A stretch of DNA of 64,000 bases from Zavarzinia marina (GTDB lineage: Bacteria > Pseudomonadota > Alphaproteobacteria > Zavarziniales > Zavarziniaceae). A program made the translations under genes and the position numbers. Below the pieces are notes generated by a model that was given only the letters and a program-made list of their open reading frames with translations, ran no database searches and was not told where the DNA came from. Numbering within the stretch: the stretch's first letter is position 1; the number at the start of each line of letters is the position of its first letter. The stretch lies in NCBI RefSeq assembly GCF_021568905.1, contig NZ_JAKGSB010000007.1, positions 62,001 through 126,000 of the forward strand, given 5' to 3'. Below are positions 1-64,000 of the stretch, one piece after another.

Positions 1-84
1 CGACCACAGCCGCAGCGAGGTCTCGATCGCCATCAGACGGGAACGGGGGCCGAGCGCCTCGGCGGTGAGCGGCGCGTCACTCAT
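1..84 (-). CDS. N-terminal fragment of an unidentified protein (cut by window edge)
   Basis: Only the first 28 codons are inside the window. They begin with an ATG at 84 on the minus strand and read MSDAPLTAEALGPRSRLMAI and onward without a stop. The start lies 61 bases after the stop of the cyclic-nucleotide-binding protein on the same strand, so it is probably the third gene of that operon. The visible residues are not diagnostic of any family and no function is proposed. Confidence 0.55.
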   Translation of the reverse strand, partial: MSDAPLTAEALGPRSRLMAIETSLRLWS

Positions 85-145
85 CGGCGCGCACCTCGGG
101 CAGGGGTCGAAAGGTCACGGGCGGGGTCCGGCGGTCATGCGGGGA

Positions 146-577
146 TCAAAAGCCGCGCGCGGCTTCGGTGCGCAGGCGCATGGCCAGGTTCCGAGCCACC
201 GCCAGGGAAAAATCGGGCTTGTCGTGCATCAGGCGAAAGAAACTGTCGCGGTCGAGGCGCAGCAATTCGAGGTCCGAGACGGCACGCACGGTCAGCGAGC
301 GTTCGGCGTCGCAGAGCACGCCGACCTCGCCGATCACCGCGCCCGGGCCGTCGACGCCGAAGCGCTGGAGCCCGTCCCCGCCCTCGCGCACGAATTCGAC
401 GTCGCCGTTCAGCACGATATAGACCGCGTCGGAAGGATCGCCGCCGTGGCACAGCGTTTCCCCGGTCGACAGGCGGACCCGGTCGCTGAGACAGGCCAGC
501 AGGCGCATCGAACCGGCGTCCGTGCCCCTGAAGTTGGGCGTCTCCTGCAAGGTCGAAATTTCAGACTCGAGCGCCAT
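146..577 (-). CDS. Cyclic nucleotide-binding domain (CRP/CNBD-type) protein
   Basis: A 143-residue protein that is essentially one cNMP-binding beta-barrel with a C-terminal helix and no DNA-binding or enzymatic domain. The phosphate-binding cassette is visible as G83-E84 with R93 ahead of the final strand, so nucleotide binding is plausible. The ATG at 577 was chosen because GGAGAGGAAGGG precedes it; an upstream in-frame start at 625 lacks such a site. It follows the degenerate ABC protein by about 80 bases on the same strand, and another gene follows, suggesting an operon in which this protein is a separate regulatory or sensory subunit. The ligand (cAMP, cGMP or none) cannot be told from the sequence. 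Confidence 0.85.
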   Translation of the reverse strand: MALESEISTLQETPNFRGTDAGSMRLLACLSDRVRLSTGETLCHGGDPSDAVYIVLNGDVEFVREGGDGLQRFGVDGPGAVIGEVGVLCDAERSLTVRAVSDLELLRLDRDSFFRLMHDKPDFSLAVARNLAMRLRTEAARGF

Positions 578-656
578 CGTCCCTTCCTCTCCTGCCGGCC
601 CATCATATAGCCGGACCCCTGCCAAAGCGATAAGCCAATGCCCGACGGCGACAGCC

Positions 657-3281
657 TCAAGCGCCGCCCGACACCAGGCGCCCCCCCTTGAACCGATAGA
701 CGGCGTCGAACCCCTCGGCTTCGTCGCCGTCGCCTAGGCTGGTGATCAGGGTGCGTCCCGCCATCGCCCGGCGCACCCCGTCGAGCAGGGTCGCCGCATC
801 CGCGGCCGGCAGCGCGCCGAGCGTGCCGTTCAGCACCAGAATCTCGGGCCGGCGCAACAGGGCGCGCGCCACGGCGAAACGCGCCCGCTGCTGCGGATGC
901 AGATTCTGCCCGCCCTTGCCGACATCGAAGCGCATACCGAGATCGAACACGGTCTCGTCGAGGCCGAGTTCGGTCAGGACCGCGGTCACCAGGGGCACGA
1001 TCCTGTCGCGCATATGCATCTTGTCGCCGGCGATGCGCCCGAACAGCAGGTTGTCCAGCATGGGGGCCTGACGCATGTAGCGGTCGTAGTCGTAGAATTC
1101 GATCGCGTCCCGCAGTTCGTGCGGCAGGTGGCGCTGGAAACTCTGGCGTGCCCTGAGCAGCCGGGCGCGGAATTCCGGCGTCAGCAGGCCGATGCGATGC
1201 CGGGGCTCGATGAATTCGAATACGAGTTCGAGAAGCTCGCCGCGAAGCGCCGGCGTCGGCCCCCAGTCCCCCTGCTTCGCCAGGGCGTCGAGAACATCCG
1301 TCAGTTCCTCGACCAGGGACGGCGAAAGGAAGGAGTAGCGCTCGAACACCGGATGGTCGGGCGGCAGGCCGGCGAATGTCTCGACCGCCATTTCGGCGAT
1401 CTTCCGCCCGCCGGCGAGCAGCGATCCCAGCAACCCCTCGGCTTCGAGGATCGACAGGGTGAAGGGATCATGGGCGAGGCCCGTCCCCTTCAGCCGGCCG
1501 CCGACGGGAATGCCGAACATCAGGTTCTCCCCGATCGTGGCCTGCCTGTTGTAACGCGTGGCATCGAAGCGTTCGATGACATGGGTCAGGCCCGCCGTCT
1601 CGATCCGCTCGTGCAGCAGGCGCCGCGCGGCGACGATGCGGTCGGCCGTGTGATCCAGGAATTCGCCTTCGAGCCTCGAATTCAGGCCGAGGCGCCGGAC
1701 ATGCTCGTTCCCGCCGACCGCGTCGATCGCCTCGTGCAGGCGCCGGCTCAGGGTCTCGGGTCCCTCCCCCGGGCCGAGCCGGCTGTAATCGACGTCGTCC
1801 TCGCCCGGTGCCGCGGTCATCCGGCGCAGGCCGATCAGCAGATTGTCGCGCAGCGAACCGGCGGAAAGATCGGGCGACGGCCCGCAATAGGTGAGATGCC
1901 GGGCCAGCGTCGCCTCGGGAAAGGACGAAAGATCACAGTCGCCCACGGCGATCGAGCCTTCGTATTCGGTGATCTGTCGGCCGATCAGGCGGCACAGGAC
2001 GTCGCGCGCGCCGCCCACCTCGTCCAGGAAGGCGATATGGCCGGGCCGGGCCAGCGTGAGCGACAGGCGATCCAGCACATGGCCGCCACGGCCATCGCCG
2101 ATCGAGACGGAACGGATTTCGATCGGCGCGCCGCTCGCCGGAAAGCCGTTTCCGCCCGCCGCCTCGTCGAAGGGCGGCAGCAGCTTCGACGGCGAGAACT
2201 GCTTGATCACCTGCTCGTATTTGATGGTCACGTCCTGGCGCTGCTGATCCCAGTCGATCAATTCCTTGATCGGCGGCGGCAGGTCGCGGTAGGCGGCGAT
2301 GACGGCGATCAGCTGCCCGATGTCCATCTCGCCGCGCAGCGCGAAATAGCCGCCGACCGAATAGAAGGCGAAGGGCGTCACCTGGGACAGCATGTTGTTC
2401 AGGAACTTGACGGCGAACTTCCGCTTGAACAGCCGCGCGCGGATCGTGAACAGCGTGCCCAGCCGGTTCGCGACATCGGCATCGACATCGGCCGAGGCGC
2501 CGAAGGTATGGACGGTCGACGCCGTTTCCACGACCTCGCCGATCCGGCCGGCGAAGCGCCGCGATTCGATCTGGCGCATCCGGCCCAGGCGAAGCTGCTC
2601 GCGCCGCAGCAGCGGGATGATCACGGCCTGGACGGTCACCACCGCCGCCGCCGCGATACCCATCCAGACGCTCTGGACGAAGATGAAGATCAGCGCCGTC
2701 GCCGCCTGGGTGCCCAGGAAGACCGGCTGGATGAAGGCATCGCCGATGAAGCCGCCGATCGGATCGACCTCGTCCTTGATCATGCTGGCGGCTTCCGCCG
2801 GCTTGACCGCGGCGACGTCTTCCGGACGAAAGCGGAGCAACAGCACGAAGAGGTCGTGTCGCATCCGGCGGAGCATCGTCTCGCCCAGCACCCCCTTGCG
2901 GAGATTGATGAAATACTTGAAGGCGCCGTTCACGAAGACGAGCGCCAGGAACCAGCCGCTCAGCACCAGAAGGAAGGGCAGCCGTTCCAGGTCCAACCCC
3001 TCGCTGATCACCAGATTTCCGCCCCCCAGAAACGCCGGCAGGCCGATCTTCATGTCGAACAGGGTCGCCGTCAGGTTGCCGTCGGCGAAGGCCCTGCCCT
3101 GGATGGCGTCATTGGCGATCTGTTTCGGAACTTCCAGCGAAATCCAGTAGAACGGCAGTGAAATAATGATGACCGCCAGCAAGACGAGCTGCTGCCCCTT
3201 GCTGTGGCGCCAGGCGTAGCGAAACAGATTGGTGTCCAAAGACCGTCTCTCCGGGTTGGCCGCGCTCAGACCGCGAGGCAT
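657..3281 (-). CDS. ABC-transporter-like membrane protein with degenerate nucleotide-binding domain
   Basis: About 874 residues from the ATG at 3281 (a TTG at 3326 is an alternative start). The N-terminal 370 residues look like a type-1 exporter membrane domain with several hydrophobic helices. The rest resembles an ABC ATPase with a long insert. The expected P-loop is replaced by GHIAFLDEVGGARDV (about residue 415) with no GKS/T. The signature region reads GKGGQNLHPQQ (about 788), Walker B ends VLNG rather than a D-E pair (about 813), and the switch histidine is absent (TLITSLGD, about 845). Three (E/D)NL(L/M)(I/F)G segments occur near 478, 584 and 742, as if the Q-loop/helical subdomain had been duplicated. 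ATP hydrolysis seems unlikely. It is first in an operon with a cNMP-binding protein; the role is unknown. Confidence 0.8.
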   Translation of the reverse strand: MPRGLSAANPERRSLDTNLFRYAWRHSKGQQLVLLAVIIISLPFYWISLEVPKQIANDAIQGRAFADGNLTATLFDMKIGLPAFLGGGNLVISEGLDLERLPFLLVLSGWFLALVFVNGAFKYFINLRKGVLGETMLRRMRHDLFVLLLRFRPEDVAAVKPAEAASMIKDEVDPIGGFIGDAFIQPVFLGTQAATALIFIFVQSVWMGIAAAAVVTVQAVIIPLLRREQLRLGRMRQIESRRFAGRIGEVVETASTVHTFGASADVDADVANRLGTLFTIRARLFKRKFAVKFLNNMLSQVTPFAFYSVGGYFALRGEMDIGQLIAVIAAYRDLPPPIKELIDWDQQRQDVTIKYEQVIKQFSPSKLLPPFDEAAGGNGFPASGAPIEIRSVSIGDGRGGHVLDRLSLTLARPGHIAFLDEVGGARDVLCRLIGRQITEYEGSIAVGDCDLSSFPEATLARHLTYCGPSPDLSAGSLRDNLLIGLRRMTAAPGEDDVDYSRLGPGEGPETLSRRLHEAIDAVGGNEHVRRLGLNSRLEGEFLDHTADRIVAARRLLHERIETAGLTHVIERFDATRYNRQATIGENLMFGIPVGGRLKGTGLAHDPFTLSILEAEGLLGSLLAGGRKIAEMAVETFAGLPPDHPVFERYSFLSPSLVEELTDVLDALAKQGDWGPTPALRGELLELVFEFIEPRHRIGLLTPEFRARLLRARQSFQRHLPHELRDAIEFYDYDRYMRQAPMLDNLLFGRIAGDKMHMRDRIVPLVTAVLTELGLDETVFDLGMRFDVGKGGQNLHPQQRARFAVARALLRRPEILVLNGTLGALPAADAATLLDGVRRAMAGRTLITSLGDGDEAEGFDAVYRFKGGRLVSGGA

Positions 3282-3399
3282 GGTGGCGTGGCATGACTTT
3301 CGAGACAACTGCGAACCGCTGGACAAGAAGCGGAGGCCACTGCATTGATGTCCTTGTCAGATTCTGAGCCCGTAGTTCCTGCGTTGGGGGGCGCCATTC

Positions 3400-4680
3400 A
3401 TGTCTTGGTTCGAGCGGAGTTTCGCCGCCGTTGCACCTGATGAGGGCGGCCGCGAATTGCGCATTCTGATGTACAGCCACGACACATACGGGCTGGGCCA
3501 TCTGCGCCGGTCGCGGGCGATCGCCAATACCCTGATGTCGGCTCATCCGCGCGCCTCGATCGTCATCGTCTCGGGCTCGCCCGTCATCGGCAGTTTCGAC
3601 TTCGCACACGGGGTCGACTATGTGCGCGTGCCGGGGGTCGTGAAACTGCCGGACGGGACCTACAACACCCACAACCTCAACATGTCGCTCGACCAGGCGG
3701 TCGACATGCGGAAGGGCATCATCCTGGAAAGCTGCCGGATCCTGGAGCCCGACATCGTCATCGTCGACAAGGAGCCGACGGGGTTTCGCGGCGAGCTGCT
3801 GCCCGCCCTGGCCCTCTCCAGGGCCCGGGGTGCGCGCATCATTCTGGGCGTGCGCGACGTGCTCGACGCGCCCGAGGCCCTGGTGCCCGAATGGAGCCGC
3901 AAGGGTGCCGCGACGGCGCTGGCCGATTATTACGACGACATATGGGTCTATGGCCTGCGCGAGTTCTATGCACCGCTGGATGCCCTGCCCCTGCCCGCCT
4001 CGCTGCGCCAGCGAATCGTCTATACCGGCTATCTGCGGCGCGAACTGCCGCCGCGCCAGCCGCTCACCCGCTATCCCCGCCTGACCCGGCGGCCCTTCCT
4101 GCTGGTCACCGCGGGCGGCGGCGGCGACGGTCACGAGATGATCGACTGGGTCCTGTCCGCCTACGAGCGGGACCGCAATCTTCCCTATGCCGCCCTGGTC
4201 GTCTTCGGCCCCTTCATGCCCCGCGAGAGACGCGCCCTGTTCCTCGAACGGATCGCCCGTCTGCCCGACGTCGAGGCCCTGACCTTCGATTCGGGGCTGG
4301 AGCATCTGATGAACGATGCCGCCGCGGTCATTTCCATGGGGGGCTACAATACGTTCTGCGAGATTCTGTCCTTCGACAAGCGGGCCCTGATCCTGCCGCG
4401 CAGCTCGCCCCGCATGGAACAGATGATCCGGACCGAAAGGGCCAGCAGTCTCGGCCTGCTTCGCTACATCGAAGCCGCCAACCTCGATGCCGGCGCCAGC
4501 CACGATGCCGAGGCGATGGCCGCCGCCATCCGCGCCCTGCCGGACCAGCCTCTGCCCTCGACCTGCCTCCTGCCCGACATGCTGGGCGGTCTGGACCGGA
4601 TTGCGACATTGAGCAACGAATTGGCCGTCTCGCCCACGGCCGAGTCCACGCGGCGCTCGGCCGAGGGCAGCGCCGAATGA
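3400..4680 (+). CDS. MurG-like (GT28/GT-B) glycosyltransferase, COG4671 type
   Basis: 426 residues with a GT-B layout. The N-terminal acceptor side has YSHDTYGLGHLRRS at 25-38. The C-terminal nucleotide-sugar side has VTAGGGGDGHEMIDW at 236-250 and SMGGYNTFCEIL at 312-323, the pattern seen in MurG-like predicted glycosyltransferases. It has no signal peptide or membrane helix, so it should act in the cytoplasm. A GGGGGG stretch precedes the ATG. It is divergent from the degenerate ABC gene across about 120 bases and opens a run of glycosyltransferase genes; its stop overlaps the next start by 4 nt (ATGA). Donor and acceptor sugars are unknown. Confidence 0.85.
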   Translation: MSWFERSFAAVAPDEGGRELRILMYSHDTYGLGHLRRSRAIANTLMSAHPRASIVIVSGSPVIGSFDFAHGVDYVRVPGVVKLPDGTYNTHNLNMSLDQAVDMRKGIILESCRILEPDIVIVDKEPTGFRGELLPALALSRARGARIILGVRDVLDAPEALVPEWSRKGAATALADYYDDIWVYGLREFYAPLDALPLPASLRQRIVYTGYLRRELPPRQPLTRYPRLTRRPFLLVTAGGGGDGHEMIDWVLSAYERDRNLPYAALVVFGPFMPRERRALFLERIARLPDVEALTFDSGLEHLMNDAAAVISMGGYNTFCEILSFDKRALILPRSSPRMEQMIRTERASSLGLLRYIEAANLDAGASHDAEAMAAAIRALPDQPLPSTCLLPDMLGGLDRIATLSNELAVSPTAESTRRSAEGSAE

Positions 4681-5924
4681 GGGTGGAGCCGGCCCGGCGC
4701 CTCGCGATCGTGTTGAAGGGCTATCCAAGACTGTCCGAAACCTTCATCGCCCAGGAAATCCTGGCCCTCGAACAGGCGGGGCTTGATCTCGAGATCTGGT
4801 CCCTGCGCCATCCGACCGACGGCAAGCGCCACCCCCTGCATCAGGCGATCCAGGCGCCGGTCCGCTATCTGCCCGAATATCTGCGCGACGAGCCGTTCCG
4901 GGTTCTGAAGGGCCTGATTTCGGGCCTTCGGCGGCGCGGCTTCCTCCGGGTGCTCGGCTTCTTCTGGCGCGATTTGCGGCGCGATCCCAGCGCCAACCGC
5001 CTGCGCCGGCTGGGTCAGGCGCTGGTGATGGCGCGGGAGATGGCGCCGGAGATCCGCCGCCTGCATGTCCATTTCCTGCATACGCCGGCCTCGGTCGCCC
5101 GTTACGCCTGCCATCTGACCGGCCGGACCTTCAGCTTTTCCGCCCATGCCAAGGACATCTGGACGACGCCCGACTGGGAATTGCGCGAAAAGATCGCCGA
5201 CAGCGCCTGGGGCGTCACCTGCACCCGGCAAGGTCACGAGAAACTCTCCAACCTTGCGCCCGACGGCGACAGGGTCGCCCTAGTCTATCACGGGCTCGAT
5301 CTTCAGCGCTTTCCGGCGCCGCCCGCCCGGGCCGCCAGCGCGTCCGGTGCGCCTGTCGCCCTGGTCACCGTGGGGCGCGCGGTCGAGAAAAAGGGCTTCG
5401 ACGATCTTCTGTCCGCCCTGGCCCTGATGTCGGCCTCGAACCCGTCGTGGCGCCTGGTCCATATCGGCGGCGGCGCCCTGGTCGAGTCGCTCGACGCGCA
5501 GGCCCGGCGCCTCGGCATCGTCGATCGCGTCCGCTTCATGGGCCCGCTGGCGCAGGATGGCGTGATCGAGGCACTGCGCGCCGCCGACGTCTTCGTCCTC
5601 CCCTGCAAGGAGGGGAAGGACGGCGACCGCGACGGCCTGCCCAATGTCATCATGGAGGCGGCGACCCAGGCCTTGCCGATCGTCTCGACCCGCTTCGCCG
5701 GGGTGCCGGAATTCGTGCGCGACGGGATCGAAGGCATTCTGGTGCCGCCCGGCGACCCGCCGGCCCTGGCGCGGGCCCTCGCCAAGCTGACCGCCGATCC
5801 GGCGCTTCGTCTCGACATGGGACAGGCGGCGCTTCGGCGCATCGCCGATTTCTCGTTCCGGACGGGGGTCGAAACCCTGTTGGCGAAACTCGGCCGCGAT
5901 CCTTCGCCGTGCCCCCGGTCATAG
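4677..5924 (+). CDS. GT4-family glycosyltransferase
   Basis: 415 residues starting at the ATG that overlaps the previous stop. GT4 hallmarks are visible: an N-terminal domain with SFSAHAKDIW, the start of the C-terminal domain as VGRAVEKKGFDDLLSAL, and the sugar-nucleotide E-x7-E region GLPNVIMEAATQALPIVSTR followed by GVPEFVRDG and LVPPGD. It is a cytosolic retaining transferase by family. Tight coupling with the preceding MurG-like gene and overlap with the next transferase indicate sequential addition of sugars to one glycan. Donor specificity cannot be read. Confidence 0.88.
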   Translation: MRVEPARRLAIVLKGYPRLSETFIAQEILALEQAGLDLEIWSLRHPTDGKRHPLHQAIQAPVRYLPEYLRDEPFRVLKGLISGLRRRGFLRVLGFFWRDLRRDPSANRLRRLGQALVMAREMAPEIRRLHVHFLHTPASVARYACHLTGRTFSFSAHAKDIWTTPDWELREKIADSAWGVTCTRQGHEKLSNLAPDGDRVALVYHGLDLQRFPAPPARAASASGAPVALVTVGRAVEKKGFDDLLSALALMSASNPSWRLVHIGGGALVESLDAQARRLGIVDRVRFMGPLAQDGVIEALRAADVFVLPCKEGKDGDRDGLPNVIMEAATQALPIVSTRFAGVPEFVRDGIEGILVPPGDPPALARALAKLTADPALRLDMGQAALRRIADFSFRTGVETLLAKLGRDPSPCPRS

Positions 5925-7036
5925 GCTTCCACGCCCCGCTGAAGAGCCCGGATGATCCGGTCCCGTCCGGCGACCGGACGATGGCGCGTCTTCTTCTGAC
6001 GGCGCTCCGGCAGGCCGGCTACGATCCCGTGCTGGCCAGCAGCCGCCGGCTCTACGACGGTTCGGGCACCAGGGCCGAGACGATCGCCGCCGCCCGCGCC
6101 GAAGGCGAAGCCCTGAGCACGGCATGGGCGGCCGGGCCCGCGGCCTCGCGCCCCGCGCTGTGGTTCACCTATCACGTCTATTACAAGGCGCCGGATGTGA
6201 TCGGCCCCCTGGTCGCCCGCCGTCTGAACATTCCCTATGTCGTCGCCGAAGGCTCCCGCGCGGCGAAACGCGCGGCCGGCCCCTGGGCGGCAGGCCATGC
6301 CCTGGCGGAGGCGGCGCTGGACCAGGCGGCCGCGATCCTGATCCTGAACGAGGCCGATCGGCCGGGCCTGGCCGCCGCCGCTCCACCCGGCCAGCACCTG
6401 ACCGCCTTTCCCCCCTTCGTCGATCCGGCGGATTGGCCGGACCACGACGGCGGGTCAGCGGTGCGCGCGCCCCTGGACCTGCTGACCGTCGCCATGATGC
6501 GCGAGGGCGACAAGCTCGATTCCTACCGCCTGCTGGCAGACGCCCTGAGCCGCTGCGCCGACTTGCCTTGGCGCTTGCGGATCGTCGGCGACGGCCCGGC
6601 CCGGCCGGCCGTCGAAGCAATGTTCCGGCCCTTCGGCGATCGGGTTTCCTGGCACGGCAGGCTCGAGCGCGCGGCGCTGTCGCTTCTCTATCGGACGGCC
6701 GGGCTGCTGATCTGGCCGGCGGTGAACGAAGCCTTCGGCATGGTCTTTCTCGAAGCCGCCCTGCACGGCTGTCCGTCCCTCGCAGGGAATGTCGGCGGGG
6801 TCGGCGGCGTGATCCGCGACGGCGAAACCGGTCTCCTCGTCCCGCCGGGCGATCCCGCCGCCCTGGCGACCGCCCTTGCCGGCCTGGCCGACGCGCCCGG
6901 CCGCGCGGCGGACCTCGGCGCGGCGGCGCGGCGCTTCGTCCTCGGCGAACGGACGCTGGCCGCCGCCGCCGCCCGGCTGAAGCTGATACTCGACCCGATC
7001 CTGAAGGAGGCGGCGTCATGCCCCATGCCGTCCTGA
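5909..7036 (+). CDS. GT4-family glycosyltransferase
   Basis: 375 residues if translation begins at the GTG at 5909, 16 bases inside the end of the previous gene; no strong ribosome-binding site is visible and the next in-frame ATG is about 25 codons later. The C-terminal half carries the GT4 pattern WPAVNEAFGMVFLEAALHG, then GVGGVIRDGETGLLVPPGD. The N-terminal half is alanine-rich and less typical. It overlaps the next gene by 19 bases. It is the third transferase in a row and probably extends the same glycan. Confidence 0.82.
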   Translation: MPPVIGFHAPLKSPDDPVPSGDRTMARLLLTALRQAGYDPVLASSRRLYDGSGTRAETIAAARAEGEALSTAWAAGPAASRPALWFTYHVYYKAPDVIGPLVARRLNIPYVVAEGSRAAKRAAGPWAAGHALAEAALDQAAAILILNEADRPGLAAAAPPGQHLTAFPPFVDPADWPDHDGGSAVRAPLDLLTVAMMREGDKLDSYRLLADALSRCADLPWRLRIVGDGPARPAVEAMFRPFGDRVSWHGRLERAALSLLYRTAGLLIWPAVNEAFGMVFLEAALHGCPSLAGNVGGVGGVIRDGETGLLVPPGDPAALATALAGLADAPGRAADLGAAARRFVLGERTLAAAAARLKLILDPILKEAASCPMPS

Positions 7037-8922
7037 TCGTCGTCACCCATCTGCTCGGTGTCGGTCACCTGACCCGGGCCGCCGCGCTGGGTCGCGGTCT
7101 CGCCCAGGCGGGCCATGACGTCACCCTGGTGACCGGGGGCCGGCCGGCCCCGCTGGTCCGGACCGACGGGTTGCGGGTCGTGCAATTGCCGCCGGTCCAT
7201 TGCCGGGGCGTCGATTTCCGTACCCTGCTGGGCGACGACGGCCAGCCGATCGGCGATGCGGTTCGCCGCGACCGGATCGACGGTATTCTTGATGCCCTGG
7301 GAACGTCCCGGCCCGACGTCGTCGTGACCGAGACCTTCCCCTTCGGCCGGCGCCAATTGGCGGCGGAATTCCTGGCGCTGCTGGAAGCGGCCGCCCGGCG
7401 CCCCGTCCGGCCCGCCGTCCTGGCCTCGGTCCGGGACATCCTGAACCCGCCGTCCCGCCCGGAAAAAGCGGCCGAGGCCCTGGAGAGGCTGGGCGCCTAT
7501 TACGACGGCGTGCTGGTCCATGGCGATCCGGCCGTGACCGCGCTCGGCGCCTCCTGGCCGGTGAACGAAGCCCTGGCCCGGCGCCTTCGCTATACCGGTT
7601 ATGTCGCGGAAGACCGTCCGGCGGCCCCACAAGTCACCGATGAGAGCGGGGAGATCTTCGTCTCCGGCGGCGGCAGTGCGGCCAGCCTGCCGCTGTTCCG
7701 CGCCGCCGCCGATGCCGCCGCCACTTGGCCGGGGGCGGAGCGCTGGCGTCTCTTCATCGGTCATGGCGTGCCGGCGGCGGATTTCGACGCGCTGGCCGGC
7801 CGGGCCTCGGCCAGGCTGGTGGTGGAACGGGCCCGTGCCGACTTCACCCGCCTGCTGCCCGGTGCCGCCCTGTCGGTCAGCCAGGCGGGCTATAACACGA
7901 TGATCGACCTCGCCATCGCGCGGGCCCGTGCCGTGGTGGTGCCCTTCGAGCAGGGAAACGAGGCGGAGCAGCGCCTGCGCGCCCAATGTTTCGCCGCGAG
8001 CGGCCTGGTCGAAGTGGTGCCCGAAGCCGATCTGACGCCCGCCACGCTGGCCGCCGCCGCGCATCGCGCCCTGGCCAAGCCCCGGCCGGCGGCAAGTCCG
8101 CTCGATCTCGGCGGTATCGAAGGGGGGTGCCGCGAAATCGAGGCGGCGGCCGAAGCCGCGACCGCAGTGGCCGTGGCCGAAGCGGCGCTGGACCAAGCTC
8201 TCGATGGCGCCGCCAAGGTCGGCCTGACCCTCGATTTCTGGTGGCGCGACGATGATGCGGTGGCGCCGGGGCCCGCCCTCGACCGCCTCCTCACGCTGGC
8301 CGAGACGGCCGATACCCCGCTTGCGCTCGCCGTCATCCCGGCGCTGACCGGGCCTGCACTGGCCGATCGACTAGCCACGACCGCCGCCGATGTCGCCGTC
8401 CTGGTGCATGGTCTTGCTCATCGGAACAATGCCCCGCCCGGCGCCAAGAAGCAGGAACTCGGCTTCGGCCCGCCGGCCTCGATCGCCGCCGACCTGGGCC
8501 GGGCGATGGCCCAATGCCGGGCCCTGTTCGGTACGCGCGCCCTGCCCGTCCTGGTCCCGCCCTGGAACCGGATCGACCCCGCCGTCGCCGAACTGCTGCC
8601 CGCCCAGGGTTTCACCGGCCTCTCTACCTTCGGCCCGCGCGCCCGCTGGACCGTGCCGGGGCTTTCGATCGCCAATACCCATCTCGATCCGATCGACTGG
8701 CACGGCGGCCGGAGCCTGGCGCCCGTGCCGGCGCTTCTGACCGGTCTCGCGGCCCGGATCGCGGCCATCGTCGACGGCCGCTCGCCGGCGGAACCGCTCG
8801 GCATCCTGACCCATCACCTGGTGCATGATCCCTGGGTCTGGCACTGGCTGGAACGACTGCTGCGCCTGTTGCGCCGATCCCCCGCCGTTCGCTTCGTCGG
8901 CCCGGCTCGGGCCTTCGAGTAG
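7018..8922 (+). CDS. Bifunctional MurG-like glycosyltransferase / polysaccharide deacetylase-like fusion
   Basis: 634 residues, with the ATG preceded by AAGGAGG. Residues 1 to about 375 form a GT-B transferase: THLLGVGHLTR at 10-20, VSGGGSAAS around 215-223 and SQAGYNTMIDLA at 288-299. Residues about 395-634 look like a divergent NodB/polysaccharide-deacetylase domain: WWRDDDA at 408-414 for the metal aspartates, HGLAH at 464-468 for the metal histidines, PPWNR at 514-518, and ILTHHLVHD at 597-605 for the late catalytic histidine. An alanine-rich linker joins them. The likely role is transfer plus N- or O-deacetylation of the same glycan. There is no signal peptide, so the deacetylase would act in the cytosol, which is unusual. 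Confidence 0.8.
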   Translation: MPHAVLIVVTHLLGVGHLTRAAALGRGLAQAGHDVTLVTGGRPAPLVRTDGLRVVQLPPVHCRGVDFRTLLGDDGQPIGDAVRRDRIDGILDALGTSRPDVVVTETFPFGRRQLAAEFLALLEAAARRPVRPAVLASVRDILNPPSRPEKAAEALERLGAYYDGVLVHGDPAVTALGASWPVNEALARRLRYTGYVAEDRPAAPQVTDESGEIFVSGGGSAASLPLFRAAADAAATWPGAERWRLFIGHGVPAADFDALAGRASARLVVERARADFTRLLPGAALSVSQAGYNTMIDLAIARARAVVVPFEQGNEAEQRLRAQCFAASGLVEVVPEADLTPATLAAAAHRALAKPRPAASPLDLGGIEGGCREIEAAAEAATAVAVAEAALDQALDGAAKVGLTLDFWWRDDDAVAPGPALDRLLTLAETADTPLALAVIPALTGPALADRLATTAADVAVLVHGLAHRNNAPPGAKKQELGFGPPASIAADLGRAMAQCRALFGTRALPVLVPPWNRIDPAVAELLPAQGFTGLSTFGPRARWTVPGLSIANTHLDPIDWHGGRSLAPVPALLTGLAARIAAIVDGRSPAEPLGILTHHLVHDPWVWHWLERLLRLLRRSPAVRFVGPARAFE

Positions 8923-8992
8923 ACTTGCGCCGGGCCACGGGCTGGCCGATCATCGTCGCCGACCTTCGCACCGCCAGAGGCCCGGGCATTTG

Positions 8993-10867
8993 ATGGCTGA
9001 ACCCACGACCGGCCGCCGCGAACTGCTGGACATCCGGAATCTCGGCGTCAGTTTCGAGACCGCCACGGGCCCCGTCCAGGCCTTGCGGAACGCGCAATTC
9101 GCGATCCCCCGGGGCCGCACCTTCGCCCTGGTCGGCGAATCCGGCTCGGGCAAGTCGGTGACCGCCCAGGCGATCATGGGGCTGCTGCCCGCCAACGGCC
9201 GGATCACCGGCGGTACTATCGAATTCTTCGGCAAGCGCGACGGCGGCGCGGTCGACATCGCCCGCCTTTCGCCGTCGTCCAAGGCCATGCGGGCCCTTCG
9301 CGGCGACCGTATCGCCATGATCTTCCAGGAACCCATGTCGTCCCTGTCACCGGTCCATACCGTGGGCAATCAGGTGACCGAGGCGATGCGCATCCACACG
9401 CGGGCCAGCCGGGCCGAAGCGGCGGATGCTGCCATGGCGCTGTTCCACCGGGTCGGCTTCCGGGACCCGAAAGCGATGCTGCGCACCTATCCCTTCGAAC
9501 TGTCGGGCGGCATGCGCCAGCGCGCCATGATCGCCATGGCCCTGATCTGCGATCCCGTGCTGCTGATCGCGGACGAGCCGACCACCGCCCTCGACGTCAC
9601 GACCCAGGCCCAGATCCTGCATCTGATCCGCGAGTTGCAGGACGAGCGCGACATGGCGGTGCTGCTGATCACCCATGACCTCGGCATCGTCAATACGATG
9701 GCGGACGAGATCGCCGTCATGTTCCGGGGCGAAATCATGGAAAGCGGCACGCGCGACCAGCTCCTGCGTGATCCACGGCATCCCTATCTCCGGGCCCTGA
9801 TGCGGGCCGTGCCGCGCTTTCACATGATGCCGGGCGAACGCCTGGTGCCGCTTCGCGAGATCCGCCTGCCGGCCGTGGCCGAGGCCCCCGCATCGCCCGG
9901 CGCACCGCGCGACGTATTGTCGGTCGAGGGAATTTCCAAGAGCTTCTACCCCCGCGCCGCCCCCTGGGCCCGCAAGCGCCAGGCGATCCCCGCGGTGACC
10001 GACGTCGGTTTCACCCTGAAGGCGGGGCGGACGCTCGGCATCGTCGGCGAGTCCGGCTCGGGCAAGACCACGGTGGCGCGGATCGTGACCCGTGCCCTGG
10101 CACCCGATGCCGGCCGTATCCGCTTCGACGACGGCAGCGGCCTGACCGATATCACCGACCTCGACCCCGGCCGGTTGAAGGCCTTCCGGCGCTGGATCCA
10201 ATATGTCTTCCAGGATCCCCATTCCAGCCTCGATCCGCGCATGACGGTCGAACAGATCCTGACGGAACCGCTGACGGTGCACCGCGACGGCACGCCGGCC
10301 CAGCGGCGCGAGCGGGCGGCCGAGCTGATCGAGCTGGTCGGCCTGAACCGGCGGCATCTGAAGCGGTACCCGCACTCCTTCTCTGGCGGCCAGCGCCAGC
10401 GGATCGGCATGGCCCGCGCGCTGGCGCTCTCGCCCTCGGTCATCGTCTGCGACGAGCCCACGTCGGCGCTCGACGTCTCGGTCCAGGCGCAGATCCTGAA
10501 CCTGCTGCGCGACCTTCAGGCGCGGCTGGGCCTGTCCTATCTCTTCGTCTCGCATAATCTGGCCGTGGTCGATTACATGGCGGACGACATCATGGTCATG
10601 TGCCGGGGCATGGTGGTCGAACGCGCGCCGCGCGCGCGCCTGTTCAGTGCCCCCGTGCATCCCTATACGAAAGTGCTGATCGCCGCCGTGCCCGATCTCG
10701 ACATCGACCGCCCGCTGGATGTCGCGGCGGCGGGCGCCGTGCTGCGCCCCGGCGATTGGCCGGAACCCTTCCGGATCGGGCCGGAGCCGGCGCGAAGCGC
10801 CATGGTCGAAGTGGCGCCCGATCATTTCGTCCGCTATGGCGACGCCGCCATCGGGGCCGTCGCATGA
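8993..10867 (+). CDS. Oligopeptide-type ABC transporter, dual ATP-binding protein
   Basis: 624 residues containing two complete ABC ATPase domains. Walker A motifs GESGSGKS at 48-55 and GESGSGKT at 352-359, signature LSGGM at 170-174 and SGGQRQR in the second half, and Walker B LLIADEP and VIVCDEP are all intact. Each domain ends with the oligopeptide-transporter tail ([15 protein letters not shown]). Fusion of the DppD- and DppF-like subunits is the YejF/GsiA arrangement. It is followed with ATGA overlap by its binding protein and then two permeases. Substrate is likely a peptide or a peptide- or sugar-linked compound; the glycan-operon context raises the possibility of a murein or glycan fragment. 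Confidence 0.92.
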
Positions 10868-12768
10868 TCCGCCGCCTGTTCCTCCTCGTCGCCCTGGCGC
10901 TGGCGCCGGCGGCCGCGGGGGCGGTCTCGCCCGGCGCCGGCGAGGTGCCCATGCTGGCCCCTGCGGTCGCCGCCGGCACGCTGCCGCCCATGGCGGAACG
11001 CTTGCCCCGGCAGCCGCTGGTCGCCGATTTCGCGGCGGAAGGGCGGGCGGAGGGACGCCATGGCGGCGAATTGCGCATGCTGGCGGCCAAGGCGCGGGAC
11101 CTCCGCTATGTCTCGGTCATGGCCTATACGCGGCTGGTCGGCTATGACGCCTCCCTCCACCTGAAGCCCGATCTCCTGCTCGCTGTGGAGAACGAGGGAG
11201 ACAAGGTCTTCACCTTCACGCTGCGCGAAGGTCATCGCTGGTCCGACGGCGCCCCCTTCACGACCGAGGACTTCCGCTACTACTGGGAAGACGTCGCCAA
11301 CAATCCGGCCCTCTCCCCGGCTGGCCCGCCCAGCGTCTTCCGGGTCGACGGCGAATTGCCCGAGGTCGAAATCCTGTCGCCGACCCGGATCCGCTATTCC
11401 TGGCACAGGCCCAATCCGGTCTTCCTGCCGTCGCTCGCCCTGCCGCGCCCGGCCTTCATCTATGCGCCGGCCCATTACCTTCGACAGTTCAACGCCCGCT
11501 ATGTCGATCCGACCAGACTGGCGGCGGAAGCGGCGCGACGCGGTCTGTCGTCCTGGGCAGCACTCCACAACAAGATGGACGAGCCCTACGACTTCTCGAA
11601 CCCGGACATGCCGACGCTGGGCCCCTGGACCGTCGTGACCGCAGCGCCGGCGCAGCGCTTCGTCTTCGAGCGGAACCCCTATTTCCACCGGGTCGATCCG
11701 GCCGGGCAACAACTGCCCTATGTCGACCGCATCGTGGTTTCGCTCGCCGCCCCCAGCCTGTTCGCCGCCAAAGCGAATGCGGGCGCTGTCGATCTCCAGG
11801 CGCGCGGTCTCGCCATGGCCGACATCCCGGTCCTGAAGGAGGGGGAGGCGACCCATGATTACCGCACCCTGCTCTGGCCCAAGGCCGAAGGCTCGGCCTT
11901 CGCCCTCTATCCCAATCTCACCACCAATGATCCGGTCTGGCGGGCCGTGTTGCGCGACGTCCGCTTTCGCCGGGCGCTGTCGCTGGCGATCGACCGGCAC
12001 ACGCTGAACAATTCGCTGTGGTTCGGCCTCGGCGTCGAAGGCAACAACACGATGGCGCCGGCCTCGCCCCTCTATTCCGAGGCGAACCGCGGCCTCTATG
12101 CCACCTTCGACCCAGCCGAGGCGAACCACCTGCTCGACGCCATGGGCCTGACCGCGCGGGATGCTTCCGGCACCCGCCTGCTGCCCGACGGCCGGCCGCT
12201 TCGCCTCATCGTCGACGTCGAGGGCAAGGCCGGCACGCTGATCGACGCGCTCGAGATTACCGCTGAATTCTGGGCCGACGTCGGTGTCCGCCTGTTCATC
12301 AAGCCCGGCGACATCGCCAATATCCGCAACCGTTCCTATGCCGGCGATACCCTGATGGTGGCATCGACCGGTTTCGACAATGCCCTGGCGACGCCCGAAA
12401 TGGTGCCGACCGGCCTTGCCCCGGTCGAACAGGCGAATTTCGCCTGGCCGAAATGGGGCCAGTACCACGAGACCGCCGGCAAGCTGGGCCAGGCGCCGGA
12501 CATGCCGGGGGCGCAGCGCCTGATGAGCCTCTATAATGCCTGGTGTCACAGCGGCGGCATGGCCGAAAAGCAGGCGATCTGGGCCGAGATGCTGGCGCTG
12601 CACGCCGAAAATCAATGGATCATCGGCACCGTCTCCGGCGACATCCAGCCCGTCGTCATCGCCGGGCAATTGCGCAATGTGCCGGAATCGGCACCCTTCG
12701 CCTGGGAACCCGTGGCCCTGATCGGCGCCTATCGCATGGACGAATTCTTCTACGGGGGCCGGCCATGA
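10864..12768 (+). CDS. Extracytoplasmic substrate-binding protein of the oligopeptide-type ABC importer (SBP_bac_5)
   Basis: 634 residues beginning [20 protein letters not shown], a classical signal peptide. The mature protein matches the large family-5 binding-protein pattern: LTFTLREGHRWSDGAPFT-like sequence near 120, YYWEDV, a central FRRALSLAIDR-type segment (VRFRRALSLAIDRHTL), and a C-terminal lobe with WPKWGQYHETAGK. It is longer than DppA (about 535 residues), like YejA. It overlaps the dual ATPase upstream and the permease downstream by 4 nt. It should deliver substrate in the periplasm. Confidence 0.9.
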   Translation: MIRRLFLLVALALAPAAAGAVSPGAGEVPMLAPAVAAGTLPPMAERLPRQPLVADFAAEGRAEGRHGGELRMLAAKARDLRYVSVMAYTRLVGYDASLHLKPDLLLAVENEGDKVFTFTLREGHRWSDGAPFTTEDFRYYWEDVANNPALSPAGPPSVFRVDGELPEVEILSPTRIRYSWHRPNPVFLPSLALPRPAFIYAPAHYLRQFNARYVDPTRLAAEAARRGLSSWAALHNKMDEPYDFSNPDMPTLGPWTVVTAAPAQRFVFERNPYFHRVDPAGQQLPYVDRIVVSLAAPSLFAAKANAGAVDLQARGLAMADIPVLKEGEATHDYRTLLWPKAEGSAFALYPNLTTNDPVWRAVLRDVRFRRALSLAIDRHTLNNSLWFGLGVEGNNTMAPASPLYSEANRGLYATFDPAEANHLLDAMGLTARDASGTRLLPDGRPLRLIVDVEGKAGTLIDALEITAEFWADVGVRLFIKPGDIANIRNRSYAGDTLMVASTGFDNALATPEMVPTGLAPVEQANFAWPKWGQYHETAGKLGQAPDMPGAQRLMSLYNAWCHSGGMAEKQAIWAEMLALHAENQWIIGTVSGDIQPVVIAGQLRNVPESAPFAWEPVALIGAYRMDEFFYGGRP

Positions 12769-13778
12769 CGCGCTATTTCCTGCGCCGTTTCGCGACCATG
12801 GCGGTCACCCTGCTGGCGATTTCCGTGCTGATCTTCGTGGTGATCAAGCTGCCGCCCGGCGATTTCCTGACCATGCGCATCCAGGAGCTGATGGCCGAGG
12901 GCGACAGCGCCGCCGCGGCCAAGGCCGATTTTCTGCGCCGCGCCTATGGCCTCGACCTGCCCGGCTGGCAGCAATATCTGTCGTGGATCGGGCTCTGGCC
13001 CCGGGCCGGTGCCTATTCCGGCCTGCTGCAGGGCAATTTCGGCTGGTCCTTCGAATACGACCTGCCGGTGATCGATGTCGTGGGCGACGCCCTGGGGGCG
13101 ACCCTGATCGTCAATCTGGCCGCGCTGGTCTTCATCCATCTGCTGGCCATTCCCCTTGCCGTCTTCACCGCCGTCCGCCGGCGGGGCATCGTGGCCGAGG
13201 CCATCACCTTCCTCGCCTATCTGGGCCTTGCGACGCCGAGCTTCCTGCTGGCCCTGATCCTGCTCTTCTACCTCAATCGCTGGTTCGGCATTTCGATCGG
13301 CGGTCTGGTCGATCCCGATCTCGCCGATGCGCCCTTCTCGCTCGAGAAGCTCGGCTCGATCACGGTTCATCTGATCGTGCCCATCGTGGTGATCGCGCTC
13401 GCCAGCACGGCCGCCATGATCCGCCGCATGAAGGCCAATCTGCTGGACGAATTACACAAGCCCTATGCCGTGACGGCGCGGGCCAAGGGCCTGGGCCCGA
13501 CCCGCGCCCTGCTGAAATATCCCTTCCGCATGGTGCTCAACCCCTTCGTCGCCGACATCGGCAACATGCTGCCGGGCCTGATTTCAGGTTCGGTCCTGGT
13601 CTCGCTGGTCTTGAGCCTGCCGACGGTTGGGCCGATCCTGGTTCAGGCGCTGCGCATGCAGGACCAATATCTGGCAGGTTTCATCCTGCTCTTCGTCGCC
13701 GTGCTGACCGTCGTCGGCATGCTGATCGCCGATCTGGTCCTGGCCCTGATCGACCCGCGCATCCGTTTCGGGAAATGA
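12765..13778 (+). CDS. Oligopeptide-type ABC transporter permease (DppB/YejB-like)
   Basis: 337 residues with an N-terminal helix MTRYFLRRFATMAVTLLAIS typical of DppB-type permeases, about six membrane segments, and the cytoplasmic EAA loop ending near RAKGLGPTRALLKYPFRMVL. The ATG overlaps the binding-protein stop. The partner permease starts 5 bases later. It forms one half of the inner-membrane channel. Confidence 0.92.
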   Translation: MTRYFLRRFATMAVTLLAISVLIFVVIKLPPGDFLTMRIQELMAEGDSAAAAKADFLRRAYGLDLPGWQQYLSWIGLWPRAGAYSGLLQGNFGWSFEYDLPVIDVVGDALGATLIVNLAALVFIHLLAIPLAVFTAVRRRGIVAEAITFLAYLGLATPSFLLALILLFYLNRWFGISIGGLVDPDLADAPFSLEKLGSITVHLIVPIVVIALASTAAMIRRMKANLLDELHKPYAVTARAKGLGPTRALLKYPFRMVLNPFVADIGNMLPGLISGSVLVSLVLSLPTVGPILVQALRMQDQYLAGFILLFVAVLTVVGMLIADLVLALIDPRIRFGK

Positions 13779-13782
13779 CCTG

Positions 13783-14937
13783 ATGGCCGGCGAAATTCCC
13801 CATTACGTCAATCCGGCGCCCTTCGATCCCGCCGCCGGCGAGACCATGAGCGCCCGCGAGGAGCGCTATTACCGCGCCTCCTCGCTTCGCCTGATCTGGT
13901 GGAAGTTCAGGACGCATCGCCTGGCGCTGCTCGCCCTCGTCCTGCTCGGCACGCTCTATGTCACCCTGCCCTTCGTCGAGGTGATCGCGCCCTATGGCCT
14001 GCAGTCGCGCCACGGCGACCACATCTATGCGCCGCCGCAACGCGTGCATCTGTTCCACGACGGCGATTTCGTCGGCCCCTTCGTCTACGCCTATCGCTTC
14101 GAATTCGACCGCGAGAAATTCCAGCGCCGCTATGTCTCCGACGAGAGCACGCCGCAGCCGCTCCGCTTCTTCTGCCGTGGCGAGCCCTACCGGCTCTGGG
14201 GCCTGTTCGACGCCGATTTCCACCTTCTGTGCCCGCCGTCCGGCGGCACCGCCTTCCTCCTCGGCACCGACCGGCTGGGGCGGGACATGCTGTCGCGCAT
14301 CACCTATGGCGCGCGCATCTCGCTGACGGTCGGTCTGGTCGGCATCGCCATATCCTTCGCCCTGGGCCTCACGCTCGGGGGGCTGGCCGGCTATCTGGGC
14401 GGGTCGGTCGACTATCTGGTGCAGCGGGTGATCGAGATCCTGCGCTCCCTGCCCGAACTACCGCTCTGGCTGGCGCTTTCGGCTGCCCTGCCCGCCCATT
14501 GGAGCCCGATCCTCGTCTTCTTCGGCATCACCCTGATCCTGGGGCTGCTGGACTGGCCGGGCCTCGCCCTGGCGGTCAGGGCCAAGCTCCTCTCGCTGCG
14601 CGCCGAGGATTATGTCCGCGCGGCCGAGTTGATCGGCGCCTCGCGTCGGCGGATTATCGCGCGCCATCTGATTCCCAATTTCATGAGCCACCTGATTGCC
14701 AGCGCGACCCTTTCCATCCCGGCCATGATCCTGGGCGAGACGGCCCTGTCCTTCCTGGGCCTCGGCCTGCGGCCACCGGTGACCAGTTGGGGTGTCCTGC
14801 TGAACGAGGCCCAGAACCTGGCCGCCGTCACCCTCTACCCGTGGCTGCTGGTGCCCATGATTCCCGTCATGGCGACCGTGCTAGCCTTCAACTTCCTGGG
14901 CGACGGGCTGCGCGATGCGGCCGACCCCTATAGCTAG
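13783..14937 (+). CDS. Oligopeptide-type ABC transporter permease (DppC/YejE-like)
   Basis: 384 residues. After the first membrane helix (about residues 45-65) comes a periplasmic insert of roughly 90 residues before FLLGTDRLGRDMLSR (about 160-175), which is the characteristic DppC/OppC/YejE segment. The EAA loop (AAELIGASRRRIIARHLIPN) is intact, and the C-terminal end FNFLGDGLRDAADPYS matches the family ending. The long insert resembles YejE more than DppC. It completes the four-subunit importer. Confidence 0.92.
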   Translation: MAGEIPHYVNPAPFDPAAGETMSAREERYYRASSLRLIWWKFRTHRLALLALVLLGTLYVTLPFVEVIAPYGLQSRHGDHIYAPPQRVHLFHDGDFVGPFVYAYRFEFDREKFQRRYVSDESTPQPLRFFCRGEPYRLWGLFDADFHLLCPPSGGTAFLLGTDRLGRDMLSRITYGARISLTVGLVGIAISFALGLTLGGLAGYLGGSVDYLVQRVIEILRSLPELPLWLALSAALPAHWSPILVFFGITLILGLLDWPGLALAVRAKLLSLRAEDYVRAAELIGASRRRIIARHLIPNFMSHLIASATLSIPAMILGETALSFLGLGLRPPVTSWGVLLNEAQNLAAVTLYPWLLVPMIPVMATVLAFNFLGDGLRDAADPYS

Positions 14938-14949
14938 AATGGTTGTTTC

Positions 14950-16284
14950 ATGAATGATTTCGCCGCCGAAGCGCTTGCCCGGATCGCCGAGCGCCGGGCG
15001 CTGGTCGGCATCGTCGGCCTCGGCTATGTCGGCCTTCCCCTGGCGCTCGCGGTCTGCCGCGCCGGCTTTCGCGTGCTCGGCTTCGACATCGATTCAAGAC
15101 GCGTCGCCGGCCTCAATCAGGGCGACAGCCAGATCAGGCATATCCCATCCGCCCCGGTCCGGGCGGCGGTCGAGGCCGGGCTCTTCACCGCGACCGACGA
15201 TTTCACCCGCCTCGCCGAGCCCGACGCGATCCTGATCTGCGTGCCGACGCCCCTGACCCGTCAGCGCGAGCCCGATCTTTCCTATGTCGCGCGCACGGTC
15301 GAGGATATCGCCAAGACCCTTCGCCCCGGCCAGTTGATCGTGCTGGAAAGCACCACCTATCCCGGCACGACCGAGGATGTGGTGAAGCCGATCCTGGAGC
15401 GCGGCGGCCTCCTGTCCGGCCGGGATTTCTTCCTCGCCTTCTCGCCCGAGCGGGAAGATCCGGGCAATGCCAGTTTCGGCACGCAGGACATTCCCAAGGT
15501 CGTGGGCGGCGACGGGCCGGCGGCGCTCGCCATGGCCACGGCGCTTTACGGTGCCTTCGTCACCGGCACCGTGGCCGTGACCTCGCCCGCCGCTGCCGAG
15601 GCGGTGAAACTGACGGAGAACATCTTCCGCGCCGTCAACATCGCCCTCGTCAACGAATTGAAGGTCGTCTACGACGCCATGGGGATCGACGTCTGGGAAG
15701 TGATCGACGCCGCCAAGACCAAGCCTTTCGGCTTCATGCCCTTCTATCCGGGGCCGGGCCTGGGCGGCCACTGCATCCCGATCGATCCCTTCTATCTGAC
15801 CTGGAAGGCGCGGGAATACGAGGTCGCGACGCGTTTTATCGAACTGGCCGGCGAAATCAATACGGCCATGCCGCGCCACGTCGTCGATCGTCTCGCCGAG
15901 GCGCTGGACCGCCGTTTCAAGCGCGGCCTGAACGGCAGCCGCATCCTGCTGCTCGGCATCGCCTACAAGAAGAATGTCGACGACACGAGGGAGAGCGCCT
16001 CCCTGAAACTGATCGAATTGATCGAGGATCGGGGCGGCGCGGTCGATTTCCATGATCCTCATGCCACGGTGATCCCCAGGACGCGGGAACATGCGCCCCT
16101 GGCCGGACGCCGTTCCGTCGAGCTGACGCCCGAGACCTTGGCCGGTTACGACGCCGTCCTGATCGCGACCGATCACGATGCCGTCGACTATCGGGCGCTG
16201 GCCCGCGACGCCCGCCTTGTAATCGACACGCGCAATGCCTGCGCCCGCGCCGGCGCCGACATGAGCCGCGTCGTCAAGGCCTGA
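14950..16284 (+). CDS. Nucleotide-sugar (UDP-GlcNAc/UDP-Glc type) 6-dehydrogenase, WbpA/TviB-like
   Basis: 444 residues in the UDP-glucose/UDP-GlcNAc/GDP-mannose dehydrogenase family. The NAD-binding GLGYVGLP is at 23-30, LESTTYPGTTED near 132, KLTENIFRAVNIALVNE in the central helix, the catalytic cysteine C275 in GPGLGGHCIPIDPFY, and the C-terminal domain with AYKKNVDDTRES. The sequence style is closer to WbpA/TviB enzymes than to plain UDP-glucose dehydrogenases. It would make a nucleotide-linked uronic acid for the adjacent glycosyltransferases. It starts 12 bases after the permease and ends abutting the convergent methyltransferase stop. Confidence 0.9.
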   Translation: MNDFAAEALARIAERRALVGIVGLGYVGLPLALAVCRAGFRVLGFDIDSRRVAGLNQGDSQIRHIPSAPVRAAVEAGLFTATDDFTRLAEPDAILICVPTPLTRQREPDLSYVARTVEDIAKTLRPGQLIVLESTTYPGTTEDVVKPILERGGLLSGRDFFLAFSPEREDPGNASFGTQDIPKVVGGDGPAALAMATALYGAFVTGTVAVTSPAAAEAVKLTENIFRAVNIALVNELKVVYDAMGIDVWEVIDAAKTKPFGFMPFYPGPGLGGHCIPIDPFYLTWKAREYEVATRFIELAGEINTAMPRHVVDRLAEALDRRFKRGLNGSRILLLGIAYKKNVDDTRESASLKLIELIEDRGGAVDFHDPHATVIPRTREHAPLAGRRSVELTPETLAGYDAVLIATDHDAVDYRALARDARLVIDTRNACARAGADMSRVVKA

Positions 16285-16767
16285 TCAGTCGCCGCGACGG
16301 CAGAGGAAATAGCGGCCGGTCCCGACGCCGTCGGGCAAGGTCAGGGGCTCCAGCCCCGGTATCTGAAGCGGGCTGCTGCTGGCGGCGATACCGCCCTCGG
16401 CCAGCAGGTCCCGCACGATGCCCGGCAACCAGCGCGACAGCGCCGCGTCGATCTCGGGCTTGCCCGACCCGAGATCGGCATGAACCAATGCCGCCCCGAT
16501 GCCGGCGAGGCCCGCCGCCGTCTCGCGAATTTCCCCGAGCATGAGATCGCCTTCCGGCGGGACGGAGGACGGATGGGCGGCCAGGGCCCGGTCGAAGGCG
16601 ATGATGCGCCGCCCCGGGAAGATTTCGCGCAAATGATCATAGGTCCGGCCGTTGCCGAGACCGAGTTCCAGGATCGGGCCGGGCCGGTCGGCGATCAGAC
16701 GGCGTGCTTCGGCCAGCACATCGCGCTGCGCCACCATGCGGCGGATGAAACTGTCCAGCCGGCTCAT
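16285..16767 (-). CDS. Class I SAM-dependent methyltransferase
   Basis: 160 residues starting MSRLDSFIRRMVAQRDVL. Motif I is ILELGLGNGRTYDHLRE (about 32-48), followed by IIAFDRALAAHP (motif II acidic residue) and a later LVHADLG segment. It is shorter than typical class I enzymes and ends soon after VGTGRYFLCRR. Its ATG overlaps the stop of the 41-codon ORF upstream by 4 nt, so the two are likely co-translated. Its stop is immediately adjacent to the convergent dehydrogenase stop. The methyl acceptor is unknown. Confidence 0.8.
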   Translation of the reverse strand: MSRLDSFIRRMVAQRDVLAEARRLIADRPGPILELGLGNGRTYDHLREIFPGRRIIAFDRALAAHPSSVPPEGDLMLGEIRETAAGLAGIGAALVHADLGSGKPEIDAALSRWLPGIVRDLLAEGGIAASSSPLQIPGLEPLTLPDGVGTGRYFLCRRGD

Positions 16768-16889
16768 GCCGCCGGATCCGTCCGCGCCACCAGCCAGCCG
16801 CCGAGGATATCGCCCACGGGACCGGTATCCGCCGCCATGGCGATGGTCCGGATGACGGCTTCGATCGCCGGCGGTCTCTCGTTTGTCAT
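16764..16889 (-). CDS. Small ORF (41 aa) translationally coupled to the methyltransferase
   Basis: An ATG at 16889 opens a 41-codon frame reading MTNERPPAIEAVIRTIAMA and ending in DPAA, whose TGA overlaps the methyltransferase ATG (ATGA). It is a predicted soluble protein with an amphipathic helical start. The start/stop overlap and sensible residue composition argue for a real gene. No family is recognised; it may be a partner or leader of the methyltransferase. Confidence 0.55.
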   Translation of the reverse strand: MTNERPPAIEAVIRTIAMAADTGPVGDILGGWLVARTDPAA

Positions 16890-17176
16890 GGGAATCGTCT
16901 CGATCGATACGGGAACGGGCGCAGCGACCATGCCTCAATCATGGGCCCGCCGCCATGCTGACGGCCATGCACCAGAAAGCCCGCGTGCTGTCGGCGGTGG
17001 GCGTGCCGTGAGATTTGGTTGCCGGGGACCGCAGGGAACCGCCTCATGCCGCCAGCTTGGCGACGCACGGCCTCCACGGGCTCGATCCCGCGGCCCGGGC
17101 GCCGATCGTAACGCCAATTCCGGCCTCCCGCGTCGGTCCGCCGACCGCGATCAGGCCGCCGAGGCCATCTCTCCCG

Positions 17177-17680
17177 TCAGGCGGCGGATTTCAGCGCGGA
17201 AGCGGGGTTCGCCCGGCGCAGCGCCATCTGCTTGCACGGAAGGTCGGGACAGGCCCAGTGGACGACGGCGCGCCGCAAGCGGTTGCGCGGATCACAGGAC
17301 AGCTTGCGGGACGCCTCGTCCATCCTGCCCAGCACGGTTTCGAGGGTGTCGGCGGGCGGGGCATCGTTCAGGAAGATGGTGTAGGTCCAGTTGAGGGGCG
17401 TATCGGCGAACGGATTGGCGTCGAGAACATCCGCGATTTCCTCTGCGGTACGGATGAAGACCCCCACCGGCTTGCCGGCATAGGCGCGCAGCCGTTTCTC
17501 GAGTGCTTCCCCGGCCTCGCGGGCGGAGCGATCGGCCGTGAACACGACATTGCCGCTGGCGATATAGGTCTCGACCTCCCCGAACCCTTCAGCGACGCAC
17601 ATGGCCTTAAGATCGGCCATCGGCAGCTTGCCCGTTCCGCCGACGTTCACCGCGCGCAGCAAGGCGACAAAGGTGGGCAT
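17177..17680 (-). CDS. DUF1697 family protein
   Basis: 167 residues from the ATG at 17680, which has GGAAGGGAA upstream; a TTG nine codons earlier is less likely. The N-terminal two thirds match DUF1697 well: MPTFVALLRAVNVGGTGKLP, ASGNVVF and the ADVLDANPFAD-type segment. The last 40 residues (from about VLGRMDEASRK) lose the usual Y-V-H-Y...G-M-G-R-S-K and T-A-R-N-x-N-T-V ending and instead run into WACPDLPCKQMALRRANP. The tail may be divergent or the product of an old frameshift. Function of the family is not established. Confidence 0.75.
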   Translation of the reverse strand: MPTFVALLRAVNVGGTGKLPMADLKAMCVAEGFGEVETYIASGNVVFTADRSAREAGEALEKRLRAYAGKPVGVFIRTAEEIADVLDANPFADTPLNWTYTIFLNDAPPADTLETVLGRMDEASRKLSCDPRNRLRRAVVHWACPDLPCKQMALRRANPASALKSAA

Positions 17681-17728
17681 TCGCGTTCCCTTCCGGTTCC
17701 GACCCAAGTTTGCCGTGCCGCCGCCGGC

Positions 17729-18490
17729 TCAAGACGATCGCTGGCCACCCCGATAGCGCCCGGGCGAGGTTCGGAAGTGCCGTTGGAAGGCCGCGCTGAA
17801 GGCCGCGACGCTCTCGTACCCGCAATCGAGCGCGACGCTGGTGACGCTGCGCCCGCCGACGAGACGACCGACCGCATGGATCAGGCGCGCCTTCTGTCGC
17901 CATGCCTCGAGCGTCAGCCCGGTTTCGCGAGAGAACAGGCGCTGCAAGGTGCGAAGGCTGGCGCCGACCTCCAATGCCAATTGGGCCAGATCGCGCCGGT
18001 CCCCGGGCTCCTGCTGCCAGTGCGCCGCCAGCCTCCTGGCGCGGGCGTCACGGGGAAGCGGCAGCATGAGATCTTCCGGCCGCGCCGACAGCATCAGGTC
18101 GATCAGCAGGCCGGCGAGCCGGTCATGCTCGGGGCGCGCGGGCGTCAGCATGCCGATGCCGAGAACATGCAGGATCAATTCACGCAGCAGAGGCGCCACC
18201 TCCAGCACATGCGGAATTTCCGGCAGCGGCGCGGAACGGGGCGCGGCGATATAGAGCGTGCGCATGGCGACGTCGCCCTGCATGGCGACGGCGTGACGAG
18301 TGCCGGCGGGCAGCCAGATGGCACGCGTCGGCGGTATCAGCCAGACGGCGCCATCGGTCATCACGCGCATCACGCCGCTGGCGGCGAACACGAGTTGGCC
18401 CGAGCGATGGCGATGAGGCGCCAGTACCGTCCCGGCGCCGTATGTCGTCGCCAGAGTGCGGATGTCGAAATCGCCGGCACCGGCCGTCAA
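17729..18490 (-). CDS. AraC-family transcriptional regulator with N-terminal cupin
   Basis: 253 residues. The N-terminal cupin-like half has APHRHRSGQLVFAASG (about 24-39) and WLPAGTRHAV. The C-terminal half has two helix-turn-helix motifs: LAQLALEVGASLRTLQRLF and SVALDCGYESVAAFSAAFQRHFRTSPGRYR. Translation probably starts at a TTG whose TGA overlap (TTGA) couples it to the VOC-protein stop; no ATG is available at a suitable position. It is likely to control its own operon, see the direct repeat at 18879-18906. Confidence 0.85.
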   Translation of the reverse strand: MTAGAGDFDIRTLATTYGAGTVLAPHRHRSGQLVFAASGVMRVMTDGAVWLIPPTRAIWLPAGTRHAVAMQGDVAMRTLYIAAPRSAPLPEIPHVLEVAPLLRELILHVLGIGMLTPARPEHDRLAGLLIDLMLSARPEDLMLPLPRDARARRLAAHWQQEPGDRRDLAQLALEVGASLRTLQRLFSRETGLTLEAWRQKARLIHAVGRLVGGRSVTSVALDCGYESVAAFSAAFQRHFRTSPGRYRGGQRSS

Positions 18491-18864
18491 TCGAAGACGC
18501 CCGGATCATATTGCATCGCGCCGACCAGATTGCCCTCGGTGTCCTCGAAATAGACCAGTTCGCCCACCCCCTCGATGCGAAAGGGCGGCATGACGACCCT
18601 GCCGCCCCCTGCCTCGACCGCGGCGATGGTCGCCCTCAGATCATCGACGCCGAAGCTCGCCTCATAGCCCGCGACATGGACGCCGGGGACGATCTCCCGC
18701 CTGTCTTGCAGCGCGCCGAGCAGGCCGGCCCCCGCATTCTTCACCTGGTAGTAGTCGGGCGGCCCCCATGGATCGAAACGCCAGCCGAAGACGGCTTCGT
18801 AGAAGCGTTTGGCCCGTGGCACATCGTCCGCATTGATGGCGAAATGACGGAATGTCGCTGGCAT
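18487..18864 (-). CDS. VOC (glyoxalase/bleomycin-resistance/dioxygenase) superfamily protein
   Basis: 125 residues with a vicinal-oxygen-chelate fold: FRHFAINADDVPRAKRFYEAVFGWRF at the start (His and the paired beta-alpha-beta unit), an internal VDDLRATIAAVEAGGGRVV, and ELVYFEDTEGNLVGAMQYDP at the end with the acidic metal-site position. It is typical of small stress or detoxification VOC proteins of unknown substrate. It is first in a two-gene operon with the AraC regulator. Confidence 0.85.
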   Translation of the reverse strand: MPATFRHFAINADDVPRAKRFYEAVFGWRFDPWGPPDYYQVKNAGAGLLGALQDRREIVPGVHVAGYEASFGVDDLRATIAAVEAGGGRVVMPPFRIEGVGELVYFEDTEGNLVGAMQYDPGVFD

Positions 18865-18878
18865 GGCGCATCTCCAGA

Positions 18879-18906
18879 GCGATGGTCGGTTAAGGCGATG
18901 GTCGGT
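18879..18906. promoter_or_regulatory. 12-bp direct repeat upstream of the VOC-AraC operon (candidate AraC operator)
   Basis: GCGATGGTCGGT occurs at 18879-18890 and again at 18895-18906, a 16-base period, 15 to 42 bases upstream of the VOC start codon on the minus strand. AraC-family proteins bind direct repeats, and the regulator is encoded in the same operon, so autoregulation is plausible. The spacing is shorter than the usual 21-base period, which leaves doubt. Confidence 0.45.
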
Positions 18907-19027
18907 GCTTCACCATACGCCGCCGCGTTTTGGCGCGCCTTCGCCAATATGACAATTTTCGACTTCCATGCGCCACGACCGGTTGCGGCGGCGAGACGGT
19001 TGGACGGGCGCGGGTTCCGGACCGCGA

Positions 19028-19486
19028 TCACGTCGCGCACGGCGGGAAGGCTCCTTTGGCGGTGGCCCGCCGACGATAGGTAAGCGCCATCGCCACGCAG
19101 ACCGCCAGGGCTTCCCTCGGCAGCGGGCCGGACGGCGGAAGGAGAACGGCCCGGTTCTTCTCGTAACCGAAGGCGTCCGGAAACGACAGGCGGAAGGCGT
19201 CGATCAGCGTCGTCCGGCAATTGACGAACATGGCGCACTGCGGCGGGGAGCCTTTCGTCATGCCCAGGCGGATCGTTGTGCCGCTGCCCGTCGCCTCGGC
19301 GAGATAGGCGGGCTCGCCCCATCTGAGCGTTTCGGTCAGCGGGCCGACGCTCGGGTTCCCCGCCGCCGTCTCGAAGATCAGGGCGCGCATGTCCAGAAGC
19401 CTGCGGCGGACGGCGGCCGGAAACGCGTCGAAGGCCCGCGCCACCTGGACCGGCATCGCCGGGACGGGGGCCCGCCGGCCGGTCAT
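19028..19486 (-). CDS. DUF1801 domain protein
   Basis: 152 residues with the DUF1801 pattern: a helical start VARAFDAFPAAVRRRLLDMRALIFE, then ETLRWGEPAYL and IRLGMTKG, and a C-terminal helix. The ATG overlaps the stop of the AraC/GyrI regulator by 4 nt, placing it second in that operon. Family function is not known; these proteins have a YdhG-like fold. Confidence 0.8.
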   Translation of the reverse strand: MTGRRAPVPAMPVQVARAFDAFPAAVRRRLLDMRALIFETAAGNPSVGPLTETLRWGEPAYLAEATGSGTTIRLGMTKGSPPQCAMFVNCRTTLIDAFRLSFPDAFGYEKNRAVLLPPSGPLPREALAVCVAMALTYRRRATAKGAFPPCAT

Positions 19487-20340
19487 GGCAGCTTCACCGG
19501 AAGATGGATGTCCGTCAGGAGCGCCGTCGCCGGGACCTGCCGGGGGCTGTTCAGATAGGCTTCGAAGACCGGCGCGTCGTCCGGCTCATAGCCCGATCGC
19601 GGCAGCCACACCCCCATCAGCCAGCGATAGGCGTTCTTCATGTCGGCGTAAGGCCCCTGATAGCGCAGGCGCGCGTAAAGCCCGCCGCGCAATTCCGCGA
19701 CCTCCAGCGGCGGCCCGAAGGCGACATCGTCCGTGACCGGCGAACATGCCCGCGAGCGCAGATCGCCGACGCGAACCAGATCCGGATCATCGTAGAACAC
19801 GGCGATCATCTTCTGGTCGGCGGCGACAAGGTCGCGCGCCGCAAGCGCGCCGAACAATCGCGCCATGGCGCGGTCGATCTCCATATAGGGGCCTGAATGA
19901 GGGATGCTCGCGCATCGGACGCAGGGCAAAGTCTCGATCGTCACCGGGAAACCCGTGACATCCCGAGTTTCGGCCGCCGACTTGAACCGGGCGTGACTGC
20001 CGGTCGTCCGATAGGCCGCCGGAGTCTGCCCATAGGCGTCCTTGAACGCCCGCGCGAAGGAATCGGCCGAGCTGTAGCCGGCGCGGTCCGCGACGACGTC
20101 GACCGTCGCACCGGTATTCGCCAGCCTGTCGGCCGCCCGCTGGAGTCGCAGCCGCCGGATCGTAATGCCGAGCGTTTCGCCGCGCATGGCCGAATAGATA
20201 CGATGCCAATGATAGGGGGACAGGCAAGCGATCTCCGCGAGGTGCTCCGGGCGAATGTCTTCGTCCAGGTGCCGATAGAGATAGTCCGTGACTCTCTCGA
20301 GGCGCGTTTCGTAGCTTTCCCGCGTCCGTGGCCTGGTCAT
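19483..20340 (-). CDS. AraC-family regulator with C-terminal GyrI-like effector domain
   Basis: 285 residues. Residues 10-110 hold the DNA-binding half: LAEIACLSPYHWHRIYSAM and RAGYSSADSFARAFKDAYGQTPAAYR. Residues about 125-285 form a GyrI-like (SOUL-type small-molecule binding) domain: VTIETLPCVRCASIPHSGPY, YGDLRSRACSPVTDDV-like middle and RYQGPYADMKNAYRWLMGVWLP. This Rob/MarA-like architecture senses small molecules. It leads the DUF1801 operon. Confidence 0.88.
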   Translation of the reverse strand: MTRPRTRESYETRLERVTDYLYRHLDEDIRPEHLAEIACLSPYHWHRIYSAMRGETLGITIRRLRLQRAADRLANTGATVDVVADRAGYSSADSFARAFKDAYGQTPAAYRTTGSHARFKSAAETRDVTGFPVTIETLPCVRCASIPHSGPYMEIDRAMARLFGALAARDLVAADQKMIAVFYDDPDLVRVGDLRSRACSPVTDDVAFGPPLEVAELRGGLYARLRYQGPYADMKNAYRWLMGVWLPRSGYEPDDAPVFEAYLNSPRQVPATALLTDIHLPVKLP

Positions 20341-20591
20341 CGCGCTACCCTCGAAGTCTTCGCCCCTGGATGTCTGCCACGGGATCCTCCGACAAATCCT
20401 GCGGAAATGCCCGCTGAAACCGGACGCCGGACCGCAAGCGGCCTGAGGACGGCGGGAACGGCCGGCGGCTCATCGTGCCGGCCTTCCCGCCGCTTTCCCT
20501 GCCCGCCTTCGACGCATTCGGCGCCCCCTCGGCAACCGGCACCCGAGGAAATCGCCGGCGGGTCGGTCTCGAGGCGCGGACCTCGGGACGG

Positions 20592-21500
20592 TCACGCCCC
20601 GGCGTCCGGTACCAGACGCTTACGGGGCGTCTTGAGCGGTCGCGCGAAATAGCGATGGAATACGTTGCGTTCCCGGGGCTGCTGACGCCACCCGTAGATT
20701 GCGGGACGTTCCGTCTCGATGACGAGCGTGCCCCATACCAGCCAGTCGAACAAGGCGAGCACGTTCTGCAGGTTCTTGGCCGAATTGGGTGAGCGGGAAT
20801 GGTGCTGATGATGCTGATTGGGAAAGGTCAGCACATGCGCGGCGGCCCGCATCGCCCCACGAACGAACCGGTTCCCGTGATTCAGCAGATAGAGATCGTA
20901 CTGCCAATTGGTGTGCACATGCATGCCCCACAGCGTCTTGATCAGCGCCACCACGACGAAACACTCCACGAACCCGAGGTAGAGCATGACGAGGCCGAAC
21001 CAATAGTTGGGCAGAAGGAACAGCCATCCCCAGCCGGCCACGACCGACTGGGTCACGCTCAACTCCGCGCGCTCGTCGTCTCCCAACTGATGGTGCGCGC
21101 GATGGGCCTCGCGCATGAACGCATGGACCTTGGCGGCCCACCAGTTCGCCGGCGGCGGCTGATGCGCAAAATAATGGCCGAGCCCGTGCAGAAACTCGTC
21201 CATCAGCAGGAATGCAACGAGGCAGGCCCAGAAATGCGTCTGTTCGACATGGTGAAACGCGCCGGCCCATTGCGGAACGACGAGCGCGGCGATCCCCGCC
21301 ACCAAAGCCGCGAGCGCGGGCCGTTCGACCAGCCCGACGCCGAGGCCCGAAAGAGCGAACATCTTCCAGTCGTTGGCGGTCTTCCGACCGCCGCCATATT
21401 TGCCCGATGCCCATTCGTACAGCACCAGAACGCACAAGGCGCCCAAGGTCACCACGCCGACAAAGGCCGATGGCTCCATCGCATATCCAAACAGGGTCAC
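20592..21500 (-). CDS. Sterol desaturase / fatty acid hydroxylase family membrane oxygenase
   Basis: 302 residues from a GTG preceded by AAGGAGG at a good distance; an in-frame start at 21527 lacks one. Several membrane helices carry the di-iron histidine clusters of the family: HGLGHYFAH, HRAHH and HQHHS. It should be an inner-membrane non-haem di-iron oxygenase hydroxylating or desaturating a lipid. It is divergent from a LysR regulator (21611) that probably controls it. The lipid substrate cannot be inferred. Confidence 0.87.
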   Translation of the reverse strand: MTLFGYAMEPSAFVGVVTLGALCVLVLYEWASGKYGGGRKTANDWKMFALSGLGVGLVERPALAALVAGIAALVVPQWAGAFHHVEQTHFWACLVAFLLMDEFLHGLGHYFAHQPPPANWWAAKVHAFMREAHRAHHQLGDDERAELSVTQSVVAGWGWLFLLPNYWFGLVMLYLGFVECFVVVALIKTLWGMHVHTNWQYDLYLLNHGNRFVRGAMRAAAHVLTFPNQHHQHHSRSPNSAKNLQNVLALFDWLVWGTLVIETERPAIYGWRQQPRERNVFHRYFARPLKTPRKRLVPDAGA

Positions 21501-21580
21501 GTCGTCCTCCTTGGCGGATCGGGTCACAAGACATGCCTGAGGCTAGGCGTCGCATCGAGATTATTCAAATTCATGTTTTT

Positions 21581-21593
21581 TATGTTTTTCATA
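21581..21593. promoter_or_regulatory. T-N11-A palindrome, candidate LysR-type operator
   Basis: TATGTTTTTCATA has TATG/CATA arms and fits the T-N11-A consensus for LysR-type regulators. It lies in an AT-rich 110-base gap between the divergent membrane oxygenase and the LysR gene, 18 bases before the LysR ATG. Position and symmetry suggest autoregulation and control of the oxygenase. Confidence 0.5.
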
Positions 21594-21610
21594 AGTGATA
21601 ATCATGTTGG

Positions 21611-22543
21611 ATGAACACACCAGTGCCATTCCGCGATCTCGATCTTCCCCTGCTTCGCTTGTTCGACACATTGTTCCGCACCGGGCAATTGACCCGTGCC
21701 GCCGATGAGATCGGCGTCACTCAGTCGGCGGCCAGCCAGGCACTTGCCCGTCTGAGGCGAGGCTTCAGTGATCCCCTGTTTCTGCGCAGCCGCGCCGGCA
21801 TGACGCCGACCCCGATGGCGCGGCTCCTCGCCCCGCAAATCCGCCATCTCCTCGCCAGCATCGATGCCATGATCCAGCAGGCCCTCACCTTCGATCCGGC
21901 GACGAGTGACCGATTGTTTCGCGTCGCTTTCGCGCTGGTCGACGAAACAGGGTTGCTGTCGCCGATCCTGTCACGGTTGCAAGCCCATGCCCCCGCGCTG
22001 CGTCTGCAGGCGATTTCCACGACCTTCGAAGAAGCGGAAGCCCAGCTGACGAGTGGAGCCTTCGACCTCATGCTGTCCTACGCGCCGCCTGCCGCGGACC
22101 GGTTGTCGGCCGAACTCGTGCTCGACGCGCCGAGCCGCGTGATCGCCCGGCACGGGCATCCCCGCATCGACGGCCGCCTGACGGCAGCGCAATTCTTCGC
22201 CGAACGCCATATCACGCTGGCCCTGACTGCCGAGCAGCGCATGCACATATCCCGGCTGTTCGATCCCGTCGGGCAGGACCGCGACGTATTGCTCGAGGTC
22301 AGCCATCACGGCGCAATTCCATTTCTCGTCGCGCAAAGCGATGCCCTGGCGCTCCTGCCGGAATGGCAGGTGAGAAGCGAATTCTTTCGGAACATGCTGC
22401 AGGTCCTGCCCGTCCCGTTCGAACTGCCCACTTTGCAGCTCTACGCCAGTTGGCACGAGGCGGTTTCCGGCGATCCCGGGCATGCATGGCTGCGCGCGGC
22501 CTTACTTGACGCGCTTGCCGGCATGCAGCCCCACCGCCCGTGA
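21611..22543 (+). CDS. LysR-family transcriptional regulator
   Basis: 310 residues with an N-terminal winged helix-turn-helix, LDLPLLRLFDTLFRTGQLTR then IGVTQSAASQALARLR, and a C-terminal periplasmic-binding-protein-like sensor (about 95-300). The N-terminus PFRDLDLPLLRLFDTL is the NodD/NahR-like style. Divergent transcription from the sterol-desaturase-like gene suggests that gene is its target. Confidence 0.9.
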   Translation: MNTPVPFRDLDLPLLRLFDTLFRTGQLTRAADEIGVTQSAASQALARLRRGFSDPLFLRSRAGMTPTPMARLLAPQIRHLLASIDAMIQQALTFDPATSDRLFRVAFALVDETGLLSPILSRLQAHAPALRLQAISTTFEEAEAQLTSGAFDLMLSYAPPAADRLSAELVLDAPSRVIARHGHPRIDGRLTAAQFFAERHITLALTAEQRMHISRLFDPVGQDRDVLLEVSHHGAIPFLVAQSDALALLPEWQVRSEFFRNMLQVLPVPFELPTLQLYASWHEAVSGDPGHAWLRAALLDALAGMQPHRP

Positions 22544-22982
22544 CACGGCTCGCGAAGCGACCACGCCTCCATCAAAAGGGCCGCCCTTTGGGAGCGGTCT
22601 TTCGATCAAACTGTTGGGCTGTTTTGGAATTTGAGCGCGGGTGCCGGCAATCGCCGCGAATTGCCGCTCTCGCGGGGCTGGCTGCCTTCGCCCAGGAATT
22701 GTCGCGCCGCGCCCCATGACCTAGCGTGGCTCCCGCGTTCAGGTACACGCTCGCATCGGACGCAAGAGACATGCGGACAGCGGCCGTCTCGACCTGTCCT
22801 CACATACCGTTGCCGCGAGCCACGGGCGCGGCGCGGCCATCCCGCTCGAGGACGGGAAGGCACATGCGCCGTCAAACAGGCCTGTGACCCGATGACCGAC
22901 ACGATCCTCGATCAGATCGCGGCTCAATTCGACCTGATCCGTCGAATGCCCGAAAAGGGCCAGCCGGAAACCCGCCTCGGGC
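22544..22982. other. 439-base intergenic region without a convincing gene
   Basis: Separates the LysR gene from the convergent end of cluster A. Short open frames on both strands lack ribosome-binding sites and family features. A 26-codon plus-strand run (MTDTILDQIAAQFDLIRRMP) near 22892 reads like genuine coding sequence but continues without any recognisable domain into the adjacent gene, so it may be a gene remnant. No hairpin terminator or operator was found. Confidence 0.4.
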
Positions 22983-23978
22983 TCAACTCTCCTTGCGGCG
23001 CAGGCGGTCGAGCACCACCGCGATGATGATCACGATGCCGACGGCGAGGATCTGAAAATAGGACGATATGCCGAGCATGTTCATCGCATTCGACAGCATG
23101 CCGAGGATCAGCACGCCGTAGATCACATGGATCATGCCGCCGGAACCGCCCGTCAGGGCGATGCCGCCGAGAACCACGGCCGCGATGGATTCGAGGGTGA
23201 TGCCCGGCTCGGCCGTGGGCTGCGCGGCGCCGACCCAGGCCGTCAGGACGATGGCGGCGATGCCGGCGGTGAGCCCGGAGAGGCCGTAGATCAGCATGGT
23301 GTGGAACGGCACGTTCACGCCCGACTTCAAGGCTGCGGCCCGGTTGGAGCCGATCGCATAGATATAGCGCCCCAGGGTGGTGCCGCGCAGGATGACGGCG
23401 GCGAAGATCAGGACGCCGGCCGCGATCAGATCGCTTGCGGGAATGCCGTAGACCGCGCCGAAGCCGATCGCATCGGTCAGTTCCGGCGGCACCGAATAGA
23501 TCGGCACGCCGTTCGCCAGGATCAGGGCGATCGCCTGGGCGACCGAGGCCATGCCCAGGGTGACGATCAGCGGCGAGGTCCGCATATAGGCGATGATCGC
23601 CCCCGAGACCAGCCCGACCGCGAGGCCGACCAGCGCCATCACCAGGACACCGCCGACGATGCCGAGCGACGGCACCGCCAGGATGCCGACGACGCCCGCC
23701 ACCGACATGACCGCCGCGATCGAAAGATCCAGCCCGCCGCCGATGATGGCGAAGGCCTGGCCCACCGAGACGATCAGCAGGGGGGCGATCTGGCTGCCCA
23801 GATTGGCGAGATTGCTGCCCGTCAGGAACTTCGGTTCGGCGATGCCGACACCGGCCGCCAGCAAAACGATCAGTGCGGGCAGAACCGCGTCGGCGGGGTT
23901 GAAACGACGGCGCGACCGCGCGGGCGCCGCCGGCTGGGTCTCGCTGGTGGTCATGGGCTGATCCTTCGTCATCTTCAT
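22983..23978 (-). CDS. Sugar-type ABC transporter permease (RbsC-like, BPD_transp_2)
   Basis: 331 residues with about eight to ten membrane helices and the RbsC-family landmarks GGGLDLSIAAVMSVAGV, GLISGAIIAYMRTSPLIVTLGM-like sequence (VGLVSGAIIAYMRTSP), and GGIALTGGSGGMIHVIYG near the end. The ATG overlaps the ATPase stop by 4 nt. It is the last gene of the minus operon that starts at 27249. The family name does not fix the substrate as a sugar; the catabolic context suggests an aromatic or heterocyclic compound. Confidence 0.9.
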   Translation of the reverse strand: MKMTKDQPMTTSETQPAAPARSRRRFNPADAVLPALIVLLAAGVGIAEPKFLTGSNLANLGSQIAPLLIVSVGQAFAIIGGGLDLSIAAVMSVAGVVGILAVPSLGIVGGVLVMALVGLAVGLVSGAIIAYMRTSPLIVTLGMASVAQAIALILANGVPIYSVPPELTDAIGFGAVYGIPASDLIAAGVLIFAAVILRGTTLGRYIYAIGSNRAAALKSGVNVPFHTMLIYGLSGLTAGIAAIVLTAWVGAAQPTAEPGITLESIAAVVLGGIALTGGSGGMIHVIYGVLILGMLSNAMNMLGISSYFQILAVGIVIIIAVVLDRLRRKES

Positions 23979-25510
23979 GATGCGGCGGCCTCCACCGCCT
24001 CTTGCTCGCGATGGCCGAGAATGTCGGCGACGATCGCGGCCTCGTCCTCATGGCTCGGCGGCCTGTATTCGTCGACGATCTCGCCGTCGATCACCGTGTA
24101 GATGACGTCGCAGAGCGCAATCGTCTCCTGCAGGTCGCTGGAGATCAGCAGCACGGCGGCACCGGCGTCGGCGCGCGCGCGGATCAGATCGTGAATGTCG
24201 CGCTTGGCCGCGATGTCGACGCCGGCCGTCGGATCCTCCAGCACGATCAGGCTGCCGTCGCCGGCGAGGCAGCGGCCGAGGATCACCTTCTGTTGATTGC
24301 CGCCGCTGAGACTGGTGATGGCGTCGGCGGCATCGGCATATCGGGTCCGCAGCCGGGCGAGCTGGCGTTCCGCATGGTCCGCCTCCCGGCGGTGACGCAG
24401 GAAACCCGCGATCTGATGGCCGGCCAATTGGGTAAGCATCAGATTCTCGCGGATGCTCCGGTTCGGCAGGATGCCGTTGGCGGCGCGTCCGGACGGCAGA
24501 TAGGCGACGCCGTGACGTGCCGCGACCTGCGGATTCGCCGGGCGGAAGTTGCGGCCCCAGAGCATGAGTTCGATGTCGCCCGGGCTTGCCAGACCGACGC
24601 TCGCGTGGGCCATCCGCTCGCGCCCGCAGCCGACGACGCCGTAGAGGCCGACGATCTCGCGCTCGCGCAGGCTGATGGCCGCGAGACGCCCGCGGCGCGA
24701 CCGCAGGCCGCTGAAACGCAGGACTTCGCGGCCCGGTGCCGCCTCGCGATGCGACGCCGTCATATCCATCCCGCCCGCCAGCTTGGCGACCACGAAGGCG
24801 GTTTCGGTCTCCCGGGTCACGGGAAAGGATTCGACCACGCGCCCGTCCTTCATCAGGGAGACTTCGTCCGCGACGGCGACCACTTCCTCGACATGATGGG
24901 TGACGAAGATGATCGCGATACCTTGGGTCTTGAGCTCGCCGATGATTTCCATCAGGCGCTGCTGTTCGACGAGGCCCAGCATCGCCGTCGGTTCGTCCAG
25001 GATGAGCACGCGGGGGTTCTGCGCCAGGGCCTTCACGATCTCGAGCAATTGCTGATCGGCGACCGGCAGCGTGCCGACCTTGGCATCGAGGTCGAAGCTG
25101 AGGCCGAAGCGCGACAGCAGCGCGCGGCACGCCTCGGTTTCCTGGCGCCGGCGCAGGCGCTGGAACGGGTGGCGTGCCCCTTCCGTCCCCAGGCATATGT
25201 TCTCGCGCACCGTGAGATCGGCGACCAGGGAGAGTTCCTGATAGACCATGGCGATGCCGAGGCGGCGCGCGTCGCCGACCTGGCGCAGGGCGACCGCCCG
25301 GCCGTCGACCATCACCTCGCCGTCGTCCGGGGCATAGAGGCCGCCGACGATCTTGCCCACCGTCGACTTGCCGGCACCGTTTTCCCCGAGGATGCAATGG
25401 ACCCGGCCAGCATGAAAGGCGATGCTGACGTCGTTCAGCGCCCGGGTGGGCCCGAAACTCTTGCTGGTCCGCCTGACCTCGACGGTCGCGACATCCGGAA
25501 CGAGGTTCAT
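23975..25510 (-). CDS. Sugar-type ABC transporter ATP-binding protein (RbsA-like, two domains)
   Basis: 511 residues with two ABC domains. The first has an intact GENGAGKST Walker A, Walker B VLILDEPTAML and a switch histidine in VTHHVEEV. The second has the degenerate P-loop usual for this family (GVVGCGRERMAH), signature LSGGNQQKV and Walker B LIVLEDPTAGVD. It is paired with the downstream permease. No binding protein is adjacent, but one of matching type lies at 30803-31885 under the same candidate operator. Confidence 0.92.
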   Translation of the reverse strand: MNLVPDVATVEVRRTSKSFGPTRALNDVSIAFHAGRVHCILGENGAGKSTVGKIVGGLYAPDDGEVMVDGRAVALRQVGDARRLGIAMVYQELSLVADLTVRENICLGTEGARHPFQRLRRRQETEACRALLSRFGLSFDLDAKVGTLPVADQQLLEIVKALAQNPRVLILDEPTAMLGLVEQQRLMEIIGELKTQGIAIIFVTHHVEEVVAVADEVSLMKDGRVVESFPVTRETETAFVVAKLAGGMDMTASHREAAPGREVLRFSGLRSRRGRLAAISLREREIVGLYGVVGCGRERMAHASVGLASPGDIELMLWGRNFRPANPQVAARHGVAYLPSGRAANGILPNRSIRENLMLTQLAGHQIAGFLRHRREADHAERQLARLRTRYADAADAITSLSGGNQQKVILGRCLAGDGSLIVLEDPTAGVDIAAKRDIHDLIRARADAGAAVLLISSDLQETIALCDVIYTVIDGEIVDEYRPPSHEDEAAIVADILGHREQEAVEAAAS

Positions 25511-25541
25511 CCCCGGCCCTCCTGATTCTGGCGAGCGCCGC

Positions 25542-25949
25542 TCAGAGCGCGGCGGTCGCGGTCACCTCGAACAGAAAGGGCTCCTGCACGAGTCGGTCGA
25601 CGATCAGCAATGTCGCCGGCGGATAGGCGCCATCGGGGAACATCTCGGGAAACGCCAGCCGCCGATAGGCCATCAGCCTGGGGACGTCCTGCGAATGCAC
25701 CAGATAATAGGTGAGCTGGACGATGTTGCCCCAATCGGCGCCGCATCCCTTCAGGACCGCGCCGATATTGGCGAAGACCTGTTCGCACTGGCGCTCGAAG
25801 TCCCCCTCGCCGACGACGGCGCCGTCGGGCCCCGTCGCCAGCTGGCCGGAAATGAAGAGGAATTCGGACGCCTTCACCCGCGCGACCTGGGAATACTGGC
25901 CGAGCGGACGCCCCGTGCCTTCCGGATTGACGATTTCGATCGTCGACAT
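25542..25949 (-). CDS. RidA (YjgF/YER057c/UK114) family protein, active-site Arg replaced
   Basis: About 135 residues from the ATG at 25949, with GAGGGG upstream; an ATG at 25964 overlapping the previous stop is the alternative. RidA features: PLGQYSQVARV, FLFISGQLATGPDG, QCEQVFANIGAVL and a C-terminal FEVTATAAL. Canonical imine deaminases carry P-x-R-S/T; here the position reads PPATLL, with alanine for arginine. It may therefore not act on the usual 2-aminoacrylate substrate. It sits between the FAH-family hydrolase and the ABC ATPase. Confidence 0.85.
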   Translation of the reverse strand: MSTIEIVNPEGTGRPLGQYSQVARVKASEFLFISGQLATGPDGAVVGEGDFERQCEQVFANIGAVLKGCGADWGNIVQLTYYLVHSQDVPRLMAYRRLAFPEMFPDGAYPPATLLIVDRLVQEPFLFEVTATAAL

Positions 25950-25960
25950 GGCGCCGCCCC

Positions 25961-26827
25961 TCATATCACCGGATTGACCAGACGGCCGAGGCCGGCGATC
26001 TCGACCTCGACCACGTCCCCGGCCGCCAGGAAGCGCGGCGGATCGAAGCCGAGGCCGACGCCCGCCGGCGTGCCGGTGGCGATGATGTCACCCGGGCGCA
26101 GTGTGAGGCCGGACGAGATCGTCTCGATCAGGGTCGGGATGTCGAAGATGAGCTGTGCCGTGTTGGCCTGCTGGCGCAATTCGCCGCTGACCCAGCATTT
26201 GACGTCCAGCCCGGTGCCGTCCGCCTCGTCCGCCGTGACCGCCCAGGGCCCCATGGGGCAGAAGGTATCCAGCGACTTGCCGAGGAACCATTGCTTGTGG
26301 CGCTGCTGCAGGTCGCGGGCGGTGACGTCGTTCAGGATGCTGTAACCCCATACGTAGTCCATCGCCTCGGCGCGGGGAATGGCCCGCCCCGCCTTGCCGA
26401 TGATGACCGCCAGTTCCGCCTCGTAGTCGATCTGATCGCTGAGCCCCTTGGGCAGCACGATCGCGGCCCCCGGCGCCACCACGGTTTCCGGCGCCTTGGT
26501 GAAGACGATCGGCGCGTCCGGAATCGCGGAGGCGCCGGCGGCGGCACTGGTGTCGAAACCGCTGTCCGCGAATTCCTGGGCGTGGTCGTAGTAATTCTTG
26601 CCGACACAGATGATGTTGCGCGGCGGCCGCGGCATCGGTGCCAGCAGGGAAACGCTCTCCAGCGGCAGGGCGTCGCCCGCGAAGCTCAGGCCACCCTTCA
26701 AGGCCTCGTAGCGCTCGATCAGGTCCAGCATGGTGGAAACGCCGGCGAGGGGGCGGACGGTGCCCGCCTCGGCGTCGAGCAGGGCGACCTTCTCGGTTCC
26801 GGCGATGAGGACGGTTACGAACTTCAT
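25961..26827 (-). CDS. Fumarylacetoacetate hydrolase (FAH) family protein
   Basis: 288 residues. The FAH catalytic domain starts around residue 70 with NIICVGKNYYDHAQE; metal-binding acidic residues are in DYEAELAVIIGK, followed by VWGYSILNDVTARDLQ and GDIIATGTPAGVG. Family members hydrolyse or decarboxylate ring-cleavage products (fumarylpyruvate hydrolase, 4-oxalocrotonate decarboxylase, acylpyruvases). It is flanked by RidA genes with 4-nt overlap, consistent with a late step after extradiol cleavage. The exact reaction is not determined. Confidence 0.9.
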   Translation of the reverse strand: MKFVTVLIAGTEKVALLDAEAGTVRPLAGVSTMLDLIERYEALKGGLSFAGDALPLESVSLLAPMPRPPRNIICVGKNYYDHAQEFADSGFDTSAAAGASAIPDAPIVFTKAPETVVAPGAAIVLPKGLSDQIDYEAELAVIIGKAGRAIPRAEAMDYVWGYSILNDVTARDLQQRHKQWFLGKSLDTFCPMGPWAVTADEADGTGLDVKCWVSGELRQQANTAQLIFDIPTLIETISSGLTLRPGDIIATGTPAGVGLGFDPPRFLAAGDVVEVEIAGLGRLVNPVI

Positions 26828-27249
26828 GACGCGACCTGCTTCGCCTGAACCACCGCCTCGACCTCGAGCAGGAATTCCTGCTTCACCAGCCGGTCGACGA
26901 TCAGCAGCGTGTTGGGGGGGAACAGCGGCCCCTTGAAGATCTCGGGAAACAGCGCGGCGCGCAGATCCATGAAGGCCGCGATGTTCTGCGAATCGACGAG
27001 ATAGGTGGTGAACTTGACGACATCCTCGAAACCGGCGCCGAGGCCCGACAGGACATCGCCGAGATTGTCGAAGACCTGCTTGAACTGGGCCGCGAAGTCG
27101 CCGGTGCCGACCACGCCGCCGTCCAGGCCGACCGAAAGCTGGCCGGCGATGAAATAGAGCGGGCCGCCCGGGGTGTAGGTGGCGTGGGAATAGAGCCCCT
27201 GCGCCGGGCAGGTGCCTTCCGGATTGATATAGCGGATCCCGTTACTCAT
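26824..27249 (-). CDS. RidA family protein, active-site Arg replaced
   Basis: 141 residues. RidA landmarks: AQGLYSHATYTPGGPLYFIAG, QFKQVFDNLGDVL, and the C-terminal LLEVEAVVQ. The position of the conserved arginine is occupied by asparagine (PPNTLLIV). Its architecture and ending are similar to the 25542-25949 protein, so the two are likely a local duplication. It is the first gene of a five-gene minus operon (RidA, FAH, RidA, ATPase, permease), with a motif-A operator upstream. Confidence 0.87.
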   Translation of the reverse strand: MSNGIRYINPEGTCPAQGLYSHATYTPGGPLYFIAGQLSVGLDGGVVGTGDFAAQFKQVFDNLGDVLSGLGAGFEDVVKFTTYLVDSQNIAAFMDLRAALFPEIFKGPLFPPNTLLIVDRLVKQEFLLEVEAVVQAKQVAS

Positions 27250-27343
27250 CTGCTCGATACTCCTGCTCGTCGACGGTTTCGACGGCCGTCTGCGCTAAAC
27301 CGTTTGCATCGTAGGCATCGTGGTATAGGGTGAGCAACAGAAA

Positions 27344-27358
27344 ATTGGATACACGTAT
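27344..27358. promoter_or_regulatory. Cluster A operator-like site (motif A)
   Basis: ATTGGATACACGTAT in the divergent gap between the RidA operon (start 27249, minus) and the alpha/beta hydrolase operon (start 27415, plus). Its reverse complement contains GTGTATCCAAT, which recurs exactly at 31956-31966 and 36108-36118. It is proposed to bind the GntR regulator encoded at 32083-32763. Confidence 0.6.
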
Positions 27359-27414
27359 TAACTTTGCAAAAACCGGATCGGACCGGCGGGTCGCGGACGG
27401 ACTTGGAGTGCAGG

Positions 27415-28227
27415 ATGTCTCTCGAAAGCTTCACCATGGATGTGCAGGGTGTCGCCGCGCGGTGCTGGGCCGGCGGCAGCGGCAGGCCGCTCATGCTGCT
27501 GCACGGCTCCGGCCCCGGCGCGGCGTCGCAGGGGACCTGGCGCCATGTCATCGACGCCCTGACCGCCCGCTACCGCGTCTATATGACCGACCTCATCGGC
27601 TTCGGTGAGTCGGGCCGCAAGACCGAAGCGCCCTTCTTCGATCTCGACCTCTGGCTCGCCCAGGCCGAGGCGCTGCTGGACCGGATTCCGGAGCAGGAGG
27701 TCGGGCTGGTCGGGCATTCGATCTCCGGCACCACGGCCCTGCGCCTCGCCGGGCGCTCGCCCCGGATCACGCGCCTGATGACCACGGCCACCATGGGCTG
27801 GAACTATCTCGAAACGCCCTATACCGCCCTTTGCTGGACGTTCCCGGAAACCAGGGAAGACCTGCGCCGGACGCTGAAGGCGCTGATGTACGATCACGAC
27901 GGCATTACCGACGAACTGCTGGACTACCGCATGGGCATCCTGCACGACGGTGTCTACGGCCCCCATTTCTCGGCCATGTTCGAGGGCGAGAAGCAGCGAT
28001 TCATCGAGGCGGCCGCGCTGTCGCCCGCCGAACTGGCGAAGGTGACCTGCGAGGTCATGATGGTCCACGGCATGAACGACGTCATGTTCCCCGCCGAGGG
28101 CACCACCATCCCCATGTCGCGCCATCTGCCCCAGGCCGACCTGCTGCTGCTGGCCCGTTGCGGCCATCTGCCCGCCCTGGAACATCCCGACAAGCTGCTG
28201 AACGCCATGCTCGGCTTCTTTCGCTGA
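27415..28227 (+). CDS. Alpha/beta hydrolase, meta-cleavage-product-hydrolase-like
   Basis: 270 residues. The oxyanion-loop motif LHGSGPGAAS at 29-38 is typical of C-C bond hydrolases acting on meta-cleavage products. The nucleophile elbow GHSISG is at 100-105 with Ser102, the acid in MVHGMNDVMFP, and the catalytic histidine in CGHLPALEHP. The ATG at 27415 was chosen by family alignment. It is the first gene of a plus-strand operon with the extradiol dioxygenase and MFS transporter, so it likely hydrolyses that dioxygenase's product. Confidence 0.88.
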   Translation: MSLESFTMDVQGVAARCWAGGSGRPLMLLHGSGPGAASQGTWRHVIDALTARYRVYMTDLIGFGESGRKTEAPFFDLDLWLAQAEALLDRIPEQEVGLVGHSISGTTALRLAGRSPRITRLMTTATMGWNYLETPYTALCWTFPETREDLRRTLKALMYDHDGITDELLDYRMGILHDGVYGPHFSAMFEGEKQRFIEAAALSPAELAKVTCEVMMVHGMNDVMFPAEGTTIPMSRHLPQADLLLLARCGHLPALEHPDKLLNAMLGFFR

Positions 28228-28272
28228 CGCGACGCCCTCCCCCGCCTACTTCGTGAAAAAGGATTTCCTTCA

Positions 28273-29268
28273 ATGGCAAAGATCGTCACGGCCATCAGTA
28301 TGTCCCATGCGCCGGGCGCCGTCGGTTGGGCCGATACCCCGCCGGCGGATCAGAAGGCGCGCATCGCCCGGATCCACGAGGACCTGCGCGAGCGGCTCGC
28401 GGCGGCGAAGCCCGACATCATCGTCGCCTTCCTGGACGACCATTTCGAGAACCACTTCCGCTACATGATGCCGACCCTGTCGATCGCCGTCGCGGCCAGC
28501 CACAGCGGTCCCGCCGACTACATGATGAAGGCGCTGCAGTTCGACGAGAAGGTCGTCATCCCGGGCGAGGAGGAAACGGCCGAGACCCTGCTGCGCGAGT
28601 TGACCAAGGGCGGCTTCGACATGACCCGCATGGGGTCGATCGAATATGGCAACAACCTCCTCGTGCCGCTGAAGTTCATCCGGCCGGAATTCGACCTGCC
28701 GGTGATCCCGCTCTATCTGAACGTCTTCTCGCCGCCGCTGATGCCCTATGCCCGCGCCTATGATTTCGGGGCCGCCGTGCGCCGCGTGCTCGACGCCCTG
28801 CCGGGCGACACCAGGGTCGCCTTCCTCGCCACCGGCGGGCTGTCCCACTGGCCGCCGGTCTGGACCGAAGGGGCACCCGAAGACGACACCTTCCTGCAGC
28901 GTCAGCGCCGCTACCAGACCGAAGGCAAGGGCGTGCTGGAAAGCGACCCGACCCTCTATTCCGATCTCGCCCAATACGAGATCGACATGATGAACCGCAA
29001 GCAATGGCCGCTCGGCTATCAGCATCCGCTGGTGAACGAGGAATGGGACCGCGAGATCCTGGAAGCCTTCGGCCGGGGCGACATCGGCTATTTCCGCGAC
29101 CTGACCTATGAGGAAGTCGAGGAGCGCGGCGGCCACGGCGGCCACGAACTGCTGAACTGGGTGGCCCTGATGGGCGCGGTGAAGGGCGCCCCCGCCACCT
29201 ATGTCAAATATGAGTCCGTGGTCGAATGGATCACCGGCATGAGCTACGTCGCCTACGACATGGAGTGA
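28273..29268 (+). CDS. Class III (LigB-type) extradiol ring-cleavage dioxygenase
   Basis: 331 residues. Candidate Fe(II) ligands and catalytic residues: H12 in SMSHAPG, H57/H61 in DDHFENHF, and H192 in GGLSHWPP. The C-terminal half carries the LigB core. A 122-base stretch (28903-29024) is identical to the paralogue at 38428-39441. It should open a hydroxylated aromatic ring with O2. Family members include protocatechuate 4,5-dioxygenase, gallate dioxygenase and the 2-aminophenol 1,6-dioxygenase beta subunit; substrate is not assignable here. It is followed by an MFS transporter. Confidence 0.9.
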   Translation: MAKIVTAISMSHAPGAVGWADTPPADQKARIARIHEDLRERLAAAKPDIIVAFLDDHFENHFRYMMPTLSIAVAASHSGPADYMMKALQFDEKVVIPGEEETAETLLRELTKGGFDMTRMGSIEYGNNLLVPLKFIRPEFDLPVIPLYLNVFSPPLMPYARAYDFGAAVRRVLDALPGDTRVAFLATGGLSHWPPVWTEGAPEDDTFLQRQRRYQTEGKGVLESDPTLYSDLAQYEIDMMNRKQWPLGYQHPLVNEEWDREILEAFGRGDIGYFRDLTYEEVEERGGHGGHELLNWVALMGAVKGAPATYVKYESVVEWITGMSYVAYDME

Positions 29269-29350
29269 GCGGCCCGGCCGTCGGCCGGCTTTCCGTCCCG
29301 TTTCTCATGGTTCCCGGTGCCGGCTGCCGGGACGAAGAGGAATTCCCAGC

Positions 29351-30748
29351 GTGCGCGACAGACGAACCTCCCTCGCGGTGCCCCTGCTGGTCGCCGGCGC
29401 CTATTTCATGGAAATGCTGGACGGTACGGTGATCGCCACCGCCCTGCCCAGCATGGCCGAAACCTTCGAGGTGCCGGCGGTCGATCTCAACGTCGGCATG
29501 TCGGCCTATCTGCTCACCCTTGCCGTGCTGATTCCGGTCAGCGGCTGGATCGCCGATCGTTTCGGGCCGCGCCAGACCTTCGCCACCGCGGTCGCCATCT
29601 TCACCGTGGCGTCGATCTTCTGCGGCCTGAGCGACGATCTGACGACCTTCACGGCGTCCCGCGTGCTCCAGGGCGTGGGCGGCGCCCTCATGGTGCCGGT
29701 GGGCCGTCTCGTCGTGCTGCGCCACACGGATCGGGGCGACCTGGTGCGGGCCATCGCACTCATCACCTGGCCGGGGCTGGTGGCGCCGATCCTGGGACCA
29801 CCCGTGGGCGGCTTCCTGACCACTTTCGCCAGCTGGCGCTGGATCTTCCTGCTGAACGTGCCGCTGGGCCTGATCGCCCTGGTGCTGGCGCTGCGTCTGA
29901 TCCGGGGCGAGGCGGAAGACCGCCGCACGCCCTTCGACTGGCCGGGCTTCGCCCTGAGCGGCTTCGCCTGTCTGGCACTGATGTATTCCGTCGAACTGGC
30001 GGCCCGGCCCCATGTCTCGTGGAGCCTCGTCGCCACGCTGCTCGGCGCCAGCCTGCTGGCCGGCTGGGCCATGGTGCGCCACGCCCGGCGAGCGGCGCAT
30101 CCGCTGGTGCGTTTCGACGCCCTGTCGATCCGCACCTTCGCGGTCACCATTTGGGGCGGTTCCGCCTTTCGCATGGCGATCAGCGCCATTCCCTTCCTGA
30201 TGCCGCTGATGTTCCAGCTCGGCTTCGGTCTCGACGCCTATCAGGCCGGCCTTCTCGTGCTCGCCATCTTCGCCGGCAATCTCGCCATGAAACCGGGCAC
30301 GACCGCGGTGCTGCGCCGTTTCGGCTTTCGCAGCACGATGATCGTCACCGGCCTCGTCAATGCCGCCACGATCTTCGCCTATGCCCTGTTCACGCCCGAC
30401 ACGCCCGTCGCCCTGATCGTCGTCCTGCTCTTCATCGGGGGCATGTCACGCTCGATGCAGTTCACCTGCGTCAATACCCTTGCCTTCGCCGACGTTCCGG
30501 CGGCCGGCATGAACGGCGCCAACACGCTGTTCACCATCGTGCAGCAGATCTCGATCGGTCTCGGCATCACCCTCGGCGCCGTCGCCCTTCGCCTGGGCGA
30601 GGCGCTGGCCCCCGCCGGGGATCTGGCCCGCTTTCACCTCGCCTTCCTGGTGATCGGCGCCATCGCCCTGATGGCCCTGATCGACACCCTGACCCTCGCC
30701 GCCCGGGCCGGCACCGAGGTCAGCGGCCACACGCCCCGCACCAAATGA
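29351..30748 (+). CDS. MFS transporter, DHA2 (EmrB/QacA-like) family
   Basis: 465 residues from a GTG with a purine-rich stretch (GAAGAGGAA) upstream. The first helix contains MEMLDGTVIATALPSM, the DHA2 motif D1. Motif A is GWIADRFGPRQTF and motif C-like sequence is VGGALMVPVGRL then GPPVGGFL. About 13-14 helices fit. DHA2 members are usually proton-driven exporters; here it may export a toxic intermediate or move the pathway substrate. It is last in the plus-strand operon, with a strong hairpin just after the stop. Confidence 0.88.
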   Translation: MRDRRTSLAVPLLVAGAYFMEMLDGTVIATALPSMAETFEVPAVDLNVGMSAYLLTLAVLIPVSGWIADRFGPRQTFATAVAIFTVASIFCGLSDDLTTFTASRVLQGVGGALMVPVGRLVVLRHTDRGDLVRAIALITWPGLVAPILGPPVGGFLTTFASWRWIFLLNVPLGLIALVLALRLIRGEAEDRRTPFDWPGFALSGFACLALMYSVELAARPHVSWSLVATLLGASLLAGWAMVRHARRAAHPLVRFDALSIRTFAVTIWGGSAFRMAISAIPFLMPLMFQLGFGLDAYQAGLLVLAIFAGNLAMKPGTTAVLRRFGFRSTMIVTGLVNAATIFAYALFTPDTPVALIVVLLFIGGMSRSMQFTCVNTLAFADVPAAGMNGANTLFTIVQQISIGLGITLGAVALRLGEALAPAGDLARFHLAFLVIGAIALMALIDTLTLAARAGTEVSGHTPRTK

Positions 30749-30749
30749 A

Positions 30750-30778
30750 ACGGCGCCGGCCACGAGGGCCGGCGCCGT
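30750..30778. terminator. GC-rich hairpin between convergent genes
   Basis: ACGGCGCCGGCC (30750-30761), loop ACGAG, GGCCGGCGCCGT (30767-30778): a perfect 12-bp stem 2 bases after the MFS stop and 25 bases from the end of the opposing binding-protein gene. There is no U-tract, but position and strength suggest a bidirectional terminator or an mRNA-stabilising hairpin. Confidence 0.7.
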
Positions 30779-30802
30779 CCTCCCGACAGTCTGCGGAAGA
30801 CC

Positions 30803-31885
30803 TTACTGGAAGGCGCTGATCGACCAGTCGGCGGGCGGGATGTCGGTCAGGTAATAGGGATAGTCGTGCACGTTTTCCTTGGTCAGGATCTGTTCCGGCA
30901 CGATCAGCGCGGGATAGAGCGCGCCCTCGGGCTGCTTCAGATCCGGCATCGGCAGACCCTCGTTCTTGCGGATCGCGTATTGAACCATCAGGCGGCCCAT
31001 GAGGATCGAGGGTTCGGTGCTCTGGCCGAGCAGGGAACCGTCCTCGAGCGCCGGGAAGATATGTTCCGAGACGGTCGACGAGACGACGCCGATCTTCATC
31101 TTGCGCTGCTTGGCGGCCTGGATCGCGCCCATGCCCAGCGTCACCTCGGGCGTGAAGAAGAACTTCGCGTCAGGGTTCTTCTCCATCATGTCGGAGGCGA
31201 GGCCGAGCGCGTAGGAAATATCGATGGCGCCGCCCACCGGCCCTTCGACCACCGACAGGCCGTCGCATTTCTCCGCCTGCTCGCGGAAGCCCTTGGCCCG
31301 CAGGTTGGCCCATTCGGCACCCGCCGGGCCGGGGATGGAGAGGGCCTTGGCCGGGCCCGGTTCCTTGCGGCCGCAGACGAAGTCGGCGAGGCCGGCGCCG
31401 ATCGAATAGTCGTCCTGGACCACGCCGAAATCGACCTGATCGCTGTTCACCGGAATGCCCCCCGCAATCACCATGGTGCCGGCCTTGCGCAGCGAGGTCA
31501 GGATCGCATTGTAGCCGTCGAAGGCCGCCGGACCGAGGACCAGCACGTCGATGCCGCGGGTCTTCATGGTCTGGATCTGGCCGAACTGCTGGCTGACGTT
31601 GCCATAGGCCCCGGCCACGCTGACCTGCACCACTTCGACGCCGGCGCGCTTCGCCTCGTCGACGATGCCATAGGCCATGCCCTTCCAGTAATTGTCCTGA
31701 AGATGGACGACGGTGACGCCGAAGCGGAGCGGTTTGGTCGCGACGACGGGCTCGATCAGGCCCAGGAAACGATCGGGCTCCTCGGCGCGCGCGGCACCGT
31801 TCGAGAGCCAGGCGGTCAGGCCGATGGCGGCCAGGGCGACGAGCCCGCGAAAGCGTGATCGACGGGGAGAGGAAATGGTCGTCAT
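30803..31885 (-). CDS. Periplasmic substrate-binding protein, sugar-type/TorT-like (peripla_BP_4)
   Basis: 360 residues beginning MTTISSPRRSRFRGLVALAA, with a signal peptide ending ARA-EE near residue 35. The mature part has the two-lobe periplasmic-binding fold: GVTVVHLQDNYWKGMAYGI, RGIDVLVLGPAAFDGYN and IPVNSDQVDFGVVQDDY. It is closer to TorT-like proteins than to RbsB. It is monocistronic, 5 kb from the matching ABC ATPase/permease (22983-25510), but both have a motif-A site upstream, so it is likely their missing binding subunit. Confidence 0.87.
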   Translation of the reverse strand: MTTISSPRRSRFRGLVALAAIGLTAWLSNGAARAEEPDRFLGLIEPVVATKPLRFGVTVVHLQDNYWKGMAYGIVDEAKRAGVEVVQVSVAGAYGNVSQQFGQIQTMKTRGIDVLVLGPAAFDGYNAILTSLRKAGTMVIAGGIPVNSDQVDFGVVQDDYSIGAGLADFVCGRKEPGPAKALSIPGPAGAEWANLRAKGFREQAEKCDGLSVVEGPVGGAIDISYALGLASDMMEKNPDAKFFFTPEVTLGMGAIQAAKQRKMKIGVVSSTVSEHIFPALEDGSLLGQSTEPSILMGRLMVQYAIRKNEGLPMPDLKQPEGALYPALIVPEQILTKENVHDYPYYLTDIPPADWSISAFQ

Positions 31886-31950
31886 GAAGCCTCGCTGCAC
31901 GATTGGACGGTGCCCGACCCGAGTGCCGGATTTCCCGCGTCCCAAAACTG

Positions 31951-31966
31951 TACACGTGTATCCAAT
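31951..31966. promoter_or_regulatory. Cluster A operator-like site (motif A)
   Basis: TACACGTGTATCCAAT, containing the palindrome TACACGTGTA and the exact motif GTGTATCCAAT at 31956-31966, about 70 bases upstream of the binding-protein start (31885, minus). It shares 13 of 14 positions with the reverse complement of the site at 27344-27358. Confidence 0.6.
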
Positions 31967-32082
31967 TATGCAGAAGCGCAAAATGAGCGGCAGAACCGAA
32001 GATATCGCTGTTCTTCCGCCGATTCCCTGCGCGCCCGACGCTTTCCCGCCCGAAGTTTCCTCGCCCAACGGGGCGTCGGGTG

Positions 32083-32763
32083 TCAGAGACCGGCGACCTT
32101 GGTTCCGTTCCGCTGGCGCAGGAAGGCGATGACGCTAACAGCGGCCGTATCGATATGGTGGCTGACGGCGCGCTCGGCCAAAGTGCCGTTCTTCGTGCGC
32201 AGCGCGTCGATCAGGGCGCGGTGTTCCGCGCCCTCCATCTCCGGCCGGTCGTAGACGCGATTGTAGAGCAGCAGATAGGGATGCACCGAGGCCCGGATGC
32301 GGCGGATCTCGGCCAGCAGCCGGGCACGGCCCGGAATGCTGCACATATAGTCGTGGAATTCGTCGTGATGGCGCAGCCAGAGCTGCGCGTCATCGGCGGC
32401 GCGATCCATGCGCCCGGCCATGATTTCCAGCTCGTGCAGATGCATTTCCGTGCATTTCACGGCCGCGTGCCGTGCCGCCAGCCCTTCGAGCGCGGCGCGC
32501 ATCTGGAACAATTCCTCCACGTCCTCGGGCTTCAGCGGGGTGACGATGGCGCCGCGGTTGGGCCTGTTGGTGACCAGGCCTTCCGCGTCGAGCTGAACCA
32601 GCGCCTCGCGCACGGGCATGCGGCTGATGCCCAGGACTTCGGCGATCTCCGATGGGACGATCTTGGTGCCGCCCGGAATCGCGCCGCCGACGATCTGGTC
32701 GCGGATATAGCGATAGGCCTGCTGCTGTGCCGATTGCTGAGCATCACCATCGATGAAGGACAT
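32083..32763 (-). CDS. GntR-family regulator, FadR/FCD subfamily (cluster A regulator)
   Basis: 226 residues from the ATG at 32763. The N-terminal winged helix has AYRYIRDQIVGGAIPGGTKI and EIAEVLGISRMPVREALVQL. The C-terminal all-helical FCD domain has the metal-ligand pattern HHDEFHDYM and later histidines (RAVSHHID). FCD regulators bind small carboxylates or ring-cleavage intermediates and usually repress. It is divergent from RidA/amidohydrolase, with TTTGGATCCAAT between, and is the best candidate to bind motif A. Confidence 0.9.
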   Translation of the reverse strand: MSFIDGDAQQSAQQQAYRYIRDQIVGGAIPGGTKIVPSEIAEVLGISRMPVREALVQLDAEGLVTNRPNRGAIVTPLKPEDVEELFQMRAALEGLAARHAAVKCTEMHLHELEIMAGRMDRAADDAQLWLRHHDEFHDYMCSIPGRARLLAEIRRIRASVHPYLLLYNRVYDRPEMEGAEHRALIDALRTKNGTLAERAVSHHIDTAAVSVIAFLRQRNGTKVAGL

Positions 32764-32940
32764 GAAACGCGCTTCTCCCTCTGCCCTGCCGAAAAAGGCC
32801 GATTGGATAGGTACATACCCTGCCCGTCCGAAGCAGGGAAGAGCCATGCACGGTGCCCTTGCGGAACATTGCCACGATACAGCCGATGTCGCGACAGGCT
32901 CGGCGGTGCCGAGGTCGGTTGACGGCAGAGCGCCACCATG

Positions 32941-32952
32941 TTTGGATCCAAT
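32941..32952. promoter_or_regulatory. Palindromic variant of motif A
   Basis: TTTGGATCCAAT, with the perfect palindrome TTGGATCCAA inside, in the divergent gap between the GntR gene (32763, minus) and the RidA gene (32975, plus). It shares ATCCAAT with the other motif-A sites, and ATCCAATTAT with the site at 31951-31966. It probably mediates autoregulation. Confidence 0.5.
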
Positions 32953-32974
32953 TATCCATTTATACGGAGCGATC

Positions 32975-33388
32975 ATGCAACAGTTAAAGCCCCTCCGTGC
33001 CGGACGCGAGGAAATCTCTCTCGGCATCACCCCGGCGATCAGCCACTATACGGACGCCGTGCGCTTCGGCGACCTTCTGTTCATCTCGGGCATCGTCGCC
33101 ATCGACGCGGATCTCGAGGTCGTGTCCGACGATGTGGCCGAGCAGGCGGACTACATCTTCGACGTCATCGGACGGATCATGGCCAAGGCCGGCGCGGGCT
33201 TCGCCGACGTGCTGCGGGTCACCGTCTATCTGCTCGACGTCGCCGACCGCACGCGGATCAACCCGGTACGCCAGAAATACTTCGGCGACGCCCGCCCCGC
33301 GAGCACGCTGATCGGCGTGCGCGAACTCGCCCTGCCGGGCCTCAAGATCGAGGTGGAGGCCGTCGTGGGCCTGCCGGCGTCGGCCTGA
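32975..33388 (+). CDS. RidA family protein, active-site Arg replaced
   Basis: 137 residues; the ATG follows ACGGAGCG. RidA features: ISHYTDAVRFGDLLFISGI, EQADYIFDVIGRIMAKAG, and the ending LKIEVEAVVGLP. Where canonical members have P-x-R-S/T, this reads RPASTLIGV, so serine occupies the arginine position. It is the first gene of a two-gene operon with the amidohydrolase, suggesting it handles the imine or enamine produced next to a C-N bond hydrolysis. Confidence 0.87.
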   Translation: MQQLKPLRAGREEISLGITPAISHYTDAVRFGDLLFISGIVAIDADLEVVSDDVAEQADYIFDVIGRIMAKAGAGFADVLRVTVYLLDVADRTRINPVRQKYFGDARPASTLIGVRELALPGLKIEVEAVVGLPASA

Positions 33389-33410
33389 CCCGCAATCGAG
33401 GAAAGCCCCC

Positions 33411-34778
33411 ATGTCCACCGACCACGCCGCGCCGACGATCCTCTTCGGCAAGGTCTTCGACGGTACTCTCGATCCCGCGCTCGACGACGGCGCGGTCGTC
33501 ATCGCGGGCGAGCGTATCGCCTGGGCAGGGCCGCGCGCGGCCCTGCCCGAGCGCTGGGACCGGCCCGATGCCACCCGCATCGACCGGCCCGGCCGCAGCA
33601 TCACGCCGGGCCTGATCGACGGCCATACCCATATTTCCTTCGGCAACGCCCGCTCGGAGGAGGAATTGGCCCTCTATACCCCCGTCGAATATCGGGCGAT
33701 CAAGGCCGGCGTGAACGCGAAACGCGTGCTCCAGGCCGGCGTCACCAGCGCCTTCGACGCGGCGACCACCTATGACGTCGCCGTCAACGTGCGCGATGCC
33801 ATCGATGCCGGCCTGATCGAGGGGCCGCGCTTCGCCGTCTCCGGCAAGCAGCTGACGACGCATCAGGGCCTCGAGGACTCGTTCCCCAACAACATGGCCT
33901 GGCCCCCCGGTCAGGCGGCGGTCCTGATCAAGAGCCGCGACGACCTGATCGAGGCGATCCGTTATCAGATCAAGGACCGGGTGGACTGCATCAAGGTCTC
34001 CGGCTCCAACGACCTGATGATCACGCCCGATTCCCTCGACGGTGCCGCCTTCACGGCCGAGGAATTCGCGATGATCGCCGATGAATCCCATCGGCTCGGG
34101 CGGATCTGCTCGGTCCATGCCCGTTCGCGGGATGCCTGCCGCGATGCCTCGGCCGCCCGCTTCGACATCCTCTTCCATGCCTCCTATATCGACGACGAAG
34201 GCATCGAGAACTGCCTGCGTCACGGCCTGACCATTACGCCGACGCTGACCTTCCTCATGAACATCGTCGATGCCGCGGCCGGCACCCATGCCTCGAGCGC
34301 GGCGGACGGCATCCGTCGCGAGCTCGACTCGGCCTTCGAAATGCTGCCCCGCGCCTATCGCGCCGGCGTGCCCATGGTCTGCGGCTCGGAGAGCGGCTGG
34401 TGCTACGTGCCCTATGGCGACTGGCACGGGCGCGAGCTTCAGATCTTCGTCGAGCATCTGGGCATGACGCCGATCGAGGCCATCCATGCCGCGACCCTGG
34501 CCGCCACCCGCTGTTTCCGGCGCTTCGGCCATGAAGTCGGAAAGATCGAGGCCGGACGCTATGCCGACCTTCTGGTGATCGACGGTGACGTCGGGGCCGA
34601 CATCACCCTGTTCCAGAAGAAGAGCCGCTTCGATTTCGTCTTCAAGGGCGGCCGTGCCGTCGACCTGACACCGCCGCCCGTCGCGCGCGAATGGTTCTTC
34701 GAGCGTCACAAGCTCTTCCTCGACGGGCGCCTGCATTACGACGAGACGCAGGGGACAGGATACGTCACCCGCCTTTGA
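33411..34778 (+). CDS. Amidohydrolase superfamily protein
   Basis: 455 residues. The metal-site HxH is GLIDGHTHISF (H72, H74). A mid-barrel lysine is in CIKVSGSNDL, further histidines are in VHARSRDAC and LFHASYID, and the usual late aspartate position falls in GSESGW, lacking a clear Asp. The C-terminal small beta domain (GRYADLLVIDGDV) is typical of imidazolonepropionase/Xaa-Pro dipeptidase-type amidohydrolases. It likely hydrolyses a C-N bond of a pathway substrate or intermediate. It follows a RidA gene by 22 bases and ends at a strong terminator. Confidence 0.88.
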   Translation: MSTDHAAPTILFGKVFDGTLDPALDDGAVVIAGERIAWAGPRAALPERWDRPDATRIDRPGRSITPGLIDGHTHISFGNARSEEELALYTPVEYRAIKAGVNAKRVLQAGVTSAFDAATTYDVAVNVRDAIDAGLIEGPRFAVSGKQLTTHQGLEDSFPNNMAWPPGQAAVLIKSRDDLIEAIRYQIKDRVDCIKVSGSNDLMITPDSLDGAAFTAEEFAMIADESHRLGRICSVHARSRDACRDASAARFDILFHASYIDDEGIENCLRHGLTITPTLTFLMNIVDAAAGTHASSAADGIRRELDSAFEMLPRAYRAGVPMVCGSESGWCYVPYGDWHGRELQIFVEHLGMTPIEAIHAATLAATRCFRRFGHEVGKIEAGRYADLLVIDGDVGADITLFQKKSRFDFVFKGGRAVDLTPPPVAREWFFERHKLFLDGRLHYDETQGTGYVTRL

Positions 34779-34807
34779 GCGCCGCGACCTGAAAGCGTCA
34801 GGACAAG

Positions 34808-34843
34808 AAAACGCCGCCCGGACCGAAATCCGGGCGGCGTTTT
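34808..34843. terminator. Bidirectional rho-independent terminator
   Basis: AAAACGCCGCCCGG (34808-34821), loop ACCGAAAT, CCGGGCGGCGTTTT (34830-34843): a perfect 14-bp stem with an A-tract on one side and a T-tract on the other. It lies between the convergent amidohydrolase (ends 34778) and flavin monooxygenase (ends 34866) and can serve both. Confidence 0.9.
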
Positions 34844-34865
34844 ACGTTCGGCGGAATGCCGCCGG

Positions 34866-35999
34866 TCAGGCCCCGGCGACGTAACCATCCGGGATGTGAT
34901 AAGCGCCGCGATTGAGGCCCGCCTGGAACCAGGGCTTCGCCGTCATGGACTGGATGAAGTCCGTGCGCATCGGGCCGAAAGCCGACGGCCAGTGCCCGGC
35001 GAGCAGACCATAGACATAGGACCAGCGCTGGACGTGATCGGTCAGGGCGCGCTGGCGCGTCTCCCAGCGATCGAGGGCGGCCGGAATGTCGTCGGTCCCC
35101 GTCACCTCGGTGGCCAGCGCCAGAACGTTGACGAAGGCGGTGTTCGCCGCCTGGCCCAGGTTCGGCGGCATGGCATGGGCGGCATCGCCGACGATGGCGA
35201 CCTTGCCGCTGGACCAGCGCCGGCACACGACGGCGATGATGCGATCCCAGCGCCCCGCCTCGGCGAAACGTTCCACATAGTCGCGGCAATGCGGGAACAT
35301 GCGGGCCCACAGTTCCCGGTCCACCTTCTTGTCCGACGTCATCTCCTCGACCGGCGCGGCCAGGAAGATGTAGTTCTCGTTGTCGACGCAGGGGTTGAAC
35401 AGCAGGCGATAGGGGCCGTGCCAATTTTCGGTGATGACGTCGTCCGGATCCCCGTCCTTGCGGTCGATCATCATGCGGATGCCACTTTCGACGCCGAAAT
35501 CGGCGAAGCGGGAGCAGTTGAGCTGCTCGCGAAGGCGCGACCAGGCGCCATCCGCCGCCAGGATCAGATCGGCCCGACGGACCTCGCCGGTCTCGAGCGT
35601 GAGGGTGCCCGAAGGATCGACTCCGGTCACGACGGAGGAGGTCTTGATCTCCACGCCGAGTTCCACAACCCGGTCGATCAGCGCCTGATAGAGATCGGCG
35701 CGCGGCGGCAGCAGCAGCTTGTCGCGGTCGTTGAAGGTGCGGCTCATCAGCACCCGCTCGTCCTGATCGACGCAGCGCCATTCCTTGATGTGCTTGGCGC
35801 GGCGCACGGCATCGTCATAGGCGCCGACCACCTGGAGCGACTTCAGGCCGTTCTCCCACATCCAGATGCCGGCGCCGAACATGCGCAGATCCGGCGAACG
35901 TTCGTGCAGAGTCACCTTCCAGCCGAGCTGCGCCATGCGCGCCGCCGCCATCAGGCCGGTCAGGCCGGCGCCGGCGATTTCCACTGTCTGCGTCTTCAT
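34866..35999 (-). CDS. FAD-dependent aromatic monooxygenase, MHPCO-like (cluster A)
   Basis: 377 residues from the ATG at 35999 (an upstream ATG at 36014 is possible). The FAD-binding GxGxxG is AGAGLTGLMAAARMAQLGW near the start, then HERSPDLRMFGAGIWMWENG, DLILAADGAWSRLR (DG motif) and VAIVGDAAHAMPPNLGQ (GD motif). The residue pattern resembles 2-methyl-3-hydroxypyridine-5-carboxylate oxygenase from memory, a single-component NAD(P)H flavin hydroxylase. It is predicted to hydroxylate the ring ahead of extradiol cleavage. It carries a motif-A site upstream. Confidence 0.88.
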   Translation of the reverse strand: MKTQTVEIAGAGLTGLMAAARMAQLGWKVTLHERSPDLRMFGAGIWMWENGLKSLQVVGAYDDAVRRAKHIKEWRCVDQDERVLMSRTFNDRDKLLLPPRADLYQALIDRVVELGVEIKTSSVVTGVDPSGTLTLETGEVRRADLILAADGAWSRLREQLNCSRFADFGVESGIRMMIDRKDGDPDDVITENWHGPYRLLFNPCVDNENYIFLAAPVEEMTSDKKVDRELWARMFPHCRDYVERFAEAGRWDRIIAVVCRRWSSGKVAIVGDAAHAMPPNLGQAANTAFVNVLALATEVTGTDDIPAALDRWETRQRALTDHVQRWSYVYGLLAGHWPSAFGPMRTDFIQSMTAKPWFQAGLNRGAYHIPDGYVAGA

Positions 36000-36107
36000 C
36001 AAAGCCACTCCCAAAATCAGCGACGTCGGCGATCACGGCCACCGCCGACGCTTCATGTCCGACAGCCGGCGGTCTTCACCGGCTGTGCGCGTGGCGATTT
36101 TGTATTT

Positions 36108-36118
36108 GTGTATCCAAT
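36108..36118. promoter_or_regulatory. Cluster A operator-like site (motif A)
   Basis: Exact GTGTATCCAAT about 109 bases upstream of the cluster A flavin monooxygenase (start 35999, minus). It lies between that gene and the end of the cluster B monooxygenase, marking the border of the two clusters. Confidence 0.55.
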
Positions 36119-36208
36119 CTGGCAAGGCTAAATGCGCGAAGGACATCGCGAAGACCGCGATGTCCTGCTCGATGGCTCGACGCCCGCCGCGCTGCGGGCG
36201 CGACGGCG

Positions 36209-37357
36209 TCAATCCCGTGTGTCGTAGCCGGCCGGCGTATGCCGCGCCCCCCGGAACAGGCCCGCGTTGAACCATTCCATGCCCGCGACGAGACGCACGA
36301 GATCGCTGCGGAGCGGCATGAAGGATGTCGGCCACTTGCCGAGCACCAGATTGTAGATATAGGACCACCATTGCACATGGTCGGTCAGCGGGCGCTGCCG
36401 CGCCTCCCACTCGCGCAGGGCGCCGGGAATGTCGTCCAGGGCGCAGCCGTCCACGGCCATGGCCAGGGCCATGGCATTGCTGAACGCCATGTTGGCCGAC
36501 TGGCCCAGGTTCGGCGGCATGGCATTGGCGGCATCGCCGACGATGGCGACCCGGCCGGACGACCATTCGCGCAGGCGGACGTTGACGATCCGGTCCCAGC
36601 GCGACGCCGTGTCGACGCGGGTGAACAGGTCCCCTGCCGCAGGAAATTTCTCCGCCCAGAAATCGACCTCGACAGGGATCACCCGGGCCCGGTCCTCGCC
36701 GACGGGCCCACCCAGATAGACATAGTCGGAACCGTCGGTGCAGGGATTGAACATCACCCGCCAGGGGCCGGACCACCATTCGGTTATGACGTCGGTCGGA
36801 TCGCCCTCGCGGTGATCCACCAGCAGGCGGAAGCCGCCTTCGACGCCATAGTCCATCCACGCCGTGGCGAACAGGCTCTCGCGCAGGCGGGAATAGGCGC
36901 CGTCGGCGACGACGACGAGATCCGCCCTGCGTTCCTCCCCGCTCTCCATCACCAGGACGCCTTCCTTGCGGACCGCCGTCGCGACCGACGACGTATGCAC
37001 CTCGACGCCGTAATATCCGGCCCGTTCGATCAGCGCCTCGTAGAGGTCGGCCCGAGGCGGCAGCAGCAGCCGGTCCCGCCCCTCGCCCAGCAGGATCTGA
37101 CTCATCAGCAGGCCGCCGTTGCCGTCCTCGATACGCCATTCGCGAATCTTGCGGGCATTGGCCACGGCCTTGTCGTAGGCGCCGAGAATCTTCAGCGCCT
37201 TCAGGCCGTTGTCCCACAGCCAGATGCCCGAGCCGAACATGCGCAGGTCGTCGGCCCTCTCGTGCAGCACCACCTTCCATCCGAGTTGGGCGAGGCGCGT
37301 ACCCAGCGCCAGGCCGGCGAGACCGGCTCCGGCGATTTCGACTTTCTTCTGAGACAT
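36209..37357 (-). CDS. FAD-dependent aromatic monooxygenase, MHPCO-like (cluster B, first copy)
   Basis: 382 residues, paralogous along its length to the 34866-35999 enzyme. FAD motif AGAGLAGLALGTRLAQLGW, then HERADDLRMFGSGIWLWDNG, DLVVVADGAYSRLR and VAIVGDAANAMPPNLGQ. The usual GDAAH histidine is asparagine here (GDAAN). It is divergent from the second GntR gene and has a palindromic AT-rich site upstream. It likely hydroxylates a related but different aromatic substrate. Confidence 0.88.
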   Translation of the reverse strand: MSQKKVEIAGAGLAGLALGTRLAQLGWKVVLHERADDLRMFGSGIWLWDNGLKALKILGAYDKAVANARKIREWRIEDGNGGLLMSQILLGEGRDRLLLPPRADLYEALIERAGYYGVEVHTSSVATAVRKEGVLVMESGEERRADLVVVADGAYSRLRESLFATAWMDYGVEGGFRLLVDHREGDPTDVITEWWSGPWRVMFNPCTDGSDYVYLGGPVGEDRARVIPVEVDFWAEKFPAAGDLFTRVDTASRWDRIVNVRLREWSSGRVAIVGDAANAMPPNLGQSANMAFSNAMALAMAVDGCALDDIPGALREWEARQRPLTDHVQWWSYIYNLVLGKWPTSFMPLRSDLVRLVAGMEWFNAGLFRGARHTPAGYDTRD

Positions 37358-37433
37358 GGTTCGTTCCTTTGCGGATGGACGACGGCTGCGGGGAGGATCG
37401 CCGGCCGGCGTCGGGCCGGGATCGGCAAACTGT

Positions 37434-37447
37434 ATTTTGTATAAAAT
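37434..37447. promoter_or_regulatory. AT-rich near-palindrome, possible motif B variant
   Basis: ATTTTGTATAAAAT in the divergent gap between the flavin monooxygenase (37357, minus) and the GntR regulator (37556, plus). It has the TTTTGxATA core feature of motif B but is not an exact match. Probable autoregulatory site of the cluster B GntR protein. Confidence 0.4.
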
Positions 37448-37555
37448 TTACCGATGCGCTAAGATCAAAGGCCTCCAGACGGACGCACTGCCAGGTTGTC
37501 AAAAGGCCGTGCTGGCGTGGTATCCTTCAATTTCGAAAAGACGCGGACTCACGGA

Positions 37556-38431
37556 ATGCCCAGGACAAAATCGGCGAGTACCCTGCCCGCCCTCGATGCC
37601 GCGGGAATGACCGAGCATGAATCGCTGCCGGCCACGATCTACCGACGCCTGAGGGAGGCGATCCTGAGCGGCAATCTGCGTCCGGGCCAGGTTCTGAAGC
37701 AGGAAGAGCTCGCCAAGCAGTTCAACACCAGCCGCGTGCCCCTGCGCGAGGCGCTGCAACACCTCCAGGCCGACGGTTTCGTCGTCCTGCGGCCGCGCCG
37801 CGGCTATGCCGTCACCGCGCTCGACAGCCAGGAGGTGCTCGGCATCCTTCAGCTTCGGATGCTGATCGAGGGATACGCCGGCTATGTCGCCACCCGCACC
37901 CGCACCCAGGCCGACGTCCGTCAGATCGAGGCGACCCTCCGCGAAATGGAGAAATTCCCCTCCCGCGATCTGACCCAAGCCCAGATCGGGCGCTGGCTCG
38001 TGCTCAACCGCCGGTTCCACGATCAGCTCTTCGCCGCCTCGCGCCGGCCGGACGTGCAGCAGCTCGCCAGCAACATGGCGGCGAAGATCGACCCCTACAT
38101 CATGCTGGAATTGAACACGACCCACGACCTGGTCGACGGCCACCATTTCCATCGCGAGATCTTCGAAGCCTTCAAGGCCGGCGACGCGGCCCGCGTCAGC
38201 GTGCTCAGCCGGGTGCATTGCGAACTCACCGCGCGCCGCTTCCTGTCCGTCCTTCATGGCAAGGGCCTCCTTCTCGAGGTTTCGGAGCAGCAGGTCACCG
38301 ATCTCGGTCCCGCCGCCGCGCTCGAGGCCGGCGGCACCGTCGGACTGCCGGACATCGTCGCCGCGCCCCCCGCAGCGACGATGCCCCCCAAGCCGCGAAG
38401 CCGCGCGCCCAAGACCGCCCGCTCGGCCTAG
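37556..38431 (+). CDS. GntR-family regulator, FadR/FCD subfamily (cluster B regulator)
   Basis: 291 residues. Winged helix: IYRRLREAILSGNLRPGQVL and EELAKQFNTSRVPLREALQHL. The FCD domain covers about residues 95-225, with RRFHDQLFAAS and HHFHREIFEAF for the metal site. A further 60-residue Ala/Pro-rich tail follows, longer than usual. Its stop overlaps the convergent dioxygenase stop by 4 bases. It probably controls cluster B through the TTTTGAATACAAT motif. Confidence 0.88.
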   Translation: MPRTKSASTLPALDAAGMTEHESLPATIYRRLREAILSGNLRPGQVLKQEELAKQFNTSRVPLREALQHLQADGFVVLRPRRGYAVTALDSQEVLGILQLRMLIEGYAGYVATRTRTQADVRQIEATLREMEKFPSRDLTQAQIGRWLVLNRRFHDQLFAASRRPDVQQLASNMAAKIDPYIMLELNTTHDLVDGHHFHREIFEAFKAGDAARVSVLSRVHCELTARRFLSVLHGKGLLLEVSEQQVTDLGPAAALEAGGTVGLPDIVAAPPAATMPPKPRSRAPKTARSA

Positions 38432-39441
38432 GCCGGGTCGCGAGCGACGTCGGGGCCATAGGCGATGTAGCCCATGCCGCCGATCCACTCGGGCACCGGT
38501 TCATAGGCCAGGATTTCGGCCGGGGCGCCCTTCATCGCGCCCATGACGGCAATCCAGTTCAGCACTTCGTGGCCGCCATGGCCGCCGCCCTCCTCGATCG
38601 AATCGAAGGTCATGGCGCGCAGGCTTTCGACGTCGCCCCGCTCGAAGGCATCCAGCACCTCGCGGTCCCAGGCCTCGTTCACCAGCGGGTGCTGATAGCC
38701 GAGCGGCCATTGCTTGCGGTTCATCATGTCGATCTCGTATTGGGCGAGATCGGAATAGAGGGTCGGGTCGCTTTCCAGCACGCCCTTGCCTTCGGTCTGG
38801 TAGCGGCGCTGGCGCTGCAGGAAGCTGTCGTCCTCGGGCGCGGTCTCGGTCCAGACCGGCGGCCAGTGGGACAGGCCGCCGGTCGCCAGGAACAGGACCC
38901 GGCGGTCGTCCGGCATGGCCTCGACGATGCGGCGCACCGCCACGCCCAGGTCGAAGGCCCGCGCCATGGTCGGCAGCGGTGGCGAGAAGACGTTGATGAA
39001 GATCGGCACCACCGGAATGTCGAACTGGGGCCGGAAGAACTTCAGCGGCACCAGGAGATTGTTGCCGTATTCGATCTCGCCCATGCGGGTCATGTCGAAG
39101 CCCGCGCGGGTCAGTTCGCGCAGCAGGTGCTCCGCCGTCTCCGGCTCGCCGGGGATCACCGCCTTCTCGTCGAAGCGCAGCGCCTTCATCATGTAGTCGG
39201 CCGGTCCGGCGTGGCTGGGGGCGATGCCGATGGCCAGCGCCGGCATCAGGGTCCGGAAGTGGTTCTCGAAGTGATCGTCCAGGAAGGCGATGATCAAGTC
39301 CGGCTTGTCCGCCTCGAGACGGCGCGCGTATTCGGCATTGGCGGCGTCGATCTTGCGCCGCACCTCCGCAGGGGGCGAATCCGGCCAGCCGACGGCCCCT
39401 GGCGGATGGGACATGCTGAAGGCTCCGATCACTCTGCTCAT
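38428..39441 (-). CDS. Class III (LigB-type) extradiol ring-cleavage dioxygenase (cluster B paralogue)
   Basis: 337 residues, aligning end to end with the 28273-29268 enzyme. Shared metal-site motifs: SMSHPPG (H12), DDHFENHF and GGLSHWPP. The ends are clearly diverged, but residues around 205-255 are nearly identical to the paralogue, and 122 bases (38690-38811 on the plus strand) are identical, including synonymous positions. It is predicted to cleave the product of the cluster B monooxygenase. It has a motif-B site 57 bases upstream. Confidence 0.9.
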   Translation of the reverse strand: MSRVIGAFSMSHPPGAVGWPDSPPAEVRRKIDAANAEYARRLEADKPDLIIAFLDDHFENHFRTLMPALAIGIAPSHAGPADYMMKALRFDEKAVIPGEPETAEHLLRELTRAGFDMTRMGEIEYGNNLLVPLKFFRPQFDIPVVPIFINVFSPPLPTMARAFDLGVAVRRIVEAMPDDRRVLFLATGGLSHWPPVWTETAPEDDSFLQRQRRYQTEGKGVLESDPTLYSDLAQYEIDMMNRKQWPLGYQHPLVNEAWDREVLDAFERGDVESLRAMTFDSIEEGGGHGGHEVLNWIAVMGAMKGAPAEILAYEPVPEWIGGMGYIAYGPDVARDPA

Positions 39442-39497
39442 CGCTCACTCCTTCGGCGTCATGGCGCGCATCGCGGCGCTCGGCTCTACTAGAGAAT

Positions 39498-39510
39498 ATT
39501 GTATTCAAAA
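39498..39510. promoter_or_regulatory. Cluster B operator-like site (motif B)
   Basis: ATTGTATTCAAAA, the reverse complement of TTTTGAATACAAT, within ATATT...AATAT symmetry at 39496-39513. It lies between the MFS stop (39546) and the dioxygenase start (39441, minus). The same 13-mer occurs at 45978-45990 and 49399-49411. Confidence 0.65.
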
Positions 39511-39545
39511 TATCCGCCAGAAAAAAGGCGGATCGGTGAATGAAT

Positions 39546-40778
39546 TCAGCCGGCCTCCCCCGCCGCCCGGCGCCGCTCGCCGGCGGCGAGACGCATACGG
39601 AACAGGGCCGCCAAGACGGGCAGGCAGACGGCGGCGACCACGAAGGCGGGGCCGAAGCCCGCCCGCTCGATGAGGGCGCCGAGGGCCGTCACGCCCAGGG
39701 CCTGGCCGGTGAAGAAACAGGCGGCGAAGACCGAGATCGCGACGCCGCGCGCCTCCGGCGCCATCTGGGTCGCCTTGGTCTGCATCGTGTTGTGAAACAG
39801 ATAATAGCCGAGCCCGCAGGCGGCGACGGGCAGCGGCAGGAGCCAGGCCGGCGGATGGATCACCAGGCTGCCGAAGGCGGCCGCCAGCAGCAGGCTGCCG
39901 GTGGTGATCATCCGCCCCTCGCCCAGCAGGCGCACGATTCTCGGTGCGAAACTCGTATAGAGCAGGGCCCCGATCCCGAACGCCGCGAGGCAGAGACCGA
40001 CGAAATCATAGTCGAGACCGTATTCCCGCCGGATCAGGGCGCCGACATAGGTGAAGGCGCCGAAGAACAGAAACCCTTCGAAGAACACGGTGATCACCAC
40101 CTGGCGCACCCGCGCGCGGCGCGCCAGGGCGCCATAGGTCGCGAACAATCCCGCGATGCCGCCCCTGGCGCCGGAAGGCACCGGCGCCCGCCCCCGTGGC
40201 CCGAACACGATCAGCAGTACGCCGATCACGACATAGACCACGGCAAGCGCGACGAAGACCCCGCGCCAGCCGAGATGAAGCCCGAGGATGCCCCCGGCGG
40301 CCTGCCCGGTGATGATGCCGAGCACCTGGCCCGAGAGAAAGCGCGCCAGCACGGACTGCCGCTTTTCATAGGGCACGTGATCGCCGATATGGGCAAGGGA
40401 CAGGGGAATGATCGCCGCCGACAGGGCCCCGGCGACCAGCCGGGCGAGGCCGAGGGCGGCGATGTCGGTCGCGAAGGCGCAAAGCAGCGTGGCGAAACCG
40501 CCGACGAAGGTGGCGACGGAAATCAGCCGGTATTTGCCGTAGCGATCCCCCATCGGTCCCCAGAACACCTGACACAGGCCATAGGCCAGGGTGAAGCCGG
40601 TGGCGACGACCGCCGCCTCGTCGACGCCGACATGAAGCTCTTCGGCCACCTGGGGCAGCAGGGGATCGGCGATCCGGGTGCCGGCGGTGGTGGCGAAGGC
40701 GGCGGCGCTCAGCATGGCGATGAAGCGGAAGGACGCGGGGCCGCCCGTGCCCTCCCGCGCGGTAACGTCAGACGTCAT
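39546..40778 (-). CDS. MFS transporter (cluster B)
   Basis: 410 residues with about 12 helices. Motif A is WGPMGDRYGKYRLISV in the loop after the second helix; the N-terminal helix includes TTAGTRIADPLLPQVAEEL, typical of small drug/aromatic MFS proteins. It follows the livF-like ATPase by 3 bases and precedes the dioxygenase. It may import the substrate or export an intermediate. Confidence 0.85.
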   Translation of the reverse strand: MTSDVTAREGTGGPASFRFIAMLSAAAFATTAGTRIADPLLPQVAEELHVGVDEAAVVATGFTLAYGLCQVFWGPMGDRYGKYRLISVATFVGGFATLLCAFATDIAALGLARLVAGALSAAIIPLSLAHIGDHVPYEKRQSVLARFLSGQVLGIITGQAAGGILGLHLGWRGVFVALAVVYVVIGVLLIVFGPRGRAPVPSGARGGIAGLFATYGALARRARVRQVVITVFFEGFLFFGAFTYVGALIRREYGLDYDFVGLCLAAFGIGALLYTSFAPRIVRLLGEGRMITTGSLLLAAAFGSLVIHPPAWLLPLPVAACGLGYYLFHNTMQTKATQMAPEARGVAISVFAACFFTGQALGVTALGALIERAGFGPAFVVAAVCLPVLAALFRMRLAAGERRRAAGEAG

Positions 40779-40781
40779 GAT

Positions 40782-41498
40782 CTAAAGTCCCAGATAGGCT
40801 TGCCTGACCCGGTCGTCGGCCAGCAGATCGGCCGCGCGACCCGACAGCGCGATCTCACCGGTTTCGAGAACGAAGGCGGTATCGGAAATTTCGAGCGTGC
40901 TGCGCACGTTCTGTTCGACCAGCATGATGGTGACGCCGGTCGCCCGGATCTCCTCGATCATGCGGAACAGATCGGCGACGGCCTGGGGCGAAAGGCCGAG
41001 GCTCGGTTCGTCGAGGAGAAGGAGTTTCGGTTCGGACATCAGGCCCCGCGCGATCGCCAGGAGCTGCTGCTGGCCGCCGGAAAGGGTGCCCGCCAACTGG
41101 CGCCGACGTTCCTTCAGGATCGGGTAGCGGTCGTAGAGCGTGGCCGCCAGTTCGACGCGGCGCGCCCTGACGCGCGGCGTGAACGCGCCGATCAGCAGGT
41201 TCTCCTCGACCGTGAAGTCGGGGAACACCATGCGTCCTTCCGGCACCAGGGCGATGCCCGCCTCGACCCGATGGGCGGCGTCGGCATCGGTGAATTCCCT
41301 GTAGTCGTAGACCAGATTGCCCCGGCGCACCGGCAGGAGCCCCGCAATGACCCGCAGCAGGGTGGTCTTGCCCGCGCCATTGCTGCCGATCAGGGCGGTG
41401 ACGCCCCCGGTCCGCACCTTCAGCGACACGCCGTGCAGGACCCGGACTTCGCCATAGCCGGCATGGATGCCGTCGAGTTCCAGGATATGGCCGCTCAT
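40782..41498 (-). CDS. Branched-chain-amino-acid-type ABC transporter ATPase, LivF-like
   Basis: 238 residues. Walker A GSNGAGKTT, signature LSGGQQQLLAIARGLM, Walker B LLLLDEPSLGLSP and switch MLVEQNV mark it as LivF type. The ATG overlaps the LivG-like stop by 4 nt. It is part of a five-gene transporter set on the minus strand; in such catabolic clusters Liv-type systems often import aromatic acids rather than amino acids. Confidence 0.92.
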   Translation of the reverse strand: MSGHILELDGIHAGYGEVRVLHGVSLKVRTGGVTALIGSNGAGKTTLLRVIAGLLPVRRGNLVYDYREFTDADAAHRVEAGIALVPEGRMVFPDFTVEENLLIGAFTPRVRARRVELAATLYDRYPILKERRRQLAGTLSGGQQQLLAIARGLMSEPKLLLLDEPSLGLSPQAVADLFRMIEEIRATGVTIMLVEQNVRSTLEISDTAFVLETGEIALSGRAADLLADDRVRQAYLGL

Positions 41499-42229
41499 GC
41501 CTGCGCTCCGAGATATGCCTGGATCACCTTCTCGTCCCGGATCACCACTTCGGGCGGGCCCTCGCCGATCTTCTCGCCGTGATGCATCACGACGATCCGC
41601 TGGCAGAGCTGCATCATCGCCCTCAGGTTATGTTCGACCACCAGCATGGTGGTGCCCCGCGTCTCATGCACCTGGCGCAGCATGTCGAGGGCGCCCGCCG
41701 CCTCGATCGGCGTCAGGCCGGCCATCACCTCGTCCAGCATCAGGAGCTTCGGCCGGGACGCGAGCGCGCGCGCCACCTCGAGGCGCTTGCGCCCCGCCAG
41801 GGTGAGTTCGCCGGCCAGCTTGTCGCGCATGGCCGAAAGGCCCATCTCCGCCAGCACCGCATCGGTTTCGGCCGCGACCTCGCGGGCCGACGGCGTGCGC
41901 CGCCGCGCCCCGTAGAGCACGCCGACGGCGACATTCTCGGCGACCGTCATGCCGGGAAAGGGCTTCACGATCTGGAACGTCCGGCCGATGCCGCGCCGGC
42001 AGATTTCGTCGGGGCGCCGCCCCTCGATCGCGCACCCCTCGAAGCGGACGCGGCCCGAGGTCGGCGCCATGGCCCCGCTGATCAGGTTGAACAGGGTCGT
42101 CTTGCCGGCGCCATTGGCCCCCATCAGGCCGACGATCTCGCCCTGGGCCAGGGTGAAGCTGACGTCGCTCACCGCCACCAGGCCGCCGAACACCTTGCCG
42201 ACGGCCTCGACCTCGAGCAGCGCGGTCAT
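41495..42229 (-). CDS. Branched-chain-amino-acid-type ABC transporter ATPase, LivG-like
   Basis: 244 residues starting MTALLEVEAVGKVFGGLVAV. Walker A GANGAGKTT, the LivG segment GIGRTFQIVKPFPGMTVAEN, signature LTLAGRKRLEVARAL (LSxGx replaced by LTLAG, common in LivG proteins), Walker B LLMLDEVMAGL and switch VVEHNLRAMM. 4-nt overlaps on both sides couple it to LivM and LivF. Confidence 0.92.
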   Translation of the reverse strand: MTALLEVEAVGKVFGGLVAVSDVSFTLAQGEIVGLMGANGAGKTTLFNLISGAMAPTSGRVRFEGCAIEGRRPDEICRRGIGRTFQIVKPFPGMTVAENVAVGVLYGARRRTPSAREVAAETDAVLAEMGLSAMRDKLAGELTLAGRKRLEVARALASRPKLLMLDEVMAGLTPIEAAGALDMLRQVHETRGTTMLVVEHNLRAMMQLCQRIVVMHHGEKIGEGPPEVVIRDEKVIQAYLGAQA

Positions 42230-43179
42230 GGCGTCGTCTCCCCGGGCACGGCCTTCCGCGACCGCCGGGCGAGGCGCTTGACGGCCGTGCCGTAGATCCC
42301 CTCCGGCATGCGCAGCACGACGAAGACCAGCACGACGCCGAGGATGACCGTGTAGAGCTCGGGCGCCGAATCCCACAGCAGTTCCGATAGGATGTTGAGG
42401 AATAGGGCACCGATCAGCGGCCCCCAGGGATTGTCGCTGCCGCCCGCCACGCACATGGTGATGATGGTCAGCGAAAGCTGCGGGCTGAACATCTGCAGCG
42501 GCTCGAAATAGCCGGTCCGGCAGATCATCAGCGCGCCGACCACGCCCGGGACCAGGGCCGACAGGCCGAAGGCGCCGACCTTCAGCCAGCGGACGCGGAT
42601 GCCCGTCATCTCGGCCGCGACCTCGTTCTCGCGGATCGCGCGCAGGCCGACGCCGAAGCGGCTGTAGCGCGCGACCAGGGCCATGACGAAGGCGATGGCG
42701 GCAAGCCCGACCGCCATGCGGTAGATGTCGACCGGTTCGGGCGTGCCGATCATCAGGCGCCCGAACTTGCCGAGACTCGCCTCGATGTTGATCACCGCGT
42801 ATTTCACGAATTCGGCGACGCCGAGGGTGAGGATCACGAAATAGGGCCCCCGCACCCGCAGGCACGGCCCGCCGACGATCAGCGCCAGCAGGCCACTGGT
42901 GAAACCCGCGGCGACGAGGCCGAACCAGAAGGGCACCGCCCCCCAGGTCAGGATGAAGACATAGGCGCCGGCCCCGACGAAGGCGGCATGTCCCAGCGAG
43001 ACATAGCCGGTATAGCCCGACAGGATCACCCAGCTCTGGACCAGGGCGATCCAGAGCACCAGGGTCGTGGCGAATTCGATGCCATAGTCGCCGGCCATGC
43101 CGGGGACGACGAAGGCCGCGAGCAGGGCGACGACGAGCGCGCCGCCGATGGGGCCGGCGAACCAGGACGGGGCTTTCAT
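42226..43179 (-). CDS. Branched-chain-amino-acid-type ABC transporter permease, LivM-like
   Basis: 317 residues with about nine membrane helices. The family landmarks GYTGYVSLGHAAFVGAGAY, LRVRGPYFVILTLGVAEF and the cytoplasmic loop GVGLRAIRENEVAAEMTGI are all present. Its start overlaps the LivH-like stop by one base (TGATG). Confidence 0.92.
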   Translation of the reverse strand: MKAPSWFAGPIGGALVVALLAAFVVPGMAGDYGIEFATTLVLWIALVQSWVILSGYTGYVSLGHAAFVGAGAYVFILTWGAVPFWFGLVAAGFTSGLLALIVGGPCLRVRGPYFVILTLGVAEFVKYAVINIEASLGKFGRLMIGTPEPVDIYRMAVGLAAIAFVMALVARYSRFGVGLRAIRENEVAAEMTGIRVRWLKVGAFGLSALVPGVVGALMICRTGYFEPLQMFSPQLSLTIITMCVAGGSDNPWGPLIGALFLNILSELLWDSAPELYTVILGVVLVFVVLRMPEGIYGTAVKRLARRSRKAVPGETTP

Positions 43180-44060
43180 CAGTGCGCCCCCTTTCTGCCG
43201 AACAGGCCCTGGGGCCGCAGCATGAGAACCGCGATGAAGACCCCGTAGATCAGGAGATCGCGGAAGTTCGGCCCGGTGAGCGCGATGCCGGCGGTCTCGA
43301 GCAGGCCGACGACGAGCCCGCCGATGATGGCACCGTTAATGTTGCCGAGGCCGCCCAGGATGATCACCACGAAGCCGACCGTGGTATAGGGCCCACCCAT
43401 GAAGGGCGTCACCGCCTGATACATGCTGATGACCGCGCCGGCCAGCCCGGCCAGGGCGAAGCCGACCACGCTGGCGAAGGTGAAGGCGAAATCGACGTTG
43501 ATGCCGACGATCGCCGAGGCGGCGCGATTCTGGATCAGGGCACGGACGCCCAGCCCCCAGATCGAAAACTTGAGGAAGGCGAGAACCGCGCCGATCGCCA
43601 CCACCGCGACGGCGAGGGCGACCAGCCGGCTCTCGGTGACCGCGATGCCGCCGAATTCGACGATGCCGTCGAAATAGCGATAGGCCCGGGGCGTCCCGCT
43701 GAACAGCAGCGACGCGGAATTCTGCACGACCATGGAGATGCCGAAGAAGACGAGGAGCGACGAGCCTTCGACGGCATCCCCCTGCACCCGCCGCAACAGC
43801 CCCGCGAACATGCCGCGATAGAGCAGCAGCCCGAACAGGCCCGAGACGGCGGGAGCAATCAGGAAGGATACATAGGGGGGGACATCGGCCAGAGTGAACA
43901 GCCAGAAGCTGATATAGGCGCCGACCATCGCCATGTCGCCGTGACCGATGTTCAGCAGCCGCATGGTGCCGTAGATCAGGTTGAGGCTGACGGCGATCAA
44001 GGCATAGATGGCCCCGGTCGTCAGCCCCACGAAGACGAGTTGCGCAATCACCGATACCAC
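43179..44060 (-). CDS. Branched-chain-amino-acid-type ABC transporter permease, LivH-like
   Basis: 293 residues from a GTG with GTAGGGG just upstream. Landmarks: GLTTGAIYALIAVSLNLIYG, RLLNIGHGDMAMVGAYI and the EAA-like loop GLGVRALIQNRAASAIVGIN, with GGLGNINGAIIGGLVVGL near the end. It forms the membrane channel with the LivM-like protein. Confidence 0.92.
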   Translation of the reverse strand: MVSVIAQLVFVGLTTGAIYALIAVSLNLIYGTMRLLNIGHGDMAMVGAYISFWLFTLADVPPYVSFLIAPAVSGLFGLLLYRGMFAGLLRRVQGDAVEGSSLLVFFGISMVVQNSASLLFSGTPRAYRYFDGIVEFGGIAVTESRLVALAVAVVAIGAVLAFLKFSIWGLGVRALIQNRAASAIVGINVDFAFTFASVVGFALAGLAGAVISMYQAVTPFMGGPYTTVGFVVIILGGLGNINGAIIGGLVVGLLETAGIALTGPNFRDLLIYGVFIAVLMLRPQGLFGRKGAH

Positions 44061-44095
44061 CCCCTACGCGGGTCATTCAACGCCGGCGCGGCCGA

Positions 44096-45304
44096 TCAGG
44101 ACCATCCCTGCTTGGGCTTGAAGGTCGCGGTCGCGATTTCCTTCGGCCAGACGATCTCGAGTTCGCCGTTCTGGACCTGCAGGAGACCGGGCTTGGTGGC
44201 GACATTGTCGTTGCCGTCGAATTTGATCGGGCCCTTGATCGTATCGAAGGTATCGGTCGAGATCACCTCGCGGAGCTTCTCGTGGTCCAGGCCGACCTTG
44301 GCCACCGCCTGCTCCAGGATCTCGCACGAGGCATAGGAGATCACGGAATCGAGGTAGTCCGGCTTCTCGTTCCACTTCGCCATGTAGGCGTCGTAGAAGG
44401 GCTTGGCCTTCGGCCACGCCGTCTGGCTGGGCGACCATTCGCCGATGGTCATCAGGCCCTCGAGATCGGCGCCCGTATACTGCTGCGAGAAGAAGGGCAG
44501 CGCCGGTCCGATGAACAGGAGCTGCATGGGTACGTCGATCTTCATCTCCCGCGCGGTCTTCACGTAGAGCGCGGAATCGAGCGGATAGGACAGGCCCAGC
44601 ACCGCCTTCGATCCGGCCGCCTTCACGGACCCGACCATGGCGGTCATATCGGTGATCGAGTTCGGATATTCGTCGTTCGCGTCGAGCCGGATGCCTGCCT
44701 TCTCCAGCTCCGGCGTCAGGAACTTCTTGAATTCCAGCGATGCGGGAAGCTGCAGGGTCAGCATCGAGGCGGAATCGATGCCGACGGACTGCATGAACTT
44801 CACCATCTCGGGGGCATAGACGTCCGGCGCCTGCTGGCCTGCCCACATGTATTTGACCCCCAGATCGCGCAGCAGCGTCGAATTGGAGGTGGAACCGACG
44901 ATGGGGAACTTATGGCGTTCCGCGACCGGCCCGAGAGCCAGATGGAACGGGGTGCCATAGGGCGAGAGCAGCAGATCGACCTTATCCTGCGTGATCATCT
45001 TCTGATAGATCTGCACCGTCTTCGACGGTTCGGACTGGTCGTCGTAGCTGATGAATTCGATGGGCCGGGGCTCCGAGCCCGCGATCTTCAGGCCGCCAGC
45101 CGCGTTGACCTGGTCGCGCCACAGTTCGTAGGCCTGATAGGCCACCGGACAGGCGACACCCAGATAGCCGGTCTTCGGCATGGTGAAGCCGATCTTCACG
45201 GGTTCCACCGCGCGCGCGCGCCGATGAATGGCGAAGGACGCCCCGGTGGCCGCCGCGCCGGCTAGTACCGTCCTGCGGGTGATCTTGCGATTTTTCGTGC
45301 CCAT
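44096..45304 (-). CDS. Substrate-binding protein of the Liv-type ABC importer
   Basis: 402 residues starting MGTKNRKITRRTVLAGAAAT, with a twin-arginine pair at 10-11 and a hydrophobic stretch ending ARA: a probable Tat signal. The mature protein is a peripla_BP_6 (LivJ/aromatic-acid-binding) type: KIGFTMPKTGYLGVACP, LLLSPYGTPFHLALGPVAE and PIVGSTSNSTLLRDLG. It is followed directly by livH/M/G/F-like genes. The ligand is probably the catabolic substrate. Confidence 0.9.
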   Translation of the reverse strand: MGTKNRKITRRTVLAGAAATGASFAIHRRARAVEPVKIGFTMPKTGYLGVACPVAYQAYELWRDQVNAAGGLKIAGSEPRPIEFISYDDQSEPSKTVQIYQKMITQDKVDLLLSPYGTPFHLALGPVAERHKFPIVGSTSNSTLLRDLGVKYMWAGQQAPDVYAPEMVKFMQSVGIDSASMLTLQLPASLEFKKFLTPELEKAGIRLDANDEYPNSITDMTAMVGSVKAAGSKAVLGLSYPLDSALYVKTAREMKIDVPMQLLFIGPALPFFSQQYTGADLEGLMTIGEWSPSQTAWPKAKPFYDAYMAKWNEKPDYLDSVISYASCEILEQAVAKVGLDHEKLREVISTDTFDTIKGPIKFDGNDNVATKPGLLQVQNGELEIVWPKEIATATFKPKQGWS

Positions 45305-45402
45305 GTCATGCCCCTTGCTGGCGCGGGCGCCGCCCGTTACGGGGAACGCACCGCTCGGTTGATCCGGATACGCCTGACTTTCGATCTCCCAGGCCAAGGC
45401 AG

Positions 45403-45424
45403 GGGGCCGGCCGCGGCCGGCCCC
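45403..45424. repeat. 22-bp perfect palindrome
   Basis: GGGGCCGGCC (45403-45412), GC, GGCCGGCCCC (45415-45424) between the RidA stop (45434) and the binding-protein start (45304) on the minus strand. A strong RNA hairpin is expected. Without a U-tract it may attenuate or stabilise rather than fully terminate, setting different levels for RidA and transporter. Confidence 0.6.
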
Positions 45425-45433
45425 GCCGTACCG

Positions 45434-45856
45434 TCAGACGACGGCGATACAGTCGATTTCCACCAGCATCTCCTCGTGGGACAGGCCGGAGCCGACCAGG
45501 GTGCGCGGCGGCGGATTCTCGCGGCCGAAATAGTGGAAGATGGCTTCGTTCAACTGGTTCTGAAGCGACATGTCCGTCAGATAGACGGTCATCTTCACCA
45601 CGGACTGGAGGGTGCCGCCCGCCGCCTCCAGGACCATGATCAGATTGGCCATGGTCCGGTCGAACTGTTCGCGAAAGCCGCCGGCCACCCATTCCTTCTC
45701 TTCCTCGGGCACATGGGGGTGCTTGTGGTAGAGGGGGACGGGGCCGTTGCCCGCGATCCAGAGAATCCTGCCGCCTTCGCTCGTCACCGCCGGCAGAAAC
45801 GGCATATTGTATTCAGGAAGCGGCTCTTTCGGGTGGATGGGCTTGATCTCGACCAT
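45434..45856 (-). CDS. RidA family protein with conserved Arg (cluster B)
   Basis: 140 residues. RidA features: ILWIAGNGPVPLYHKHPH, FREQFDRTMANLIMVLEAAG, VKMTVYLTDM and the ending MLVEIDCIAVV. Unlike the three cluster A members, it keeps the catalytic-type arginine, PPPRTLVGS. An extra N-terminal HKHPHVPEEEKEW segment is unusual. It is divergent from the formamidase-like hydrolase, with a shared motif-B site. 2-Aminomuconate deaminases belong to this superfamily, one possible role here. Confidence 0.88.
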   Translation of the reverse strand: MVEIKPIHPKEPLPEYNMPFLPAVTSEGGRILWIAGNGPVPLYHKHPHVPEEEKEWVAGGFREQFDRTMANLIMVLEAAGGTLQSVVKMTVYLTDMSLQNQLNEAIFHYFGRENPPPRTLVGSGLSHEEMLVEIDCIAVV

Positions 45857-45974
45857 GTGTCACATCTTTCTGCACTGGAAGTTATGGATCGGCTTTCGCG
45901 GACTGCCGTACGCCCGGGCCGTGCCGGCGCCAAACCTGAAAAAATCGTGTCATTCTCCATCTCGACCGTCAATC

Positions 45975-45990
45975 CATTTTTGAATACAAT
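45975..45990. promoter_or_regulatory. Cluster B operator-like site (motif B)
   Basis: CATTTTTGAATACAAT, in the divergent gap between the RidA gene (start 45856, minus) and the hydrolase gene (start 46091, plus). The identical 16-mer occurs at 49396-49411, and its 13-base core at 39498-39510 in reverse. A second partial copy (CTATATTCAAG) follows at 45994-46004. Confidence 0.65.
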
Positions 45991-46090
45991 CTTCTATATT
46001 CAAGTGGTGGCGGAACCTGTCACGAGGCCCTGGACCGCTCGAACCGGATCGCATCGCCGCCCATCGGGCGGCATCTGTTGGAGTAGAGAG

Positions 46091-46975
46091 ATGTCGGCAT
46101 ATCCCGCCTGGAGCACCTATTCCCCGAAGGACCTGCACGGCCAGTACATCGTGCGCGAACAGGTGCCGGACTTCCGGTCCTTCCTCGACCGCTGGCGCGA
46201 CACCAGCAAGCCGGTCCGGGCCGAGTTTTCGGATCATCTCGACATCCGCTTCGGCGATCACCCGGCCGAGACGCTGGACGTTCTACTGCCGAAGACCTGG
46301 GCCCCGGGCACGCCGGTCCAGGTGCTCTTCCACGGCGGCTACTGGCGCGCCCTGCACAAGGACGAATATGCCTTCGTCGCCCTGCCCGGCCTCCGCGCCG
46401 GCATCGGCGCCGTGATCGTCAACTACGAGCTCTGCCCGAATGTTTCGATGGCCGAGCTGGTCGCCCAATGCCAGCGCGGCTTTGCCTGGACCGTGCGCAA
46501 CATCGCCCAATTCGGCGGCGATCCCGGCAACCTCTATCTCTCGGGCCATTCCGCCGGCGGGCACCTGGTCGGTTCCATGCTGCAGACCGACTGGAAGACC
46601 TTCGGCCTCGGCGATTTCGCCATCCGGGGCGCCTGCGCGCTGTCCGGCCTCTTCGACCTGACGCCGATCCCCTCGGTCGCCAACCTTCAGGACGACATCC
46701 ACCTGACGCCCGAGGAAGTGACGGCGCTCAGCCCCATGGTCCACCCGATCGCCAACGTCGTGCCCCTGGTCCTCGCCAATGGCGCGCTCGAAACCACCGA
46801 GTTCCATCGCCAGACGGCGGAATATGCCGACTATGCGCGCAGCAGCGGTGCCATCGTCGATTTCCACGATGTCGAGGGCCGTCATCACTATTCGGTGGTG
46901 GACGCCCTGGCCGATGCCGATCATCCGCTGTGCCACGCCTGGCACCGCGCCGTGCTCGGCGGCTCGATCGGCTGA
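46091..46975 (+). CDS. Alpha/beta hydrolase, kynurenine-formamidase/esterase-like
   Basis: 294 residues. Oxyanion motif HGGYW at 81-85 and nucleophile GHSAGG at 152-157 (Ser154), with a late catalytic histidine in GRHHYSVVDAL, as in arylformamidases and related carboxylesterases. The fold family hydrolyses N-formyl or ester bonds. TGATG overlap joins it to the next flavin monooxygenase. Substrate is not known; N-formyl or N-acyl product of ring opening is plausible. Confidence 0.87.
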   Translation: MSAYPAWSTYSPKDLHGQYIVREQVPDFRSFLDRWRDTSKPVRAEFSDHLDIRFGDHPAETLDVLLPKTWAPGTPVQVLFHGGYWRALHKDEYAFVALPGLRAGIGAVIVNYELCPNVSMAELVAQCQRGFAWTVRNIAQFGGDPGNLYLSGHSAGGHLVGSMLQTDWKTFGLGDFAIRGACALSGLFDLTPIPSVANLQDDIHLTPEEVTALSPMVHPIANVVPLVLANGALETTEFHRQTAEYADYARSSGAIVDFHDVEGRHHYSVVDALADADHPLCHAWHRAVLGGSIG

Positions 46976-48114
46976 TGGCCGGGCCCTTCCGCGCCGAGAT
47001 CGCCGGCGGCGGCATCTGTGGCCTGGCCACGGCCGCCGCCCTGGCGCGGGCGGGCTGGCGCGTCCGCGTCCACGAACGCCAGAGCGCGCTGCGCACCATC
47101 GGCGCCGGCCTCTATATCTGGGAGAATGGTCTCCGCGTGCTCGAAGTCCTCGGCTGCTACGACGCCGTGATCCGGGACGGCCACCGGGGGTCGGTCTTCG
47201 AGATCCGGGACTGCGACGGCGGCATCGTCGATCCGGGCCATCTGCCGCCTTCGATGCGCGTCTATACCGTGCCTCGGGAATGGGTGCTGGGCGGCCTGCG
47301 CGGCGCGGCGGTCGCGGCCGGGGCCGAGATCGAGGTCTCATCCCAGGCGGTGGGGGCATCCGAGGAGGGCCGCCTCGACCTCGCGGACGGACGCCGGCTC
47401 GAGGCGGACCTCGTCATCGGGGCGGAGGGGGTGCGCTCCCGCGTCCGCGACAGCCTCGGCCTGCTCCGGGTCGACGACACCACGGCCGAAGGCTCCATCC
47501 GCCTGATCGTGCCGATCCGGGACGACGACTTCTCGGATGCCGATCGGGGCAAATACATCGAACAATGGGCCGGCCACCGCCGCCTGCTGATCACGCCCAT
47601 CAACCGCCGCGAAACCTATCTCGCCTTCAGTGCGCTCGACTCGGACCCCGGATGCCGGCTACCGCTCGACCGTGACGACTGGAAGGCCGCCTTCCCCATG
47701 TGGTCGCATCTGATCGACCGGGTGACCGACGACATGGGCCATTGGGACGTCTACAGCATCATCAAGCTGAAGGCCTGGTCGGTCGGCCATGTCGCCGTGA
47801 TCGGCGACGCCGCCCACGCCCAGCCGCCCAATCTGGGTCAAGGCGCGGGGATGGCGATGCAGAACGCCCTCGCCCTCGCGCATCTGCTGGACGGCATTCG
47901 CGACCGGAGCGAGATCCCGGCACGGCTTCGGGCCTGGGAAGCGTCGGAACGGCCGATCGTCGAACATTGCCAGAAATATTCGGCGCTCTACGGCGAGGTG
48001 ATCCATATGCCCGAGATGCTGCGCCGGCGCGCCTTCGCCGCCGGCATGAACGATCCCTGGCTTTCGGCGCAATTCTTCAAACCCGCCCTGCATCACCCGA
48101 CCGGCTGCCCCTGA
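46975..48114 (+). CDS. FAD-dependent aromatic monooxygenase, MHPCO-like (cluster B, second copy)
   Basis: 379 residues. FAD motif EIAGGGICGLATAAALARAGW, then GAGLYIWENGLRVLEVLGCYD, DLVIGAEGVRSRVR and VAVIGDAAHAQPPNLGQGAG. Of the three paralogues, this looks nearest to 2-methyl-3-hydroxypyridine-5-carboxylate oxygenase in its early region (GAGIYLW-NGLRVLE pattern, recalled rather than searched). It is co-transcribed with the formamidase-like hydrolase. Its 3' end overlaps the convergent MFS gene by 38 bases. Confidence 0.88.
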   Translation: MAGPFRAEIAGGGICGLATAAALARAGWRVRVHERQSALRTIGAGLYIWENGLRVLEVLGCYDAVIRDGHRGSVFEIRDCDGGIVDPGHLPPSMRVYTVPREWVLGGLRGAAVAAGAEIEVSSQAVGASEEGRLDLADGRRLEADLVIGAEGVRSRVRDSLGLLRVDDTTAEGSIRLIVPIRDDDFSDADRGKYIEQWAGHRRLLITPINRRETYLAFSALDSDPGCRLPLDRDDWKAAFPMWSHLIDRVTDDMGHWDVYSIIKLKAWSVGHVAVIGDAAHAQPPNLGQGAGMAMQNALALAHLLDGIRDRSEIPARLRAWEASERPIVEHCQKYSALYGEVIHMPEMLRRRAFAAGMNDPWLSAQFFKPALHHPTGCP

Positions 48115-49321
48115 CCGGCTGTCCCTCCTGACCGTTCCCCACCGGTGGGGGCACGACGACGGCGGCGGTCGACAGCAGGGCCGCCCCGGCCAGCAGGACG
48201 GCGCCCGCGGCGAACAGCCAGGAAAAGCCGACGAAGCCGGCCAACAGTCCGACCGCCAGCGCGCCGATCGCCATGCCCGTATCGAAGGCGTTGAAGAACA
48301 GGCCGTTGGCCCGTGCCCCTTCCGTCTTGGGAAAGATCATCACCATCCAGGCCTGGACCGCGGGCTCGACGATGCCGAAGCCGGCGCCGAACAGGGCGGC
48401 GGCGGCGAACAGGCCCACCGTCCCCTCCAATCCCGCCAGCACGGCATAGCCGCCCGCCGCGAACAGGAAGCCGGGAACCAATACATGGCGCAGGCCCCGG
48501 CGGTCCTGGACATGGCCGGCGGGATAGCGCACCACGACGGCGGCGAGCGCCTGGACCAGAAAATAGACCCCGGCATCGGCAATCCCCAGGCTGACGGCAT
48601 AGACCGGCAGAAACGACATGGTGGTGCCATAGCAGAGCGACATCAGCATGATCGCCGCCACCGGCGCCGCCGGGCGAACTCCCGCGCCGGGCCGGCCCCG
48701 GCGCTCGACGCGCGCAGGCCCGGCCCCGGTGGCGGCTGCCCCTTTGGCGGCCCGCGTCTCGGCGGCCGGCAGCACCACGGCGAGCGCGACCGCGACCATC
48801 GCCAGCGCGATGCCCGCATTCGCGGTATTGCCGCCCCAGTCGACATAGACGATGAAGCCGGCGAACGGCCCCGCCACCATGGCGAAGGTCGTGCCGATGC
48901 CGAAGAGACCGACGGCCCGCCCCATCCGCTCGTTCGGCACGGCGGCCAGAACCCAGGCGTTCAGGGCCGTGGTCGAAAGCCCGTAGCCGATCCCGAAGAC
49001 CGTCCGCGCCACCAGGACCAGGCCGACTTCCTGGGCGACGAGTTGCAGGATCAGCGCCACGCCTTCGAAGATCATGGCCGCGACGGCGATCGCCTTCAGG
49101 CCGAAACGGCCGGCCAGCCGGCCGCCGACGACGCGCGCGGCAAGGGCGGCGCCGACCATGGCCGCCATGGCCACCCCCATGGCGGCACTGCCGCCGCCCA
49201 GGTCGCCGATCAGCAGCGACACCACCGGAAAGCAGAATTCCAGCGCCATGAAGGAAAAGAAGTTGGCGAGGAAGAGCAGCCAGAAGCCGGGCCCGAACGA
49301 ATAAGCAGTCAAGGCCGGCAT
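48077..49321 (-). CDS. MFS transporter (cluster B)
   Basis: 414 residues from the ATG at 49321; longer upstream frame lacks a site. About 12 helices; motif A is GGRLAGRFGLKAIAV, and the second half has GHVQDRRGLRHVLV. The central loop (about 185-225) is Ala/Arg-rich. It has a motif-B site 75 bases upstream of its start. It probably moves the cluster B substrate or efflux product. Confidence 0.85.
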   Translation of the reverse strand: MPALTAYSFGPGFWLLFLANFFSFMALEFCFPVVSLLIGDLGGGSAAMGVAMAAMVGAALAARVVGGRLAGRFGLKAIAVAAMIFEGVALILQLVAQEVGLVLVARTVFGIGYGLSTTALNAWVLAAVPNERMGRAVGLFGIGTTFAMVAGPFAGFIVYVDWGGNTANAGIALAMVAVALAVVLPAAETRAAKGAAATGAGPARVERRGRPGAGVRPAAPVAAIMLMSLCYGTTMSFLPVYAVSLGIADAGVYFLVQALAAVVVRYPAGHVQDRRGLRHVLVPGFLFAAGGYAVLAGLEGTVGLFAAAALFGAGFGIVEPAVQAWMVMIFPKTEGARANGLFFNAFDTGMAIGALAVGLLAGFVGFSWLFAAGAVLLAGAALLSTAAVVVPPPVGNGQEGQPVRGSRSGDAGRV

Positions 49322-49677
49322 ACAGCGTCTCTCCCTCGCCCGGTTTGGCGCCATACCGACGGACCGCCGCCATGGATCGCGGGTCCCCCGGATGGCATTT
49401 TTGAATACAATATAAATTAAACGCACTGTCAACGATGCCCGCGCGAGGCCCCACCGAAGGCCGTCTCGCAGGGTGTCTGCTATCCGGTGGCGACTCGTCC
49501 GATCGGCCGACGGACGACGGACGACCGACGGCGGCGCCACCGGCACCGACTGGGGCATCGCACGCCACTATTCCCCGCCCGAACTGAACAACACGGAATT
49601 CGGCCTCGACCACATTCACTGTCGGGGCCGCCTGCCGTTCCTTCGCACGACGCCGGCCAATCGCAGCCCTGGAACCG
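49322..49677. other. Intergenic region with motif B, otherwise no gene
   Basis: Contains the motif-B site (49396-49411) and an AT-rich stretch to about 49425 that is the likely promoter of the MFS gene. The remainder to 49677 is GC-rich with no convincing coding frame; it may be decayed upstream sequence of the kdpE-like remnant. Confidence 0.45.
49396..49411. promoter_or_regulatory. Cluster B operator-like site (motif B)
   Basis: CATTTTTGAATACAAT, identical over 16 bases to 45975-45990, followed by AT-rich ATAAATTAA. It lies 75 bases upstream of the MFS start (49321, minus) and is the last site of the series. Confidence 0.65.
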
Positions 49678-49925
49678 GCAAGGTCTTGGCCTGCCATTCC
49701 GGTGAAGCTTTCGGCACCCGCATCTTCACCGAATGCGCGACCGGCAAATCGGCCCCCGGCCCAGGAGGGGCAGACCGAATATCTCTGGGTCCACATCGGC
49801 CATCTGCGCGACAAGCTGGAGCCCGCCCCTCCCGACCGCGCTTCATCCTGATCGAACCCGGCATCGGCTACCGCCTGGTCCGCGCGGAAGAAGACGTCCC
49901 GGGGCGGTCGCCCTCCGATCGCTGA
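49678..49925 (+). pseudogene. kdpE: Frameshifted remnant of an OmpR/KdpE-type response regulator C-terminus
   Basis: Pieces of one winged-helix domain are spread over different frames. KVLACHSGEAFGTRIFTE (about 49680-49733) matches the region before the recognition helix. QEGQTEYLWVHIGHLRDKLE (49762-49820) matches the KdpE QTEYLRVHIGxLRxKLE segment and ends in a stop at about 49850. RPRFILIEPGIGYRLV (about 49835-49881), in another frame, matches the KdpE ending. At least two frameshifts separate them and no receiver domain remains. The assignment to kdpE rests on remembered family sequence. Confidence 0.75.
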
Positions 49926-49957
49926 CATTGCCGCTGCGGGAGACATCCAGGCAAAAC

Positions 49958-49993
49958 AAACCCCCCAGCAACTCGTTGAGTTTGCCGGGGTTT
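49958..49993 (-). terminator. Rho-independent terminator of the B12 uptake-type operon
   Basis: AAACCCC-type arm at 49958-49966 and GGGGTTT at 49987-49993 enclose a second stem (GCAACTC/GAGTTTGC). Read on the minus strand it ends GGGGTTTGTTTTG, a usable U-tract, 28 bases after the small ORF stop. On the plus strand it ends GGGGTTTATTT and could also stop readthrough. Confidence 0.8.
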
Positions 49994-50020
49994 ATTTCGA
50001 CTTGATTGCGGGGCCCGCAA

Positions 50021-50203
50021 TCATTTCGAATTGCGTTCGGTCGCCGCAAACGACAGCCTGTTGATCAGGCTGGCCAGGGCGCTGGACGTTGGTTTGTTTC
50101 GGGTCGCGGCATAATCCTGGCGGCCGCCCTTCTCCTCGCCACCCGCCATCAGGTGAGTCGGCGCGATCCCCATTCGGCTTTCGAGCTCCGCGACGGCGGT
50201 CAT
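50021..50203 (-). CDS. Small ORF (60 aa) coupled to the cobalamin-binding-like gene
   Basis: Begins MTAVAELESRMGIAPTHLMA and ends ATERNSK. Its ATG overlaps the stop of the upstream gene by 4 nt (ATGA), and a rho-independent terminator follows. No signal peptide or membrane helix is seen; it is polar with a helical N-terminus. No family is recognised. As the last gene of a B12-riboswitch operon, a role in cobalamin or cobalt handling is possible but unproved. Confidence 0.55.
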   Translation of the reverse strand: MTAVAELESRMGIAPTHLMAGGEEKGGRQDYAATRNKPTSSALASLINRLSFAATERNSK

Positions 50204-50997
50204 TCCAATGGCGACACTTCTGGCGAAAGCAGGGCCTGGAGGGCGTCGAGCCCCTCGGTCAGGGCCGCCGGTCCCGGCTGCAGGATGATCGGCGCCTTGA
50301 TTTCGTGGAGCCTGCCGTGTTGAACCGCGGGAATGCGGTCGAAGCCGGGCCTTGCCGCCAGCTTCTCCGGCCGGAATTTCTTGCCGCACCAGGAGGCGAC
50401 AATCACCTCGGGTGCGGCCTCGACCACCTGCGTAGGCGTGACGATGCGGTCACGCGCGGCCTTGGCGCCGGCCAGATCCGCGAAGACGTCCTGCCCGCCC
50501 GCCATCTCGATCAGTTCCGAAATCCAGGCGATGCCGCTGATCATCGGCTCGTCCCATTCCTCGAAGTAGACGCGGGGACGATGGACGCGCCGCGCGGCCA
50601 CGTCCCGCGCCTCGTCGAGACGACGGCGCAGCGTCTCGGTCAGCGCAAAGGCTTTCGCCCCCTCCCCGACCAAGGCACCGAGCAGACGGATCATGTCCAG
50701 AATCCCGGCGATGGTGCGTTGATTGAAGGCATGGACCGCGACGCCGGCCCGGACCAGACCAGCGACGATTTCGGCCTGGAGATCCGAGAAGGTCAGCACC
50801 AGATCCGGCGCCAGGGCCAGGATCTTCGGCATGTCGGCCGAGGTGAAGGCGGAGACCCGGGGCTTGTCGCGCCGGGCCTCGGGCGGGCGCACACAATAGC
50901 CCGAGACGCCGACGATACGGTCCTGCGCACCGAGGAGATAGAGGGTTTCCACCGTCTCCTCGGTCAGGCAGACGATCCGCGACGGCGGGAAGGCCAT
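50200..50997 (-). CDS. Cobalamin-binding (BtuF-like) periplasmic-binding-fold protein without signal peptide
   Basis: 265 residues. Two-lobe class III binding-protein fold (peripla_BP_2): RIVCLTEETVETLYLLGAQDRIVGVSGYC at the start, KILALAPDLVLTFSDLQ, and RIPAVQHGRLHEIKAPIILQPG. It starts directly at the first beta strand with no signal peptide, so it is either cytosolic or exported by another route. It lies in a B12-riboswitch-controlled operon, supporting a corrinoid ligand. Confidence 0.83.
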   Translation of the reverse strand: MAFPPSRIVCLTEETVETLYLLGAQDRIVGVSGYCVRPPEARRDKPRVSAFTSADMPKILALAPDLVLTFSDLQAEIVAGLVRAGVAVHAFNQRTIAGILDMIRLLGALVGEGAKAFALTETLRRRLDEARDVAARRVHRPRVYFEEWDEPMISGIAWISELIEMAGGQDVFADLAGAKAARDRIVTPTQVVEAAPEVIVASWCGKKFRPEKLAARPGFDRIPAVQHGRLHEIKAPIILQPGPAALTEGLDALQALLSPEVSPLE

Positions 50998-51581
50998 CAG
51001 GCGGCGGCCGCCACGGGCAGGGGCCGGGCGATCACGCCGAGGGCGATAGCCGCCTGATGCAAGACCGCGAGAATGGCGAGCGCCAGCACGTTCATCTGCA
51101 GCACATAGGCAATGATCTCGAAGGTGAACGCCGCCTCGCCGCTGCCGATCACGAAGGCCGAGGCATGGAGCGCCCCCTGCCAGACGATGAACGCCACGGC
51201 GAACCCCGCGATGCCGCGCAGCACCGCGGCGCGCCCCCTGAGCAGATCGGCCGCCGCCACGGCACCGCCGAGGGACAGCAGCGCGCCGATCCCGATGACG
51301 ACGCCCCAGGCATAGGTCAAGGCATCGTGAGGATAGCCGAGCAGGCCGAAGCCGATCGCCTGATTGGCGATCCAGGCGGTGAAGACGGCCACTGTCGCGT
51401 CGCGGCGCGACAGGTTCAGGGCCGAGACGGCGGCGAGGGCGGCGAAGGGCGTCGCGCAGGCGAGCACCAGGGAGAATGCCGTGCTGGCGGCGGCGATGAA
51501 GCCGATCCAGATCAGGCTGCGGGCGCGGGCGGACAGGCCCGACAGGAGACCGAACGAGGCCGGGATGGACGAAAGGCTCAT
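50997..51581 (-). CDS. B12-riboswitch-controlled integral membrane protein
   Basis: 194 residues with five or six hydrophobic helices (IWIGFIAAASTAFSLVLA, ALLSLGGAVAAADLL, LAILAVLHQAAIALGVIA). The ATG at 51581 has AGAGGTG upstream. It is the first gene after the minus-strand cobalamin riboswitch and is followed with one-base overlap by the BtuF-like gene. It probably acts in cobalamin, precursor or cobalt uptake. No named family is assigned. Confidence 0.75.
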   Translation of the reverse strand: MSLSSIPASFGLLSGLSARARSLIWIGFIAAASTAFSLVLACATPFAALAAVSALNLSRRDATVAVFTAWIANQAIGFGLLGYPHDALTYAWGVVIGIGALLSLGGAVAAADLLRGRAAVLRGIAGFAVAFIVWQGALHASAFVIGSGEAAFTFEIIAYVLQMNVLALAILAVLHQAAIALGVIARPLPVAAAA

Positions 51582-51719
51582 GGACACACCTCTATGCCCC
51601 ACGCGTGGGTGTTTTCGCGGGCGATTTCGGGCGGGGGATCGGGGCGGCGAACCAGGGCCGGGGATGAGACGAGCCATGGCGCATCCGCCAGGACACCCCG
51701 CCCGGTGACGTCATTCCTC

Positions 51720-51895
51720 TCGGCAGGTCTCCTGGCTCGCGGATCGCCGCCCTCGCCGGCCTTCCCGGACCATTTCGGTCCAGTGGCATGATCGGTTCGG
51801 GCTAGCCGCTCACAGTTGCGGGGGCAGCGCCGGATTTGCACCGGCTTCCCTCTTCACCCGCCGAGGCGGGCACCGGGAAGAGAACCATCTCTCCG
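51720..51895 (-). ncRNA. Cobalamin (B12) riboswitch
   Basis: Read on the minus strand: an early GGTGCCCGCC...GAAGAGGGAA, then GCCGGTGCAAATCCGGC, GCTGCCCCCGCAACTGT, a GCCACTG element, GGGAAGGC, and the B12 box GCCAGGAGACCTGCC near 51721-51737. Order and sequence match the cobalamin riboswitch. It lies about 140 bases upstream of the membrane-protein start and should reduce expression of that operon when adenosylcobalamin is plentiful. Confidence 0.95.
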
Positions 51896-51954
51896 CCAAA
51901 GGGCGGCCGCTGTCAAGATTGTCCCCTATCCGCCCCGCACCCCACCACCGGCGA

Positions 51955-52211
51955 TCAGGCTCCCCGCTCGCCCCGGCGCAGCGGCAATCCTTGCGGAAGG
52001 CCGGCTCGTCGATCTGGATGACGGCGATGCCCGCCGCCTCAAGATCGTTCACCTCGTCGCGAAGCGCGAGCGCGATCTGACGGCAGACGTCGGCGCGTGG
52101 AAGATCGTCGCGCACGAAGGACCATTGCAGCATGGTCACCGGCCCGGTCGGCATGCCCTTCATGGGTTTCTCGGTCAGGGACTGGGCATAGCGTGCCCAG
52201 TCGACCGTCAT
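51955..52211 (-). pseudogene. metE: Frameshifted fragment of cobalamin-independent methionine synthase
   Basis: [20 protein letters not shown], then [33 protein letters not shown] and [11 protein letters not shown] match the C-terminal catalytic domain of MetE (about residues 540-615 of about 750). After FRK the frame shifts: [11 protein letters not shown], the next MetE segment, continues in another frame and meets a TGA at 51955. A single-base loss near 51988 explains this. Neither the N-terminal part nor the zinc-site remainder is present. It lies between cobO and the minus-strand B12 riboswitch. Confidence 0.88.
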
Positions 52212-52257
52212 GGGCCATGACCAGGAAGGTCCCGACGTCGTGCAATACCGCGGCGGC

Positions 52258-52902
52258 TCAGAATTCCACCCCAGCCTGGGCCTTGATGCCGGCGCGGAAG
52301 GGATGTTTGACCAGGGTCATTTCGGTGACGAGGTCCGCCATCTCGATCAGCTCCGGCTTCGCGTTTCGACCGGTGAGGACGACGTGAGTCATGGGCGGCT
52401 TCTCGTCGCGGAGGAAGGCGAGAACCTCGCCGAGCTCGAGATAGTCGTAGCGCAGCGCGATGTTGATCTCGTCGAGCAGCACCATGCGGATCGCGGGATC
52501 GCGGATCAGTTCCTTCGCCTTCTCCCATCCCGCGCGGGCGGCGGCGATGTCGCGGGCCTTGTCCTGGGTCTCCCAGGTAAAGCCTTCGCCCATGGTATGA
52601 AAGCGGCAGAGGTGGGGGAAATGTTCCTCGATCAGGCGGCGTTCGCCGGTGTCGCGCCCCCCCTTGATGAATTGAACGACGGCGCACGGCATGTCGTGGG
52701 CGATGGCACGCAGAATCATGCCGAATCCGGCGGACGACTTGCCCTTGCCGGGGCCGGTGTGGACGATGATCAGGCCTTTCTCGCCGTCCCGTTCCGCCAC
52801 CATGCGGTCGCGGGCCGCCTTGATGCGGGCCATTTTCGCCGCGTGTTCGGCCGCCTCCGCAGCCTCCGTCGCCTCCATCCGCGTCTCTCCGATGCTTGAC
52901 AA
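52258..52902 (-). CDS. cobO: Cob(I)yrinic acid a,c-diamide adenosyltransferase
   Basis: 214 residues. CobO/BtuR/CobA family: P-loop [14 protein letters not shown] at 48-61, then [21 protein letters not shown] and [15 protein letters not shown], ending in [15 protein letters not shown]. It attaches the 5'-deoxyadenosyl group to the corrinoid cobalt, in the cytosol. An ATG eight codons downstream is an alternative start. It is transcribed away from the cob operon, back to back with the plus-strand riboswitch. Confidence 0.95.
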
Positions 52903-52929
52903 AATCTCGGTCCGGCCCTCTGTTGGGGC

Positions 52930-53103
52930 CGCGTCGGTTCCTGTCTATGACAGGCGAAGAGGGAATGCGATAGGGGAAACCCAAAGCGCAGCCGCCCCCG
53001 CGACCGTGACCGGAGAGGTCGCCCAAGCCACTGGCCGCAAGGCCGGGAAGGCGGGCGCCCGTTGGAAGAGATTCCTGAATCCGCAAGCCGGGAGACCTGC
53101 CGA
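52930..53103 (+). ncRNA. Cobalamin (B12) riboswitch
   Basis: Starts near GTCGGTTCCTGTC, followed by GGCGAAGAGGGAATGCG, GGGGAAACCC, AGCCGCCCCCGCGACCGTGACC, GCCACTGGCC, GGCCGGGAAGGCGGGC and the B12 box GCCGGGAGACCTGCC near 53087-53101. It lies 110 bases upstream of the DUF1636 gene and should control the whole plus-strand cobalamin operon. Confidence 0.95.
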
Positions 53104-53212
53104 CGCGTGTTTCTGATCGGGCGGGCGGGGTGTCCGCGACCGGCAGGCGGGCGCGTTTTCCCTGCGTCCCTCCTACGGCCCCATCCCGTCTGCCCCTGCG
53201 CAAGGACCGGGG

Positions 53213-53569
53213 ATGGCCGTAACGCTTCATGTCTGTATCACCTGCCGCGCCGGAAGGCCGGTGGTGGAGGGGGAGCCCTGCGCGGGCGAACGCCTCCATG
53301 CCGCCTTGCAAGGCGCGCCGATCGAGGGGGTGACCATCGCCCCCGTCTCCTGCCTGTCGACCTGTTCGAAGGGTTGCGCCGTCGCCCTCGCGGCACCGGG
53401 GCGCTGGACCTATGTCTATGGCGGCATCACGCCCGAGAGCGATGCGCCCGACGTCGCCGAGGGCGCGCGCCTCTATGCCGGCGCGCCGGACGGCATCGTG
53501 CCCTGGCGCGAGCGACCAGAGCTGTTCCGCCGCAACATCGTCGCCCGTATCCCGCCGCAGGAAGCCTGA
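53213..53569 (+). CDS. DUF1636 metal-binding / ferredoxin-like protein
   Basis: 118 residues. Cysteines C8 and C11 (CITC) and a later CLSTCSKGC make a thioredoxin-like 2Fe-2S ferredoxin-type pattern. DUF1636 genes are typical companions of cobW/cobN. It is the first gene behind the plus-strand B12 riboswitch, followed by cobW after 3 bases. It may supply electrons or handle cobalt; this is inference. Confidence 0.88.
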   Translation: MAVTLHVCITCRAGRPVVEGEPCAGERLHAALQGAPIEGVTIAPVSCLSTCSKGCAVALAAPGRWTYVYGGITPESDAPDVAEGARLYAGAPDGIVPWRERPELFRRNIVARIPPQEA

Positions 53570-53572
53570 GCC

Positions 53573-54580
53573 ATGGCCGATCTCGCCAAGACCCCCGTCA
53601 CCATCGTCACCGGCTTCCTGGGCGCCGGCAAGACCACCCTGATCCGCCATCTGATGGCCCATCCCCAGGGCCGGCGCCTTGCCGTGCTGGTCAATGAATT
53701 CGGCACCGTCGGCGTCGACGGCGAGTTGCTGAAGGATTGCGCCGACGAGAACTGCCCGGCGGAAAACATCGTCGAACTGGCCAACGGCTGCATCTGCTGC
53801 ACCGTCGCCGACGATTTCATCCCGACCATCGAGCGATTGCTGGCCCTGCCCCGGCGCCCCGACCACATATTGATCGAGACCTCCGGCCTCGCCCTGCCGA
53901 AACCCCTGCTGAAGGCATTCGACTGGCCGGCGATCAGGAGCCGCGTGACCATCGACGGCGTCATCGCCCTTGCCGATGCGGAAGCCCTGGCGGCCGGCCG
54001 TTTCGCCCCAGACGAGGCCATGGGACCGAGCGAGCACGAGACCCCGCTGGCGGAAGTATTCGAGGATCAGATCGCCTGCGCCGACCTCGTCCTCCTGACC
54101 AAGCCGGACCTCGCGGGCGAGGCCGGCATCGCCGCCGCCCGCGCCGTGATCGCGGCGGAAGCGCCCCGCCCCCTGCCGGTGCTGACGCTTTCCGACGGCG
54201 TGATCGATCCCCGCGTGGTGCTGGGCCTCGACGCGGCGGCGGAGGACGACATCGCCGCCCGCCCGTCCCACCACGACGGCGAAGACGATCACGAGCACGA
54301 CGACTTCGCCTCCACCGTGATCGAGATCGGCGAGATCGATGATCCCGAGGCGCTGGCCGCGACCATTCGCGACCTGGCGCGAAACCAGCGCATTCTCCGC
54401 GTGAAGGGCCATGTCGCGGTCGCGGGCAAGCCCCTGCGGCTTCTGGTCCAGGCGGTCGGGGAGCGGGTGCGCAGCCAGTTCGACCGGCCCTGGCCGGGCG
54501 CGCGCCAATCCCGCCTCGTCGTCATCGCCGAACGCGGCGATCTGGACGAGGCGCTGGTTCGCGCCGCCTTCGGGGTCTGA
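53573..54580 (+). CDS. cobW: CobW, GTP-dependent metallochaperone for cobalamin synthesis
   Basis: 335 residues. COG0523 GTPase with Walker A GFLGAGKTT at 14-22, the CxCC metal motif NGCICCTV (C73, C75, C76), and NKxD-equivalent LTKPDL near 175. A His/Asp-rich stretch at 231-244 (PSHHDGEDDHEHDD) is expected to bind metal. It likely delivers Co(II) to the CobN chelatase encoded 6 bases downstream. Confidence 0.95.
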   Translation: MADLAKTPVTIVTGFLGAGKTTLIRHLMAHPQGRRLAVLVNEFGTVGVDGELLKDCADENCPAENIVELANGCICCTVADDFIPTIERLLALPRRPDHILIETSGLALPKPLLKAFDWPAIRSRVTIDGVIALADAEALAAGRFAPDEAMGPSEHETPLAEVFEDQIACADLVLLTKPDLAGEAGIAAARAVIAAEAPRPLPVLTLSDGVIDPRVVLGLDAAAEDDIAARPSHHDGEDDHEHDDFASTVIEIGEIDDPEALAATIRDLARNQRILRVKGHVAVAGKPLRLLVQAVGERVRSQFDRPWPGARQSRLVVIAERGDLDEALVRAAFGV

Positions 54581-54586
54581 TCGCCC

Positions 54587-57500
54587 ATGCATGTGGTCTT
54601 CCGCGAAAGCCACGGGCTGGACGAGGCCGACAGTCCCGTCGACCTTGCCCAGGATCCGGCGGATCTCGTGGTCCTGTCCTTCTCGGACAGCGACCTCGGG
54701 GCTTTCGCGGCGGGCTGGCATCGCGCCAAAGGGCGGCTGCCGGCGCTTCGGCTCGCCAATCTCGGGCGCCTGCGCCATCCGCTCTCGGTCGATACCTATG
54801 TCGAACGCACGCTCGCAGGGGCACGGGGCGTCCTGGTCCGCCTGATCGGGGGCGAAGCCTTCTGGTCCTACGGCCTGATGCAATTGCGCGATCTGGCGCT
54901 TCGCAAGGGAATCGCGCTTGCCGTCCTGCCCGGCGACGGCCGGCCCGACGCGCGGCTGGACGCGCTCTCCACCCTGCCGGCCTCGACCCTGCGCCGGCTG
55001 GCCGCGCTCTGTGACGCGGGCGGTGCCGTGGCGGCCGAGGCCGCGCTGGCCCAGATGGCGCTGGCCGCCGGCCTCTATGCCGCCCCCGTGGCGGGCGGGA
55101 AGACGGTGCCGGACGTCGGTTTCTACCATCCCGCCACCGGCGCGACGGCCGAGCCGCCCGCCGAAACCGTGCGCCCCGAAGCCCTGGTGGTCTTCTATCG
55201 CGCCTATCTGACCGCCGGCGACACGGGCCCGGTCGATGCCCTGATCGCCACCTTGCGGGCACGCGGCTTCCACGCCTTCGGTTTCTTCGCGCCGTCCCTG
55301 AAAGCCCCCGGTGTGGCGGCGCATCTGGCGCCCTTCCTCGCCGCCCGGCGACCCGCCGCGATCGTGAACACCACCGCCTTTTCGGCCATAGGCGGCGACG
55401 ACGCATCGCCCCTGGATGCGGCGGGATGCCCCGTGTTCCAGGTCGCCCTGTCGACCGCGCCCCGGGCGGATTGGGCGGCGGCGGCGCGCGGTCTATCCCC
55501 CGCCGATCTCGCCATGCATGTGGTCCTGCCGGAAGTGGACGGGCGGCTCTTCGCCGGTATCGTCAGCTTCAAGGCGGCCGCGCGCGACGACATCCTTCAA
55601 TGCGACCTGGCCCGCCATCGGCCGGATGATGAAAGGATCGCCGCCGTCGCCGGGCGCATCGCGGCCTGGCACCGCCTGGCGGCGACGCCGGCGGGAAAGC
55701 GCGATCTCGCCATCGTGCTCTCGACCTATCCGGGGCGCGACGACCAGATGGCCCATGCCGTCGGCCTCGACACATTCGCCTCGGTCGCGGCCCTGCTCGA
55801 CGATCTGGACGCCGAAGGTTACGGCGTGGCGCCGGCGGGTGATCTCGCCGGCGACCTGAGCATCGGACGGGAACATTGGCCGCTGGCCGCCTATCGCGCG
55901 GCCCTGGACGAATTGCCCGCCGCCCTGATCGCGGACATCACCACCGCCTGGGGCCCGCCCGAGGACGATCCGGCGCTGACCGACGCGGGCTTCGCCTTCG
56001 CCGCCGTCCAGCGCGGCCGGGCCCTGATCGCCCTGCAGCCGGAACGCGGCCGGCCCGAGACACGCGACGCCGATTATCACGACCAGTCACGCCCGCCCCG
56101 CCATGCCTATGTCGCCTTTCATCTCTGGCTGCGGCGCCGGGGCCTCCATGCCCTCGTCCACATGGGCGCCCATGGCACCCTGGAATGGCTGCCGGGCAAG
56201 GCGGTGGCGCTGTCGGCCGAATGCTGGCCGGAAGCCCTGATCGCCGACCTGCCGGTGATCTATCCCTTCATCGTCAATGATCCGGGGGAGGCGGCCCAGG
56301 CCAAGCGCCGCATCGGCGCCCTCACCCTCGGCCATCTGCCGCCACCCCAGATCGCCAGCGAGGTGCCGGCGGGATTGCGCCGCCTGGAACGCCTGCTCGA
56401 CGAATTCTCGACCGCCGACGGCCTGGATCCCGCAAGGCGCGACCGGCTGATCGCCGACATCAGGGCGGAGGCGCGGGCAACCGGGGTGGAGGACGATCTG
56501 GGCCTGCCGCCGCAAGCCTCCGCCGCCGAGGCCCTGACCCGGCTGGACCGTTTCGTCTGCGACATCAAGGACAGCCGCTTCGGCGACGGGCTACACATTC
56601 TGGGCCGGGGGGCCTGCGGCACGGCGGAGCGCGACGGCATGCTGGCGGCCCTGGCCGGGCGCCGTGTCGCGGCGGGGCCGGCCGGATCGCCCGGCCGGGG
56701 GCGCGGCGACGTGCTGCCCACCGGGCGCAATCTCTTCGCCGTCGATCCCCGCGCCGTGCCCACCCGTGCCGCCCATGCCCAGGGCGTGAGGCTGGCGGAG
56801 GAATTGCTGCGCCGGCACCTGCAGGACCAGGGCGACTGGCCGCGCGATCTGGTGATCGACCTCTGGGGTTCCGCCACCATGCGGACGGCGGGGGAGGAAT
56901 TCGCCATGGCGCTTCACCTTGCCGGCCTCGCCCCGACCTGGGACGAGACCTCGGGCCGCGTCACCGGCTTCGAGGTGATCCCCCTCTCCCTCCTGGAGCG
57001 CCCGCGCATCGGGATCACGCTCCGCGTCTCGGGACTGTTCCGGGATGTCTTTCCCGATCTCGTCAGCCTGTTCGGCCAGGCGGCGGCGGCGCTCTCGGGC
57101 CGGACCGAGACGCGGGCCGACAATCCCTTCCTCGGCGGCGGGCCCCGGGTGTTCGGGCCGGCACCGGGGCGCTATGGCCTCGACCTCGGCACGACCGTCG
57201 AGGATTACGCCGAGGGCCGGCAGGCGGCGGGGGCGGCCTGGCTCTCCGCCTCGTCCCACGCCTTCGACGGCGACGGGGCGGGACGCGATCTGCTGGTCGG
57301 CCGCGTGGCGGCGGCGGACGGATTCGTCCATGTCCACGACCTGACGGAAACCGACCTTCTCCTCGCCCTCGATCATGCCGCCCATATCGGAGGCTTCGCG
57401 GCGGCGCGTGGGGAAGATGCCGGGCCCCTCTACCATCTCGACACGACCGACCCGGACACGCCGCGCGCCCGCCTGCTGACCGAGGAGATCGCCCGCGTGG

Positions 57501-57811
57501 TGCGGGCCCGCGCGGCCAATCCGGCCTGGGCCGACGGCATGATGCGCCACGGCTTTCGCGGCGGGGCGGAGATCGCCGCCACCCTCGACCATATGGCCGC
57601 CTTCGCCTATCTGGCGCATGCCGTGCCGGCCCATCTGTTCGACCTCTATCATGACGCGACCCTTGGCCGGGACGAAGTCGTCGCCTTCCTGGAAGCCGCC
57701 AATCCGGGGGCCCTGGCGGCGCTGCGCGATCGTTTCCGGCGCCTGCATGACGCGGGCCTGTGGCGCAGCCGGCGCAATGCGATCGTCGCGGCGATGGAGA
57801 CGGGACCATGA
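54587..57811 (+). CDS. cobN: Cobaltochelatase subunit CobN
   Basis: 1,074 residues, shorter than the roughly 1,250 common in the family but with the core intact: PVFQVALSTAPRADWAAAARGL, the long central magnesium-chelatase-like H domain including HMGAHGTLEWLPGKAVALSA, and the C-terminal HGFRGGAEIAATLDHMAAFA. It inserts cobalt into hydrogenobyrinic acid a,c-diamide with CobS and CobT, which are not in this window. Its stop overlaps cobG. Confidence 0.95.
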   Translation: MHVVFRESHGLDEADSPVDLAQDPADLVVLSFSDSDLGAFAAGWHRAKGRLPALRLANLGRLRHPLSVDTYVERTLAGARGVLVRLIGGEAFWSYGLMQLRDLALRKGIALAVLPGDGRPDARLDALSTLPASTLRRLAALCDAGGAVAAEAALAQMALAAGLYAAPVAGGKTVPDVGFYHPATGATAEPPAETVRPEALVVFYRAYLTAGDTGPVDALIATLRARGFHAFGFFAPSLKAPGVAAHLAPFLAARRPAAIVNTTAFSAIGGDDASPLDAAGCPVFQVALSTAPRADWAAAARGLSPADLAMHVVLPEVDGRLFAGIVSFKAAARDDILQCDLARHRPDDERIAAVAGRIAAWHRLAATPAGKRDLAIVLSTYPGRDDQMAHAVGLDTFASVAALLDDLDAEGYGVAPAGDLAGDLSIGREHWPLAAYRAALDELPAALIADITTAWGPPEDDPALTDAGFAFAAVQRGRALIALQPERGRPETRDADYHDQSRPPRHAYVAFHLWLRRRGLHALVHMGAHGTLEWLPGKAVALSAECWPEALIADLPVIYPFIVNDPGEAAQAKRRIGALTLGHLPPPQIASEVPAGLRRLERLLDEFSTADGLDPARRDRLIADIRAEARATGVEDDLGLPPQASAAEALTRLDRFVCDIKDSRFGDGLHILGRGACGTAERDGMLAALAGRRVAAGPAGSPGRGRGDVLPTGRNLFAVDPRAVPTRAAHAQGVRLAEELLRRHLQDQGDWPRDLVIDLWGSATMRTAGEEFAMALHLAGLAPTWDETSGRVTGFEVIPLSLLERPRIGITLRVSGLFRDVFPDLVSLFGQAAAALSGRTETRADNPFLGGGPRVFGPAPGRYGLDLGTTVEDYAEGRQAAGAAWLSASSHAFDGDGAGRDLLVGRVAAADGFVHVHDLTETDLLLALDHAAHIGGFAAARGEDAGPLYHLDTTDPDTPRARLLTEEIARVVRARAANPAWADGMMRHGFRGGAEIAATLDHMAAFAYLAHAVPAHLFDLYHDATLGRDEVVAFLEAANPGALAALRDRFRRLHDAGLWRSRRNAIVAAMETGP

Positions 57812-58965
57812 ACGGCGCCGGCTTCACGGTGAGGGGCTGGTGCCCCGGCGCGCTTCGCCCCATGGCATCGGGCGACGGCCTGATCGCCCGCATCCGCGCC
57901 CCCCTGAACCGCCTGTCGCCCGGCCAGGCGCGGGGCCTTGCCCGCGCCGCGCGCGACCATGGCAATGGCGCGATCGATCTTTCCGCCCGGGCCAACCTGC
58001 AACTGCGGGGCATTGCGCCGGAACGCCACGATGCGCTTCTCGCCGATCTCCGGGCGCTCGGTCTCGTCGATGGCGATGCGACACGGGAAGCAAAGCGCAA
58101 TCTGGTAGTGACACCCTTCGCCGATGGTACCGAACCCCTGGCCCAAGCGATCGAGGACGGGCTCGCCGATGCCCCGCCCCTGCCGGGCAAATTCGGCGCC
58201 GTGCTCGACTGCGGGCCTGTCCGTGTGATGGCAGACATCTCGGGCGACATCCGGATCGAACGGGACGAGACCGGCCGCCTGCTGCTGCGTGCCGATGGCG
58301 CCGCGACCGGGCGGCCGATCGAACGGGAGGACGTGACCGGTAAGGTTGCGGCGCTCGCCGCCTGGTTCGTCGCGGCGGGCGGTGTCCGGGACGGGCGCGG
58401 GCGGATGCGCGACCTCATCGCCCGTGGGGTGCGGCTGCCCGCCGATCTCGCCGGCGACGCGCGGCCGGCGCCCGCCGCCGAACCACCCGGCCCCGGCGCC
58501 CACGACCTCGGCTTTCTGGCAGCCATCGAATTCGGCCGCCTGGGCGCCGAGACGCTGGACCATCTCGCCGCCCAGAGCCGGGGCTTGCGCCTGACGCCCT
58601 GGCGCATGATCCTGATCGAGGGCGGTGGGGCGCCGGGCGATGCCCCCGGCCTGATCCGCGATCCGGGCGACGCCCGGCTGCGCGTCTCGGCCTGCACCGG
58701 CGCGCCCGGCTGCCCGCAAGCCTTCGCCCCGGTGCGCGATCTCGCCCGCGCGCTGGCGCCACGCGTGCCGCCACAGCGCCATCTCCACGTCAGCGGTTGC
58801 GCCAAGGGCTGCGCCCATCCGGGCCCCGCCGACCTGACCCTGACCGCCGGTGCCGGGGGCTTCGCCCTGATCCGGCGGGGCCGCGCGGGCGATCCGCCGC
58901 TGCGCCTCGGCCTTTCGCCCCAAGACCTGATTCAAGATTTCCATCTGCCGTTCGAGGCCCCATGA
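57808..58965 (+). CDS. cobG: Precorrin-3B synthase
   Basis: 385 residues in the nitrite/sulfite-reductase-like family. Residues 1-130 form a ferredoxin-like repeat. The [4Fe-4S] cysteines are C296 and C302 in ACTGAPGCPQA and C331 and C335 in SGCAKGCAH. It makes precorrin-3B with O2, so the pathway is the aerobic one. ATGA overlaps join it to cobN and cobH. Confidence 0.93.
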   Translation: MNGAGFTVRGWCPGALRPMASGDGLIARIRAPLNRLSPGQARGLARAARDHGNGAIDLSARANLQLRGIAPERHDALLADLRALGLVDGDATREAKRNLVVTPFADGTEPLAQAIEDGLADAPPLPGKFGAVLDCGPVRVMADISGDIRIERDETGRLLLRADGAATGRPIEREDVTGKVAALAAWFVAAGGVRDGRGRMRDLIARGVRLPADLAGDARPAPAAEPPGPGAHDLGFLAAIEFGRLGAETLDHLAAQSRGLRLTPWRMILIEGGGAPGDAPGLIRDPGDARLRVSACTGAPGCPQAFAPVRDLARALAPRVPPQRHLHVSGCAKGCAHPGPADLTLTAGAGGFALIRRGRAGDPPLRLGLSPQDLIQDFHLPFEAP

Positions 58966-59609
58966 CTTCGCGCCCAACGACGCCGCGCCGCTATGAAACC
59001 GACGCCGCCGCCATCTATGCCCGCTCCTTCTCGATCATCCGGGCGGAGGCCGATCTCGCCCGCTTCACGCCCGAGGAAGAAGTCGTGGCCGTTCGCATGA
59101 TCCATGCCGCCGGCATGGTCGGGCTGGAACACCACATCCGCTTCACCCCGGACCTGGCGCTCGCCGCCCGTGCCGCCCTTCGCGCCGGCGGCGCCATTCT
59201 GTGCGACGCCCATATGGTTGCGAAGGGGATCACCCGCAGCCGCCTGCCGGCCGGCAATACGGTGATATGCACCCTGAACGATGACGGCGTCGCGGAGACC
59301 GCGCGCGCCCTGGCGACGACACGGTCCGCCGCCGCGCTGGAACTTTGGCGGCCCCATCTGGCAGGTGCGGTGGTCGCCATCGGCAATGCCCCGACGGCCC
59401 TGTTCCACCTTCTCGACATGCTGAAGGATCCGGCCTGTCCGCGCCCGGCGGCGATCATCGGCTGTCCCGTCGGCTTCGTCGGCGCCGCCGAATCCAAGGC
59501 CGAATTGTGGGAAACGGCACCGGTGCCGAGCCTGATCGTCGAAGGCCGGCTGGGCGGCTCGGCGATCACGGCGGCGGCGGTCAATGCCCTTGCCGGCCAG
59601 CCGGAGTGA
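58962..59609 (+). CDS. cobH: Precorrin-8X methylmutase
   Basis: 215 residues. CobH/CbiC family: YETDAAAIYARSFSIIRAEA, the catalytic-type histidine H48 in VRMIHAAGM, and GCPVGFVGAAESKAEL near the end. It moves the C-11 methyl to C-12, giving hydrogenobyrinate. The ATG overlaps the cobG stop. Confidence 0.95.
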   Translation: MTSRPTTPRRYETDAAAIYARSFSIIRAEADLARFTPEEEVVAVRMIHAAGMVGLEHHIRFTPDLALAARAALRAGGAILCDAHMVAKGITRSRLPAGNTVICTLNDDGVAETARALATTRSAAALELWRPHLAGAVVAIGNAPTALFHLLDMLKDPACPRPAAIIGCPVGFVGAAESKAELWETAPVPSLIVEGRLGGSAITAAAVNALAGQPE

Positions 59610-59613
59610 GACC

Positions 59614-60351
59614 ATGGGCAAGGTGATCTGCGCCGGCCTCGGCCCCGGCGATCCCGAATTGATGAGCGTCCGCGCCGACCGCGCCATCCGCGCCGCCTGC
59701 CACATCGCCTATTTCCGAAAGAAAGGCCGCAGCGGCCAGGCCCGCCGCATCGTCGAGGGATTGCTGCGCCCCGATGCGATCGAACACGCCATGGAATATC
59801 CGGTCACCACCGAACTGCCCTTCGACAGTCCCGCCTATAACGACGCATTGGCCCGCTTCTACGACGATTGGAGCACCCGCCTCGCCGCCCTCGCCGTAAC
59901 CGAGGACGTGGTGGTTCTGTGCGAGGGCGATCCCTTCTTCTACGGTTCCTTCATGCATCTGCACGCCCGCATGAAGGACCGGGTGACGGTGGAAGTGATC
60001 CCCGGGATTCCCGGCATGGCGGGCTGCTGGACCGCGACCGGCCGCCCCATGACCTGGGGCGACGACGTGCTGACCGTCCTGACCGGCACCATGACGGAAA
60101 GTGATCTGGCCCGTCACATGGTGGCGGCGGATGCCATCGTCGTCATGAAGACCGGGCGCAACCTGGCCAAGATCCGCCGGGCGCTGGCCGCCGCCGGCCG
60201 GCTCTCCGCCGCCGTCCTGATCGAGCACGGCACCATGGCGGCGGAACGGATCCGCCCCCTGACCGATGTCGCCGACGACGCCTGCCCCTATTTCGCCATC
60301 GTCCTCGTCCACGGCCAGGGCCGCCGCCCGGCGCGGGAGGACGTGGCATGA
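59614..60351 (+). CDS. cobI: Precorrin-2 C(20)-methyltransferase
   Basis: 245 residues. SAM-dependent tetrapyrrole methylase fold: GLGPGDPELMSVRA at 8-21, LCEGDPFFYGSFMHL and IPGIPGMAGCWTATGRP. It methylates C-20 of precorrin-2. It starts 4 bases after cobH and overlaps cobJ by 4 nt. Confidence 0.94.
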   Translation: MGKVICAGLGPGDPELMSVRADRAIRAACHIAYFRKKGRSGQARRIVEGLLRPDAIEHAMEYPVTTELPFDSPAYNDALARFYDDWSTRLAALAVTEDVVVLCEGDPFFYGSFMHLHARMKDRVTVEVIPGIPGMAGCWTATGRPMTWGDDVLTVLTGTMTESDLARHMVAADAIVVMKTGRNLAKIRRALAAAGRLSAAVLIEHGTMAAERIRPLTDVADDACPYFAIVLVHGQGRRPAREDVA

Positions 60352-61079
60352 GCGGGCACCTGACCATCGCCGGCCTCGGCCCCGGACCCGACGCCCAGGT
60401 GACGCCCGAGGTGACGGCAGCCCTGGCGGCGGCGAGCGACATCGTCGGCTATGGCCCCTATGTCGCGCGGGTGGCGCCATCGGGCGCCGCGCGCCACGCC
60501 AGCGACAATCGGGTCGAGTTGGAACGGGCGCGCCTCGCTCTCGATCTCGCGGCGGCCGGGGGCCGGGTGGTGGTGGTCTCTTCCGGCGATCCCGGCGTCT
60601 TCGCCATGGCGGCGGCAGTATTCGAGGCGGTGGCGGATCATCCCGCGCGGAACACGATCGCGATCGACGTGTTGCCCGGCATCACCGCCATGCTGGCGGC
60701 GGCGGCGCGGATCGGCGCGCCGCTGGGCCATGATTTCTGCGCCATCAACCTTTCCGACAATCTGAAGCCCTGGCCCCTGATCGAGCGCCGTCTCCAACTC
60801 GCGGCGGAGGCGGATTTCGCCATGGGCCTCTACAACCCGCGTTCGCGCGCGCGGCCCGCCCAATTCGCCCGGGCGCTGGACATCCTGCGCGCGGCCTGCG
60901 GCCCGGCACGCCCGATCGTCTTCGCCCGCGCCGTCGGCAGTGCCGATGAAGCGATTGCGATCACCGACCTCGGCGCCGCGACGCCCGAGATGGCGGACAT
61001 GCGGACCGTCGTCCTGGTCGGTTCCTCCACCACCCAACGCGTGGGGCGCTGGCTCTATACCCCGAGGTCGGCGGGATGA
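60348..61079 (+). CDS. cobJ: Precorrin-3B C(17)-methyltransferase
   Basis: 243 residues. Methylase fold: AGLGPGPDAQVTPEV, VVVVSSGDPGVFAMAAAVFE, PGITAMLAAAARIGAPLGHD and YNPRSRARPAQF are CobJ/CbiH landmarks. It ring-contracts and methylates C-17. Its 3' end overlaps the convergent cobK end by 25 bases. Confidence 0.94.
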   Translation: MSGHLTIAGLGPGPDAQVTPEVTAALAAASDIVGYGPYVARVAPSGAARHASDNRVELERARLALDLAAAGGRVVVVSSGDPGVFAMAAAVFEAVADHPARNTIAIDVLPGITAMLAAAARIGAPLGHDFCAINLSDNLKPWPLIERRLQLAAEADFAMGLYNPRSRARPAQFARALDILRAACGPARPIVFARAVGSADEAIAITDLGAATPEMADMRTVVLVGSSTTQRVGRWLYTPRSAG

Positions 61080-61804
61080 TGCAGCCAGTCCAGGATTGCC
61101 TCGATCGTGCCGGCCGTCGGGCGCGGCGCCACGGCGGGCCGTTCGATCATGATCACCGGCAGGCGGAGCGTCCGCGCCGCGTCCAGCTTGGCCCGCGCGC
61201 CATCACCACCGGCATTCTTGGCGACGACGACCTCGATGTCCTGCGCTTCCATCAGCGTGCGGTCGCCCGCCAGGGTGAAGGGGCCGCGATCCACCACCGC
61301 GACCGCATCGGCCAGCGGCAGCGGCCCGTCCGGCGCATCGACGAGACGGAGCAGATAGCGGTGCTGCGAAAGGCCGGCGAACGCATCGAGGTGCTGGCGT
61401 CCGATCGCCAGGAAGACGCGGCGCCTTGGCCCGTCGAGGGCGGCGACGGCGCCCGCCATGTCGGGCACGGAACGCCAGTCGTCTCCCGGTCCCGGTGTCC
61501 AGGGTGCGCGTTCGAAGGCGATCAGGGGCACGCCCGCCCGGCGCGCGGCCTCGACGGCATGGGCACTCATGCTCGCCGCGAAGGGATGGGTGGCATCGAT
61601 CAGATGGGTGATGCCCTCGGCGCCCAGATAATCGACCAGACCGTCGATGCCGCCGAAGCCGCCGACACGCATGGGCAGCGGTTGCGCTTTGGGCGCGGCC
61701 GTGCGCCCGGCGTAGGAATAGATCCCCGCGATCCCGGCGTCCGCGACGGCCTGGGCCAGACGGCCCGCTTCCGTGGTGCCGCCGAGAATGAGGGGGCGGA
61801 TCAT
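61055..61804 (-). CDS. cobK: Precorrin-6A reductase
   Basis: 249 residues on the opposite strand to its pathway neighbours. CobK/CbiJ features: LILGGTTEAGRLA at 5-17, HLIDATHPFAASMSAHA, and VVVAKNAGGDGARAKLDAA. It reduces precorrin-6A with NADPH. Its ATG overlaps the cobL ATG in a CATG palindrome at 61802-61805, so the two genes share a start region. Both ends are thus nested with neighbours. Confidence 0.94.
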   Translation of the reverse strand: MIRPLILGGTTEAGRLAQAVADAGIAGIYSYAGRTAAPKAQPLPMRVGGFGGIDGLVDYLGAEGITHLIDATHPFAASMSAHAVEAARRAGVPLIAFERAPWTPGPGDDWRSVPDMAGAVAALDGPRRRVFLAIGRQHLDAFAGLSQHRYLLRLVDAPDGPLPLADAVAVVDRGPFTLAGDRTLMEAQDIEVVVAKNAGGDGARAKLDAARTLRLPVIMIERPAVAPRPTAGTIEAILDWLHHPADLGV

Positions 61805-62993
61805 GGCTGAACCCTGGCTGTCGATCATCGGCATCGGGGAAGATGGCCTTGCCGGCCTCGGTGTTTCAAGCCGGAACGCCCTGGCGGCGGCCGAATTCGT
61901 CTTCGGCGGGCCCCGCCATCTCGCCCTTGCCGGCGTCGGCGCGCGCGGGCGGCCCTGGCCGGTGCCCTTCGACATCGGCCCGGTGATCGCCTGCCGGGGC
62001 CGGCGCACCGCCGTGCTCGCCTCCGGCGATCCGTTCTGGCATGGCGCCGGTGCCGTGCTGGCCCGCGCGCTCGAAGCCGGGGAATGGGTGGCCTATCCCG
62101 CCCCCTCCACTTTCGCCCTGGCGGCCGCCCGTCTCGGCTGGGCGCTGGAGTGCACCGCGTGCCTCGGCCTCCATGCCGCGCCCTTCGAGGGGATGCTGAC
62201 CCATCTGAGAGCCGGCGCCCGCCTGCTGTGCCTGTTGCGCGACGGCGCGGCGCCCGCGCGCCTTGCGGCCTGGCTGTGCGATCGGGGCTTCGGCGACAGC
62301 CGGCTCCATGTCCTCGAAGCCCTGGGCGGCCCGCGCGAGCGGATCCGCGCCACCAGGGCGAGGGACTTCGCTCTCGACGACGTCGCCACCCCCGTCGCCA
62401 TCGCCATCGAGGCGGCGGGGCCCCCGGGCCTGCCCCGCGCGCCCGGCCTGCCGGACGATCGTTTCGTTCACGACGGTCAGATCACCAAGGCGCCGGTCCG
62501 CGCCCTGACCCTGTCGGCGCTGGCGCCGCGCGGCGGCGAAATGCTCTGGGATCTCGGTGCCGGGTCGGGTTCCATCGCCGTCGAATGGTGCCTTGCCGCC
62601 GGTGGCCGCGCCGTTGCGGTGGAGCGGCGGGCGGATCGTCTGGCCGGGCTCGACGCCAATCTCGCCGCCTTCGGCCTTCGGGACCGCGTGACCGTGATCG
62701 GGGGCGAATGGGCCGACGCGCTGCCCGACCTGCCGGCGGCGGATGCGGTCTTCGTCGGCGGCGGCGCGACGGCGGCGACGCTGGCCGCGCTGTGGGCCCG
62801 GCTGCGCCCCGGGGCGCGGCTGGTGATCAACGCGGTCACCCTGGAGACCGAACATCTGCTGGCGGAGGCGGCGGCACGCCTCGGCGGCACGCTGCTGCGC
62901 TTCGAATTGGCCGAAGCCAAACCCCTCGGCAGTTTTCGCGGCTGGGTCCCGGCCCGGCCCATCGTGCAATGGAGTGTGACGAAATGCGCGTAG
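61803..62993 (+). CDS. cobL: Precorrin-6Y C(5,15)-methyltransferase (decarboxylating)
   Basis: 396 residues. N-terminal CbiE methylase domain (about 1-205) with [15 protein letters not shown]-terminal CbiT class I methyltransferase domain with [15 protein letters not shown] at 248-262 and [14 protein letters not shown]. The fused form methylates C-5 and C-15 and decarboxylates. Its start overlaps that of cobK; its end overlaps cobE by 10 bases. Confidence 0.94.
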
Positions 62994-63352
62994 CGGGCAT
63001 CGGCTTTCGCCGGGTGGCCGGCATCGAATCCCTGCGGGCCGCCCTCGATGCGGCGGGCGGCACCACCGGCGTCTCCTTGCTGGCGACGGCGGCGGAAAAA
63101 GCCGAGGCGCCGGTCTTGCTGGCGCTGGCCCGCGATCTCGGCCTGCCCTTGCGGGCCGTGCCCCGCGACCTGCTTTCAGCCCAGGCGACGGCGACGCGAT
63201 CGGCCCGGACGAGCGAGGCTTTCGGCACGGGCAGCGTCGCCGAGGCGGCGGCGCTGGCGGCGGCGGGCCCCGGTGCCCGCCTTGTCGCGCCCCGCGCCGT
63301 CTCCCCCGACGGGATGGCGACGGCGGCGATCGCCGAGACGGAGGAACCATGA
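62984..63352 (+). CDS. cobE: Cobalamin biosynthesis protein CobE (CbiG C-terminal domain)
   Basis: 122 residues matching the CbiG_C/CobE fold: [19 protein letters not shown] at the start, [20 protein letters not shown], and [22 protein letters not shown] separate small CobE next to cobM is typical of the aerobic pathway. It overlaps cobL upstream and cobM downstream. Confidence 0.92.
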
Positions 63353-64000
63353 CCGTGCATTTCATCGGCGCCGGCCCCGGCGCCCCAGACCTGATCACGC
63401 TGCGTGGGCGCGACCTGATCGCGGCCTGTCCGGTCTGTCTCTATGCCGGATCGCTGGTGCCCGCCGCCCTGCTGTCCCATTGTCCGCCGGGTGCGCGCAT
63501 CGTGAACACGGCGCCCCTGTCGCTGGACGCCATCATCGATGAAATGGCGGCGGCCCATGACGCGGGACAGGACGTCGCCCGCCTCCATTCCGGCGACCTG
63601 TCCGTCTGGTCCGCCCTGGGGGAGCAATTGCGCCGGCTCCGCGCCCTGGGCATTCCCCATGACGTGACGCCGGGCGTGCCGGCCTTCGCCGGGGCCGCCG
63701 CGGCCCTTGCCTGCGAATTGACCCTGCCGGGCGTGGCTCAATCCCTCGTGCTGACCCGGACCTCCGGCCGGGCGAGCGCCATGCCCGAGGGCGAGACCCT
63801 GGCCGCCTTCGCCGCGACCGGCGCCACGCTGGCGATCCACCTCTCGATCCATGTCCTGGCCAAGGTCGTCGCCGAACTTCTGCCCTTCTACGGCGCCGAG
63901 GGCCCGGCCGCCGCCGTCTTCCGCGCCACTTGGCCGGACGAGCGGATCATCCGCGCCCCCCTCGGCCGGCTGGAGGAGGCGGTGGCGGGGACCATGGAAC
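63349..64000 (+). CDS. cobM: Precorrin-4 C(11)-methyltransferase (cut by window edge)
   Basis: 217 codons are visible from the ATG at 63349 (overlapping the cobE stop) to the window end. Landmarks: [65 protein letters not shown] and [15 protein letters not shown]. Family length is about 250, so only the last 35 or so residues are missing. It methylates C-11 of precorrin-4. Confidence 0.94.

Follow-up and report, generated by a model that had tools for sequence, protein, structure and literature searches.

The catabolic gene cluster (cluster A) in the window, i.e. the whole stretch of 64,000 nucleotides that was analysed, raises the question of what the word repeated in its promoter gaps does and which protein would read it. 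The genes of cluster A are arranged as follows:

22983-23978, minus strand, ABC transporter permease, presumed to be on the ridA2-FAA-ridA1 transcript
23975-25510, minus strand, ABC transporter ATPase, presumed to be on the same transcript
25542-25949, minus strand, ridA1
25961-26827, minus strand, FAA hydrolase
26824-27249, minus strand, ridA2
27415-28227, plus strand, alpha/beta hydrolase of the meta-cleavage type
28273-29268, plus strand, LigB extradiol dioxygenase 1 (LigB1)
29351-30748, plus strand, MFS transporter
30803-31885, minus strand, periplasmic substrate-binding protein
32083-32763, minus strand, gntR1, candidate VanR-group FCD/GntR regulator and proposed repressor
32975-33388, plus strand, ridA3
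33411-34778, plus strand, amidohydrolase
34866-36002, minus strand, FMO1, flavin monooxygenase related to MHPCO

The nearest enzyme of FMO1 was 2-methyl-3-hydroxypyridine-5-carboxylate oxygenase (216 bits versus 80 for the next enzyme), the alpha/beta hydrolase was nearest to meta-cleavage product hydrolases, and LigB1 belongs to the extradiol dioxygenase family; these resemblances suggest that cluster A encodes a ring-cleavage pathway, whose substrate may be a hydroxypyridine-like compound. The amidohydrolase was not found in six other genomes of the order, so that cluster A looks accessory and was probably acquired; a plasmid protein search returned no relatives of the amidohydrolase, nor were relatives of GntR1 found in that search or in a viral contig scan. 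No paper on a cluster of this make-up was found by literature search.

A preliminary description had reported an exact 11-mer in three promoter gaps, a palindromic variant beside the cluster A GntR gene, and one regulon under that GntR protein. Scanning of the window and of the genome confirmed the 11-mer GTGTATCCAAT at 27344-27354 (minus), 31956-31966 (plus) and 36108-36118 (plus), and the variant TTTGGATCCAAT was found at 32941-32952 as described. A fourth window copy of the core TATCCAAT, missing from that description, was located at 32802-32809 on the minus strand, giving a fifth site. The candidate operators are:

27338-27361, minus strand, operator 1, core GTGTATCCAAT at 27344-27354, in the divergent gap between ridA2 and the alpha/beta hydrolase gene
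31949-31972, plus strand, operator 2, core GTGTATCCAAT at 31956-31966, outer halves TGTAC and ATGCA, upstream of the substrate-binding protein gene
32796-32819, minus strand, operator 5, weaker, ACCTATCCAAT at 32802-32812, 39 bp upstream of gntR1
32935-32958, plus strand, operator 4, TTGGATCCAA at 32942-32951 plus outer half ATCCA, 24 bp upstream of ridA3
36101-36124, plus strand, operator 3, core GTGTATCCAAT at 36108-36118, in the -35/-10 spacer of the predicted FMO1 promoter

All four cluster A gaps longer than 150 bp hold sites, namely the divergent ridA2/hydrolase and gntR/ridA3 gaps, the latter with two, and those of the substrate-binding protein gene and FMO1; to this extent the earlier statement that all cluster promoters are covered stood, while the genes behind shorter gaps presumably lie on shared transcripts. 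GTGTATCCAAT was the sole 11-mer with at least three copies in the cluster A gaps. Its three matches were reached in none of 100 dinucleotide shuffles, and when the four promoter gaps, which comprise 779 of 10,666 bases, were shuffled 2000 times, no 11-mer was ever shared by three of them. Genome-wide (3,951,514 bases), scans with sequence patterns returned GTGTATCCAAT at the same three window places and none besides, with 0 matches of a reversed-pattern control; the TTGGATCCAA core had one further genome copy (C10:287023), and the degenerate form TTGNATNCAA occurred at 11 places (control 3), four of them within 16.5 kb of this window. When a matrix was derived from the five sites, its top five window matches were those same five, the next one, at 10192, falling within a reading frame. 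The scan that the preliminary description had proposed thus yielded cluster-confined matches, and wide scatter across unrelated promoters was not seen, because most TGGATCCAA-type look-alikes elsewhere in the genome lie inside open reading frames.

If the axis is placed within the core, the word becomes the pseudo-palindrome K-TG-K-AT-C-CAA, which is 10 bp long and symmetrical in the form TTGGATCCAA; this core is one version of the 10-bp palindrome TTG-K-AT-M-CAA. A reading of GTGTATCCAAT as the arm of a long palindrome centred at its edge was dropped because the other arm was mismatched, leaving the axis inside the core (TTG-NATN-CAA). By aligning 20 sites from the window and orthologs, a 24-bp operator, TGKAT-nn-KTGKATCCAA-TT-WTCCA, was obtained, whose outer half-sites do not vary in position: TGKAT precedes and WTCCA follows the core, each at a distance of two bases. 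In these 20 sites, 147 outer half-site letters matched versus 55 ± 6 in shuffled sequences (best shuffle 77), and the matches dropped to background on a one-base shift; the outer half-sites of the five window sites were weaker than those in most orthologs' sites. Extra boxes 7-12 nt from the centre have been described for 13 FadR-subfamily groups (PMC4494728), and NanR of E. coli binds cooperatively to the repeated half-sites of its (GGTATA)3 operator (PMC8012715). NanR is like the proposed GntR1 in being an FCD-type repressor whose half-sites recur at a short, constant distance, but these are direct repeats, whereas the candidate GntR1 sites have a central palindrome flanked symmetrically by weaker halves, and NanR carries a 32-residue N-terminal extension, of which GntR1 has none.

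The motif was also found beside relatives of the regulator. Among 44 GntR relatives taken from the family and the class, a perfect TTGKATMCAA occurred at most 300 bp upstream in 18 (about 0 expected by shuffles), six of which are orthologs from one genus and therefore not independent; counting matches at no fewer than nine of ten positions, 21 were observed versus 0.64 expected. Orthologs of 39-44% identity across the phylum had the operator or a close variant within about 110 bp upstream of gntR in eight of eight cases, and the locus of a 45% ortholog had four TGKATMCA sites. Oceanibacterium hippocampi encodes a 60% GntR1 ortholog in a cluster with relatives of ridA3, the amidohydrolase, the ABC ATPase, the permease, the substrate-binding protein and the FMO; its ridA/amidohydrolase gap (L029:4135-4420) contains ATTGGATACAA and GTGTATCCAGT, 186 bp apart, which are the two best matrix matches in 20 kb. 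A genome carrying the amidohydrolase and the hydrolase with no GntR1 ortholog nearby had 20 kb without a site, a weak negative control only, because one TTGTATCCAT lies ∼5.6 kb further on. As side observations from few independent lineages, regulators with SR[M/L/V/I]P tended to GG/CC at operator positions 4/7, and those with SRTP tended to TTGTATACAA in the alignment of GntR1 with loci L010-L055; that the residue following Arg in SR[M/L/V/I/T]P may go with G/C or T/A at positions 4/7 was, with so few lineages, noted only.

GntR1 belongs to the FCD subfamily of the GntR superfamily, having an N-terminal GntR winged helix-turn-helix domain (PF00392, E 8.7e-15) and a C-terminal FCD domain (PF07729, E 2.1e-20), both above the curated cut-offs. 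A structural model, built on seven rows, had a mean pLDDT of 85.5 and a pTM of only 0.67, and six helices were predicted in its effector domain (79-103, 106-121, 126-142, 147-171, 179-189 and 193-218); six rather than seven helices there mark the VanR group of FCD regulators (PMC7797058). In a fold search with this model, Atu1419 was the top PDB match, and Atu1419, McbR, AlkR and TM0439 outranked FadR. By its predicted six-helix effector domain and nearest solved folds, GntR1 would fall into the VanR group. Its DNA-reading motif SRMP and wing motif PNRGA were invariant in the seven aligned orthologs, the SRMP arginine, the counterpart of Arg45 in Atu1419, being kept in GntR1 and six orthologs. 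Metal-binding FCD regulators are recognised by an effector pocket with three conserved His and an Asn/Asp: H137, H181 and H203 were invariant and aligned with the three His of Atu1419, and the fourth position seems to be taken by an invariant His133 in place of Asn. Assignment to the Burkholderia-type PhnR (TIGR03338) was rejected at 103.2 bits versus a curated score of 271.5, as was that to the vanillate repressor VanR proper, which is defined by linkage to vanillate demethylase genes and release by vanillate, since no vanAB-type genes were found among the scanned cluster A proteins.

Atu1419 of Agrobacterium fabrum, a VanR-group FCD/GntR repressor (PDB 6z74, 6za3 and 6za7), recognises ATGTATACAT, a palindrome of 10 bp located on -10 boxes or in the -35/-10 spacer, and in its DNA-bound crystal the key contact is Arg45-G3, with a change of G3 abolishing binding (PMC7797058). 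It is the closest known counterpart of the modelled GntR1 fold, including the six-helix effector domain, and its palindrome with essential G3/C8 resembles the candidate GntR1 sites, which likewise lie on predicted -10 elements or between predicted -35 and -10 elements. Both regulators have two sites in the gap of their own gene, 190 bp apart for Atu1419 and 140 bp for GntR1, and Atu1419 controls aromatic catabolism, a likeness to cluster A. The two proteins, however, are only ∼25% identical, with Met49 of GntR1 in place of Thr46, their palindrome letters differ (TTGGATCCAA versus GTGTATCCAA), and extra outer half-sites are described for the GntR1 sites, unlike those of Atu1419. G3/C8 were kept in four of the five window sites, and operator 5, having no G3, is predicted to be the weakest. 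Operator 4 and its relatives would qualify as VanR-type operators, i.e. 10-bp palindromes with G3/C8 placed in a promoter and often near the regulator gene. The looping proposed for Atu1419 has a tetramer binding two palindromes, and the two sites in the gntR/ridA3 gap would by analogy allow it; the 186 bp between the operators of O. hippocampi is near the 190 bp of the looping Atu1419 sites.

We infer with high confidence that the repeated word is bound as the operator of GntR1, which would be an autoregulated, metabolite-released repressor encoded in the middle of cluster A. One regulon under the GntR protein at 32083-32763 is likewise favoured by the motif being cluster-confined genome-wide and accompanying the regulator across species; the preliminary description was right on the sites and very probably right on the regulator. 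A GntR1 dimer would read the pseudo-palindrome KTGKATCCAA (ideal form TTGGATCCAA), and the weaker outer halves, TGKAT and WTCCA, probably make room for an additional contact or another dimer, which may bind cooperatively. Without inducer, GntR1 would sit on or beside the core promoters of gntR1 itself and of five catabolic transcripts, where it would presumably block RNA polymerase. Binding of a pathway compound, the probable inducer, to the putatively metal-containing FCD domain would release it, and uptake (ABC transporter, substrate-binding protein and MFS transporter) and ring degradation (flavin monooxygenase, LigB dioxygenase, hydrolases, Rid proteins and amidohydrolase) would be switched on together. 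Operator 3 occupies the spacer of the sole sigma-70-like promoter match of cluster A, that of FMO1, and operator 4 shares bases with a putative -10; the likeliest mechanism is therefore steric repression that a metabolite relieves. The other promoters were weakly predicted, the regional count of promoter-like matches being at shuffle level.

Such an ordinary local gene switch is a well-known kind of system. What is added here is a fifth site, the extension of the operator, the support from phylogenetic comparison and the contrast with the adjoining cluster B. An uncharacterised VanR-type regulator that is conserved in several Proteobacteria would thereby gain a regulon and a testable 24-bp operator, and with them a prediction of the genes that work together in one pathway; being pathway-responsive and having a defined operator, such a repressor is also a candidate biosensor part.

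Cluster B carries a second FCD/GntR gene, GntR2 (37559-38431), encoded 1.5 kb outside cluster A and 31% identical to GntR1. Its promoter gaps contain three copies of TTGAATACAA (39499-39508, 45980-45989 and 49401-49410), found nowhere else in the genome, and TTGAATACAA is likely the operator of GntR2; the cluster B operator variant also reads TTGAATACAAT. FMO1 and FMO2 (36209-37357) are tandem paralogs related to MHPCO-type ring-opening oxygenases, and the FMO2 promoter gap has the TTTTGTATAAAATTT word instead. The two genes appear to lie in different regulons with the regulon border between them. Tentatively, and at rather less than an even chance, the two regulons could have parted when positions 4 and 7 of a single ancestral VanR-type operator changed (KTGKATCCAA versus TTGAATACAA), with the border at FMO1/FMO2 and with cluster A under cooperative or looped repression from a 24-bp operator of four half-sites. 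Side by side, clusters A and B would make a compact natural case of paralogous repressors keeping their operators apart.

That the cluster A sites are read by GntR2 or by both paralogs, making clusters A and B one regulon, could be argued from GntR2 being the same kind of protein, from the paralogous FMO (56%) and LigB (72%) genes that the clusters share, and from one 41% GntR2 relative having ATGGATCCAA sites beside its gene. Cluster B, however, has its own thrice-repeated variant, absent elsewhere in the genome, and GntR1 orthologs carry the A-type site whereas the closest GntR2 relative (53%) has CTGTATACAG upstream, which leaves this reading improbable. Activation by GntR1 from these sites, or a word that is an unrelated repeat or promoter element, is a slightly weaker contender: the regulatory sign is unreadable from sequence and some promoters were not confidently placed, but the operators overlap or fall between predicted core promoter elements as those of the repressor Atu1419 do, and the word accompanies the regulator from species to species, as a general promoter element would not.

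We consider least probable of all that the sites are bound by another VanR-type paralog (C10:287149-287748), whose own gntR/benE gap contains the identical palindrome, ATTGGATCCAAT. Relatives of this regulator and its palindrome were present in five of five congeners examined but the cluster A amidohydrolase in none of the five, and its locus is without the GTGTATCCAAT form; repression by GntR1 remains the preferred reading, with cross-talk of the C10 paralog possible at operator 4. The operator VanO of Caulobacter VanR is ATTGGATCCAAT, a palindrome thus shared with the core of operator 4 and the benE/gntR gap. It is contained in the insert for a Caulobacter vanillate-promoter plasmid (PMC6538847), and a BamHI site is said to be in VanO (PMC4920640). 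Unlike the Caulobacter VanR system, cluster A has no vanAB genes among its scanned proteins and its commonest operator is the asymmetric GTGTATCCAAT.

Two minor observations concern these paralogs. A partial copy, ATATTGTATTCA, lies at 45804 in cluster B, near the start of the ridA4 gene. The perfect ATTGGATCCAAT at C10:287023 (L057:7024) is placed between a benE-type transporter gene and the VanR-type gntR, and five further genomes of the genus retain this palindrome upstream of gntR.

Follow-up and report, generated by a model that had tools for sequence, protein, structure and literature searches.

A repeated operator-like palindrome and its probable FCD-domain GntR regulator in a hydroxypyridine-type gene cluster of Zavarzinia marina

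The window, by which we mean the whole analysed stretch of 64,000 nucleotides from Zavarzinia marina, holds two adjacent gene clusters, cluster A (22983-36014) and cluster B (36209-49411), whose transporters and regulators differ (Table 1). The cluster A dioxygenase (28273-29268) is 72% identical to that of cluster B, and the cluster A monooxygenase (34866-36014) is 56% identical to the first monooxygenase of cluster B. Because of these paralogous PydA-like dioxygenases and MHPCO-like flavoenzymes both clusters look hydroxypyridine-catabolic. The cluster B dioxygenase scores 426.9 bits against NF009913, below the cut-off of 462, and contains DDHFENH, one of two conserved PydA segments (PMC3637104); the other, EWICGM, reads EWIGGM in this protein and EWITGM in the cluster A dioxygenase. 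It is 67-69% identical to plasmid dioxygenases of a Novosphingobium and of legume rhizobia, whose hosts include Leucaena, Acaciella, Desmanthus and Vachellia. Cluster B probably serves catabolism and uptake of a substrate that we name only as hydroxypyridine-type.

The pyd genes for 3-hydroxy-4-pyridone, known from Rhizobium sp. TAL1145 (cited in PMC3637104), share the PydA-like dioxygenase with both window clusters. Cluster A further resembles the rhizobial clusters in its alpha/beta hydrolase, sugar-type ABC transporter, FAH and RidA genes, whereas cluster B has another transporter set and two flavin monooxygenases, and the rhizobial pyd GntR shares no more than about 24-27% identity with GntR A or GntR B. 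A conserved pydA cluster that also encodes pyruvate carboxylase, a PatB-type lyase and GntR/LysR regulators, and that is reminiscent of mimosine degradation, occurs on five plasmids (L010, L011, L013, L014 and L015) whose rhizobial hosts come from mimosoid and other legumes. In the open-access literature that we searched, GntR control of a pyridine-catabolic cluster like cluster B was not described.

Table 1. Genes and operator-like sites of clusters A and B (positions in the window)
Feature	Position	Strand	Remarks
Cluster A operator-like core TTGGATACA	27345..27353	+	upstream of cluster A hydrolase and dioxygenase
Cluster A core TTGGATACA	31957..31965	-	upstream of sugar-type substrate-binding protein
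GntR A, FCD-domain GntR regulator of cluster A	32083..32763	-	Pfam; 31% identical to GntR B (blastp)
Perfect TTGGATCCAA palindrome	32942..32951	n/a	between gntR A and cluster A ridA; core of VanO ATTGGATCCAAT
Cluster A core TTGGATACA	36109..36117	-	upstream of FAD monooxygenase 34866-36014
FAD monooxygenase, 2-methyl-3-hydroxypyridine-5-carboxylate oxygenase (MHPCO)-related	36209..37357	-	PDB search E 1.5e-52
Weaker operator copy B4, TTTTGTATAAAAT	37435..37447	+	2 mismatches; fourth-best matrix match in window
GntR B, FCD-domain GntR regulator, proposed cluster B repressor	37556..38431	+	Pfam, structures, relatives' sites
Class III (LigB) ring-cleavage dioxygenase, PydA-like	38428..39441	-	NF009913 E 6e-128
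Operator copy B1, TTTTGAATACAAT	39498..39510	-	exact; 57 nt upstream of dioxygenase start (39441)
MFS transporter and branched-chain-type ABC genes (substrate-binding protein, two permeases, two ATPases)	39546..45265	-	
RidA-family protein	45434..45856	-	
Possible auxiliary site TCCTGAATACAAT	45806..45818	-	inside 5' end of ridA, 172 bp from B2; fifth-best matrix match
Operator copy B2, TTTTGAATACAAT	45978..45990	+	exact; about midway between divergent ridA (start 45856) and hydrolase (start 46091)
Alpha/beta hydrolase (46091-46975) and second FAD monooxygenase (46975-48114)	46091..48114	+	
MFS transporter	48077..49321	-	
Operator copy B3, TTTTGAATACAAT	49399..49411	+	exact; 78 nt upstream of MFS start (49321, gene on -)

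The preliminary description had reported a 13-mer, TTTTGAATACAAT, at three places in promoter gaps of cluster B. Pattern searches recovered exact matches at all three (B1 to B3), each in such a gap, and at no other place either in the window or in the whole genome (3,951,514 bases, ~3.95 Mb), where the reversed pattern used as a control gave 0 matches. The 16 bases said to be common to two copies proved to be CATTTTTGAATACAAT, found at 45978 and 49399. Allowing up to three mismatches, the window contained seven matches to TTTTGAATACAAT against 1.2 +/- 1.1 in shuffled sequences. When the five cluster B gaps, 943 bases in all, were dinucleotide-shuffled, three copies of some 13-mer arose once in 2000 trials, and three copies of some 12-mer in none of 2000. 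In the ranking given by a matrix built solely from the three exact copies, these were followed by TTTTGTATAAAAT, which corresponds to the looser near-palindrome described beside the second GntR gene, by TCCTGAATACAAT within ridA, and then by cluster A sites at 36106 and 32940. As a matter of speculation, TCCTGAATACAAT may be either an auxiliary (looping) site or a coincidence of the coding sequence.

The centre of B2 lies 107-128 nt from both divergent starts, and a promoter scan predicted a -10 hexamer, TACAAT, within it (TCGACC-17-TACAAT). Read by eye on the gene strand, a perfect TTGACA precedes the TGTATT of B3 by 17 nt, which puts TGTATT in the -10 place. Three promoters, those of the hydrolase, the dioxygenase and the MFS gene, have the site across their likely -10 region. 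B4, the weakest of the cluster B sites, lies about midway between the divergent FAD-monooxygenase and gntR B genes (84 and 115 nt from their starts), and is proposed as the autoregulatory site of gntR B. The same about-midway place in divergons, as occupied by B2 and B4, is known for FadR-subfamily regulators, for which Suvorova and co-workers described a single site near the middle of the divergent gap, slightly nearer to the structural gene (PMC4494728).

The repeat could on these grounds be taken for a mere -10 element or a chance AT-rich word, given that TACAAT is a good -10 hexamer and that the copies sit in AT-rich gaps while the genome, like the window, has 68% GC. Such a reading is highly improbable, as the repeat is absent from every other promoter of the genome, points the other way with respect to the MFS gene and is met again next to related regulators in bacteria of other orders. 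We rejected it on the exclusivity of TTTTGAATACAAT to cluster B and the shuffling results given above.

The candidate regulator, GntR B, has both domains of an FCD GntR protein with scores above the gathering thresholds (GntR PF00392, 1.1e-19; FCD PF07729, 8.4e-20). A search of the genome's contigs with this protein returned one remote match only. Among the solved structures nearest to it is 6z74 (5e-14), which we take to be that of Atu1419. Its recognition helix, SRVPLREAL, aligns with the SRxPxRE of its relatives and retains the arginine that would read the operator guanine, a role taken from Atu1419 (PMC7797058). The motif itself is an imperfect palindrome, TTGAATACAA, apparently of the kind that FCD regulators of the VanR group bind. 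Compared with the FadR-subfamily pattern, an A/T-rich palindrome with TKGT and ACMA boxes and GT/AC 2-3 nt apart, its 3' ACAA fits, its 5' TTGA is one base off TKGT and its spacing of 2 fits; published operators are usually more symmetric.

The closest parallel among the systems compared is Atu1419 of Agrobacterium fabrum, a VanR-group repressor whose ATGTATACAT sites overlap -10 boxes, whose binding is abolished when G3 and C8 of the operator are changed, and which also engages a degenerate palindrome lying 109 bp off within a gene (PMC7797058), the precedent for a possible auxiliary site in ridA. GntR B is sequence-related to this VanR-group FCD protein; the 10-bp palindrome with G3 and C8 is kept in TTGAATACAA, and the overlap with -10 regions and the control of several aromatic-catabolic promoters including its own (PMC7797058) are likewise what we propose for GntR B. 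The Atu1419 operator differs from motif B in the outer bases and at position 4, its effector is a folate compound (PMC7797058), and looping by a tetramer is a feature of Atu1419.

The VanR/VanO system, which we presume to originate from Caulobacter, shares the architecture TTG-N-AT-N-CAA with the window sites, and the core of its operator is identical to the TTGGATCCAA at 32942 in cluster A. Motif B is not of the VanO type, being TTTTGAATACAAT with a TTGAATACAA core whereas VanO is ATTGGATCCAAT (PMC7970624), and VanR/VanO controls vanillate genes where those of the window are pyridine-type. The TTGGATCCAA at 32942-32951 is also the core of an operator employed in synthetic biology.

The link between motif and regulator was followed into other bacteria. 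The best GntR B relatives, encoded on Novosphingobium and Thioclava plasmids, have TGAATACAAT or TTTTGAATACAAA in nearby promoter gaps. On pSA1 of Novosphingobium resinovorum a GntR 46% identical to GntR B shares its locus with a PydA-like gene, and TGAATACAATCTA occurs at L012:14632, 19932 and 20082, the last copy standing just before that GntR's own gene. The Thioclava plasmid encodes two relatives (38% and 42%) and carries TTTTGAATACAAA and TGAATACA in two divergent gaps, FAH/Rieske and lyase/gntR. When the matrix of the window sites was applied to the upstream regions of ten GntR B relatives the combined p was 1e-5, with single p values of 0.005-0.045 in five of the ten and no support in the other five; in this footprint test start codons were set by hand, p was limited by 200 shuffles and the relatives are not fully independent. 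By eye, a related site could be read in every one of the ten, in the five unsupported relatives for example CCTGTATACAGG, CCGTATACAATCTACA and TTGGATCCAATCTAC, and relatives at 36-41% identity favour TTGGATACAA or CGTATACAA.

The pydA-like loci G065:C27 and G415 have neither motif B nor a close GntR B relative beside the dioxygenase; since both are missing together, the motif appears to follow the regulator rather than the dioxygenase, and these two loci fit that tie as weak evidence for it. The rhizobial pyd clusters have a different GntR. Two GTATCC words stand between gntR and pydA in both of the copies that were read, but they are not evidence because the two regions are nearly identical overall. 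Homologous clusters were almost absent from the family of the window genome, and sampling at class and at phylum level (~400 genomes each time) turned up the dioxygenase in a single further genome each. The reading of the motif as an operator-like element of cluster B is supported, and its presence beside GntR B relatives in other bacteria ties it to the regulator at 37556-38431.

Taking these results together, we consider it very likely that GntR B, a regulator of the FCD/VanR type, has TTTTGAATACAAT as its operator and would switch cluster B as a local autoregulated repressor regulon. Local repression with autoregulation is proposed because of the kinship with Atu1419, the overlap with -10 regions and the G3 and C8 kept in TTGAATACAA. 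A GntR B dimer would bind the imperfect palindrome at sites overlapping or abutting the dioxygenase and MFS promoters and those of the divergent ridA and hydrolase genes, while B4 would serve the divergent monooxygenase/gntR pair and so allow autoregulation. All these promoters would stay shut down until GntR B let go in response to an effector, probably one of the pathway's compounds, so that cluster B would be switched as one local regulon. GntR B might instead act at these sites as an activator, or in both ways, as some FCD regulators do activate, for example CitO (PMC4746285), and the site in front of ridA sits immediately before a possible -35 box; we regard this as improbable, the likely -10 overlap at the hydrolase, dioxygenase and MFS promoters being typical of repression, as in Atu1419.

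How far cluster B is switched apart from cluster A is a more delicate matter. The 9-base cores, TTGGATACA in A and TTGAATACA in B, differ at a single position, and the flanks differ too. TTGRATACA occurs seven times in the genome, at the three A sites (with G), at the three B sites (with A) and once elsewhere; two cases of TTGNATNCAA or TTGRATACA outside both clusters, when inspected, had no clear link to cluster B. The claim of a distinct cluster B motif therefore holds for one core base and the flanks, but 'distinct' overstates the difference between cores that are otherwise alike.

The recognition helices read SRMPVRE in GntR A and SRVPLRE in GntR B. The discriminating base, which follows TTG, is G in the relatives of GntR A and A or T in the closest relatives of GntR B (A in Novosphingobium and Thioclava, T in the G065 relative, 51%); more remote GntR relatives have G or T, and the base is therefore variable in the wider group. 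The GntR A relative of G021 (44%) has three TGGATACA sites nearby (L031 3598, 6474 and 18156), and no site with A at the discriminating position was found in its neighbourhood. Some of these TGGATACA sites are followed by half-site-like ATTATCC or TTTATAC, as at 32942 of the window. Each of the two window regulators has, in another genome, a relative closer to it than the regulator of the adjoining cluster is, from which we infer that GntR A and GntR B were separately recruited rather than duplicated in place.

The sites of both clusters may nevertheless form one shared regulon, with one or both GntR proteins binding both site types and the clusters cross-regulated. The two clusters contain six of the genome's seven TTGRATACA sites, the A sites are the next-best matches of the B matrix, and the G3 and C8 contacts, essential in Atu1419, are kept at both site types, so that some cross-binding is conceivable. 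We find a shared regulon rather unlikely, as the differing base is G in three of three window copies in A and A in three of three in B, the A-type relative of G021 has only TGGATACA whereas the B-type relatives of Novosphingobium and Thioclava have TGAATACA, the flanks differ as well, and the two regulators are only 31% identical. What makes separate switching plausible is that the discriminating base goes with the clade of the regulator and that the two proteins are so dissimilar; with motifs that differ in one core base plus flanks, it is put forward as a working hypothesis. We offer only tentatively the broader picture of paralogous pyridine clusters under two separately recruited FCD repressors, with operators kept apart by essentially one base (TTG-G-ATACA as against TTG-A-ATACA).

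A switch made of an FCD/VanR-type repressor and its operator is of an ordinary type for bacteria, and cluster B itself appears previously undescribed. This pyridine-catabolic cluster gains a candidate regulator, a candidate operator and a list of targets. Clusters A and B lend themselves to a compact test of how two related FCD repressors within the same genome tell their operators apart and provide, if the broader picture is true, a natural pair for measuring how little difference in DNA insulates two related regulators within a cell.
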